Source of the DNA: Procambarus clarkii
Taxonomy: Eukaryota > Arthropoda > Malacostraca > Decapoda > Cambaridae
Length of the DNA: 64,000 bases
Assembly: GCF_040958095.1 (NCBI RefSeq)
Contig: NC_091180.1
Coordinates: forward strand, 557,139 to 621,138
Direction: 5' to 3'
Below the pieces are notes generated by a model. That model ran no database searches, was not told the DNA's origin, and saw only the letters and a program-made list of their open reading frames with translations. Shown here one piece after another: positions 1 to 64,000 of this stretch. The first letter of the stretch is position 1. Each line of letters begins with the position of its first letter. A program made the position numbers and the translations under genes.

Positions 1-150
1 CCTAGTAGGCTCAGAAGTGAGTTCTGGCTACTAGGTACGACATATATATATATATATATATGTCGTACCTAGTAGCCAGAACTCACTTTTCAGCCTACTA
101 TTCAAGGCCCGATTTGCCTAATAAGCCAAGTTTTCCTGAATTAATATATT
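1..150. repeat. Partial foldback repeat with short (TA)n centre
   Basis: Two inverted arms meet at a short TA tract around 50-61. The left arm (1-48) reads GTAGGCTCAGAAGTGAGTT and the start of its partner (60-110) is the reverse complement. The left arm is cut by the window edge. The same arm sequence recurs at 376-560 and 785-858, so this is one member of a dispersed palindromic family. No coding capacity is visible. Family name unknown to me. Confidence 0.7.
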
Positions 151-257
151 TACTATAATTTTTTTCTTATGAAATGATAAAGCAACCCTTTTCTGTATGT
201 ATAAGGTCAATTTTTTTTTATTGGAGTTAAAATTAACGTAGATATATGACCGAACCC

Positions 258-355
258 AACCAACCCTACCTAACCTAACCTAACCTATATTTATAGGTAA
301 GGTTAGGTTAGGTAGCCAAAAAAAGCTAGGTTAGGTTAGGTTTGGTAGGTTAGGT
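258..355. repeat. Interspersed TTAGG/CCTAA (telomere-type) runs, left arm
   Basis: CCTAA pentamers at about 264-288 are followed by TTAGG pentamers at about 299-315 and 329-355. TTAGG is the ancestral arthropod telomere unit. Here the runs are short, switch orientation and belong to the foldback element arms, so they are interstitial sequence rather than a chromosome end. Confidence 0.7.
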
Positions 356-448
356 AGACGAAAAAACATTAATTCATGAAAACTTGGCTTATTAGGCAAA
401 TCGGGCCTTGAATAGTAGGCTGAGAAGTGCGTTCTGGCTATTAGGTAC

Positions 449-482
<34 letters not shown>

Positions 483-565
483 GTAGCCAGAACGCACTTC
501 TCAGCCTACTATGCAAGGCCAGATTTGCCTAATAAGCCTAGTTTGTATGAATTAATGTTTTTTCG

Positions 566-660
566 ACTACCTAACCTACCTAACCTAACCTAACGTTTTC
601 GGCTACCTAACCTAACCTAACCTATACAGATAGGTTAGGTTAGGTTAGGTAGGGTTGGTT
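566..660. repeat. Interspersed CCTAA/TTAGG runs, right arm
   Basis: CCTAA pentamers at about 573-623 are followed by TTAGG pentamers at about 630-655. They mirror the runs in the opposite arm of the palindrome centred near 462. Further isolated TTAGG-like motifs occur at 1108-1157 and 2041-2053. Confidence 0.65.
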
Positions 661-779
661 AGGTTTGGTCATATATCTACGTTAATTATAACTCCAATAA
701 AAAAAAATTGACCACATACATAATGAAATGGGTAGCTTTATCATTACATAACAATAAAAATAGAGAAAATATATTAATT

Positions 780-855
780 CAGTAAAACTTGGCTTATTAG
801 GCAAATCGGGCCATGCATAGTAGGCTGAGAAGTGCGCGTTCTGGCTACTAGGTAC

Positions 856-927
<72 letters not shown>
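780..927 (+). repeat. Single-arm copy of the foldback repeat ending in (TA)n
   Basis: Positions 785-858 repeat the arm seen at 376-450 (shared motifs CTTGGCTTATTAGGCAAATC and GTAGGCTGAGAAGTGCG). They run into an uninterrupted TA microsatellite at 859-927. The second arm is absent, because the sequence after the tract does not return as the reverse complement. This is either a half element or one broken at the unstable TA centre. Confidence 0.65.
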
Positions 928-928
<1 letters not shown>

Positions 929-1204
929 CGACTACCGCATTGTATTATGGCGACTTACAGTTGTAGTTAACAAAGCGGGAAGACTTATACATAATTTCAT
1001 AATTTATATCAAAGACTGGTAAGTTTGTTAGTGATAAGATTCTGAACACTACTTGGAAGAAACGTATTATTTTATAATATATGACAAATCTAGGCATTGA
1101 TAGGCGTAGGTTTCGTTAGGCATTGGTTAGGTTAGGATAGGTTAGGCATTTGTTAGGTTTGAAAAGAATAATCACTTGGAAGAAACGTTATTGCAACTCT
1201 CAGT

Positions 1205-1207
<3 letters not shown>
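928..1207. other. No recognisable feature (AT-rich)
   Basis: AT-rich sequence with a few TTAGG-like words near 1108-1157. No sizeable open frame, RNA gene or known repeat was recognised. Confidence 0.5.

Positions 1208-1284
<77 letters not shown>
1208..1284. repeat. (TA)n microsatellite
   Basis: An uninterrupted TA dinucleotide run of about 77 bp. Unlike the other TA tracts here, it is not flanked by the foldback arm sequence. It leads directly into a 32-bp tandem repeat. Confidence 0.9.
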
Positions 1285-1286
<2 letters not shown>

Positions 1287-1287
<1 letters not shown>

Positions 1288-1380
1288 CAGTGTGAGTACA
1301 GTTACATATAGATATAATTGAGTGTGAGAAGAGTTACCTATAGATATTATACAGTGTGAGTACAGTTAAATATAGACAAC
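1287..1380 (+). repeat. 32-bp tandem repeat, three copies
   Basis: The word AGTGTGAG recurs at 1289, 1321 and 1353, an exact 32-bp spacing. Each copy continues with a form of AGTTACATATAGATAT. The copies differ at several bases. Confidence 0.75.
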
Positions 1381-2318
1381 TCACGTTCAGATATGGTGCA
1401 TGAGCTAACTCAAGCGCCATCTTTTGTTTAGTAGCGGAGTTGGTTACCATATCGGTGACCTGGCATCATCCCACAGAAAGTCTCCTGTGCAATACTCTGC
1501 ACGCAGGCTGTTGGTAAGCAGCCAAATCACTTATCATTACGGATATCCTGCAATTATTCGCTTTATATTCGGTATAAAATTACAAAAACGATATCCATTA
1601 AATCAAATTTGATGCTGTCAGCGCCATCTGTTGGTAGGTTTTGTTATTACTGTCGATTAAATTTATCCGACCATTCCCGCTACTCATTTCGTTTAATAGC
1701 CAAATTAATGTCAATTGGCGCCGAATCTGTTGTTATTGTCCAAAGCCCAGTTGTGTCACCAACCCGTCCTCTTAATAGAGCGTCGCATTCTGACGTATAC
1801 TGTAAGGCCAAAAATCGTCGTACCAGAAAATGGTAGCGGCTTGCGAGATTGATATACTGTCCCGCTTTTTGTTTTGGGTCCTCTGGCAGGTTAGGATAAA
1901 GGCACTTTAGTGCGACAGTTTCATGACGTTGTGAAGCCTTAGGAGGACGGGCTGGTGTCAGAGGGAGTTGCAGCTGTTGCCACAAGCACAGCCGGGGTTG
2001 TGGAGGGGTTGTGACGGCCTAGCCAACAGAACTTAAATTACTAACCTAACCTATCTTAACTTACTCCTACCTATGCCTAGATTTGTAATATATTTTAAAA
2101 TTAACTTATACATGAGAGCCAATCTAATATTTTCTCGTTGATACAGCTCGCTGTTCTGCTTCGGTTAGCAAAGGCATATTTATTTATATTATTATTTTTG
2201 TTATGCCCTGAGCTTGTTAACTGATGTAATATATGTTTGGTCCAGACGAGGCTTTTTCTGTCAACTTGTCGGCGAGATTCAGTTGATTATATATAAAGTC
2301 TGTTTTTGGCTGTAGCCT
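1381..2318. other. Unrecognised, apparently unique sequence
   Basis: No gene, RNA or repeat family was recognised. Overlapping frames of 60-100 codons exist on both strands (for example 1680-1985 on minus and 1609-1836 on plus). They lack recognisable motifs, and their mutual overlap makes chance likely. CCTAA words occur at 2041-2053. Confidence 0.45.
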
Positions 2319-2320
2319 GC

Positions 2321-2698
2321 CATGTCTGCCAGCCATACTGCCATGTCTGCCAGCCATACTGCCATGTCTGCCAGCCATACTGCCATGTCTGCCAGCCATA
2401 CTGCCATGTCTGCCAGCCATACTGCCATGTCTGCCAGCCATACTGCCATGTCTGCCAGTCATACTGCCATGTCTGCCAGCCATACTGCCATGTCTGCCAG
2501 CCATACTGCCATGTCTGCCAGTCATACTGCCATGTCTGCCAGCCATACTGCCATGTCTGCCAGCCATACTGCCATGTCTGCCAGCCATACTGTCATGTCT
2601 GCCAGCCATACTGCCATGTCTGCCAGCCATACTGCCATGTCTGCAAGCCATACTGTCATGTCTGCCAGCCATACTGCCATGTCTGCCTGCCGTACTGC
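2321..2698. repeat. 21-bp minisatellite, 18 copies
   Basis: The unit CATGTCTGCCAGCCATACTGC is repeated 18 times in exact 21-bp register, with rare single-base changes such as CCAGTC for CCAGCC and TACTGTC for TACTGCC. The last copy is degenerate and decays by about 2713. Because the unit is a multiple of three, open frames appear on both strands (seven-residue periodic peptides). This is a property of the repeat, not evidence of a gene. Confidence 0.95.
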
Positions 2699-2713
2699 TT
2701 AGTCTGCTTACCA

Positions 2714-3024
2714 TAGCGCCGAGGTAAAGCTTTATCCACGGCCATTTCTTTACAGCAAGGCTTCTGGAATTACCAATTGTTCCAGGCTAGCGAGGCGTGA
2801 AATTATTCCCCGTTGAGTCCTTGGACGCATCAGTATATGTAACACGAACTTTTCAGAGCAGAAAATGGCTTATAGCGTATTGAATATTTTCGTCGAGACC
2901 AGAGGGTCATATCGCACGCCGGCAGCTCTGGCTGTTGTGGAATGGAAGAGGTTTGCTGTAAGCAGGTATAAGCATCTATGGTCCCAAAGTCTATTGTCGT
3001 TTAAATTCGTTCCCAGTTGCAATT
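2714..3024. other. Spacer between two minisatellites, no gene recognised
   Basis: About 310 bp of non-repetitive sequence. A plus-strand ATG frame opens at 2865 and stays open for about 50 codons before entering the 18-bp array, which has almost no stops in that register. The 50 unique residues show no motif I recognise. A first exon cannot be excluded, but a chance opening is more likely. Confidence 0.5.
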
Positions 3025-6000
3025 GGACTACAACCACCACCAGGACTACAACCACCACCACCAGGAGTACGACCACCACCATGACTACGACCACCACCAG
3101 GACTACAACCACCACCAGGACTACGACAACCACCACCAGGTCTACAACCACCACCAGGACTAAGACAACCACCACCAGGACCAACACAACCACCACCAGG
3201 ACTAAGACAAAAACCAGAACTACAATCCTCACCAGGACTACAACACCACCAAGACTAAGCCCACCACCAGGACTACATCCACCACCAGGACTACAACCAC
3301 CACCAGAACTACGACCACCACCAGGACTACGACCTCCACCAGGACAACCACCACCAGCACTACAACCAGCACCATCACTACAACCACCACCAGGACTACG
3401 ACCTCCACCAGGACTACAACCACCACCAGGACTACAACCACCACCAGAACTTCGACCACCACCAGGACTAAGACCCCCACCAGGACTACGACCATCCCCA
3501 GGACTACGACCATCTCCAGGACTACAACCACCACCAGGACTACGACCACCACCAGGACTACAACCACCACCAGCACTACAACCACCACCACGACTACAAC
3601 CTCCACCAGGACTAAGACCACCACCAGGAATATTACCACCACCAGGACTACAACCACCACAAGGACTACAACCACCACCAGAACTAGGACCACCACCAGG
3701 ACTACAACCACCATCAGGACTAGGACCACCACCAGGACTACAACCACCACCAGGACTACAACCACCATCAGGACTAGGACCACCACCAGGACTACAATCA
3801 CCACCAGGATTGCAACCACCACAAGGATTAAGACCACCACCAGGAGTACAACCACCATCAGGACTAGGACCACCACCAAGACTACAACCACCAACAGGAC
3901 TACAACCACCATCAGGACTAACACCACCACCAGGACTAACACCACCACCTGGACTAGGAACACCACCAGGACTACAACCACCACCAGGACTAACACACCC
4001 ACCAGGACTAGGACCACCACCAGGACTACAACCACCACCAGGACAACAACCACGACCAGGACTAACACCACCACCTGGACTACAACCACCACCAGGACAA
4101 CAACCACCACCAGGATTACGACAATCACCAAGACTGCACCCACCACCAGGACTAAGACCACCACTATGACTACAACCACCATCAGGACTACGACCACCAT
4201 CAGGACTACGACCACCATCATGACTACGACCACCACCAGAACTACGACCACCACAAGGACTACAACCACCAACAGAAATAACACCACCACCAGGACTAAG
4301 ACGACCACCAGGACTACAACCACCACCAGGACTACAACCACCACCAGGACTACAACCACCATCAGGACTAAGACCACCACCACCAACAGGATTACAACCA
4401 CCACCAGGATTAAGACCACCACCAGGACTACGACCACCACCAGGACTACAACCACCACCAGGACTACAACCACCACCAGGACTGCAACCACCAAAACAGC
4501 TCTACAACCACCACCATGGCTACAACCACCACCAGTTCTACGACCACCACAAGGACTACAACCATCAACAGAACTAACACCACCACCAGAAACTAAAACC
4601 AACACCAGGACTAAGACCACCACCAGGACTAGGACCACCACCAGGACTACAACCACCACCAGGACTACAACCACCATCAGGACTAAGACCACCACCACCA
4701 ACAGGATTACAACCACCACCAGGATTAAGACCACCACCAGGACTACGACCACCACCAGGATTACGACCACCACAAGGACTACGACCACCACCAGGAGTAC
4801 AACCACCACTAGGTCTACAACCACCACTAGGACTAGGACCCCCACCAGGACTAACACCACCACCAGGACTACGACCACCACCAGGACTGTAACCCATACC
4901 AGGACTACAACCACCACCAGGACTAAGACCACCACCAGGACTACACCCACCACCAGGACTACAACCACCACCAGGACTACAACCACCACCTGGACTAGGA
5001 CCACCATCAGGAATAAGACCACCACCAAGACTAGGGCCACCACCAGGACTAGGACCACCAACAGGATTACTACCACCACCAGGATTAAGACCACCACCAG
5101 GACTACGACCACCACCAGGACTACAACTACCACCAAGACTACAACCACCATCAGGCCTAGGACCACCACCAGGACTACATCCACCACTACAACCACCACC
5201 AGGACAACAACCACCACCAGGACTACAACCACCACCACGACTGCAACCACCAACAGGTCTTCAACCACCACCATGACTACAACCACCACCAGGTCTACAA
5301 CCACCACCAGAACTACGACCACCACCAGGACTACGACCACCACCAGGACTACAACCACCACCAGTTCTATAGCCACCACCAGGACTACAATCACCACCAG
5401 GACTACGACCACCATGACAACAACGCCCATCAGGACAACGACCACCACCAGGACTACAACCACCACCAGAACAAACACCACCACAAAGACTTCGACCACC
5501 ACCAGGACTACGACCACCACCAGGACTACGATCACCACCAGGACTACGACCACCACCACTAGAACTACAACCACCACCAGGACTACAACCACTACCAGGA
5601 ATAAGACCACCACCACGACTACAACCACCACCAGGACCAAGACCACCACCAGGACTACAACCATCATTCGGTCTACAACCACCAATAGGACTAGGACCAC
5701 CACCAGGACTAACACCACCATCAGGACTACGACCACCACCAGGACTACAACCCATACCAGGACTACAACAACCACTAGGACTAGGAACACCACAATGACA
5801 TCAACCACCACCACGACTACAACCACCATCAAGACTAGGACCACCACCAGGACAACAACCACCACCAGGATTACAACCACCACCAGGATTAAGACCACCA
5901 CCAGGACTACGACCACCACCAAGACTACAACCACCACCAGGACTACAACCACCACCAGGACTAAGATCACCACCAGAACTACACCCACCACCAGGACTAC

Positions 6001-6394
6001 AACCACCACCTGGACTACAACCACCACCAGGACTAGGACCACCATCAGGAATAAGACCACCACCAGGACTACGACCACAACCAGGACTAGGACCACCAAC
6101 AGGATTACGACCTCCACAGGACTACAACCACCACCAGGACTACAACCACCACCAAGACTACAACCACCATCAAGACTAGGACCACCACCAGGACAACAAC
6201 CACCACCAGGATTACAACCACTACCAGGATTACGACCACCACCAGGACTACGACCACCACCAAGACTACAACCACCACCAGGACTACAACCACCACCAGG
6301 ATTACAACCACCACCAGGATTACAACCACCACCAGGACTACAACCACCACCAGGACTAGGACCACCACCAGGACTACAACCACCACTAGGACTA

Positions 6395-8400
6395 CAACCA
6401 CCATCAGGACAAGGACCACCAGCAGGACTACAACCACCAACAGGATTACAACCACCACCATGATTAAGACCACCACCAGGACTACGACCACCACCAGGAC
6501 TACGACCACCACTAAGACTACGACCACCCCCAGGAGTACAACCACCACTAGGTCTACAACCACTTCTAGGACTACGACCACCACCAGGACTGTAACCCAT
6601 ACCAGGACTACAATCACCACCAGGACTACACCCACCACCAGGACTAGGACCACCATCAGGAATAATACCACCACCACGACTAGGACCACCACCAGACTAG
6701 GACCACCAACAGGATTACAACCACCGCCAGGACTAGGACCACCACAGAACTACAACCACAACCAAGACTAAAAACCCCATCAGGACTAGGACCACCACCA
6801 GGACAACAACCACCACCAGGATTACAACCATCACCAGGATTAAGCCCACCACCAGGACTACGACCACCACCAGAATTTCGACCATTACCAAGTCTAGATC
6901 CACCACCAGGACTAAGACCACCACAAGGACTACAACCACCACCAGGACTGCAACCACCAACAGCTCTACAACCACCACCATGGTTACAACCACCATTAGG
7001 TCTATAACGACCACCAGTACTACAACAACCACCACTACTACAACCACCACCAGGACTACAACCACCACCAGGACTACGACCACCACCATGACTACGACCA
7101 CCATGTGGACTACGACCACCACCAGGACTACGACCTCCACCAGGACTACAACCACCAACAGAACTAACACCACAACAAGGACTTCGACCACCACTAGGAC
7201 TAAGACGACCACCAGGACTACAACCACAACTACGACTACAACTACCACCAGGACTAAGACCACCACCAGGAATACTACTTCCACAAGGACTACAACCACC
7301 ACCAGTACTAGGACCACCATCAGGAATAAGACCAACACCAGGACTACAACCACCACCAAGATTACAACCACCACCAGGACTACAACCACCACCAGGACTA
7401 GGACCACCACCAGGAATACAACCACCACTAGGACAACAACCACCATCAGGACAAGGACCACCAGCAGGACTACAACCACCAACAGGATTACAACCACCAC
7501 CATGATTAAGACCACCACCAGGACTACGACCACCACCAGGACTACGACCACCACTAAGACTACGACCACCCCCAGGAGTACAACCACCACTAGGTCTACA
7601 ACCACTACTAGGACTACGACCACCACCAGGACTGTAACCCATACCAGGACTACAATCACCACCAGGACTACACCCACCACCAGGACTAGGACCACCATCA
7701 GGAATAATACCACCACCACGACTAGGACCACCACCAGACTAGGACCACCAACAGGATTACAACCACCACCAGGACTAGGACCACCACAGAACTACAACCA
7801 CAACCAAGACTAAAAACCCCATCAGGACTAGGACCACCACCAGGACAACAACCACCACCAGGATTACAACCATCACCAGCATTAAGCCCACCACCAGGAC
7901 TACGACCACCACCAGAATTTCGACCATTACCAAGTCTAGATCCACCACCAGGACTAAGACCACCACAAGGACTACAACCACCACCAGGACTGCAACCACC
8001 AACAGCTCTACAACCACCACCATGGTTACAACCACCATTAGGTCTATAACGACCACCAGTACTACAACAACCACCACTACTACAACCACCACCAGGACTA
8101 CAACCACCACCAGGACTACGACCACCACCATGACTACGACCACCATGTGGACTACGACCACCACCAGGACTACGACCTCCACCAGGACTACAACCACCAA
8201 CAGAACTAACACCACAACAAGGACTTCGACCACCACTAGGACTAAGACGACCACCAGGACTACAACCACAACTACGACTACAACTACCACCAGGACTAAG
8301 ACCACCACCAGGAATACTACCTCCACAAGGACTACAACCACCACCAGTACTAGGACCACCATCAGGAATAAGACCAACACCAGGACTACAACCACCACCA
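6395..8400. repeat. 1,042-bp tandem duplication inside the array
   Basis: Rare variants repeat at a fixed 1,042-bp offset: 6601 matches 7643, and TCTAGATCCACC at about 6893 recurs at 7935. In the first 150 bp compared, one base differed. Part of the same block appears a third time near 10808-11200, marked by the same TCTAGATCCACC word and a shared variant series. The two neighbours are therefore a recent duplication and the third copy is older. Confidence 0.85.
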
Positions 8401-11400
8401 GGACTAGGACCACCACCAGGACTACAACCACCACTAGGACTACAACCACCATCAGGACTAGGACCTCCAGCAGGACTACGACAACCAACAGGATTACAGC
8501 TACCACCAGGAATAAGACCACCACAGGACTACAACCACCACCAGAACTACTACCACCACCAAGACTACAACCACCATCAGGCCTAGGACCACCACCAGGA
8601 CTACAACCACCACCAGCACTACAACCACCACCAGGACTACAACCGCCACCAGGACTACAACCACCACCAGGACTGCAACCACCAACAGGTCTTCAACCAC
8701 CACCATGACTACAACCACCACCAGCTCTACAACCACCACCAGAACTACGACCACCACCAGGACTACGACCACCACCAGGACTACAACCACCACCAGTTTT
8801 ATAACCACCACCAGGACTACAACCACCACCAGGACTACGACCACCATGACAACGACTCCCACAAGGACAACGACCACCACCAGGACTACAACCACCACCA
8901 GAACTAACACCACAACAAGGACTTCGACCACCACTAGGACTAAGACTACCACCAGGACAAAGACCACCACCAGGAATACTACCTCCACAATGACTACAAC
9001 GACCACCAGGACTACAACCACCACTAGTACTAGGACCACCATCAGGAATAAGACCACCACCAGGACTACGACCACCACCATGACTACGACCACCATCAGG
9101 TCTACAACCACCACCAGGACTACAACCACCACCAGGACTACGACCACCATGACAACAACTCCCACCAGGACAACGACCACAACCAGGACTACAACCACCA
9201 CCAGAACTAACACCACTACAAGGACTTCGACCACCACCAGGACTACGACCACCACCAGGATTACGACCACCACCAGGACTACGACCACCACCACTAGAAC
9301 TACAACTACCACCAGGACTACAACCACTACCTGGAATAAGACCACCACAACAACTACAACCACCACCAGAACCAAGACCACCACCAGGACTACAACCCTC
9401 TCCAGGATTACGACCACCACCTGGACTATTACCACCACATGGACTAAGACCTTCACCAGGATTACGACTATCACTAAGACTACACCCACCACCAGGACTA
9501 AGAACACCACCACGACTACAATAACTACCACGACTACAACCACAACCAGGACTACAACCATCACTTGGTCTACATCCACCAATAGGACTAGGACCACCAC
9601 CAGGACTAACACCACCACTAGGACTACGACCACCACCAGGACTACAACCACAACCAGTTCTACAACCACCACCAGGACTACAACAACAACCAGGACTACG
9701 ACCACCACCATGACTACGACCACCACCAAGACTACGACCACCACCACCATGACTACGACCACCACCAGGAATACTACCACCACCAGGACTACAACCACCA
9801 CCAGTTCTACAACCACCACCAGGACAACAACCACCACCAGGACTATGACCACCACCATGACTACGACCACCACCAGGACTACGACCACAACCATGACTAC
9901 GACCATCACCAGGACTACGACCACCACCAGGACTACAACCACCACCAGTTCTACAACCACCACAAGGACTACAACCACCACCAGGACTATGACCACCATG
10001 ACAACGACTACCACCAGGACAACAACCACCACCAGGACTACGACCACCACCATGACTACGACCACCACCAGGACTACGACCACCACCATGACTACGACCA
10101 TCACCAGGACTACGACCACCACCAGGACTACAACCACCACCAGTTCTACAACCACCACCAGGACTACAACCACCACCAGGACTATGACCACCATGACAAC
10201 GACTACCACCAGGACAACGACCACCACCACGACTACAACCACCCCCAGAATTAACACCAGAATAAGGACTTCGATCACCTATAGGAATAAGACCACCACC
10301 AGGACTACAACCCTCTCCAGGATTACAACCACCACCTGGACTATTACCACCACATGGACTACGACCTTCACCATGATTACGACCATCACTAAGACTACAC
10401 CCACCACCAGGACTAAGAACACCACCACGACTACAACCACCACTACGACTACAACCACAATCAGGACTACAACCACCACTCGGTCTACAACCACCAATAG
10501 GACTAGGACCACCACCAGGACTAACACCACCACTAGGACTACGACCACCACTAGGACTACAACCCATACCAGGACTACAACAACCACCAGGATTAGAAAC
10601 ACCACAATGACTACAAACACCACCACGACTACAACCACCATCAGGACTAGGACCCTTACCAGGACAACAACCACCACCAGGATTACAACCACCACCAGGA
10701 TTAAGACCACCACCAGGACTACGACCACCACCAAGACTACAACCACCACCAGGACTACAACCACCACACGGACAACAACCACCACCATAATTACGACCAT
10801 TACCTAGTCTAGATCCACCACCAGGACTAAGACCACCACAAGGACTACAACCACCACCAGGACTGCAACCACCAACAGCTCTACAACCACCACCATGGGT
10901 ACAACCACTACTAGGTCTATAACGACCACCAGTACTACAACCACCACCAGTCCTACAACCACCACCAGGACTACAACCACCACCAGGACTACGACCACCA
11001 CCATGACTACGACCAACACTTGGACTACAACCACCAACAGAACTAACACCACAACAAGGACTTCGACCACCACTAGGACTAAGACGACCACCAGGACTAC
11101 AACCACAACTACGACTACAACTACCACCAGGACTAAGACCACCACCAGGAATACTACCTCCACAAGGACTACAACCACCACCAGGATTAAGACCACCACC
11201 AGGACTACGACCACCACCAGGACTACGACCACCACTAAGACTTCGACCACCACCAGGAGTACAACCACCACTAGGACTAGGACCACCACCAGGACTAACC
11301 CCACCACCAGGACCACGACCACCACTAGGTCTACAACCACCAATAGGACTAGGACCACCACAAGGACTAACACCACCACCAGGAGTAGGACCACCATCAG

Positions 11401-14231
11401 GAATAAGACCACCACCAGGACTAGGACCACCAACAAGATTACAACCACCACCAGGATTAAGACCACCACCAGGACTACGACCACAACCAGGACTACAGCC
11501 ACCACCAAGACTACAACAACCATCAGGCCTAGGCCCACCACCAGCACTACAACCACCACCAGGACTACAACCACCACCAGGACTGCAACCACCAAGAGGT
11601 CTTCAACCACCACCATGACTACAACCACCAACAGGTCTACAACCACCACCAGAACTACGACCACCACCAGGACTACGACCACCACCAGGACTACAACCAC
11701 CACGAGTTCTATAACCACCAGCAGGACTACAACCACCACCAGGACTACGACCACCATGACAACAACTCCCACCAGGACAACGACCACCAACAGGACTACA
11801 ACCACCACCAGAACTAACACCACCATAAGGACTACAACCACCACCAGCACTACAACCACCACCAGGACTACAAACACTACCAGGACTACAACCACCACCA
11901 GGACTGCAACCACCAACAGGTCTTCAACCACCACCATGACTACAACCACCACCAGGTCTACAACCACTACCAGAACTACAACCACCACCCGGACTACGAC
12001 CACCACCAGGACTACAACCATCATCAGGACTACGACCACCATGACAACGCCTCCCACCAGGACTACGACCACCACCAGTACTACGACCACCACCAGAACT
12101 ACGATCATCACCACTAGAACTACAACCACCACCAAGACTACAACCACTACCAGGAATAAGACCACCACCACGACTACAACCACCACCAGGACCAAGACCA
12201 CCACCAGGGCTACAACCCTCTCCAGGATTACAACCACCACCTGGACTATGAACAACCACCACATGGACTAAGACCATCACCAGGATTACGGCTATCACTA
12301 CGACTACACCCACCACCAGCACTAAGAACACCACCACGACTACAACCACAACTAGGACTACAACCACCACTAGGTCTACTACCACCACCAGGACTACAAC
12401 CACCTCTAGTTCTACAACCACCACCTGGACTACAACCACCACCAGGACTACGACCACCACCAGGTCTACGACCACCACCATGATTACGACCACCACCAGG
12501 AATACGACCACCACCAGGACTACAACCACCACCAGTTCTACAACCACCACCAGGACAACAACCACCACCAAGACTACGACCACCACCATGACTACGACCA
12601 CCACCAGGACTACGACCACCACCAGGACTACGACCACCACCAGGACTACAACCACCACCAGTTCTACAACCACCACCAGGACTACGACCACCACCATGAC
12701 TACGACCACCACCATGACTACGACCACCACCAGGACCAAGACCACCACCAGGACTACAACCACCACCAGTTCTACAACCACCACTTGGACTACAACCACC
12801 ACCAGGACTATGACCACCATTACAACGACTACCACTAGGACAACGACCACCACCAGGACTACAACCACCACCAGAACTAACACCACCACCAGAACTAACA
12901 CCACCACCAGGATTACGACCACCACCAGGACTACAACCACTACCAGGAATAAGACCACCACTACGACTACAACCACCACCAGGACCAAGACCACCACCTG
13001 GACTACAACTCTCTCCAGGATGACAACCACCACCTGGACTATGACCACCATATGGACTACGACCATTACCAGTATTACGACCATCACCAAGACTACACCC
13101 ACTACCAGGACTAAGAACACCACCACGACTGCAACCACCACCACGACTACAACCACCACCAGGACTTCGACCACAACCAGGACTACAACCACTAATAGGT
13201 CTACAACTACCAATAGGACTAGGACCACCACCAGGACTAACACCACCACCAGGACTACGACCACCACCAGGACTACAACCCATACCAGGACTACAACCAC
13301 CATCAGGACTTGGACCACCAACAGGACTACAACCACTACCAGGATTACAACCACCACCAGGATTAAATCCACCATCAGGACTACGACCACCACCAGGACT
13401 TCAACCACCACCAGGACTACAACCACCACCAGGACTACGACCACCACCATGACTACGACCACCACTTGGACTAAGACCACCACCAGGACTACGACAACCA
13501 CCAGGACTACAACCACCAACAGAACTAACACCACAACAAGGACTTCGACCACCACTAGGACTAAGAAAACCACCAGGGCTACAACCACCACTACGACTAC
13601 AACTACCACCAGGACTAAGACCACCACCAGGAATACTACCACCACAAGGACTACAACCCCCACCAGGACTACAACCACCACCAGGACTAGGACCACCACC
13701 AGGATTACGACAACCACTAAGACTTCGACCACCACCAGGAATACAACCACCACTAGGTCTACAACCTCCACTAGGACTAGGACCACTACCAGAACTAACA
13801 CCACACCCAGGTCTACGACCACCACCAGGAATACATCCTACACCAGGACTTCAACCACCACAAAGACTATGACCACCGCCACGACTACAACCACCACCAG
13901 GACAAAGACCACCGCCTGGACTACAACCCTCACCAGGACAACAACCACCACTTGGACTAGGACCTCCACCAGGACTACACCCACCACCAGAAGTAAGTCC
14001 ACCACCAGAACTACGACAACCACCAGGACTATACCCACCACCAGTACTACAACCACCACCAGGACAACAACCACCACCAGGACTAGGACCACCATCAGGA
14101 ATAAGACCATCACCAGGACTAGGACTACCACCAGGACTACAACCACCACCAGGACTACAACCACCATCAGGACTACAACCACCATTTGGACTAGGACCAC
14201 CAACAGGATTACTACCACCACCAGGATTAAG

Positions 14232-14236
14232 ACCAC
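14232..14236. repeat. Target-site duplication of BEL-1, left copy (ACCAC)
   Basis: ACCAC immediately precedes the left LTR end TGTGGGAC and is repeated at 24683-24687, immediately after the right LTR end CCAACA. A five-base duplication fits BEL/Pao integration. The sequence is part of the 18-bp unit, so by itself it could match by chance; the empty site near 31457 supports it. Confidence 0.85.
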
Positions 14237-15857
14237 TGTGGGACATTTGGGGCTTGAATCTAATTATTTAAATATTAATGTAGTAAATTAAATTACGAAG
14301 GACCACCCGCTTTTATAGTAAAGAGGGAAACTGAGAAATTATGATCATTTGATAATTCCTAGATGAACCAGTAACTATGGAAAAAATACTAGAGAATATG
14401 ATCATAGAAATAAATAATGGGCTGTATAATTAAATGAATCAAACCTCAAACACCTACATTGGGGGGTTATTACTGGAACTCAGTACGTCCAGGAATTAGT
14501 GTGGTTCGTTCACTAATCCAAAATATAATAATCTAATCCTATGAATAATTGTGAAATCATTGTCATTATCATTATTGAGAACATAGATTATGAATATAAT
14601 AATAGTAATCATAATAAACACATGTCAATCCAAGAAACAGAGTTCGGCATGTAAATAATTCCAGATAATATTAGAGGAATACAAAAGCATCTTAGCTTAA
14701 TGACGATTCCTTAAAGTAAGTCACGACGCTCCCTCTGATTCTCCTGGGCTCGGCTGGATGACGAGTGGGATTGATTAACATGGGAGAGGGCAGCTAGGAG
14801 AATTCTTCTCACAGGCTGCAAAATGAATATTTACAGTAGCAACTAATTAGACTACTGGATTTCTATATCCAATAAATTACTATTAATAATGGTTAAGAGA
14901 TAATGACCTGTGCTTTGGTGTTGGTATACGTCGTCACGACAAACTACCCAGCTATAATTCTACACTCTATCAGATGCATCAAATAAGGATAAGATACTTA
15001 GCTAATATGGGCACTGTGTAAGTTTTAAGTTTGCCGAAATTCGCGTCCCAGGCTCTGGCTTCGCCTATCCTGGATAATGACGCGCTTCACTGGCCGGTCA
15101 CATGGAGGCACAAAGAACCAGATTTGATAGGTTCCTTGTATGACACTGACACCAGGCGAAGATATTGTCTGCAAGGCTCTTCACGCCTCACAGTGGCGAC
15201 TTTCTTCGGGAGAATGAATAGCGTTTACCCGGTTGGATGGGTAATGGCGTCTCCTCGTGAGCACTACGTGAGCAGGTCCGCTCGGGAGCGTGTCAACACG
15301 TGCACTCTGGCGTCTCCTCCGCTCCGCCTCGCGTCCCGCATTTGTTACTCAAATTATTTTATTGTGAATATTATCATTTCTCACAGTTGTGATTGAAACG
15401 TACGGGTTAGGACGAGTTTATTATTTGGAAGAGTTAAATATTATTATTTGCCAGCTCTATGATAGGAAACGTACAATGGAGAAGAATTAATATCTCTCCA
15501 GGGCATTCACACGTGACGTTAATTTTATTACTAGATAACTGTTATGACTTTAACGCTCTATTCGGCTTTAATTGGAGGTCAATTTATCTGTAATTAATTA
15601 TCACACAGAACGCCGTTGTTTATAGAGAATCGAATTCAATTCTCAAGCACATTGGATATAAATGTGTTTATTACAATGAAATCTGACGCAATACTGGCGT
15701 CGGGTGACGTGAGAATTCTAGCCTATTGTACAGATGAAATTATTAGTACATGTGAATTCTACTTTGTGTTAATTTTACTTACTACAATGATTAGTAGAAT
15801 TAGTAATAATTAATGAGAATACAACAGAGTTGTATTCGGTGTTGGAAATTTCCAACA
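14237..15857 (-). repeat. BEL-1 3' LTR (left)
   Basis: A 1,621-bp direct repeat of 22841-24682. On the element's coding strand it starts with the perfect palindrome TGTTGGAAATTTCCAACA and ends CCCACA. It lacks the 219-bp internal duplication found in its partner. A conserved motif at 15682-15712 (TCTGACGC...TGACGTGA) has counterparts in BEL-2. Confidence 0.93.
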
Positions 15858-16210
15858 TAACTCCGGGGGGAGGATTCTAGGGTCGTAGAGTACTGTGGAG
15901 TACTGACCTATCCCGAAGTTGAGATTAACATTAGTATGTTAGTAGGTTAATATGTTAGTATGTTAGTACACACATAACGAACGTCCCGTATTTATCGAGG
16001 ACTTACAAGAACTCAAGTCTTGCTGTTTACATGTCAAATGAAACATGTTATTTATAGCCTACACAATAATTAAAGATTTTAAATCACACAATTTAAACAA
16101 CAGAATCCACTACGATGGGAATGTCCTGGGTCATAGTGACTTGTAATGGTTTGTTACTCGACATCCCACCGTAGTATCATCATAGTTATCTAAATGGGAT
16201 GTGAAAGGAA
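15858..16210 (-). other. BEL-1 3' non-coding region with C-rich tract
   Basis: It lies between the pol stop and the 3' LTR. A polypurine tract is expected just upstream of the 3' LTR on the coding strand. Instead the coding strand reads CCTCCCCCCGGAGTTA next to TGTTGG, so the purine run (G6AGG at 15865-15873) is on the opposite strand. Nothing else is recognised. Confidence 0.6.
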
Positions 16211-19200
16211 TTACTCTTGTTCAGAGTTGTAATAGGCTTGCAAATTCCGCCTACATTGTTGAGCAGCAGCTCTAGTGGGGTGGTTGCTTGGAGGATCAGA
16301 ATTATTGCCCTCGGAAATTACTGGGGAAACTGGATCTGGCTGATATTCTTGCTCAGTCAATTCAAGGGGAACCAGCTTCTCTAAAGTTTTTAGAGTAGTG
16401 TTGCCTCGGCATAAAACTTTAACTACTCTCAGGACACCTTGATGATCTGGATGAATGGCAACAATTTTGCCTATGGGCCACTCTGACCATGGTCCATCAC
16501 TGTCGACTAGTACTAGGTCCCCTGGTTTTAATTGCACTTTATTGTAAGGACTCGAAGCTCCGTAGTGGTACTCTCGTAGAGCTGTGAGGTACTCTCGAGT
16601 CCACACCTCATTCCACCTGTTAATAACTCTGGAGAGATGCTGGTAGCTTTCCACCAAGTCTCCTCTGGTCACATGTGACGGGTCTACAGGGTCCTCTTCG
16701 GCTAAAGGGATGAGAGGGCTCAGTAGACCTCCATGGATCAAGTGTGAGGGGCTCAGAGGTTCTCTCTGTGTGAAATCATCAGACAGGTAGGTTATTGGGC
16801 GGTTATTGACTCGCGCCTCGATTTCCACAACAATAGTTTGGAGTTCTGAGTAACTGACCTTTTGTCGGTGTAAAGTTTTCCTTAGACACTTCTTGACTGT
16901 GCCTACCATTCGCTCATAGAACCCACCTTGCCAAGGGGCTCTCGGTGCTATGAATTTCCAGTGACATTGTCGTCTCTGTAGGACTGACTGAACTTCTGGG
17001 TGGTTCCAGACTTCTCGCAAACAACTTTCTCCTGCCACAAAATTGGAACCATTGTCCGATATCATTAATTTGGGACACGGTCGGCGGGCAGCAAATTTGC
17101 GGAAAGCTTGGATGAAGGCTTCAGCACACATGTCTGGAGTGACTTCTAAATGTACGCCTCTGGTTGTAGCACACGTAAAGAGACAAATGTACGCTTTCAC
17201 TGGTATATTATCTGGGTTACCAGTGAGAAGTAAGGCTCCTGTGTAATCAACACCAGTGGTTTCGAAAGGACGAAGATGAACCACTCTCTCTTCTGGGAGT
17301 GGTGGAGGTCCTGGGTAAGGACATGTGTCGTATCTCTTACAGATTACACAAGATTTAATAATTGACTTAACTGTCTGACGACCTTGAGGAAGCCAGTACT
17401 TTTGTCTAAGGTCGGTGAGAGTATCTAAAACTCCACCATGTAAGGTACCATATTGATGGTGATGTAAGACAAGAAGTTTAGTGATGATGTGGTGACGAGG
17501 TAGAAGAATTGGATTCTTTGTGTCCAAGTCAATTTTTGCATGAAGCAAACGTCCTCCACATCGTAGTATGTTATGAGTGTTGACATCATACCAGATACGT
17601 AGAGACTTAGTTAATTTATCTGGAAGATTTTGATATTCGCTTCCATATGTCTCTTGTTGTGCACGTTTGATCCAGTAGAGGATAGGATTGGGAAACTTAT
17701 GTCGAATTCCTACCTTAGCAAGAAAATCAAACACATGTGCAGTCACTCGTAATAATTTGCTTAAGTTAGAATAATGGTGAGGATCAATGGCTAATATTCG
17801 TTGAGGTTCTGGTTCTTTCATGGGAGTGGTGATATTGGTCACTATGACTTGTGGCTTTTGTTTGGGCCACTGACCACCAACAAGCCATGAAGGTCCATTG
17901 AACCACAGCGAAGACTTGACAAGTTGTTTTAATGTTAACCCTCGAGATAAATAATCTGCAGGATTGTCCTTGGTAGGAACATGTCTAAATTTATATCCAG
18001 CAGATAAATCATGAATCTCCCTGACGCGATTACTGACGTAGGGAGTTTTGTTGTTATTGTTTCTTACCCATTGTAAGACTGCCTCGTTGTCTGACCACAC
18101 TACAATCTCACCAAAGTGGATATTATTGAGTGTCTTTGCCAGGCAATGAGCCAATCTTACTCCCACCAGCAATGCAGTTAACTCCATCTGAGGTAAAGAT
18201 CTCTTCTTAATGGGAGCAACTCTTGCTTTAGATGTGAGCAAAATTGATTGTGCACTATTAACTAAATAGGCTACTGCGCCATATGCTTTGCCAGAGGCAT
18301 CGCAGAAAACGTGCAAATTGGTGGGTAAGTTTGGTCCTGAAGCATTACGAGGAAATTTCAAAACATCTAACTGATTAAAATCCGTTGAGAGTATTTGCCA
18401 TTTAGCTTGTAACTCACTTGATAACGGATCATCCCATCCCATATGTTGTTGCCAGCACTCCTGCATTAGGAGTTTGCCCCTTATTAATATAGGACTAAGT
18501 AGGCCTAAAGGGTCAAATGGTTGACTGACAAACGAGAGCAGTGTTCTCATGGTAAGGGTTGAATTATCAGTTTGTACTGACTTGACATTCATCTCGTCAG
18601 TACGGGTGTTCCATTCCACGCCTAGAACCTTTAATTGACTGGGTACCTGATAATCGGGAAATTCTTTCTCGATTACCTAGTTAAGCAGTTTATTATTTGA
18701 GGCCCATGACTGTAGTGGCATATTGGCTCCTAATAGTTCACGGTTAGCCTCATGGTAGATTTCTACCAGATCAGCTTGATCATTAGTTGTCCCCTGGAAA
18801 TTGTCGACATACAAGTTGTCGCTAATGTCTGCCTTATAGGGGCTGTTTGATTTCCTCAAATGTGTGTCTAATGTTGCTTGCAAAAGAAACGGTGAGGACG
18901 TAGCTCCAAATAACACTGAGGCAAAACGATAGGTGATTACTTCACTGTTAGGATCCAGTGGATCCTTAACCCAAAGGAATTTTGTGTAGTTACGATCTTC
19001 CTCCTGTAACCCTACTCGGAGAAAGGCTTTGCTGATATCAGCTGTATAGGCAAAAATGCCTGTGCGAAATCGTAACAGCACATCATGTAGCCTTTGTGTT
19101 AGGCTAGGTCCCGTTTGGAGACATTCATTTAAAGACACACTGCTTGGCTTTACTTTAGCACTGCAGTTAAAGACAATACGAATAGGTGTTGTCAATGAGT

Positions 19201-19609
19201 CTTTCACCACGGCGTGATGAGGTAAATAATGACCTGTTTTTCGGTCATCGTGTTCAACAACTTCAATGAATTTACTGTTAAGTTGTTGTTGGATAAGTTG
19301 ATGATACATGTTCAGTTTGTCTGGCTGCTTCTGTAGTCGTGTTAATTATGACTGCAATTGTGAGGCTGCCATAAAATAATTAACTGGAAGTTGTGGATGA
19401 TCCAACTTCCATGGGAGTCTTACCCAGTACTGTTTATTTGAATAGACAACTGTATCCAGGTATTGCTGGTAAGTCCACGTATCATCCGGACTTGGTTGTT
19501 CAGGGATAATGCCTAAAGTGTCTAAATCCCACAAACGATGTATTGGTGGGTCAGATTCAATGTCCTCAGATATTTCCCTGAAACGTAATGGTGACTGTTC
19601 CAAGCCTAG
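16211..19609 (-). pseudogene. pol: BEL-1 pol (RT, RNase H, integrase), two nonsense codons
   Basis: This encodes the reverse transcriptase, RNase H and integrase part of the polyprotein that copies element RNA and inserts the DNA. It follows the gag-protease part in the same frame after a UGA at 19610-19612. RT carries YVDN at 18800-18811, where YVDD is usual. RNase H follows with FCDAS, QMELTA, SDNEA and NPADYLSRG. Integrase has an HHCC zinc finger (HHH...CVICKR) and the triad motifs GVDYTG, ISDNGSNF and FYERMVG. The frame is closed by TAA at 19346-19348 and TAG at 18677-18679, each aligning to a CAA/CAG glutamine codon in BEL-2. The last 802 codons, covering RNase H and integrase, are open. 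Not expected to make functional RT. Confidence 0.92.
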
Positions 19610-19615
19610 TCACGC
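19604..19615 (-). promoter_or_regulatory. In-frame UGA between protease and RT, candidate readthrough site (BEL-1)
   Basis: On the coding strand the junction reads GCG-TGA-CTA-GGC. The codons before and after are in one frame, with no shift. UGA followed by CUA is a known strong readthrough context in viral RNAs. The same bases occur at the same place in BEL-2. Readthrough itself is inferred. Confidence 0.6.
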
Positions 19616-20591
19616 CACGATTATGTCATTGGATTGTTGGTTTGTGGACGCTGGACCTTGTCTGAAAAGCACCGGTCCCGTAAGCAATTTGCCTCCTGCG
19701 GACGACAACAAATTCATTCCATGTTGCCTAGTGCATCCAGTTATAAACTTGTAATAGTGATCCGCGCCTATAAGTATTCCAACATCTGTGAGGCAGTCAG
19801 AATTTATTTTATAATCTGCTAGCCTCATGCGGTTTCGTTTAAGATGTCTCGCAGTGCGAGCTAACCCTGTGACCTGCAGGTCTGTAGGAAGTTTATCCAC
19901 TACTACCGCTTGTATTGGACTAGTAGAAGATCCGAGTCTTACTAATACTTTAACTACCTTGTAGTCACGAGGTCCACTATTTGACAAGAAACCAGAAATA
20001 TTTAACCTCACATTTTTGGCAGGTTTTAAATTTAACTCATCTACCAACTGTTGTGTAATGAAGGTTTTCTGTGAACCTTGGTCAAAAAGACCTCTAGTGT
20101 TAATTCTAGATCTTCGGTTTATTAGTTTAAGTTGAGCTGTAGGCAGAGTAGTATTATTGCCTGACTCAGTAGCAAGTACATTTACTTCTTGATGCACTTT
20201 GCAATATTGCACTGCGGTAGAATTCGTAGAATTCTCCCCAGTGGTCATGGTTGGTGTAGAAGATTTTCTACATAAGGCGTAGTGGTGTACACCTTGGTTG
20301 CATCTGTTGCAGGGACGTAGCTGCACTACTCATTTTTTGGGATCATGAGAGCCCATGCACCTGGTGCACTTACGTATTTCTTGTAACCTTTTAATCCTAG
20401 CATTATGAGTAGGATAAACAGAGCATTGGTATGCGGTATGCCCTTGATTGCAGAGCAGACACCTTCTCTGGTTAATAGACTTGGTCTCTTTAGTAGACAA
20501 GTCATTGGTTATCTCAGAAGGCGACACCGAATATGTACCTACATTTCCACTTCTTTTTCCAGCGGATGGAGTAGTTCTTGATGTAAATTTA

Positions 20592-21026
20592 TTACTTATT
20601 TAAAGTCTGTTTAGGTTTGATTGAAGTGTCAACTTGAGCTGAGTTACGATGGGAGTTAGTAGAGGAGTTTGAAACTTTCTCCCCGTCTTGATTGGCTCTT
20701 TGTCTCTCGACTAAGGTATGTAGACCTTCTGTGATCTCTTTCAAAGTCAAAAAGGTCGTATTGTATATAGTACACAACTTATCTAAAGTTTCTCTTGGCA
20801 ATTTTCGCTTAACAACTACTTTAGTCATCCATTCGGCTGACTGAACTTGGACTTTAAGGCTTAAGGCCTTGAGTAAAGACTCTAACTCTAGTCTGAAATT
20901 TTGGAGAGACTCTGCGGAATTATTAGCAGAGGGTAAATCTAGCAATTTTTGAACTACGACAGTAATAGTTCTCTCCTTGTTATCGTAGTTGGTTTTGAGT
21001 AATTGAACAGCTGATGTGTACCCATC
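20592..21026 (-). pseudogene. BEL-1 central gag segment, divergent lineage
   Basis: An open stretch between the MITE and the frameshift. It aligns with residues about 210-338 of BEL-2 Gag through shared landmarks (LLK.NY, LLDL, ESLQ.FRLE.ESL.KAL, RKLPR, FLTL..I.EGL). Many other positions differ, in contrast with the flanks. The predicted alpha-helical character fits a capsid domain. It belongs to the broken gag above and is listed separately because of its distinct divergence. Confidence 0.75.
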
Positions 21027-21397
21027 CAACCCGTTCTCGCAAATTTAATAAGTCAATATTGACTTATTAAATATGTGCATAGGTGACATACTTAACATAA
21101 TAGATACCCTTAAAAAGATTCATAGAAAACACCGACCTTACCTAACCTTGTTAGTATCTTAAGATAAGCATCTTATTGCTTCGTAATTACAATTATTACT
21201 TAACCTATACCTATTATAGGTTAGGTAATAATTGTAATTACGAAGCAATAAGATGCTTATCTTAAGATACTAACAAGGTTAGGTAAGGTCGGTGTTTTCT
21301 ATGAATCTTTTTAAGGGTATCTATTATGTTAAGTATGTCACCTATGCACATATTTAATAAGTCAATATTGACTTTACGAATTTGCGAGAACGGGTTG
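21027..21397. mobile_element. 371-bp foldback MITE inserted in BEL-1 gag
   Basis: A near-perfect palindrome centred near 21212. The terminal inverted repeats are CAACCCGTTCTCGCAAATT at 21027 and its reverse complement ending at 21397. The 7-bp direct repeat ACCCATC flanks it (21020-21026 and 21398-21404). The arms carry CCTAA-type words and a small internal palindrome GTCAATATTGAC near each end. There is no coding capacity. It is absent from the equivalent place in BEL-2. The structure and duplication identify a non-autonomous DNA transposon; the superfamily is unknown to me. Confidence 0.92.
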
Positions 21398-22022
21398 ACC
21401 CATCACTGGTCAGTGTTATATTGGAGATTACTTTCAAGGCTTCATTTCTTAACAAGCCTTGTAGATAAGTGAATTTGGTGGTTTGAGGAACGTTAGCTTT
21501 AGAGTCTACCGCATCTACGAATTTACTCCAGAAATCGTCCCAACTTTCTGTATCTAATCCTGAAAATGTAGGCAAGTCTAAAGTAGGTAGACGGACCTCT
21601 GGTAGTTGGTTACTGAAGTGAGACCCTGTGTTACTGGTATTGGATCCAGATCGTCTGGCTAATGTAGACAGCCTGTCAATTATATCTTGAGTCTCCTCTT
21701 CATACTGGGAGATGTCGTCTACAATTTGACTTACTTCCTCAGGATCGGTTTCTACAGTATTTAGTAGATCAAGATAAGATTTACCTGCAGATCTGACTTG
21801 ATCAAATTTCAGATCAGCTACTCTAACTGATGTCTCTAAGTGATAAGAGTCAATGGGAGTATCTTTAGTTAAGTTCTCAGCTTTATTAATTAATCTGGTC
21901 AGATGACCTTTAAGGCCAATGTAGGTTCTCCTCAATTGCTCTGGAGTAGCCATGTTGGGTTTAGGTTCAAACTTCACGGTGTTAGTATATGTATTACTAA
22001 TGAAGCTTGGGTACTTGTTCAT

Positions 22023-22519
22023 TAGTAGACAAGTAACATTAAATGTAGCCTAATTTAAGGTGGCTATTTATATTTTACCTCACTTGAGGTTAAATATACC
22101 TACCTACCTAACAACAAATAGCTAGATATTTTGTGCACTGTCTGAACTTCACCACTAGTTCTCGTCCGGTTAGCTCATCTATATCACCATCAGAGTTAAT
22201 GGAGGTTATCCAGCAATACACAAAATAGATACACAAAATAATGCATACAAGAGAAATATTATGGAGACACTCCAATCAGAGTTATCTCAAAGTTTAATCC
22301 CACCCTGTTTAGGGTCAGCACAAATAGTATAATACATACACTACTGACTAGCTTAGGACTAGTCGTGATAATTCCTAACTAAGAACTATAAAGTTATTTA
22401 GTCTGGGCTTGTACCAAATTCAGCACAATCTCAGCCTAAATTCTACCTAATAACATTGGTAAAGATTATTGTGGTGCAGTAAGGTGAATATAGTTGTGCT
22501 GTATTTTTTTGTTTTGTTT
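22023..22519 (-). other. BEL-1 leader between SGNH remnant and gag
   Basis: Non-coding 5' region of the element, clearly homologous to 45350-45888 in BEL-2. It has no open frame of note. It probably forms RNA leader sequence (packaging or translation start), but no element could be assigned. Confidence 0.5.
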
Positions 22520-22735
22520 TTATAAGAGTGCATTTGTACACACAGGTGAAGACATATAAAGGTTATGAGCTGTTGCTCCTGGTGATCTAAAGATTCTCAC
22601 CTCTGTGTGAGGTATAGGTCTAAGTGTTGTGGGTAATTGACTATGACCCACTAAAGCTACCTTATACATGAGATGAAAGTAGCAATATGTTAGTGTGATC
22701 CAGACTAACTGATGTGTTACACTGTTAATTGACAC
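22520..22735 (-). pseudogene. Truncated SGNH-hydrolase-like ORF of BEL-1
   Basis: The first 38 or so residues match the start of the BEL-2 SGNH ORF, including the block-I G-H-S. The reading then jumps into downstream leader sequence. Shared words GAGTG...ACACACAGGTGA and TGTGAGGTATAGG are 80 bp apart here and 520 bp apart in BEL-2, so 440 bp holding the G-x-N-D and D-x-x-H blocks are deleted. The frame is also open 23 codons upstream of the BEL-2-type ATG. BEL-2 has a stop (TAG) there, so the downstream ATG is the likelier ancestral start. Confidence 0.75.
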
Positions 22736-22820
22736 AAAAAATTAAATAGTTAGTCTAGCTTATGTCACACAAGGATTAGTTATTAATGATTAATATTTGT
22801 AATTATAAATTTAATGCCTA

Positions 22821-22837
22821 TCCGGTTCGAAGGACCA
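22821..22837 (-). promoter_or_regulatory. Primer-binding site of BEL-1, tRNA-Tyr type
   Basis: The coding strand reads TGGTCCTTCGAACCGGA, three bases downstream of the 5' LTR. It is complementary to the 3' end of eukaryotic tRNA-Tyr (recalled as ...TCCGGCTCGAAGGA-CCA) at 16 of 17 positions. It would prime minus-strand cDNA synthesis. The tRNA sequence is from memory and should be checked against this species. Confidence 0.7.
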
Positions 22838-22840
22838 TAA

Positions 22841-24682
22841 TGTGGGACATTTGGGGCTTGAATCTAATTATTTAAATATTGATGTAGTAAATTAAATTAC
22901 GAAGGACCACCCGCTTTTATAGTAAAGAGGGAAACTGAGAAATTATGATCATTTGATAATTCCTAGATGAACCAGTAACTATGGATAAAATACTAGAGAA
23001 TATGATCATAGAAATAAATAATGGGCTGTATAATTAAATGAATCAAACCTCAAACACCTACATTGGGGGGTTATTACTGGAACTCAGTACGTCCAGGAAT
23101 TAATGTGGTTCGTTCACTAATCCAAAATATAATAATCTAATCCTATGAATAATTGTGAAATCATTGTCATTATCATTAATGAGAACATAGATTATGAATA
23201 TAATAATAGTAATCATAATAAACACATGTCAATCCAAGAAACAGAGTTCTGCATGTAAATAATTCCAGATAATATTAGAGGAATACAAAAGAATCTTAGC
23301 TTAATGACGATTCCTTAAAGTAAGTCACGACGCTCCCTCTGATTCTCCTGGGCTCGGCTGGATGACGAGTGGGATTGATTAACATGGGAGAGGGCAGCTA
23401 GGAGAATTCTTCTCATAGGCTGCAAAATGAATATTTACAGTAGCAAATAATTAGACTACTGGATTTCTATATCCAATAAATTACTATTAATAATGGTTAA
23501 GAGATAATGACCTGTGCTTTGGTGTTGGTATACGTCGTCACGACAAACTACCCAGCTATAATTCTACACCCTATCAGATGCATCAAATAAGGATAAGATA
23601 CTTAGCTAATATGGGCACTGAGTAAGTTTTAAGTTTGCCGAAATTCGCGTCCCAGGCTCTGGCTTCGCGTATCCTGGATAATGACGTGCTTCACTGGCCG
23701 GTCACGTGGAGGCACAAAGAACCAGATTTGATAGGTTCCTTGTATGACACTGACACCAGGCGAAGATATTGTCTGCAAGGCTCTTCACGCCTCACAGTGG
23801 CGACTTTCTTCGGGAGAATGAAGAGCGTTTACCCGGTTGGATGGGTAATGGCGTCTCCTCGTGAGCACTACGTGAGCAGGTCCGTAGGCACAAAGAACCT
23901 GGAGGACGTGGAGGCACAAAGAACGTGGAGGCACAAAGAACCAGATTTGATAGGTTCCTTGTATGACACTGACACCAGGCGAAGATATTGTCTGCAAGGC
24001 TCTTCACGCCTCACAGTGGCGACTTTCTTCGGGAGAATGAATAGCGTTTACCCGGTTGGATAGGTAATGGCGTCTCCTCGTGAGCACTACGTGAGCAGGT
24101 CCGCTCGGGAGCGTGTCAACACGTGCACTCTGGCGTCTCCTCCGCTCCGCTTCGCGTCCCGCATTTGTTACTCAAATTATTTTATTGCGAATATTATCAT
24201 TTCTCACAGTTGTGATTGAAACGTACGGGCTAGGACGAGTTTATTATTTGGAAGAGTTAAATATTATTATTTGCCAGCTCTATGATAGGAAACGTACAAT
24301 GGAGAAGAATTAATATCTCTCCAGGGCATTCACATGTGACGTTAATTTTATTACTAGATAACTGTTATGACTTTAACGCTCTATTCGGCTTTAATTGGAG
24401 GTCAATTTATCTGTAATTAATTATCACACAGAACGCCGTTGTTTATAGAGAATCGAATTCAATTCTCAAGCACATTGGATATAAATGTGTTTATTACAAT
24501 GAAATCTGACGCAATACTGGCGTCGGGTGACGTGAGAATTCTAGCCTATTGTACAGATGAAATTATTAGTACATGTGAATTCTACTTTGTGTTAATTTTA
24601 CTTACTACAATGATTAGTAGAATTTTAGTAATAATTAATGAGAATACAACAGTGTTGTATTCGGTGTTGGAAATTTCCAACA
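22841..24682 (-). repeat. BEL-1 5' LTR (right), with 219-bp internal duplication
   Basis: An 1,842-bp LTR matching 14237-15857. The extra length is almost all a tandem duplication: GGAGGCACAAAGAACCAG starts at 23708 and again at 23927, and the following 200 bp are repeated. The join carries two further short copies of GGAGGCACAAAGAA-like sequence. It would supply the promoter for the element. Start and end are TG and CA. Confidence 0.93.
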
Positions 24683-24687
24683 ACCAC
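24683..24687. repeat. Target-site duplication of BEL-1, right copy (ACCAC)
   Basis: ACCAC follows the LTR terminus CCAACA and matches 14232-14236. The array resumes immediately in register. Confidence 0.85.
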
Positions 24688-27600
24688 CACCAGGACTACG
24701 ACCACCACCAGGACTACAACCACCATCAGGCCCAGGACCACCACCAGGACTACAACCACCACCAGCACTACAACCACCACCAGGATTACGACCATCACCA
24801 AGACCACACCCACCACCCGGACTAAGGCCTCCACCAGGACTACAACCACCACCAGGACTGCAACCACCAACAGGTCTACAACCGCCACCATGACTACAAC
24901 CACCATCAGATCTACAACCACCACCAGAACTGCGATCACCACCAGGACTTACGACCACCACCAGGACTACAACCACCAAAAGATCTAACACCACCACAAG
25001 GACTTCGACCACAACCAGGACTACAACCACCATCAGGCCCAGGACCACCACCAGGATTACAACCACCACCAGCACTACAACCACCACCAGGACTACAACC
25101 GCCACCAGGACTACAACCGCCACCAGGACTACAACCACCATCAGGCCCAGGATCACCACCAGGACTACAACCACCACCAGCACTACAACCACCACCAGTA
25201 TTACGACCATCACCAAGACCACACCCACCACTAGGACTAAGACCTCCACCAGGACTACAACCACCACCAGACTGCAACCACCAAAAGGTCTACAACCACT
25301 ACTTTGACTACAACCACCACCAGATCTACAACCACCACCAGAACTACGACCACCACCAGGACTACGACCACCACCAGGACTACAACCACCACCAGTTCTA
25401 CAACCACCACCAGGACTACAACCACCACCAGGACTACGACCACCATGACAAAGACTACCACCAGGACTACGACCACCACCAGGACTACAACCACCACCAG
25501 TTCTACAACCACCACCAGGACTACAACCACCACCAGGACTACGACCACCATGACAACGACTACCACCAGGACTACGACTACCACCAGAACTACAACCACC
25601 ACCAGTTCTACAACCACCACCAGGACTACAACCACCACCAGGACTACGACCACCATGACAACGACTACCACCAGGACTATGACCACCACCAGGACTACAA
25701 CCACCACCAGAACTAACGCCACCACAAGGTCATCGACCACAACCAGGACTACGACCACCACCAGGACTACGACCACCACCAGGACTACAACCACCACCAG
25801 AACTACAACCACAACCAGGACTACAACCACTAACAGGAATAAGACCACCACCACGACTACAACCATCACCAAGACTACACCCACCACCAGGACTAAGAAC
25901 ACAACCACGACTACAACCACCACCACGACTACAACCAAAACCAGGACTACAACCACCACTAGGTCTACACCCACCAACAGGACTAGGACCACCACCAGGA
26001 CTAACACCACCACCAGGACTACGACCACCAACAGGACTAGAACCCACACCAGGACTACAACCACCACCAGGACTAAGAACACCACCACAACCACAACCAC
26101 CACCACGACTATAACCACCATCAGGACTACAACCACCACCAGGACTACAACCAACACCAGGATTACAACCACCACCAGGACTACAACCATCATCAGGCCC
26201 AGGACCACCACCAGGACTACAACCACCACCTGCACTACAACCACCACCAGGACAACAATCACCACCAGGATTACGACCATCACCAAGACTACACCCACCA
26301 CCAGGACTAAGACCACCACCAGGACTACAACCACCACCAGGACTACGACCACCACCAGGACTACAACCCACACCTGGACTACCACCACCACCAGGACTAA
26401 GACCACCGCCATGACTACCACCACCACTAGGACAAAGACCACCGCCTGGACTACAACCCTAACCTGGACTACAACCACTACCTGGACTAAGACCTCCACC
26501 AGGACTACACCCAACACCAGGAGTAAGACCACCACCAGGACTACGACCACCAACAGGACTACACCCACCTCCAGGACTACAACCACCACCAGGACTACAA
26601 CAACCATCAGGACTAGGACCACCATCAGGAATAAGACCATCACCAGGACTAAGACCACCACCAAGACTACAGCCACCACCAGGACTACAACCACCACCAG
26701 GACTACAACCACCATCAGGACTAGGACCACCAACAAGATTACAACCACCACCAAGAATAAGACCACCACCAGGACTACAACCACAATCAGGACTACAACC
26801 ACCATCAGGCCTAGGACCACCACCAGGAATACAACCACCACTAGCACTACAACCACCACCAGGATTATGACCATCACCAAGACTACACCCACCACCCAGG
26901 ACTAAGACCTCCACCAGGACAACAACCACCACCAAGACTGCAACCACCAACAGGTCTACAACCACCAACATGACTACAACCACCACCAGGTCTACAACCA
27001 CCACTAGAACTACGACCACCACCAGGACTACGACCACCACCAGGACTAAAACCACCACCAGTTCTACAACTACCACCAGGACTAAAAGCATCACCAGGAC
27101 TACGACCACCATGACAACGACTACCATCAGGACTACGACCACCACCAGCACTACAACCTCCACCAGAACTAACACCACCACAAGGACTTCGACCACCCTC
27201 AGGACAACGACCACCACCATGACTACGACTACCACCAGCACTACGACCACCGCCAGAACTACAACCACCACCAGAACTACAACCACTACCCGGAATATGA
27301 CCACCAGAACGACAACAACCACCACTGGGACTAAGACCACCCATAAGACTACAACCCTCACCAGGATTACAACCACCACCTGGACTACGACCACCACATG
27401 GACTAAGACCATCACTAGGATTACGACCATCACTAAGACTACACCCACCACCAGGACTAAGAAAACCAACACGACTACAACCACCTCCACGATTACAACC
27501 ACAACCAGGAATACAACCACCACTAGGTCTACAACCACCAATAAGACTAGGACCACCACCAGGACTAACACAACCACCAGGACAACAACCCACACCAGGA

Positions 27601-29159
27601 CTACAACCACCACCAGGACTAGGACCACCGCCACGACTACAAACACCACCAGGACAAAGACCACCGCCTGGACTACAACCCTCATCAGGACTACAACCAC
27701 CACCAGGACTAAGACCTCCACTAGGACTACACCCACCACCAGGACTAAGACCACCACCACGACTACGACCATAACCAGTACTACAACCACCACCAGGACT
27801 ACAACCCAAACATGGACTACAACCATCAGCAGGAATAAGACCACCACTAGGACTACAACCACCACGAGGACTACAACCACCACCAAGACTAGGACCACCA
27901 CCAGGACTACAACCACCACCAGGACTAGGGCCAGCACCAGGAATAAGACCACTACCAGGACTACAACAATTACCTGGACTACACTCACCAATAGGATTAA
28001 GACAACCACTAGGATTACAACCACCACCAGAACTACGACCACCACCAGGACTACGACCACCACCAGGACTACAACCACCACCCGGACTAAGATAACCACC
28101 AGGACTAGGACACCACCAGGACTACAACAACCACCAGGACTAGGACCACCACCAGGACTACAACCACCACCCGGACTAAGATAACCACCAGGACTAAGAC
28201 CTCCACCAAGACTACAACCACCACCAGGACTACAACAACCATCAGGACCAGGACCACCACCGGGACTACTACCAACACTAGGACTTCAACCAACATCAGG
28301 ACTATTACCACAACCAGGACTAAGACCACCACCAGGAGTACAAACCTCACCAGGACAACAACAACAACCAGGACAAAGACCACAACCAGGACTACAACCC
28401 TCACCAGGACTACAACCACCAACAGGACTACAACCACCACCATCACTACAACCACCACCAGGAGTACGACCTGCACCAGGACTACAACCACCACAAGGAC
28501 TGCAACCACTACCAGAACTAGGACCCCCACCAGGAAAATGACCACCACCAGGACTACAACCACCACCAGGACTATGAAATCCACCAGGAATAAGACCACC
28601 ACTAAGGACTACAACCATCACCAGAACTACAACCACCACCAGGACTACAACCACCACCAGGATTAAGACCACCGCCACGACTACAACCACCACCAGGACA
28701 AAGACCACCTCCTGGACTACAACCTTCACCAGGACTACAACCACCACCTGGACTAAGACCTGCACCAGGACTACAACCACCACCAGGACAACAACCACCA
28801 TCAAGACTAGGACCACCACCAGGACTAACACCACCACCAACACTACGACCACCACCAGGACTACAACCCACACCAGGACTTCCATAACCATTAGGACTAT
28901 GACCACCACTACGACTGCAACCACCACCAGGATAAAGACCACCACCTGGACTACAACCCTCACCAGGACTACAACCACCACCTGGAATAAGACCACCACC
29001 AGGACTACGACCACCACCAGGACTACGACCACCACCAGGACTACAACCACCACCAGGACTACAACAACCACCAGGACTAAGACCACCGCTACGACTACAA
29101 CAACAACAGGTCTTCAACGACTACAACAGGTCTTCAACCACTAACCTAACTACAACCAG

Positions 29160-32100
29160 CTCCCGGACTACGACCACCACTAGGACTACAACCATTACCA
29201 GGACTACGACCACCATGACAACGACTCCCACCAGGACTACGACCACCACCAGTACTACGACCACCACCAGAACTACGATCATCACAACTAGAACTACAAC
29301 CACCACCAAGACTACAACCACTACCAGGAATAACACCACCACCACGACTACAACCACCACCAGGACTACAACCCTCTCCAGGATTACAACCACCACCTGG
29401 ACTATGACCAACCACCACATGAACTTAGACCATCACCAGGATTACGGCCATCACTAAGACTACACCCACCACCAGCACTAAGAACACCACCACGACTACA
29501 ACCACAACTAGGACTACAACCACCACCAGTTCTACAACCACCACCAGGACTACAACCACCACCAGGACTACGACCACCACCAGGTCTACGACCACCACCA
29601 TGATTACGACCACCACCAGGAATACGACCACCACCAGGACTACAACCACCACCAGTTCTACAACCACCACCAGGACAACAACCACCACCAACACTACGAC
29701 CACCACCATGACTACGACTACAACCAGGACTACGACCACCACCAGGACTACGACCACCACCAGGACTACAACCCCCACCAGTTCTACAACCACCACCAGG
29801 ACTACGACCACCACCATGACTACGACCACCACCATGACTACGACCACCACCAGGACCACGACCACCACCAGGACTACAAGCACCACCAGTTCTACAACCA
29901 CTACTTGGACTACCACCACCACCAGGACTATGACCCCCATTACAACGACTACCACCAGGACAACGACCACCACCAGGACTACAACCACCACCAGAACTAA
30001 CACCACCACAAGGACTTCGATCACCACCAGGATTACGACCACCACCAGGACTACAACCACCACCAGGACTACAACCACCACCAGGACCAAGACCACCACC
30101 TGGACTACAACTCTCTCCAGGATTACAACCACCACCTGGACTATGACCACCATATAGACTACGACCATAACCAGTATTACGACCATCACCAAGACTACAC
30201 CCACTACCAGGACTAAGAACACCACCACGACTGCAACCACCACCACGACTACAACCACCACCAAGACTTCGACCACAACCAGGACTACAACCACTAATAG
30301 GTCTACAACCACCAATAGGACTAGGACCACCACCAGGACTAACACCACCACCAGGACTACGACCACCACCAGGACTACAACCCATACCAGGACTACAACA
30401 ACCACCAGGACTAAGAACACCACAACGACTACAACCACCACCACGACTACAACCACCATCAGGACTAGGACCACCAACAGGACTACAACCACTACCAGGA
30501 TTACAACCACCACTAGGATTAAGACCACCATCAGGACTACGACCACCATAACGACTACAACCACCACCAGGACTACAACCACCACCAGGACTACAACCAC
30601 CACCAGGACTACGACCACCACTATGACTACGACCACCACTTTAACTAAGACCACCACCAGGACTACGACAATCACCAGGACTACAACCACCAACAGAACT
30701 AACACCACAACAAGGACTTCGACCACCACTAGGACTAAGAAGACCACCAGGGCTACAACCACCACTACGACTACAACTACCACCAGGACTAAGACCACCA
30801 CCAGGAATACTACCACCACAAGGACTACAACCCCCACCAGGACTACAACCACCACCAGTACTAGGACCACCAACAGGAATAAGACCACCACCAGGACTAA
30901 GAATACCACCAGGACTAGGACCACCACCAGGATTACGACAACCACTAAGACTTCGACCACCACCAGGACTACAACCACCACTAGGTCTACAACCTCCACT
31001 AGGACAAGGACCACTACCAGAACTAACACCACACCCAGGTCTACGACCACCACCAGCACTACAACCCACACCAGGACTTCAACCACCACAAAGACTATGA
31101 CCACCGCCACGACTACAACCACCACCAGGCCAAAGACCACCGCCTGGACTACAACCCTCACCCGGACAACAACCACCACTTGGACTAGGACCTCCACCAG
31201 GACTACACCCACCACCAGAACTAAGTCCACCAGGACTACGACAACCACCACGACTATACCCACCACCAGTACTACAACCACCACCAGGACAACAACCACC
31301 ACCAGGACTAGGACCACCATCAGGAATAAGACCATCACCAGGACTATGACTACCACCAGGACTACAACCACCACCAGGACTACAACCACCATCAGGACTA
31401 CAACCACCATTAGGACTAGGACCACCAACAGGATTACTACCACCACCAGGATTAAGACCACCACCAGGACTACGACCACCACCAGGACTACAACCACCAC
31501 CAGGACTACAACCACCATCAGGCCCAGGACCACCACCAGGACTACAACCACCACCAGCACTACAACCACCACCAGGATTACGACCATCACCAAGACCACA
31601 CCCACCACCAGGACTAAGGCCTCCACCAGGACTACAACCACCACCAGGACTGCAACCACGAACAGGTCTACAACCACCACCATGACAACAACCACCATCA
31701 GATCTACAACCACCACCAGAACTACGATCACCACCAGGAATACAGCCACCACCAGATCTAACACCACCATAAGGACTTCGACCACAACCAGGACTACAAC
31801 CACCACCAGGACTACAACCACCATCAGGCCCAGGACCACCACCAGGACTACAACCACCACCAGCACTACAACCACCACCAGGACTACAACCGCCACCTGG
31901 ACTACAACCACCATCAGGCCCAGGACCACCACCAGGACTACAACCACCACCAGCACTACAACCACCACCAGGATTACGACCATCACCACGACCACACCCA
32001 CCACCAGGGCTAAGGCCTCCACCAGGATTACAACCACCACCAGACTGCAACCACCAAAAGGTCTACAACCACCACTATAACTACAACCACCACCAGATCT

Positions 32101-33900
32101 ACAACCACCACCAGAACTACGACCACCACCAGGACTACGACCACCACCAGGACTACAACCACCACCAGTTCTACAACCACCACCAGGACTACAACCACCA
32201 CCAGGACTACGACCACCATGACAACGACTACCACCAGGACTATGACCACCACCAGGACTACAACCACCACCAGAACTAACGCCACCACAAGGACTTCGAC
32301 CACAACCAGGACTACGACCACCACCAGGACTACGACCACCATCAGGACTACGACCACCACAAGGACTACGAACACCACCAGAACTACAACCACAACCAGG
32401 ACTACAACCACTAACAGGAATAAGACCACCACCACGACTACAACCATCACCAAGACTACACCCACCAACAGGACTAAGAACACAACCACCACCACGACTA
32501 CAACCAAAACCAGGACTACAGCCACCACTAGGTCTACACCTACCAACAGGATTAGGACCACCACCAGGACTAACACCACCACCAGGACTACGACCACCAC
32601 CAGGACTAGAACCCACACCAGGACTACAACCACCACCAGGACTAAGAACACCACCACGACCACAACCACCACCACGACTATAACCACCATCAGGACTACA
32701 ACCACCATCATCACTACAACCAACACCAGGATTACAACCACTACCAGGAGTAAGACCACCACCAGGACTACGACCACCACCAGGACTACAACCACCATCA
32801 GGCCCAGGACCACCACCAGGACTACAACCACCACCTGCACTACAACCACCACCAGGACAACAATCACCACCAGGATTACGACCATCACCAAGACTACACC
32901 CACCACCAGGACTAAGACCACCACCAGGACTACAACCACCACCAGGACTACGACCACCACCAGGACTACAACCCACACCAGGACTACCAACACCACCAGG
33001 ACTAAGACCACCGCCATGACTACCACCACCACTAGGACAAAGACCACCGCCTGGACTACAACCCTAACCTGGACTACAACCACTACCTGGACTAAGACCT
33101 CCACCAGGACTACACCCAACACCAGGAGTAAGACCACCACCAGGACTACGATCCCCAACAGGATTACACCCTCCTCCAGGACTACAACCACCACCAGGAC
33201 TACAACAACCATCAGGACTAGGACCACCATCAGGAATAAGACCATCACCAGGACTAAGACCACCACTTAGACTACAGCCACCACCAGGACTACAACCACC
33301 ACCAGGACTACAACCACCATCAGGACTAGGACCACCAACAAGATTACAACCACCACCAAGAATAAGACCACCACCAGGACTACAACCACCACCAGGACAA
33401 CAACCACCACCTGGATTAAGACCACCGCCACGACTACAACCACCACCAGGACAAAGACCACCGCCTGGACTACAACCTTCACCAGGACTACAACCACCAC
33501 CTGGAATAAGACCTGCACCAGGACTACAACCACCACCAGGACAACAACCACCATCAATACTAGGACCACCACCAGGACTAACACCACCACCAGGACTACG
33601 ACCACCACCAGGACTATAACCTACACCAGGACTTCCATCACCATTAGGACTATGACCACCACTACGACTGCAACCACCACCAGGATAAAGACCACCACCT
33701 GGACTACAACCCTCACCAGGACTACAACCACCACCTGGAATAAGACCACCACCAGGACTACGACCACCACCAGGACTACGACCACCACCAGGACTACAAC
33801 CACCACCGGAGCTAACACCTCCACAAGGACCTCGACCACCACCAGTATTACTACCACCACCAGGACTACGACCACCAATATAACTACAACTACCACCTGG
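29160..33900. repeat. Second copy of a multi-kb array duplication (empty site for BEL-1)
   Basis: Rare variants here repeat those of 11985-14236 plus 24683-29080. Matching anchors are 11987 with 29162, 14232 with 31457, 26371 with 32976, and 28890 with 33642. With BEL-1 and its duplicated target bases removed, the offset is about 6.72-6.77 kb on the left, 6.60 kb in the middle and 4.75 kb on the right. The fall reflects about 1.85 kb present at 26.8-28.6 kb and missing here. At 31457-31461 the sequence runs through ACCAC once, with no insertion: an unoccupied paralogous site. Confidence 0.85.
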
Positions 33901-35359
33901 ACAACAACCACCACCACGACTACAACCACATCCAGGAGAAAGACCACCACCAAGACTACACCCACCACTAGGACTACGACCACCACCAGGACTACAACCA
34001 CCACTAGGTATACAGCCACCACTAGGACTAGGACCACCACCAGGATTAAGACCACCACCAGGACTACAACCACCACCAGGACTACAACCCACACCTGGAC
34101 TACAACAACCACCAGGATTAACACCACCGCCACGACTACAACCACCACTAGGACAAAGACCACCGCCTGGACTACAACCTTCACCAGGACTACAACCACC
34201 ACCTGAACTAAGACCTGCACCAGGACTACAACCACCACCAGTACAACAACCACCACCAGGACAACAACCACCATCAAGACTAGGACCACCACCAGGACTA
34301 CAACCACCACCAAGACTACAACCACCGCCAGGACTACAACCACCACCAGGACTACAACAACCACCAGGACTAAGACCTGTACCAGGACTACAACCACCAC
34401 CAGGACTACAACCACCACCAGGACAACAACCACTACCAGGACAGCAACCACCACCAGAACTAAGACCACCACCAGGAATACTACCACAACCTGGACTACA
34501 ACCATCCCCTGGACTACACCCACTACCAGGACTAAGACCACCACTAGGATTACATCCACCACCAGGACTAAGACCACCACCAAGACCACAACCACCACCA
34601 GGACTAAGATAACCACCAGGACTAGGATCACCGCCAGGACTACAACCACCACCAGGACTAGAACCACCATCAGGACTAGGACCACCACCAGGACTACAAC
34701 CACCAGCAGGATTTCAACCAACATCAGGACTATTACCTCAACCAGGATTAAGCAACCACCCGGAGTACAACCCTCACCAGGACAACAACTACAACCAGGA
34801 CAAAGACTACCACCAGGATTACAACCCTTACCAGGATTACAACCATCACTGGGACTACAACCATACCAGGACTACAAACACCACCAGGACTACAACCACC
34901 ATCAAGACTAGGACCACCACCAGGACTACAACCACCACCAAAACTACAACCAGCACCAGGACTACAACCACCACCAGGACTTTAACCACCACCAGGACTA
35001 AGACCACCACCAGGAATACTACCACCACCAAGACTACAACCGTCACCAGGACTAAAACCACCACCAGGACTAGGACCACATCCGGGAATAAGACCACCAC
35101 CAAGACTACAGCAATCACCGGGACTACACCCACCACCAGGACTAAGACCACCACTAGGATTAAAACCACTAACAGGACTAAGACCACCACCAGGACTTCG
35201 ACCTCCACCAGGACTATGACCACCACCAGGACTACAACCACCACCAGAACTACAATCATCACCAGGACTAGGACCTCCACCTGGAATAACACCACCACCA
35301 GGACTTTAACCATCACTAGGACTACAACAACCACCAGGACTACAACAACCACCAGGACT

Positions 35360-36045
35360 ACAACCACCACCAAGTCTACATCCACCACCTGGAATAAGAC
35401 CACCACCACGACTACAACCACCACCAGGACAAAGACTACTACCTGGACTACAACCCTCACCACGACTAGAACCACCACCTAGAATAAGACCACCACCAGG
35501 TCTACAACCACCACTAGGACTAGGACCACCACCAGGACTAACACCACCACCAGGACTACAACCCACACCAGGACTACAACCACCACCAGGACTAAGACCA
35601 CAACCACGACTACAACCACCATCATGACAAAGACCACCCCCTGGACTACAACCCTCACTAGGACTACAACCACCACATGAACTAAGGCCTCCACCAGGAT
35701 TACACCCACCACCAGGACTAAGACCACAACCAGGACTACAGCCACCACCAGGACTACAACCACCAACAGTACTACAACCCTCACAAGGACTACAACCACC
35801 ACCAGGTGTACATCCACCACCTGGAATAAGACCACCACCACCACGACTACAACCACCACCAGGACAAAGACCACTACCTGGACTACAACCCTCACCACGA
35901 CTAGAACCACCACCTAGAATAAGACCACCACCAGGTCTACAACCACCACTAGGACTAGGACCACCACCAGGACTAACACCACCACCAGGACTACAACCCA
36001 CACTAGGACTACAACCACCACCAGGACTAAGACCACCACCACGAC
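35360..36045. repeat. 435-bp tandem duplication in the array
   Basis: A distinctive stretch (CTAGAACCACCACCTAGAAT and its surroundings) at about 35470 recurs at about 35905, a 435-bp offset. The homology covers about 250 bp of each copy. 435 is not a multiple of 18, so the period includes indel-bearing units. Confidence 0.75.
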
Positions 36046-37991
36046 TACAACAACCATCAGGACAAAGACCACCGCCTGTACTACAACCCTCACCAGGACT
36101 ACAACCACCACCTGGACTAAGACCTCCACCAGGACTACACCCACCACCAGGACTAAGACCACCACCAGGACTACGGCCACCACCAGGACTACAACCACCA
36201 ACAGGACTACAACCCTCACAAGGACTAAAACCACCAGCAGGACTAAGACCACAACCTGGACTACAACCACCACCAGGACAACAACCACCATCAAGACTAG
36301 GACCACCACCAGGACTACAACCTCCTCCAGGAGTACAACCACCATCAGGACTATAACCACCAACAGGACTAAGACCACCACCAGGAATACTACCACCACC
36401 AAGACTATAACCATCGTTAGGACTACAACTACCACCAGGACTAGGACCAGAACCAGGAATAAGACCACCACCTGGACTACAACCATCACCTGGACTACAC
36501 CCACCACCAGGAATAAGACCACCACTAGGATTACATCCACCACCAGGACTATAATCACCACCAGGACTAAGATAACCATCAGGACTAAGACCACCACCAG
36601 GACTACAGCCACCACCAGGCCTAGAACCACCATCATGACTAGGACCACCACCAAGACTACAACCACCAGCAGGATTTCAACCAACATCAGGACTATTACC
36701 ACAACCAGGACTAAGACAACCACCCGGAGTACAACCCTCACCAGGAGAACAAACACAACCAGGACAAAGACTACCACCAGGATTACAACCCTTACCAGGA
36801 CTACAACCACCACTAGGACTACAACCACGACCAGCACTACAACCCTTACCAGGACTACAAACACAACTAGGACTACAACCACGACCAGGACTACAACCAC
36901 CATAAGGACTACAACCACCACCAGGAGTTCGACTTGCACCAGGTCTACAACCACCACCAGGACTACAACCACCACCAGAACTAAGAACCCCACCAGGACT
37001 ATGACCACCACCAAGACAACAACTACCACCAGAACTACAATCACCACCAGGACTAGGACCTCCACCAGGAATAACACCACCACCAGGACTTAAACCATCA
37101 CCAGGACTACAACCCTCACCTAGATTACCAGGACTACAACCACCACCTAGAATAAGACCACCACCAGGTCTACAATTACCACTAGGACTAGGGCCACCAC
37201 CAGGACTAACACCATCACCAAGACTACAACCCACACCAGGACTACAACCACCACCACGACTACAACCACCACCAGGACAAAGACCACCTCCTGGACTACA
37301 ACACTCACCAGGACTACAAAAATTATCTGGAATAAAGACCACCACCAGGACTACGACAACCAGCAGGACTAAGACCACCACCAGGACTAGGACCATCAAC
37401 AGGACTACTCCCACCAACAGGACTAAGACCACCACCAGGACTACAACTACCACCAGGACTACAACTACTACAAGGACTAAGACCACCACCAGGACTAAGA
37501 CCACCACCAGGACTAGGACCACCACCAGGACGACGACCACTACTAGGATTATACCCACCAACAGGACTCCACCCACCAACAGGACTAAGACCACCACCAG
37601 GATTACAACCACCACCAGGTTTACAACCCTCACCAGGACTACAACCACCACTTGGACTATGACCAGGACATGGACTAAGACCATTTCCAGGATTACGACA
37701 ATCACCTAGATTACACCCACCACCAGGACTATGAACACCACCACGACTACAACCACCATCACGACTACAACCACCACCAGGACTACGACCTCTACCAGGA
37801 ATTGAAACACAACTAGGTCAAAAACCACCAGTAGGACCACAACCAGGACTAACACCACCACCAGGACTACGACCACCACTCGGACAACAACCCACACCAG
37901 GACTACAACCACCGCCAGGAGTAAGACCACTGCCACGACGACAACTCTCATCAGGACTACAACCACCACCTGGACTAAGACCTACACCAGG

Positions 37992-37996
37992 ACTAC
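37992..37996. repeat. Target-site duplication of BEL-2, left copy (ACTAC)
   Basis: ACTAC lies directly before the left LTR start TGTGGGAT and is repeated at 48192-48196 directly after the right LTR end CCAACA. Confidence 0.85.
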
Positions 37997-39583
37997 TGTG
38001 GGATATTTGGGTTTGATTCTGATTAATTAATAATTAAAGTAGTAAATTAAATTACGAAGGACCACCCGCTTTTAAAGTAAAGAGGGAAACTGAGAATTTC
38101 AGATCATTAGATAAAATTCTAGAGAAAACCAGTGACTATGAATATGACTAGAAAGTATGATCATAAGAATAATTAATGGGCTGTATTATTAAAAACCAAA
38201 CCTCAAACACCTACATTGGGGGGTTATTACTGGAGGTCAGTACGTCCAGGAATCAGTGTGGTTCGTTCACTAATTCTATTAATAAAAATCTAATCCTATA
38301 ATTAATGTTGAATATAATATTATTCATACAAAGAAGAACATGAATATGAGCATAATAATGAGTTACAGTAAATCACACATTATGTTGTACATTCTGAATG
38401 TATCAAATTGCAAAGTTATGAATAAAAGAAATAAGCCTTAGCTGGTAATAGATTCCTTTAGATAACCCTGGCAGTCCTCTTAATCTCCAAGTCTGGTACA
38501 CCGACGAATGACACGGTTAGCATGGAGAAGACAGCATGAGGAATTCGTCTCTCGAGCTGCAAGATAAATGAATACCAGTAGCAATTGATTTAACTACTCA
38601 ATACATATTCAAGATTATTGATATCTACAGATAGAATTCTAATCACCTGTTATTAGGTGTTGTCTTGCCGCGTGACGTGCAATCACCCTGCCATTAATAC
38701 ACTTATAAATGATGCATCAAATAAAAGTACTTAACTGTGGGCACTGTGTAAGTATTAAGATTGCCGTAATTACGTATCCTAAATTCAGGTGAGCTTATCC
38801 TGGATTTGTACGTTTCAAGTTGGCTGATCACGTGTCGTCAGGAACCAAGTCTAGGGGTCCCGTATTTAACACCAGCACTAGTTGAAGATATTATCTGCAA
38901 GGTCGTTCACGCCTCACAGTAGCGGCTTTCATCTGTGGATAGACACACGTGTCCTATTTGCTGGACAATGGCGTCTTTTGTGAGTACGGTAAGCGCAGGT
39001 CTGCCTCTCTTCGGTTCCCCACGTGTACTGAGGATGGCATGACGTCCCTCCTACCCACGCCCAGTCGACGTTCACAACACAAATTATTGGCATGAACATT
39101 AATATTTCTCGCATTCGCGCTTGAAACTCTAAAGACTGGACGGGTTTATTATTTAGAGGAACGAAATATTATTATTTAACTATTTAAGAATAGTAAAGAT
39201 ATAAGGAAGAGGAATTAATGTCTCCCCATAGCATTCATTGATGACGCTACCTCTATCGCGAGGTAAACGTTTTGATTCTAAAGCTCTATTCGGCTTTTAG
39301 TTAGAGAACCATTCGTCTGCAATCAGTTGCCATACAGAATGCTTTAATTATGGAGAATCGTATTTAATTCTCACACAAATTGTATATAATGTGTTTTACT
39401 GTAAAGAAATCTGACGCAATACTGGCGTCAGATGACGTGAGAATTCTAGCCTAATGCACAGATGAATTATTAGTACAGGAGAATTCTACGAGTTGTTAAT
39501 TTTACTTACTACAATATTAATATGGTTAGTAATAAGTAATGAGAATACAACAATGCTGTATTCGATGTTGGAAATATCCAACA
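37997..39583 (-). repeat. BEL-2 3' LTR (left)
   Basis: A 1,587-bp direct repeat of 46607-48191. The coding-strand start is TGTTGGATATTTCCAACA, a one-off form of the BEL-1 palindrome, and the end is CCCACA. It contains the inverted repeat TCTGACGC...GCGTCAGA followed by TGACGTGA at 39410-39440. Confidence 0.93.
39410..39440. promoter_or_regulatory. Conserved LTR inverted repeat with CRE-like TGACGTGA
   Basis: The 8-base arms TCTGACGC and GCGTCAGA are separated by 7 bases and followed by TGACGTGA. The BEL-2 partner LTR has it at 48018-48048. BEL-1 LTRs keep the left arm and TGACGTGA (15682-15712, 24505-24535). TGACGT is the core of CREB/ATF sites. A role in LTR transcription is inference. Confidence 0.35.
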
Positions 39584-39910
39584 TAACTCCGGGGGGGGGG
39601 GGGTTCCCAGGGTCGCAGTGTACTGTGTTGTACTGACCTATCCCGAAGTGATATTAAGATTAATACATTAGTATGTTAGTATGTTAGTACACACATAACG
39701 AACGTCCCGGATTTATCAAGGACTTACAAGAATTTAAGTCTTGTTATTCACATGTCAACTGAAACATGTTGTTTGTAGCCTACACAATATTTATAAATTT
39801 AACTCTCCCAATTTAAACTAACAGACTCTACAGTGATACGATATCTTGGGTCATAGTGACGTGTAATGTTTCGTTACATGATATCACATCATAGTATCAG
39901 TACAGTTTTC
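39584..39910 (-). other. BEL-2 3' non-coding region with 13-base C tract
   Basis: It lies between pol and the 3' LTR. On the coding strand a run of 13 C (G on plus at 39591-39603) followed by GGAGTTA abuts the LTR. This is the place where a polypurine tract would be expected. BEL-1 has C6 there, so the tract length varies. Confidence 0.6.
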
Positions 39911-42900
39911 TTAGTGGGAAAATGAAGGAAATTCTTCTTCTTCAGAGTTATAATAGGCTCGCAAATTCCGTCTACATTGTTGAGCTGCAGCTCTAGTGGG
40001 ACGGTTGCTTGGAGGAACAAATTCATTGTCCTCTGAAATTACTGGGGAAACTGGATCTGACTGATATTCTTGTTCGGTCAATTCTAGGGGAACCAGCTTC
40101 TCTAAAGTTTTTAGAGTAGTGTTGCCTTTGCATAAGACTTTAACCACTCTTAGGACACCTTGTCGATCTGGGTGGATGGTGACGATTTTTCCTATAGGCC
40201 ACTCGGACCTTGGCCCATCACTATCGACTAGTACAAGGTCTCCAGGTTTTAATTGTACCTTATTGTAAGGACTCGAAGCTCCGTAGTGGTATTCTCGTAG
40301 AGCGGTGAGGTATTCTCGAGTCCACACCTCATTCCACCTGTTGATAACTCTAGAAAGATGTTGGTAGCTTTCCACCAAGTCTCCTCTGGTCACATGGGAT
40401 GGGTCTACAGGGTCCTCTTCGGTTAAAGGGATGAGAGGGCTCAGTAGACCTCCATGGATCAAGTGAGATGGGCTCAGTGGTTCTCTCTGGGTGTAATCAT
40501 CAGACAGGTAGGTGATCGGGCGGTTATTGACTCGCGCCTCGATTTCCACAACAATAGTTTGGAGTTCTGAGTAACTGACCTTTTGTCGGTGTAACGTTTT
40601 CCTTAGACATCTTTTGACTGTACATACCATTCGCTCATAGAACCCACCTTACCAAGGGGCTATTGGTGCTATGAATTTCCAGTGACATTGTCTTCTTTGT
40701 AAGACTGATTGCACTTCAGGGTGGTTCCAGACTTCTCGTAGACAACTTTCTCCCGCTACAAAATTAGATCCGTTGTCTGATATCATTAATCTAGGACATG
40801 ATCGACGGGCAGCAAATCTGCGGAAAGCTTGAATGAAAGCTTCAGCACTCATGTCTGGGGTGACCTCTAAGTGCACGCCTCTGGTTGTAGCACAGGTAAA
40901 GAGACAAATGTATGCCTTTACTGGTATATTATCTGGGTTACCAGTGAGGAGTAAGGCTCCTGTATAATCTACTCCAGTTGTTTCGAATGGACGAAGATGA
41001 ACTACTCGCTCTTCTGGGAGGGGAGGAGGTCCTGGGTAAGGACAGACTCTAGCGTCGTATCTCTTACAGATTACACAAGCTTTAATAATGGTCTTAACAG
41101 TCTGACGACCTTGAGGAAGCCAGTACTTTTGTCTAAGATCGGTGAGAGTATTTAAAACTCCACCATGTAGGGTACCATATTGATGGTGATGTAAGACAAA
41201 AAGTTTAGTTATGATGTGGTGGCGAGGTAAAAGGATTGGGTTCTTAGTGTCTAAGTCAATCTTTGCAAGTAGCAAACGTCCTCCACATCGTAGTATGTTA
41301 TGAGTGTTGACATCGTACCAGATGCCCAGAGATTTAGTGAGTTTATCCGGAAGATTCTCAAATTCGCTTCCGTAAGTCTCTTGCTGCGCCCGCTTAATCC
41401 AATAATGAACAGGATTGGGGAATTTGTGTCGTATTCCTATTTTAGAGAGGAAATCAAACACGTGTGCAGTCACTCGTAACAATTTGTTTAAATTAGAATA
41501 ATGATGAGGATTAATGGCTAATGTTCGCTGAGGCTCTGGGTCCTTCATGGGAGTGGTGATATTGGTCACGATGACTTGTGGCTTTTGTTTGGGCCACTGA
41601 CCACCAACAAGCCATGAAGGTCCATTGAACCACAGCGAAGATTTGACAAGTTGTTTTAATGTCAATCCTCTTGACAAATAATCTGCAGGATTGTCCTTAG
41701 TAGGGACATGTCTAAACTTATAACCTGCGGATAAATCATGAATCTCCCTGACGCGATTACTGACGTAAGGGGTTTTGTTGTTGTTGTTTCTTACCCATTG
41801 TAAGACTGCCTCGTTGTCTGACCACACTACAATCTCACCAAAGTGGATATTACTGAGTGTCTTTGCCAGGCAATGGGCTAACCTTACTCCCACTAGCAAT
41901 GCGGTCAACTCCATCTGAGGTAAGGATCTCTTTTTGATGGGAGCAACTCTTGCTTTTGATGTGAGTAAAATTGATTGAGCACTGTTAACTAAATAGGCTA
42001 CTGCGCCATATGCTTTGCCAGAGGCATCGCAAAAAACGTGCAAATTGGTGGGTAAGTTTGGTCCTGAAGCATTACGTGGAAATTTCAAAACACCTAACTG
42101 ATTAAAATCCGTTGAGAGTATTTGCCATTTGGCTTGTAACTCACTTGGTAATGGATCATCCCATCCCATATGTTGTTGCCAGCACTCCTGCATTAGGAGT
42201 TTGCCCCTTATTAATATAGGACTAAGTAGGCCTAAAGGGTCAAATGGTTGACTGACAAATGAGAGCAGTGTTCTCATGGTAAGGGTTGAGTTATCAGTTT
42301 GCACTGACTTGACATTCATTTCGTCAGTGTTGGTGTTCCATTCCACGCCTAGAACCTTTAAGCTACTGGGTACCTGATAATCGGGAAATTCCTTCTCGAT
42401 TAACTGGTTAAGTAGTTTATTATTTGAGGCCCATGACTGTAGAGGCATATTAGCTCCTAACAGTTCACGGTTAGCCTCATGGTAGATTTCTACCAGATCA
42501 GCTTGATCCTTAGTTATCCCCTGGAAATTGTCGACATATAAGTTGTCGCTAATAGTTGCCTTATAAGGGCTGTCTGATTTCCTCAAATGCGTGTCCAATG
42601 TGGCTTGCAAAAGAAACGGTGAGGATGTAGCACCAAATAATACAGAGGCGAACCGATAGGTGATTATTTCACTGTTAGGATCCAGTGGATCCTTGTACCA
42701 GAGGAATTTTGTGTAGTCACGATCCTCCTCCTGCAATCCTACTCGGAGAAAGGCTTTGCTGATGTCAGCAGTGTAGGCAAAAATGCCTGTGCGAAATCGC
42801 AACAATACGTCATGTAGCCTTTGTGTTAGGCTAGGTCCCGTTTGGAGACATTCATTTAGAGACACACTATTAGGCTTTACTTTAGCACTGCAATTAAAGA

Positions 42901-43336
42901 CAATACGAATAGGTGTTGTCAGTGAGTCTTTCACCACAGCATGGTGTGGTAAATAATGACCTGTTTTTCGGTCATCGTGTTCAACAACTTCAATGAACTT
43001 ATTGTTAAGTTGTTGTTGGATAAGTTGGTGATACATGGTTAATTTTTCTGGCTGCTTCTGCAGTCGTGTTAATTGAGACCGCAATTGTGAGGCTGCCATA
43101 AAATAATTCACTGGAAGTTGGGGATGATCTAACTTCCATGGGAGTCTTACCCAGTATTGTTTATTTGAGTAGACAACCGTATCCAGATATTGCTGGTAAG
43201 TCCATGTATCATCAGGACTTGGTTGCTCAGGGATGATGCCTAACGTATCTAGATCCCACAAACGATGTATTGGTGGGTCAGACTCAATGTCCTCGGCTAT
43301 TTCCCTGAAGCGTAGGGGCGACTGCTCTAAGCCTAG
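39911..43336 (-). pseudogene. pol: BEL-2 pol (RT, RNase H, integrase), one nonsense codon
   Basis: A stretch of 1,142 codons in frame after the UGA at 43337-43339. Numbering from that point, RT contains LPHHAVVKD, TADISKAFL, SVLFGATSSPF and the catalytic box YVDN at 267-270, so the second catalytic Asp is Asn. RNase H begins near D437 (FCDAS) and continues with QMELTA, SDNEAVLQW and NPADYLSRG. Integrase has an HHCC finger ending CVICKR, then D790 (GVDYTG), D854 (ISDNG) and E901 (FYERMV). A TAA at 40649-40651 (codon 896) replaces the CAA present in BEL-1, cutting integrase five codons before the catalytic Glu. The neighbouring G in MVGTV is C here. Otherwise intact; the final ATG-led 239 codons are only its tail. 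Confidence 0.93.
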
Positions 43337-43342
43337 TCACGC
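43331..43342 (-). promoter_or_regulatory. In-frame UGA between protease and RT, candidate readthrough site (BEL-2)
   Basis: The coding strand reads GCG-TGA-CTA-GGC, identical to BEL-1 at 19604-19615. The gag-protease and pol frames are the same on both sides. In a copy with 0.6% LTR divergence and no other stop in 670 preceding codons, a conserved stop in UGA-CUA context points to readthrough as the way of setting the Gag:Pol ratio. Confidence 0.65.
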
Positions 43343-45349
43343 CACAATTATATTATTGGTTTGTTGGTTTGTGGGCGCTGGACCTTGTCTGAAAAGCACG
43401 GGTCCTGTGAGCAATTTGCCACCTGCGGACGACAACAAATTCATACCATGTTGTCTAGTGCATCCAGTGATAAACTTGTAGTAATGATCCGCGCCTATTA
43501 ATATTCCAATATCTGTGAGACAATCGGAATTTATTTTATGATCCGCTAGCCTCATGCGGTTTCGCTTAAGGTGTCTCGCTGTGCGAGCTAATCCTGTGAC
43601 CTGCAGGTCCGTAGGAATCTTATCCACTACCACCGCATGGATTGGGCTAGCAGAGGATCCTAGTCTAACTAGTAATTTAACTACCTTGTAGTCACGTGGT
43701 CCACTATTTGATAGGAAACCAGAAATGTTTAACTTCACACTTTTGGTAGGTTTTAAATTTAAATCATCTACCAACTGTTGTGTGATGAAGGTTTTTTGGG
43801 AACCTTGGTCAAAGAGACCTCTACTGTTAATTCTAGATCTTCGATTTATCAATTTAAGCTGAGCAGTAGGCAAGGTAGTACTGTTGCCTGACTCAGTAGC
43901 GAGTACATTCACTTCGTGATGTACTTTACAATATTGCACTGACGTAGAATTAGTAAAATTCTCTCCAGTGGTCATAGTAGGTGTAGGAGATTTCCTACAT
44001 AAGGCGTAGTGGTGTACACCCTGTTTACAACGGTTGCAAGTACGTAGTGGTACTGCACATTTCTTGGGATCATGAGAACCCATACATTTAGTGCATTTGT
44101 GCAATTCCTGTAACCTTTTGACTCTAGCATTATACGTAGGATAAGCAGAGCATTGATAATTGGTGTGTTCCTGATTGCAGAACAGACACTTTCTTTGATT
44201 AATAGACTTAGTCTCTTTAGTAGACAAGTCATGAGTTATCTCTGAAGGAGATACTGAGTAGATACCTACATTTCCACTTCCCTTCTTGTTGGATGGAGTA
44301 GATTTGGATTTATATTTATTAGACTTACTTGGAGTCTGTTTAGGTTTGACTGAAATATCAGTATTAATTGGTTTGGACTCAGGTTTAATTTTGTCATGAG
44401 TCTTTAACCTATTAACTGTGATCCTCAACCCCTCGAAAATCTGATCGAGAGTAAGAAACTCATTATTATAATGTGAGCAGAGCTCTGTCAAGACGTTTCG
44501 AGGTAATTTCCTCTGTAACAATAGCTTGATAGACCATTCAGAACTAGGTATATTAACCTTGGTACCTAAGGCCTTTACTAGAGACTCTACTTCTAGTCTG
44601 AAGCTTTGAAGTGACTCTGGTCTACTGTTTGGTGCATTCAGATCTAGTAATTGATAATAAAGGGTGGCTATACTTAACTCTTTGTTGCAATAGTTCAACT
44701 TCAGGAGTTTTATAGCTTCCTCATAATTACTCTCATTAAGATTAAGGTTATGTATGACCTTTTTAGCCTCTCCTTTGAGAAGACTGAGTAGGTATGAAAA
44801 TTTAGAAACTTTGTCTAGAGACTGTTTCTTATGGATGTGAACTTCAAAGGAAGTCCAAAAATTATCCCAATTTTCTGTATCTAATCCTGAAAAGGTGGGC
44901 AAGTCTAGAGTAGGTAAACGAACCTCAGGTAAGTGATTATTGAAGTGAGACCCAGTGTTGCTGGCATTGGATCCAGACTGTTTGGCTAATTTAGATAGCC
45001 TGAAAATTTTATCATGAGTCTCCTCTTCATATTGGGAGATGTCGTTTACTATTTGACTTACTTCCTCAGGGTCAATTTCTACAGTATTTAGCAGAGCAAG
45101 ATAAGATTGACCTGCAGTTCTGACTTGATCAAATTTCAGATCAGCCAATCTAACTGTTGACTCTAAGTGATAAGAGTCAATGGGATTATCTTTAGTTAAG
45201 TCATCAGCCTTATTGATTAATCTGGTCAAGTGACCTTTAAGGCCAATGTAGGCTCTCCTCAATTGTTCAGGAGTAGCCATGTTGGGCTTAGGTTCAAACT
45301 TCACAGTGTTAGGGTATGTATTACTAATGAAGCTTGGATACTTGTTCAT
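43337..45349 (-). CDS. gag: BEL-2 Gag-protease polyprotein (670 aa)
   Basis: This is the structural and protease part of the element, acting in cytoplasmic virus-like particles. The start is ATG at 45349 (MNKYPSF), also present in BEL-1. Residues 1-165 are largely helical, and residues 165-335 are a capsid-like region. Three CCHC-type knuckles follow: C388-C400 (C-x2-C-x3-H-x4-C), C419-C431 (same spacing) and C438-C451 (C-x2-C-x4-HH-x3-C). A basic Lys/Ser-rich linker at about 335-360 precedes them. The aspartic-protease active site is D514-Q-G-S, and the IGADHYY motif at 618-624 is typical of BEL/Pao. The protein ends at the UGA described above, shortly after the protease. The frame is fully open. 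Confidence 0.93.
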   Translation of the reverse strand: MNKYPSFISNTYPNTVKFEPKPNMATPEQLRRAYIGLKGHLTRLINKADDLTKDNPIDSYHLESTVRLADLKFDQVRTAGQSYLALLNTVEIDPEEVSQIVNDISQYEEETHDKIFRLSKLAKQSGSNASNTGSHFNNHLPEVRLPTLDLPTFSGLDTENWDNFWTSFEVHIHKKQSLDKVSKFSYLLSLLKGEAKKVIHNLNLNESNYEEAIKLLKLNYCNKELSIATLYYQLLDLNAPNSRPESLQSFRLEVESLVKALGTKVNIPSSEWSIKLLLQRKLPRNVLTELCSHYNNEFLTLDQIFEGLRITVNRLKTHDKIKPESKPINTDISVKPKQTPSKSNKYKSKSTPSNKKGSGNVGIYSVSPSEITHDLSTKETKSINQRKCLFCNQEHTNYQCSAYPTYNARVKRLQELHKCTKCMGSHDPKKCAVPLRTCNRCKQGVHHYALCRKSPTPTMTTGENFTNSTSVQYCKVHHEVNVLATESGNSTTLPTAQLKLINRRSRINSRGLFDQGSQKTFITQQLVDDLNLKPTKSVKLNISGFLSNSGPRDYKVVKLLVRLGSSASPIHAVVVDKIPTDLQVTGLARTARHLKRNRMRLADHKINSDCLTDIGILIGADHYYKFITGCTRQHGMNLLSSAGGKLLTGPVLFRQGPAPTNQQTNNIIVA

Positions 45350-45888
45350 TAGTGAACAGGTAACATTAATTGTAGTCTAAATTAAGGTGACTACTTTATG
45401 GTTTACCTCACTTGAGGTTGAATGTACCTACCTACCTAACAACAAATAGCTAGATATTTTGTGTACTGTCTGAACTCCACCATTAGTTCTCGTCCGGTTA
45501 GCTCATCCTTATCACCAACAGAGTTAATGGAGATAATCCAGCAATGCACAAAATAGATACACAAAATAATGCATACAAGAGAAATATTATGGAGATACTC
45601 CAATCAGAGTTATCTCAAAATTTATCCCACCCTGTAGAGGGTCAGCACAATAATGTAATATATACACAACACTGACTAGTTTTAGATCTAGTCATAATAA
45701 TTCCTAAGAACTATAAAATTATTTAGTCTGGGCTTGTACCAAATTCAGCACAGTCTCAGCCTAAATTCTACCTAATAACATGGGTAAAGATTATTGTGGT
45801 GCAATGAGGTAAATATATTTGTGCTGTATTTTTGGGTTTTTGTTTTATAAGAGTGCTCTTGCACACACAGGTGAATAATTATGTACAG
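45350..45888 (-). other. BEL-2 leader between SGNH ORF and gag
   Basis: 539 bp with no open frame of note, homologous to 22023-22526 in BEL-1. It separates the upstream ORF from gag, so gag expression would need internal initiation, reinitiation or splicing. I did not identify convincing splice sites. Confidence 0.5.
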
Positions 45889-46434
45889 TTAAGTTTGGCT
45901 TGCTAGCCACAGCCTTTTGTGATGGTTGATGGTGTTAATTAACTTGTCAACCACATGCAACCTAGATTCCCCTGACAAATGTACACCGTCTCTAGTCAGG
46001 TTCTGTCTGTAAGGTCTGGCTGTAAATTGTATATATGTGGCATCCAATCTCACTCGTTTTTTCAGCCTGAAATTTATGTACTTAGTAGCTCTCAGGTAGT
46101 ATTCCGGAGTTACTCTCCAACGATTATCTTGGCTTGGTTGGCGAGGCTCCACTAATGTGAATACTACTGATTCACTGATGAGCTTGAAAGAAGAAATTAT
46201 GTTTTTGAGGTGTTTGATCACCTCGGCTGGATGACGAGTGGGGTGGATGTCATTGCCACCTAAATATATGATGGTTAGGTGGTGAGGCCACTCTAACGCA
46301 GGTGTTAGGGTGGTGTTATTGTAAAAGTTGTGAACTGTTGCTCCTGGTGACCTAAAGATTCTCACCTCGGTGTGAGGTATAGGTCTAAGTGTTGTGGGTA
46401 ATTGGCTATGACCCACTAAAGCCACTTTATACAT
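45889..46434 (-). CDS. SGNH-hydrolase-like (GDSL esterase type) ORF upstream of gag in BEL-2
   Basis: 181 residues starting at ATG 46434. All blocks of the SGNH/GDSL hydrolase fold are visible: block I VALVGHSQLP with candidate nucleophile S10 (GHS in place of GDS); block III YLGGND with G60 and N61; and block V D149-G-V-H152-L-S, the Asp and His of the catalytic set. The length suits a minimal SGNH domain (about 180-200 aa). No signal peptide is obvious. It lies between the primer-binding site and gag, on the same strand, within the LTRs, so it belongs to the element. BEL-1 has the same start but a 440-bp deletion. Esterase-type domains are known in ORF1 of some LINEs (CR1-like); I do not know of one in BEL/Pao. 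Substrate unknown. Confidence 0.72.
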   Translation of the reverse strand: MYKVALVGHSQLPTTLRPIPHTEVRIFRSPGATVHNFYNNTTLTPALEWPHHLTIIYLGGNDIHPTRHPAEVIKHLKNIISSFKLISESVVFTLVEPRQPSQDNRWRVTPEYYLRATKYINFRLKKRVRLDATYIQFTARPYRQNLTRDGVHLSGESRLHVVDKLINTINHHKRLWLASQT

Positions 46435-46584
46435 GAGGTAAAAGTAGCAATATGTTAGTGTGATCTAGGCTAACTGATGTGTTACAATGTTACTTGACAC
46501 AATTAATTAAATAGTTAGTCTAGCTTCTATCACACAAGGATTAGCTATTAATGGTTAATATTTTAATTATAAATTTAATGCCTA

Positions 46585-46603
46585 TCCGGTTCGAAAAGGA
46601 CCA
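46585..46603 (-). promoter_or_regulatory. Primer-binding site of BEL-2, with 2-base insertion
   Basis: The coding strand is TGGTCCTTTTCGAACCGGA, three bases from the 5' LTR. Compared with BEL-1, two T residues are added in the middle, which splits the match to the tRNA-Tyr 3' end. This may weaken priming in this copy. Confidence 0.65.
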
Positions 46604-46606
46604 TAT

Positions 46607-48191
46607 TGTGGGATATTTGGGTTTGATTCTGATTAATTAATAATTAAAGTAGTAAATTAAATTACGAAGGACCACCCGCTTTTAAAGTAAAGAGGGAAAC
46701 TGAGAATTTCAGATCATTAGATAAAATTCTAGAGAAAACCAGTGACTATGGATATGACTAGAAAGTATGATCATAAGAATAATTAATGGGCTGTATTATT
46801 AAAAACCAAACCTCAAACACCTACATTGGGGGGTTATTACTGGAGGTCAGTACGTCCAGGAATCAGTGTGGTTCGTTCACTAATTCTATTAATAATAATC
46901 TAATCCTATAATTAATGTTGAATATAATATTATTCATACAAAGAAGAACATGAATATGAGCATAATAATGAGTTACAGTAAATCACACATTATGTTGTAC
47001 ATTCTGAATGTATCAAATTGCAAAGTTATGAATAAAAGAAATAAGCCTTAGCTGGTAATAGATTCCTTTAGATAACCCTGGCAGTCCTCTTAATCTCCAA
47101 GTCTGGTACACCGACGAATGACACGGTTAGCATGGAGAAGACAGCATGAGGAATTCGTCTCTCGAGCTGCAAGATAAATGAATACCAGTAGCAATTGATT
47201 TAACTACTCAATACATATTCAAGATTATTGATATCTACAGATAGAATTCTAATCACCTGTTATTAGGTGTTGTCTTGCCGCGTGACGTGCAATCACCCTG
47301 CCATTAATACACTTATAAATGATGCATCAAATAAAAGTACTTAACTGTGGGCACTGTAAGTATTAAAATTGCCGTAATTACGTATCCTAAATTCAGGTGA
47401 GCTTATCCTGGATTTGTACGTTTCAAGTTGGCTGATCACGTGTCGTCAGGAACCAAGTCTAGGGGTCCCTTATTTAACACCAGCACTAGTTGAAGATATT
47501 ATCTGCAAGGTCGTTCACGCCTCACAGTGGCGGCTTTCATCTGTGGATAGACACACGTGTCCTATTTGCTGGTCAATGGCGTCTTTTGTGAGTACGGTAA
47601 GCGCAGGTCTGCCTCTCTTCGGTTCCCCACGTGTACTGAGGATGGCATGGCGTCCCTCCTACCCACGCCCAGTCGACGTTCACAACACAAATTATTGGCA
47701 TGAACATTAATATTTCTCGCATTCGCGCTTGAAACTCTAAAGACTGGACGGGTTTATTATTTAGAGGAACGAAATATTATTATTTAACTATTTAAGAATA
47801 GTAAAGATATAAGGGAGAGGAATTAATGTCTCCCCATAGCATTCATTGATGACGCTACCTCTATCGCGAGGTAAACGTTTTGATTCTAAAGCTCTATTCG
47901 GCTTTTAGTTAGAGAACCATTTGTCTGCAATCAGTTGCCATACAGAATGCTTTAATTATGGAGAATCGTATTTAATTCTCACACAAATTGTATATAATGT
48001 GTTTTACTGTAAAGAAATCTGACGCAATACTGGCGTCAGATGACGTGAGAATTCTAGCCTAATGCACAGATGAATTATTAGTACAGGAGAATTCTACGAG
48101 TTGTTAATTTTACTTACTACAATATTAATATGGTTAGTAATAAGTAATGAGAATACAACAATGCTGTATTCGATGTTGGAAATATCCAACA
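46607..48191 (-). repeat. BEL-2 5' LTR (right)
   Basis: A 1,585-bp LTR, partner of 37997-39583. Differences seen include a 2-bp deletion (CACTGTAAG for CACTGTGTAAG) and about nine substitutions. It contains the TCTGACGC...TGACGTGA motif at 48018-48048. It would hold the element promoter on the minus strand. Confidence 0.93.
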
Positions 48192-48196
48192 ACTAC
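48192..48196. repeat. Target-site duplication of BEL-2, right copy (ACTAC)
   Basis: ACTAC follows CCAACA of the LTR and equals 37992-37996. The joined empty site would read GGACTACACCCACC, a normal array variant. Confidence 0.85.
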
Positions 48197-49373
48197 ACCC
48201 ACCACCAGGACTAAGACCACTTCCAGGTCTACGACCACCACCATGACTACAACCACCACCAGGTCTACGACCACCACCAGGACTACAACCACCACCAGGA
48301 CTACAACCCTCACAAGGAATACAACCACCAGCAGGACTAGGACCACTACTAGTACTACAACAACCACCAGGACAACAACCACCATCAAGAATAGGACCAC
48401 CACTAGGACTACAACCACCACCTGGACTACAACCACCACTAGGACTTCAACCTCACCAGGACTCCACCCACCAACAAGACTTAGACCATCACCAGGATTA
48501 CAACCACCACCGGGACTATAACCATACCAGGACTACAAACACCAATAGAACTACAACCACAATCAAGACTAGGACCACCACAAGGACTACAACTACCAGC
48601 AGGACTAAGACCACCACCAGGACTAAGACCTCCACCAGGACTACAACCACCATAAGGACTACAACCACCACCAGGAGTTCGACTTGCACCAGGTCTACAA
48701 CCACCACCAGGACTACAACCACCACCAGAACTAAGAAACCCACCAGGACTATGACCACCACCAGGACTACAACTACCACCAGAACTACAATCACCAATAG
48801 GACTAGGACCTCCACCAGGAATAACACCACCACCAGGACTTCAACCATCACCAGGACTACAACCCTCACCAGGACTACAACCACCACCTAGAATAAGACC
48901 ACCACCAGGTCTACAATTACCACTAGGACTAGAGCCACCACCAGGACTAACACCACCACCACGACTACAACCCACACCAGGACTACAACCACAACCACGA
49001 CTACAACCACCACCAGGACAAAGACCACCTCCTGGACTACAACACTCACTAGGACTACAACCACCAGCAGGACTAAGACCACCACTAGGACTACAACCAC
49101 CACCAGGACAACAACCACCATCAAGACTAGGACCACCACCAGGACTACAACCACCATTTGGACTACAACCACCACCAGGACTACAACCTCACCAGGATTC
49201 CACCCTCCAACAAGAGTAAGACCATCACCAGGATTACAACCACCACCGGGACTACAACCATACCAGGACTACAAACACCACCACGACTACAACCACAATC
49301 AAGACTAGGACCACCACCAGGACTACAACTACCACCAGGACTACAACCACAACCAGGACTACAACCACCACCA

Positions 49374-50390
49374 GGACTCTAACCACCACCAGGACTAATA
49401 CCACCACCAGCAATACTACTACCACCAAGACTACAACCATCACCAGGACTACAACCACCACCAGGATTAGGACCACCACCAGGAATAAGACCACCACCAG
49501 GACTACAGCAATCACCAGGACTACACCCACCACCAGGAGTAAGACCACCACGAGGATTAAAACCACCAACAGAACTAAGACCACCACCAGGACTTCGACC
49601 TCCACCAGGACTACAACCACCATAAGGAATACTACCACCACCATCACAACAACCACCACCAGGAGTACGACTTCCACCAGGTCTACAACCACCACCAGGA
49701 CTACAACCACGACCCCCACCAGGACTATGACCACCACCAGGACTACAACCACCACCAGAACTACAATCACCACCAGGACTAGGACCTCCACCAGGAATAA
49801 CACCACCACCAGGACTTCAACCATCACCAGGACTACAACCCTCACCAGGACTACAACCACCACCTAGAATAAGACCACCACCAGGTCTACAACCACCACT
49901 AGGACTAACACCACCATCAGGACTAACACCACCACCAGGATTACAACCCACACCAGGACTACAACCACCAGCAGGACTAAGACCACCACTAGGACTACAA
50001 CCACCACCAGGACAAAGACCACCACCTGGACTACAAAACTCACCAGGACTACAACCATCATCTGGAATAAAGACCACCGCCAAAACAACGACCCCCACCA
50101 GGACTAAGACCACCAACAGGGCAAAGACCACAACCACCACCAGGACTCTAACCACCACCAGGACTAATACCACCACCAGCAATACTACTACCACCAAGAC
50201 TACAACCATCACCAGGACTACAACCACCACCAGGATTAGGACCACCACCAGGAATAAGACCACCACCAGGACTACAGCAATCACCAGGACTACACCCACC
50301 ACCAGGAGTAAGACCACCACGAGGATTAAAACCACCAACAGGACTAAGACCACCACCATGACTACGACCTCCACCAGGACTACAACCACC
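49374..50390. repeat. 769-bp tandem duplication in the array
   Basis: The unusual string GGACTCTAACCACCACC at 49374 recurs at 50143. The following variants (GCAATACTACTACC, CTACAGCAATCACC, CCACGAGGATTAAAACC) are repeated in the same order for about 240 bp. Confidence 0.8.
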
Positions 50391-51869
50391 ACCAGGACTA
50401 CAACCACCACCATCACTACAACCACCACCAGGACTACAACCACCACCAGGACTACAACCACCACCAGACCTAAGACCCCCACCAAGACTGTGACCACCAC
50501 CAGGACTACAATCACAACCATGACTAGGACCTCCACCAGAAATAAGACCACCAATAGGACTTCAACCATCACTAGGACTACAACAACCACCAGGACTACA
50601 ACCACCACCAGGTCTACATCCACCACCAGGACTAAGACCACTACAAGGACTACGACCACTACCAGGACTATCCCCACAAATAGGACTCCACCCACCAACA
50701 GGACTAAGACCACCACTAGGATTACAACCACCACCAGGACTACAACACACACCAGGACTACAACCACCATCAGGACTACAACCCTCACCAGGACTGCAAC
50801 CACCACCTGGACTATGTCCACAAAATAGACTAAGACAATCACCAAGACTACACCCATCACCAGGAGTACGACCACCACCAGGAATTACACCATCATTAGG
50901 TCTCCAACCACCACTAGGACTAGGACCAACACCAGGACTACAACCCACACCAGGACTACAACCACCACCAGGACTAAGACCACCGCCAAGACTGCAACCA
51001 CCACCAGAACAAAAACCACCGCCTGGACTACAACCCTCACCAGGAATCCAACCACCACCTGGACTAAGACCTCCACCAGGACTACACCCACCACCTGGAC
51101 TAAGACTAACACCAGGACCACGACCACCACCAAGACTACAACCACCACCAGGATTACAACCCTCACAGGAATACAACCACCACCAGGACCAGGACCACCA
51201 CTAGGACTACAAAAACCACCAGTACTACAACCACCATCAAGATTAGGACCACCACCAGGACTACAACCACCACCAGGACTATAACCACAACCAGGACTAC
51301 AACCTCCACCAAGACAGCAACCACCACCAGCACTAAGACCACCACCAGGAGTACTACCACGACCAAGACTACAAACATCATTAGGACTACAACTACCAAC
51401 AGGAATAGGACCTGCACCAGGAACAAGACCACCACCAGGACTACAAACATCACCTGGATTACACCCACCACCAGGACTAAGTCCACCACTAGGTTTACAA
51501 CCACCACCAGGACTAAGATAACCACCAGGACTAAGACCATCACGAGGACTACAACTACCATCAGGACTACAACCACCATCAGGACTAGGACCACCACCTG
51601 GACTAAAACCACCACCAGGACTACAACCACCACCAGGAATAAGACCACCACAAGGACGCAACACTCACCAGGAATACAAGCACCACCAGGACTAGGACCA
51701 CCACTAGGACAAAACCATCACCAGGACTACAACCACCACCAGGACTCCACCCACCACCTGGAATAAGACCACCACCAGGACTACAGCCATCACCAGGACT
51801 ACACCCACCACCAGGACTAAGACCACCACTAGGATTACGACCTCTACCTGGGCTACAACAACTACCAGG

Positions 51870-51912
51870 AGTACGAGGTTGTCGTACCAGGTTGTCGTCT
51901 ACTAGGACGACA
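51870..51912. repeat. Local orientation switch (small inverted segment) in the array
   Basis: After GGAGTACGA the plus strand shows GGTTGTCGTACCAGG and GGTTGTCGTC, array-like sequence in reverse orientation. It then returns through GGACGACAACC to the normal strand. GGTTGTCGTC and GACGACAACC form a short hairpin. The homologous spots near 53767, 55048 and 59722 have the usual GGAGTACGACCTCCACTAGG. It is the only polarity flip I saw in about 39.7 kb of array. Confidence 0.7.
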
Positions 51913-53218
51913 ACCACCACCAGGACTACAACCACCACAAGGACTAGGACCTCCTCCAGGAATAAGACCACCACCAGGACTGCAACCATCACTATGACTA
52001 CAACCACCAACAGGACAACAATCACCACCAGGTCAACAACCACCACTAGGACCAGGACCACCACCAAGACTAACACCACTACCAGGACTACGAACACCAC
52101 CAGGAATAAAACCAACACCAGGACTACAACCACAACCAGGAGTATGACCACCACCACGACTAGAACCACCACCAGGACAAAGACCACCACCTGGACTACA
52201 ACCCTCACCAGGACTACAACCACCACCTGGAATAAGACCTCCACCAGGATTACGACGACCACCAGAACTAAGGCCACCACAAGGACTAAGACCACCACCA
52301 GGACTACGACCACCAACAGAAGTACTGCCACCACCAGGAATACAACCACCACCAGGACTAAGACCACCACCAGGACTACGACCACTACCAGGACTACGAC
52401 CACCACCAGGACTAAGACCACCACCAGGACTATGACGACCACCAGGACTACTACCACTACCAGGACTAACACCACCACCAGGACTACAACCACCACCAGG
52501 ACTACGACCACCACCAGGACTAGGACCACCACCAAGACTGAGACCACCACCAGGACTACGACCACCACCAGGACTAAGACCACCACTAGGACTGCGAACA
52601 CCACCAGAACTACGACCACCTCCAGGACTAAGACCACCACCAGGACCACGACCCCTAACAGAAGTACTGCCACCACCAGGAATACAACCACCACCAGACC
52701 TACAACCAACACCAGGACAAAGACCACTAGCAGGACAAAGACCGCCAATAGGAATACAACCCTCATGAGGACTATAACCACAACCAGGACTAAGAACACC
52801 ACCAGGACTACAACCATAACCAGGATTACGACCTCTAACTGGACTACAACACTCACAAGGACTACAACGACCACCAGGACTACAACCATCACCAGGACTA
52901 GGACCACCACCAGGACTAAAACCCTCACTAGGACTACAACCACTCTCAGGACTGAGACCACCACCAGGACTACAACCATCACCAGGACTACACCTACCAA
53001 CAGGACTAATACCACCACCAGGACTACAACCACCACCAGGACTACAACCACCACCAGGACTAAGACCACCAACATGACTACAACCACGACCAGCACTACA
53101 ACCACCATCAAGACTAGGACCACCACCAGGACTACAACCGCCACCATGACTACAACCACCACTAGGTCTACAACCATCACCAGGACTACGACCACCATGA
53201 CAACGACCACCACCAGGA

Positions 53219-56200
53219 CTATACAACCACCAGTTCTACAACCACCACTAGGATTACAACCACCACTAGGACTACGACCACCATGACAACGACCACCACT
53301 AGGACTAAGACCACGACCAGGACTACAACCACCACCAGGACTACAACCATCACCAGGACTACACCAACCACCAGGACTAAGACTATTACCAGGACTTCAA
53401 CCACCACCATGACTAAGACCATCACCAGGACTACTACCACCACCAGGAATAAGACCACCACCAGGACTAAAACCCTCACCAGGAATACAAGCACCACCAG
53501 GACTCCACCCACCAATAGAACTAATACCACCACCAGGATTACAACCACCACCGGGACTAGGACTACCACCAGGACTACAACCACTACCAGGACTACAACC
53601 ACCACCAGGACTCCACCCACCACCGGGAATAAGACCACCACCAGAACTACAGCCATCACCAGGACTACACCCACCACCAGGACTAAGACCACCACTAGGA
53701 TTACAACCACTACCAGGACTAAGACCACCACAAGGACTACGAACTCTACCAGGGCTACAACAACTACCAGGAGTACGACCTCCACTAGGTCTACAACCAC
53801 CACCAGGACTAGGACCTCCACCAGGAATAAGACCACCACCAGGACTGCAACCATCACCATGACTACAACCACCAACAGGACAACAATCACCACCAGGCAC
53901 TACAACCACCACTTGGACTAGGACCACCACCAGGACAATGACCACCACCTGGACTACAACCACCACCTGGAATAAGACCACCACCTGGATTACGACCACC
54001 ACCAGGACTAAGGCCACCACCAGGACTAAGACCACAACCAGGACTAAGACCACCACCAGGACTACGACCACTACCAGGACTACGACCACCACCAGGACTA
54101 AAACCACCACCAGTACTATGACGACCACCAGGACTACGACCACTACGAGGACTAAGACCACCACCAGGACTACGACCACCAACAGAAGTACTGCCACCAC
54201 CAGGAATACAACCACCACCATGACTACAACCACCACCAGGTCTACAACCATCACCAGGATTAAAACCACCACCAGGAATACAACCACCACCAGGACTAAG
54301 TCCACCACCTGGACTACGACCACTACCAGGACTGCGACCACCACCAGGACTAAGACCACCACCAGGACTATGACGACCACCAGGACTACGACCACCACCA
54401 GGACTAAGACCACAACCAGGACTAAGACCACCACCAGGACTACGACCACTACCAGGACTACGACCACCACCAGGACTAAAACCACCACCAGTACTATGAC
54501 GACCACCAGGACTACGACCACTACGAGGACTAAGACCACCACCAGGACTACGACCACCAACAGAAGTACTGCCACCACCAGGAATACAACCACCACCATG
54601 ACTACAACCACCACCAGGACTACAACCATCACCAGGACTACACCAACCACCAGGACTAAGACCATTACCAGGACTTCAACCACCACCATGACTAAGACCA
54701 TCACCAGGACTACTACCACCACCAGGAATAAGACCACCACCAGGACTAAAACCCTCACCAGGAATACAAGCACCACCAGGACTCCACCCACCAATAGAAC
54801 TAATACCACCACCAGGATTACAACCACCACCGGGACTAGGACTACCACCAGGACTACAACCACCACCAGGACTACAACCACCACCAGGACTCCACCCACC
54901 ACCGGGAATAAGACCACCACCAGAACTACAGCCATCACCAGGACTACACCCACCACCAGGACTAAGACCACCACTAGGATTACAACCACTACCAGGACTA
55001 AGACCACCACAAGGACTACGAACTCTACCAGGGCTACAACAACTACCAGGAGTACGACCTCCACTAGGTCTACAACCACCACCAGGACTAGGACCTCCAC
55101 CAGGAATAAGACCACCACCAGGACTAGGACCTCCACCAGGAATAAGACCACCACCAGGACTGCAACCATCACCATGACTACAACCACCAACAGGACAACA
55201 ATCACCACCAGGTCTACAACCACCACTTGGACTAGGACCACCACCAGGACAATGACCACCACCTGGACTACAACCCTCACCAGGACTACAACCACCACCT
55301 GGAATAAGACCACCACCAGGATTACGACCACCACCAGGACTAAGGCCACCACCAGGACTAAGACCACAACCAGGACTAAGACCACCACCAGGACTACGAC
55401 CACTACCAGGACTACGACCACCACCAGGACTAAAACCACCACCAGTACTATGACGACCACCAGGACTACGACCACTACGAGGACTAAGACCACCACCAGG
55501 ACTACGACCACCAACAGAAGTACTGCCACCACCAGGAATACAACCACCACTATGACTACAACCACCACCGGGTCTACAACCATCACCAGGATTAAAACCA
55601 CCACCAGGAATACAACCACCACCAGGACTAAGTCCACCACCTGGACTACGACCACTACCAGGACTGCGACCACCACCAGGACTAAGACCACCACCAGGAC
55701 TATGACGACCACCAGGACTACGACCACCACCAGGACTAAGACCACAACCAGGACTAAGACCACCACCAGGACTACGACCACTACCAGGACTACGACCACC
55801 ACCAGGACTAAAACCACCACCAGTACTATGACGACCACCAGGACTACGACCACTACGAGGACTAAAACCACCACCAGGACTACGACCACCAACAGAAGTA
55901 CTGCCACCACCAGGAATACAACCACCACCATGACTACAACCACCACCAGGTCTACAACCATCACCAGGATTAAAACCACCACCAGGAATACAACCACCAC
56001 CAGGACTAAGTCCACCACCAGGACTACGACCACTACCAGGACTGCGACCACCACCAGGACTAAGACCACCACCAGGACTATGACGACCACCAGGACTACG
56101 ACCACTACCAGGAATAAGACCACCACCAGGACTACGACCACCAACAGAATTACTGCCACCACCAGGAATACAACCACCACCATGACTACAACCACCACCA
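53219..56200. repeat. Higher-order repeat block (378 bp and about 1.28-kb periods)
   Basis: The rare word GAAGTACTGCCACC recurs at 54185 and 54563 (378 bp, or 21 units), again near 55518 and 55896, and as GAATTACTGCC near 56150. A larger period of 1,279 bp links 53401 to 54680 (CCACCACCATGACTAAGACC). So at least two nested amplification levels sit on the 18-bp unit. Confidence 0.8.
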
Positions 56201-57799
56201 TGACTACAACCACCACCAGGTCTACAACCATCACCAGGACTGCAACCATCACCATGACTACATCCACCAACAGGACAACAATCACCACCAGGTCTACAAC
56301 CACCTCCAAGACTAAGACCACTACCGGGACTACAATTACCACCAGGAATACAACCACCACCAGGACTAAGACCACCACCAGGGCTACGACCACCACCAGG
56401 ACTACGACTACCACCAGGACTATGACTGCCACCAGGACTACAACCACCACCAGGACTACATCCACCACCAGGACTACACCAACCACGAGGACTACAACTA
56501 CCACCAGGATTAGGACCACCACCATGACTAACACCATCACCAGAACTCCTACCACCACCCCACCACCAGCACTACAACTACCACCAGGACTACAACCACC
56601 ACCATGACTACAACCACCACCAGGACTACAACAACCACCAGGACAAAGACCACCACCAGGACTACAACCACCACCAGGACTACACCTACCACAATGAATA
56701 AGATCCCCACCAGGACTACAACCAAAACCAGGACTACACCCACCACTGGGACTACAACCACCATGACTAAGACCATCACCAAGACTACTACCACCACCAG
56801 GATTACAACCACCACCAGGACTACAACCACCACCAGCACTACAATCAGCATTTGGCCTACAACCACCACAAGGACAATAACCATAACCAGGACTGCAATC
56901 ACCACCAAGACTACAACTACCCCCTAGACTAAGACCATCACCAGGTCTAGAACCACCACCAGGGCTACAACTACTACTAGGACTGCAACAACCACCAGGC
57001 CTGCAACAACCACCAGGACTACAACCACTACCAGGACTAAAACAATCACCAGCACTACAACCACCACCAGGACTACAACCACCATCAGCACAACAACTAC
57101 CACCAGAACTACAACCACCACCAGGACTACAACCACCACCAGGACTAAGACTCCCACCAGGACTAAGTCCACCACCAGGTCTACGACCACCACCAAGACT
57201 ACAACCACCACCACTACTACAACCACCACCAGGACTACAACAACCACCAGGACTAGGACCACCGCCTGGACTAAGACCACCACCAGAATTACAACCACCA
57301 CCAGGACTACAACCACCTCCAGGACTGAGACCAACCCAAGGACTAAGACCTCCACAAGGACTAAGACCACCACCAGGACTAAGACCTCCACCAGGACTAA
57401 GACCACCACCAGGACTAAGACCACCACCAGCACTAGGACCACGACCAGGACTAACACCGTCACCAGGACTACAAACACCACCAGGACTACAACCACCAGG
57501 ACTAGGACCACGACAAAGACCACCACCAGGACTAGGACCACGACAAACACAACCACCAGGACTACAACCACCACCAGGACAACAACCACCACCTGAACTA
57601 CAACCACCACCAGGACTAAGACCACTACCACGACAACAATAACCACCACGACTACAACCACCACCAGGACTAAGACCACCACCAAGACTAGGACCACAAC
57701 AAGGACTACAAACACCTGCAGGACTAAAACCACCACCAGGACTAAGACCACCACTAGGACTACGTCCACCACCAGGACTAAGACCACCACCACGACTAC

Positions 57800-58097
57800 T
57801 GTTGAAAATTTCCAACAGTAATAAACTGCTATTGTATTATAATTAATCCTTATCATTATATACTAACTATAGTAGTTATTAATTCCACTAATGGTAGTGT
57901 CAACATAAATTAAACCATTTCATCTGCGTATTAGTGCTAGAATTCTCATGAAATCGAGTAGCAACATTGCGTCAGATAATGTCCAGTTAGACACGTTTAT
58001 TACCAATGTGTTAGAGAATTGAATGTGATTCTCTAAAATTATCAGTATTCCGTGTAATAATTACATACGGATAATATGACTCCCGATAATCTAAAAG
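57800..58097 (+). mobile_element. Truncated third BEL-type LTR, plus orientation, copy A
   Basis: It starts with TGTTGAAAATTTCCAACA directly after array ending GACTAC. It aligns with the first ~290 bp of the BEL-1/BEL-2 LTR coding strand through shared words: GCTAGAATTCTCA, GCGTCAGAT, and AGAGAATTGAATGTGATTCT against GAATTGAATTCGATTCT. It ends abruptly where the array resumes (near 58098). The rest of the LTR, about 1.3 kb, is missing and there is no second target duplication. It is a distinct LTR subfamily. Confidence 0.82.
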
Positions 58098-61000
58098 GAA
58101 TACAAACACCACCAGGACTACACCCACCATCAGGACTACAACCACCACCAGGACTACAACCACCACCAGGACTACAACTACTTCCAGGACTACACCCACC
58201 ACCAGGACTACACCCACCACCAGAACCATTACCACCACCAGGACTACACCCACCACCAGGACTAAGACCACCACCAGGACTACAACCACCACCAGGACTA
58301 CAGCCACCTCAAGGACTAAAACCACCACCAGGACAAGGACCACCACCAGGACTAATCCACCACCAGGACTAGGACTACCACCAGGACTACAACCACCAGT
58401 GGGACTATAACCACCACCCGAACTAAGACCACCACCCGAACTAAGACCACCACCAGGACTACAACCACCACCTGGACTACAACCACCACCAGGACTACAA
58501 CCACCACTAGGACTACACCCACCACCAGGACTACAACCACCACCAGGACTACAACCACCACCAGGACTACAACCACAACCAGGACTACAACCACCACCTG
58601 GACTACAACCACTTCCAGGACTACACCCACCACCCGAACTAAGACCACCACTAGGACTACACCCACCACCAGGACTAAGAAAACCACCAGGACTACAACC
58701 ACGACCAGAACTAAGACCACCACCAGGACTACAACCACCACCAGAACTACAACCACCACCAGGACTAAAACCACCACCAGGACTAAGACCACCACCAGGA
58801 CTAATCCACCACCAGGACTAGGACCACCACCAGGACTACAAGCACCAGTGGGACTATGACCACCACCAGGACTAAGACCTCCACAAGGACTAAGACCTCC
58901 ACCAGGACTACAATCACTATCAGGACTACAACCACTACCAGGACTACACTCACCACCAGGACTAGGACGACAACCAGGACTACAACCACCACCAGGACTA
59001 AGACCACCACCAGGACTACAACCACCACCACAACTAAAACTACCACTAGGACTACAACCACCAGCGGGACCAGGACCACCACCAGGATTACAACCACCAC
59101 CAGGACTACAACCACCACCAGGTCTACAACCATCACTAGGACTACGACCACCATGACATCGACCACCACCAGGACTATACAACCACCAGTTCTACAACCA
59201 CCACTAGGATTACAACCACCACCAGGACTACGACCACCATGACAACGACCACCACTAGGACTAAGACCACGACCAGGACTACAACCACCACCAGGACTAC
59301 AACCATCACCAGGACTACACCAACCACCAGGACTAAGACCATTACCAGGACTTCAACCACAACCATGACTAAAACCATCACCAGGACTACTACCACCACC
59401 AGGAATAAGACCACCACCAGGACTAAAACCCTCACCAGGAATACAAGCACCACCAGGACTCCACCCACCAATAAAACTAATACCACCACCAGGATTACAA
59501 CCACCACCGGGACTAGGACTACCACCAGGACTACAACCACCACCAGGACTACAACCACCACCAGGACTCCACCCACCACCGGGAATAAGACCACCACCAG
59601 AACTACAGCCATCACCAGGAGTACACCCACCACCAGGACTAAGACCACCACTAGGATTACAACCACTACCAGGACTAAGACCACCACAAGGACTACGAAC
59701 TCTACCAGGGCTACAACAACTACCAGGAGTACGACCTCCACTAGGTCTACAACCACCACCAGGACTAGGACCTCCACCAGGAATAAGACCACCACCAGGA
59801 CTGCAACCATCACCATGACTACAACCACCAACAGGACAACAATCACCACCAGGTCTACAACCACCACTTGGACTAGGACCACCACCAGGACAATGACCAC
59901 CACCTGGACTACAACCCTCACCAGGACTACAACCACCACCTGGAATAAGACCACCACCAGGATTACCACCACCACCAGGACTAAGGCCACCACCAGGACT
60001 AAGACCACAACCAGGACTAAGACCACCACCAGGACTACGACCACTACCAGGACTACGACCACCACCAGGACTAAAACCACCACCAGTACTATGACGACCA
60101 CCAGGACTACGACCACTACGAGGACTAAGACCACCACCAGGACTACGACCACCAACAGAAGTACTGCCACCACCAGGAATACAACCACCACCATGACTAC
60201 AACCACCACCAGGTCTACAACCATCACCAGGATTAAAACCACCACCAGGAATACAACCACCACCAGGACTAAGTCCACCACCAGGACTACGACCACTACC
60301 AGGACTGCGACCACCACCAGGACTAAGACCACCACCAGGACTATGACGACCACCAGGACTACGACCACCACCAGGACTAAGACCACAACCAGGACTAAGA
60401 CCACCACCAGGACTACGACCACTACCAGGACTACGACCACCACCAGGACTAAAACCACCACCAGTACTATGACGACCACCAGGACTACGACCACTACGAG
60501 GACTAAGACCACCACCAGGACTACGACCACCAACAGAAGTACTGCCACCACCAGGAATACAACCACCACCATGACTACAACCACCACCAGGTCTACAACC
60601 ATCACCAGGATTAAAACCACCACCAGGAATACAACCACCACCAGGACTAAGTCCACCACCAGGACTACGACCACTACCAGGACTGCGACCACCACCAGGA
60701 CTAAGACCACCACCAGGACTATGACGACCACCAGGACTACGACCACTACCAGGACTAAGACCACCACCAGGACTACGACCACCAACAGAATTACTGCCAC
60801 CACCAGGAATACAACCACCACCATGACTACAACCACCACCAGGTCTACAACCATCACCAGGACTGCAACCATCACCATGACTACAACCACTAACAGGACA
60901 ACAATCACCACCAGGTCTACAACCACCACCAAGACTAAGACCACCACCAGGGCTACGACCACCACCAGGACTACGACTACCACCAGGACTATGACAGCCA

Positions 61001-62314
61001 CCAGGACTACAACCACCACCAGGACTACATCCACCACCAGGACTACACCAACCACGAGGACTACAACCACCACCAGGATTAGGACCACCACCATGACTAA
61101 CACCATCACCAGAACTCCTACCACCACCCCACCACCAGCACTACAACTACCACCAGGACTACAACCACCACCATGACTACAACCACCACCAGGACTACAA
61201 CAACCACCAGGACAAAGACCACCACCAGGACTACAACCACCACCAGGACTACACCTACCACAATGAATAAGATCCCCACCAGGACTACAACCAAAACCAG
61301 GACTACACCCACCACTGGGACTACAACCACCATGACTAAGACCATCACCAAGACTACTACCACCACCAGGATTACAACCACCACCAGGACTACAACCACC
61401 ACCAGCACTACAATCAGCATTTGGCCTACAACCACCACAAGGACAATAACCATAACCAGGACTGCAATCACCACCAAGACTACAACTACCCCCTGGACTA
61501 AGACCATCACCAGGTCTAGAACCACCACCAGGGCTACAACTACTACTAGGACTGCAACAACCACCAGGCCTGCAACAACCACCAGGACTACAACCACTAC
61601 CAGGACTAAAACAATCACCAGCACTACAACCACCACCAGGACTACAACCACCATCAGCACAACAACTACCACCAGAACTACAACCACCACCAGGACTACA
61701 ACCACCACCAGGACTAAGACTCCCACCAGGACTAAGTCCACCACCAGGTCTACGACCACCACCAAGACTACAACCACCACCACTACTACAACCACCACCA
61801 GAATTACAACCACCACCAAGACTACAACCACCTCCAGGACTGAGACCAACCCAAGGAATAAGACCTCCACAAGGACTAAGACCACCACCAGGACTAAGAC
61901 CACCACCAGGACTAAGACCACCACCAGGACTAAGACCACCACCAGCACTAGGACCACGACCAGGACTAACACCGTCACCAGGACTACAAACACCACCAGG
62001 ACTACAACCACCAGGACTAGGACCACGACAAAGACCACCACCAGGACTAGGACCACGACAAACACAACCACCAGGACTACAACCACCACCAGGACAACAA
62101 ATACCACCTGAACTACAACCACCACCAGGACTAAGACCACTACCACGACAACAATAACCACCACGACTACAACCACCACCAGGACTAAGACCACCACCAG
62201 GACTAGGACCACAACAAGGACTACAAACACCTGCAGGACTAAAACCACCACCAGGACTAAGACCACCACTAGGACTACGTCCACCACCAGGACTAAGACC
62301 ACCACCACGACTAC
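58098..62314. repeat. Giant 18-bp minisatellite, segment 4
   Basis: The array continues for 4.2 kb between the two LTR fragments. From about 59110 it repeats the content of 53155 onward, and before that it contains the stretch later copied to 62.6-63.6 kb. Confidence 0.93.
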
Positions 62315-63600
62315 TGTTGGAAATTTCCAACAGTAATAAACTGCTATTGTATTATAATAAATCTTTATCATTATATACTAACTATAGTAGTTATTAATTC
62401 CACTAATGGTAGTGTCAACATAAATTAAACCATTTCATCTGCGTATTAGTGCTAGAATTCTCATGAAATCGAGTAGCAACATTGCGTCAGATAATGTCCA
62501 GTTAGACACGTTTATTACCAATGTGTTAGAGAATTGAATGTGATTCTCTAAAATTATCAGTATTCCGTGTAATAATTACATACGGATAATATGACTCCCG
62601 ATAATCTTAAAGGACTACAAACACCACCAGGACTACACCCACCATCAGGACTACAACCACCACCAGGACTACAACCACCACCAGGACTACAACTACTTCC
62701 AGGACTACACCCACCACCAGGACTACACCCACCACCAGAACCATTACCACCACCAGGACTACACCCACCACCAGGACTAAGACCACCACCAGGACTACAA
62801 CCACAACCAGGACTACAGCCACCTCCAGGACTAAAACCACCACCAGGACTAGGACCACCACCAGGACTAATCCACCACCAGGACTAGGACTACCACCAGG
62901 ACTACAACCACCAGTGGGACTATAACCACCACCCGAACTAAGACCACCACCAGGACTACAACCACCACCTGGACTACAACCACCACCAGGACTACAACCA
63001 CCACTAGGACTACACCCACCACCAGGACTACAACCACCACCAGGACTACAACCACCACCAGGACTACAACCACAACCAGGACTACAACCACCACCTGGAC
63101 TACAACCACTTCCAGGACTACACCCACCACCCGAACTAAGACCACCACTAGGACTACACCCACCACCAGGACTAAGAAAACCACCAGGACTACAACCACG
63201 ACCAGAACTAAGACCACCACCAGGACTACAACCACCACCAGAACTACAACCACCACCAGGACTAAAACCACCACCAGGACTAAGACCACCACCAGGACTA
63301 ATCCACCACCAGGACTAGGACCACCACCAGGACTACAAGCACCAGTGGGACTATGACCACCACCAGGACTAAGACCTCCACAAGGACTAAGACCTCCACC
63401 AGGACTACAATCACTATCAGGACTACAACCACTACCAGGACTACACTCACCACCAGGACTAAGACGACAACCAGGACTACAACCACCACCAGGACTAAGA
63501 CCACCACCAGGACTACAACCACCACCACAACTAAAACTACCACTAGGACTACAACCACCAGCGGGACCAGGACCACCACCAGGACTACAACCACCACCAG
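59110..63600. repeat. Second copy of a 4.5-6 kb duplication containing the LTR fragment
   Basis: Anchors are 53217 with 59172 and 53401 with 59357 (offset about 5,956), 57800 with 62315 (offset 4,515), and 58856 with 63353 (offset 4,497). The LTR fragment and both its junctions are included. The change in offset, 1,441 bp, corresponds to one 1,279-bp higher-order repeat plus nine 18-bp units missing from this copy. The last change is one unit. In the LTR part only a few bases differ, so the event is recent. Confidence 0.87.
62315..62611 (+). mobile_element. Truncated third BEL-type LTR, plus orientation, copy B
   Basis: Duplicate of 57800-58097 with the same left and right junctions. It begins with the unaltered palindrome TGTTGGAAATTTCCAACA, where copy A has one G-to-A change. 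It was created by segmental duplication, not by a second insertion. Confidence 0.85.
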
Positions 63601-64000
63601 GACTACAACCACCACCAGAACTACAACCACCTCCAGGACTAAGACCACAACCAGGACTAGAACCACCAGCGGGAATAGGACCACCACCAGGAATAGGACC
63701 ACCACAGGGACTAAGACCACCACCAGACTATGTCCACCACCAGGACTAGGACCACCACCAAGACTAGTACCACCACCAGGACTAAGACCACCACCAGGAC
63801 TACAACCACCACCAGAACTACAACCACCACCAGGACTAAGACCACCACCAAGAATGCAAAAACCACCAGGACTACAACCACTACCAGGACTACACCCACC
63901 TTCAGGACTACAACCACCACCAGGACTAAGATCACCACCAAGACTACAACCTAAGGACTAGGACCACAACCAGGACTACAAACACCTCCAGGACTAAATG
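62612..64000. repeat. Giant 18-bp minisatellite, segment 5 (continues past the window)
   Basis: The array continues to the window edge. 62612-63590 follows 58098-59090 closely; beyond that the similarity to the first copy is lost. Total array length cannot be given from this window. Confidence 0.93.

What the first reader, a model, noticed from the sequence alone, without database searches (positions are those of the whole stretch)
45889..46434. BEL/Pao retrotransposon carrying its own SGNH-hydrolase ORF ahead of gag
The ORF shows G-H-S (S10), G-G-N-D (G60, N61) and D149-x-x-H152, the full set of SGNH blocks in order, in 181 residues. It lies inside the LTRs on the element's strand, and a second element nearby keeps its start. 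BEL/Pao elements normally have only gag-pol. An esterase domain is known from ORF1 of certain LINEs, so a capture or convergent use in an LTR element would be new as far as I know. It might act on lipids or membranes during particle formation or exit; that is speculation.
Basis: partly seen in the sequence, partly recalled or inferred. Interest (0 to 1): 0.85.

Follow-up and report, generated by a model that had tools for sequence, protein, structure and literature searches.

The report
Lipase-like gene inside crayfish jumping elements
A crayfish retrotransposon of the BEL/Pao type carries, ahead of its usual genes, a small gene for a lipase-like enzyme that evolution has kept across many copies; similar enzymes are known in other kinds of jumping elements, but I found no report of one in this kind or in this place.

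The parts
45889..46434 (-). SGNH/GDSL hydrolase ORF, 181 aa, the only ORF of 90 aa or more between the 5' LTR and gag on the element's strand
46607..48191 (-). 5' LTR of element 2
46435..46606 (-). leader with primer-binding site directly after the LTR; a 9-codon upstream ORF starts in it
   Evidence: the tRNA assignment is recalled, not tested
45350..45888 (-). 539-nt spacer between the SGNH stop and the gag ATG, six ATGs in it
   Evidence: counted from the last sense codon (stop included) 536-560 nt in 11 copies and 529-612 nt in 78 listed pairs (where matches that end short of the stop lengthen some values)
43337..45349 (-). gag (DUF1759) with protease-like C-terminus (DUF1758), ends in TGA followed by CTAG
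40649..43261 (-). pol: RT, Peptidase_A17, RNase H-like and integrase matches; the listed start is a TTG, the frame is open from the gag TGA on
39911..40630 (-). C-terminal integrase part (DUF5641), separated from pol by an in-frame TAA in this copy
37997..39583 (-). 3' LTR of element 2
37992..37996 (.). target-site duplication ACTAC
48192..48196 (.). target-site duplication ACTAC
22547..22669 (-). 5' remnant of the same ORF in element 1, about 38 codons left before a deletion

Best explanation
The ORF is a genuine gene of one BEL/Pao lineage in the red swamp crayfish: a stand-alone, strongly basic SGNH hydrolase (predicted pI 10.3, no strongly hydrophobic segment, so probably cytosolic) encoded ahead of gag. 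Shown here: position inside the LTRs, predicted fold, conserved catalytic residues, high copy number, protein-level purifying selection, association with gag. Inferred: the element RNA is made from the 5' LTR; the SGNH ORF is its first long ORF after the LTR and is translated early or from its own message; the enzyme cleaves ester or thioester bonds; its basic surface brings it to acidic membranes, where it alters lipids or removes acyl groups so that Gag particles can form, move or mature. The best-studied parallel is the esterase of zebrafish ZfL2-1, which is active and binds acidic phospholipids (PMC3905857, passages seen). The confidence given is for the shown part; I put the membrane role at about 0.45.
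Against: Pfam's curated cut-off is not reached by the window ORF (22.5 of 32.9 bits). No activity, expression, substrate or localisation data. The 150 genome copies are the best-scoring of 5,326 candidates, so the share of intact ORFs is biased upwards; of the 8 unmatched loci read, 5 were broken or truncated. At very small distances the ratio is not low (L001 against L017: 1 silent, 7 replacement; against L019: 2 and 6), as expected for decaying copies. Element 1, and a derivative with LTRs but no gag or pol (L024), carry a broken ORF, so not every copy needs it in cis. Gag association was shown only in this crayfish; the neighbours of the 27 relatives are unknown. The membrane role rests on analogy.
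Confidence: 0.9

Rival explanations
1. The enzyme acts on host proteins rather than lipids: a deacylase or thioesterase that blunts a host defence or changes the acylation of Gag or host factors.
For: TesA, an acyl-CoA thioesterase, heads the Foldseek list; the ORF is early, small and separate from gag, as accessory genes of retroviruses often are (recalled).
Against: SGNH enzymes are often promiscuous (recalled), so the nearest structure says little; nothing here identifies a target.
Confidence: 0.25
2. It is a non-catalytic SGNH-fold protein kept for RNA or membrane binding. PMC3905857 names Oskar as a non-catalytic SGNH protein (legend passage); RNA binding by Oskar is recalled.
For: Very basic protein, pI 10.3.
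Against: Catalytic residues are among the most conserved columns of the whole family, unlike what a non-catalytic protein would need.
Confidence: 0.08
3. A passenger: an SGNH gene captured once and carried along without use.
For: Some copies have lost or broken it (element 1, L024, L073-L075, L078, L079).
Against: Median dN/dS of 0.10 across copy pairs with dS from 0.15 to about 1, stronger constraint than in the gag N-terminus.
Confidence: 0.03
4. The SGNH ORF came from the LINE (CR1/L2/RTEX) esterase by exchange between retroelements.
For: 4c1b, the ZfL2-1 ORF1 esterase, is the best natural match of the family profile among PDB sequences, E=0.0016.
Against: The LINE-specific His191 position holds F, W, Y or V in 28 of 28; the margin over the next natural match (2hsj, 0.0051) is small; no LINE esterase other than 4c1b was compared.
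Confidence: 0.15

Closest known systems
GDSL/SGNH ORF3 of bdelloid rotifer LTR retrotransposons (Vesta clade), PMC5408684 (abstract and passages seen)
   Same: An SGNH hydrolase ORF with intact invariant residues captured by an LTR retrotransposon; no TM or coiled coil.
   Different: There it is ORF3, beyond the gag and pol ORFs, in rotifer-specific retrovirus-like elements, and the authors saw no significant departure from neutrality; here it precedes gag, in a BEL/Pao element, with dN/dS about 0.1.
Esterase of LINE ORF1 proteins (CR1/L2, RTEX; ZfL2-1, PDB 4c1b), PMC3905857 (passages seen)
   Same: SGNH fold, same catalytic set, encoded upstream of pol, positively charged.
   Different: There it is a domain of ORF1p with a coiled coil; the LINE-specific His191 is absent here.
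SGNH ORF of Ngaro-like elements of amphibians, PMC9210276 (passages seen)
   Same: Separate SGNH ORF in a retroelement.
   Different: Tyrosine-recombinase element, ORF after YR.
Belpaoviridae / BEL-Pao elements, PMC8742986 (whole text seen)
   Same: LTRs, gag, pol with PR-RT-RH-IN.
   Different: [quoted passage not shown] no hydrolase gene mentioned.

Membership tests
SGNH/GDSL hydrolase superfamily | Catalytic Ser in block I (GxS) | tested here: met
   S10, 28 of 28 members
SGNH/GDSL hydrolase superfamily | Oxyanion-hole Gly (block II) and Asn (block III) | tested here: met
   G31 and N61, 28 of 28 each; aligned with G165 and N195 of 4c1b
SGNH/GDSL hydrolase superfamily | Asp-x-x-His in block V | tested here: met
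   D149 and H152 in the window ORF; 23 and 25 of the 26 members with a letter there
SGNH/GDSL hydrolase superfamily | Three-layer SGNH fold | tested here: met
   predicted model and matches
SGNH/GDSL hydrolase superfamily | Hydrolase activity | not testable with these tools
   needs protein
BEL/Pao (Belpaoviridae) | Pao-type pol (Peptidase_A17) with RT, RNase H, integrase, and DUF1759 gag | tested here: met
   (RVT_1, rve and RVT_3 match under Pfam's cut-off; Peptidase_A17, Integrase_H2C2, DUF1759 and DUF5641 above it)
BEL/Pao (Belpaoviridae) | LTRs and a short target duplication | tested here: met
   5 bp
LINE (CR1/L2/RTEX) ORF1 esterase | Transposon-specific His191 (ZfL2-1 numbering) | tested here: not met
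   equivalent Y57 is F/W/Y/V in 28 of 28
LINE (CR1/L2/RTEX) ORF1 esterase | Domain of an ORF1 protein with coiled coil | tested here: not met
   stand-alone 181 aa, SGNH fold from residue 1
Bdelloid Vesta GDSL ORF3 | Third ORF, beyond gag and pol | tested here: not met
   ORF lies before gag
Ngaro SGNH ORF | Tyrosine recombinase element | tested here: not met
   element has LTRs and an integrase-bearing BEL pol

The most novel reading that the evidence does not exclude
A distinct animal family of short SGNH enzymes (typical start M-[FY]-K-V-A-L-V-G-H-S) is a shared, exchangeable module of BEL/Pao elements in many invertebrates, translated first from the element RNA and needed for a membrane step that lets an envelope-less particle form or pass between cells. 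The 27 relatives would then be other BEL elements; their neighbours could not be read here.
Probability: 0.25. Interest if true: 0.75.

Novelty: new variant of a known kind. Interest (0 to 1): 0.6.

Why it matters
SGNH esterases are reported in LINEs, Penelope-like, Ngaro and bdelloid LTR elements, and here one sits in BEL/Pao. Repeated capture by replication machines that differ so much suggests a common need, perhaps at membranes. The crayfish case is useful because the ORF is intact in many copies, evolves under measurable constraint, and has a natural control: BEL elements of another gag group in the same genome that lack it. That makes the question of what the esterase adds testable.

Tried and rejected
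Chance ORF: rejected. Prokaryotic or viral origin of close relatives: 5 SGNH scans of viral contigs and 2 of prokaryote genomes gave no confirmed relative; one scan with pol gave none.

Linking the 27 relatives to BEL by equal contig lengths: the 27 gag relatives share no contig length with the 27 SGNH relatives, so this gave no link and their context is unknown. NCBIfam named nothing for the window ORF; Rfam gave 0 matches at gathering score in the window. Two queries of other SGNH clades (P0026; P0003) gave capped lists of 150 rows at 24-30% and 41-45% identity to the query. The 12 loci read are 86-98% identical to the window ORF; the other rows I take for the same family from their even scores. 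No second family of this kind showed up, but the lists are flooded by this one. P0022 was asked once, did not complete, and was not asked again.

Control group, the gag type of P0035/P0037: 18 loci with roughly 1.1-1.8 kb upstream of gag = 17 distinct elements, 0 with SGNH (L027 and L038 at E<=0.1; L062-L071 at E<=0.05; L056-L061, where at E<=1 eight matches of 14-32 residues appeared, best E 0.08). In L057 about half of the stretch is tandem repeat. The other 28 loci hold only about 650 nt upstream of gag, gave no match, and count for little.

Left out of counts: L011 from dN/dS (frame broken); L003, L005, L006, L008, L010, L012, L013 and L020 from the gag comparison (other gag type or gapped match); P0018, P0020 and P0021 from the tree (fragments or shifted). 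In that tree the window ORF has no well-supported sister. In one search, 28 of the 150 rows were picked by eye and added to the 150. The 8 loci were taken from the first 15 of the 72 misses, not at random.

Searches for earlier reports (PMC full-text library). No title or abstract beginning in the listings pointed to a BEL/Pao element with an SGNH, GDSL or esterase ORF; most listed papers were not opened. Opened: PMC5408684, PMC3905857, PMC9210276, PMC6431247, PMC12440569 (passages), PMC8742986 (whole), PMC3118150 (word search: neither esterase nor hydrolase). Repbase Reports and subscription journals are not held, so absence in print is not proven.

Full report
What is there. The window lies in the red swamp crayfish genome. 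The gag of the element is 90% identical to a Procambarus clarkii protein, and five contigs of the held assembly (C21, C26, C33, C50, C62) have exactly the lengths listed for P. clarkii contigs. Two BEL/Pao elements interrupt one 18-bp tandem array. Element 2 runs on the minus strand: 5' LTR 46607-48191, leader, SGNH ORF 46434-45889, spacer of 539 nt, gag 45349-43337, pol 43261-40649 and 40630-39911, 3' LTR 37997-39583, with ACTAC duplicated on both sides. The LTR stretches compared are 99.07% identical, so the insertion is recent. Pfam names DUF1759, DUF1758, RVT_1, Peptidase_A17, integrase and DUF5641 in the expected order, some under their cut-offs. By its coordinates the SGNH ORF is not in the gag frame; it is the only ORF of 90 aa or more between LTR and gag on that strand. 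Element 1 keeps about 38 codons of it.

What the protein is. Pfam Lipase_GDSL_2 matches at E=1.8e-4, below its curated score. A first search found one relative at 39% identity; a profile of the two listed 27, that one included. All 28 members match Lipase_GDSL_2 at E<=1, the best at 9e-12. The catalytic columns are kept: Ser10, Gly31 and Asn61 in 28 of 28, His152 in 25 of 26, Asp149 in 23 of 26 with a letter there. The model (pLDDT 92.9) matches TesA and many other SGNH hydrolases. The fold starts at residue 1; there is no strongly hydrophobic stretch, and the protein is very basic (pI 10.3), so a soluble intracellular enzyme is likely.

Is it a gene of the element? In the genome, 150 of 150 scored matches cover residues 1-181, at 96-100% identity, 148 without stop; they are the best of 5,326 first-look candidates, so intact copies are over-represented. 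Twenty loci were read; 19 have gag downstream (in 3 of them, L003, L005 and L020, a gag whose first part is only 37-38% alike), and one (L011, same place as L024) has LTRs around a broken SGNH and no gag or pol. Of 150 listed gag loci, 78 have a listed SGNH 529-612 nt upstream, median 547; of the 150 SGNH places, 68 have a listed gag downstream; both lists are capped, so these are lower bounds. Eight of the 72 unmatched gag loci were read and all eight carry SGNH sequence: 3 in one uninterrupted match, 3 split by frame breaks, 2 lacking the 5' part. By contrast the P0035/P0037 gag group has none in 17 elements. So the ORF marks one BEL lineage and is not general to crayfish BEL elements.

Selection. 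Among 19 copies, 84 of 171 pairs have dS>0.15; their median dN/dS is 0.10 and the highest 0.20; the furthest pairs have dS near 1 with dN about 0.05-0.06. These pairs are not independent. In 11 copies the SGNH median is 0.10 (24 pairs) and that of the first 250 gag residues 0.21 (26 pairs). In element 1 against element 2 the changes in the 38 shared codons fall 1, 1 and 7 on codon positions 1, 2 and 3 (Fisher p=0.006). Against this, near-identical copies do not show a low ratio (L001 against L017: 1 silent and 7 replacement changes; L019: 2 and 6), which is what decay after insertion gives. The enzyme is thus selected in the lineages that go on spreading, not in each copy.

How it may work. 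Shown: gene, predicted fold, conserved active site, constraint, position. Inferred: it is the first long ORF after the LTR, so it is translated first or from its own message, and gag needs reinitiation, splicing or internal entry past six ATGs in the spacer; none of this was tested. The nearest tested parallel is the zebrafish ZfL2-1 esterase, active on p-nitrophenyl acetate and binding acidic phospholipids (PMC3905857, passages seen). A basic SGNH enzyme that goes to acidic membranes and changes lipids or acyl groups during particle formation is my first choice; a deacylase acting on host or Gag proteins is second.

What is known. GDSL/SGNH ORFs occur in bdelloid LTR elements as ORF3 and in Penelope-like elements (PMC5408684, abstract and passages; PMC6431247, passages), in LINEs (PMC3905857), and in Ngaro elements (PMC9210276, passages). 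The family profile for BEL/Pao lists gag, pol and env only (PMC8742986, whole text). The BEL/Pao survey does not contain the words esterase or hydrolase (PMC3118150, word search only). The LINE-specific His191 is missing here in 28 of 28, so descent from the LINE esterase is not supported, though not excluded. I therefore call it a new variant of a known kind: new host superfamily and new place for a known type of captured enzyme.

Noticed in passing
43333-43339 and the same junction in element 1, L021, L023, L025: gag and pol are in one frame, separated by TGA followed by CTAG, at the same place in 5 of 6 copies looked at (in L022 the gag match ends earlier and the stretch shown is in another frame); a P. 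clarkii gag protein (P0028) also ends there. UGA-CUAG is a known read-through context (recalled), so Gag-Pol may be made by stop-codon read-through.
   Followed up: partly
L003/L021 and L005/L022: SGNH is 98% and pol 95-98% identical to the window element, but the first 250 gag residues only 38%: the gag N-terminus seems to have been exchanged between elements.
   Followed up: partly
L024:5483-8011 (+ strand coordinates of the locus): Compact derivative: two LTRs of about 660 nt, 97.3% identical, around a decayed SGNH ORF with no gag or pol.
   Followed up: partly
46586-46603; 22822-22837: Primer-binding site reads TGGTCCTTCGAACCGG in element 1 and in L024, with 2 extra bases in element 2; it looks like a tRNA-Tyr 3' end (recalled), whereas the ICTV profile names tRNA-Arg or tRNA-Gly for this family.
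   Followed up: no
39591-39603: A run of 13 C on the element strand just before the 3' LTR, where a polypurine tract would be expected.
   Followed up: no
3025-14226, 24680-37996, 48192-63996: An 18-bp tandem array (about 2,200 copies in the window) into which both BEL elements are inserted; its frames give very long low-complexity ORFs that are not likely to be genes.
   Followed up: no
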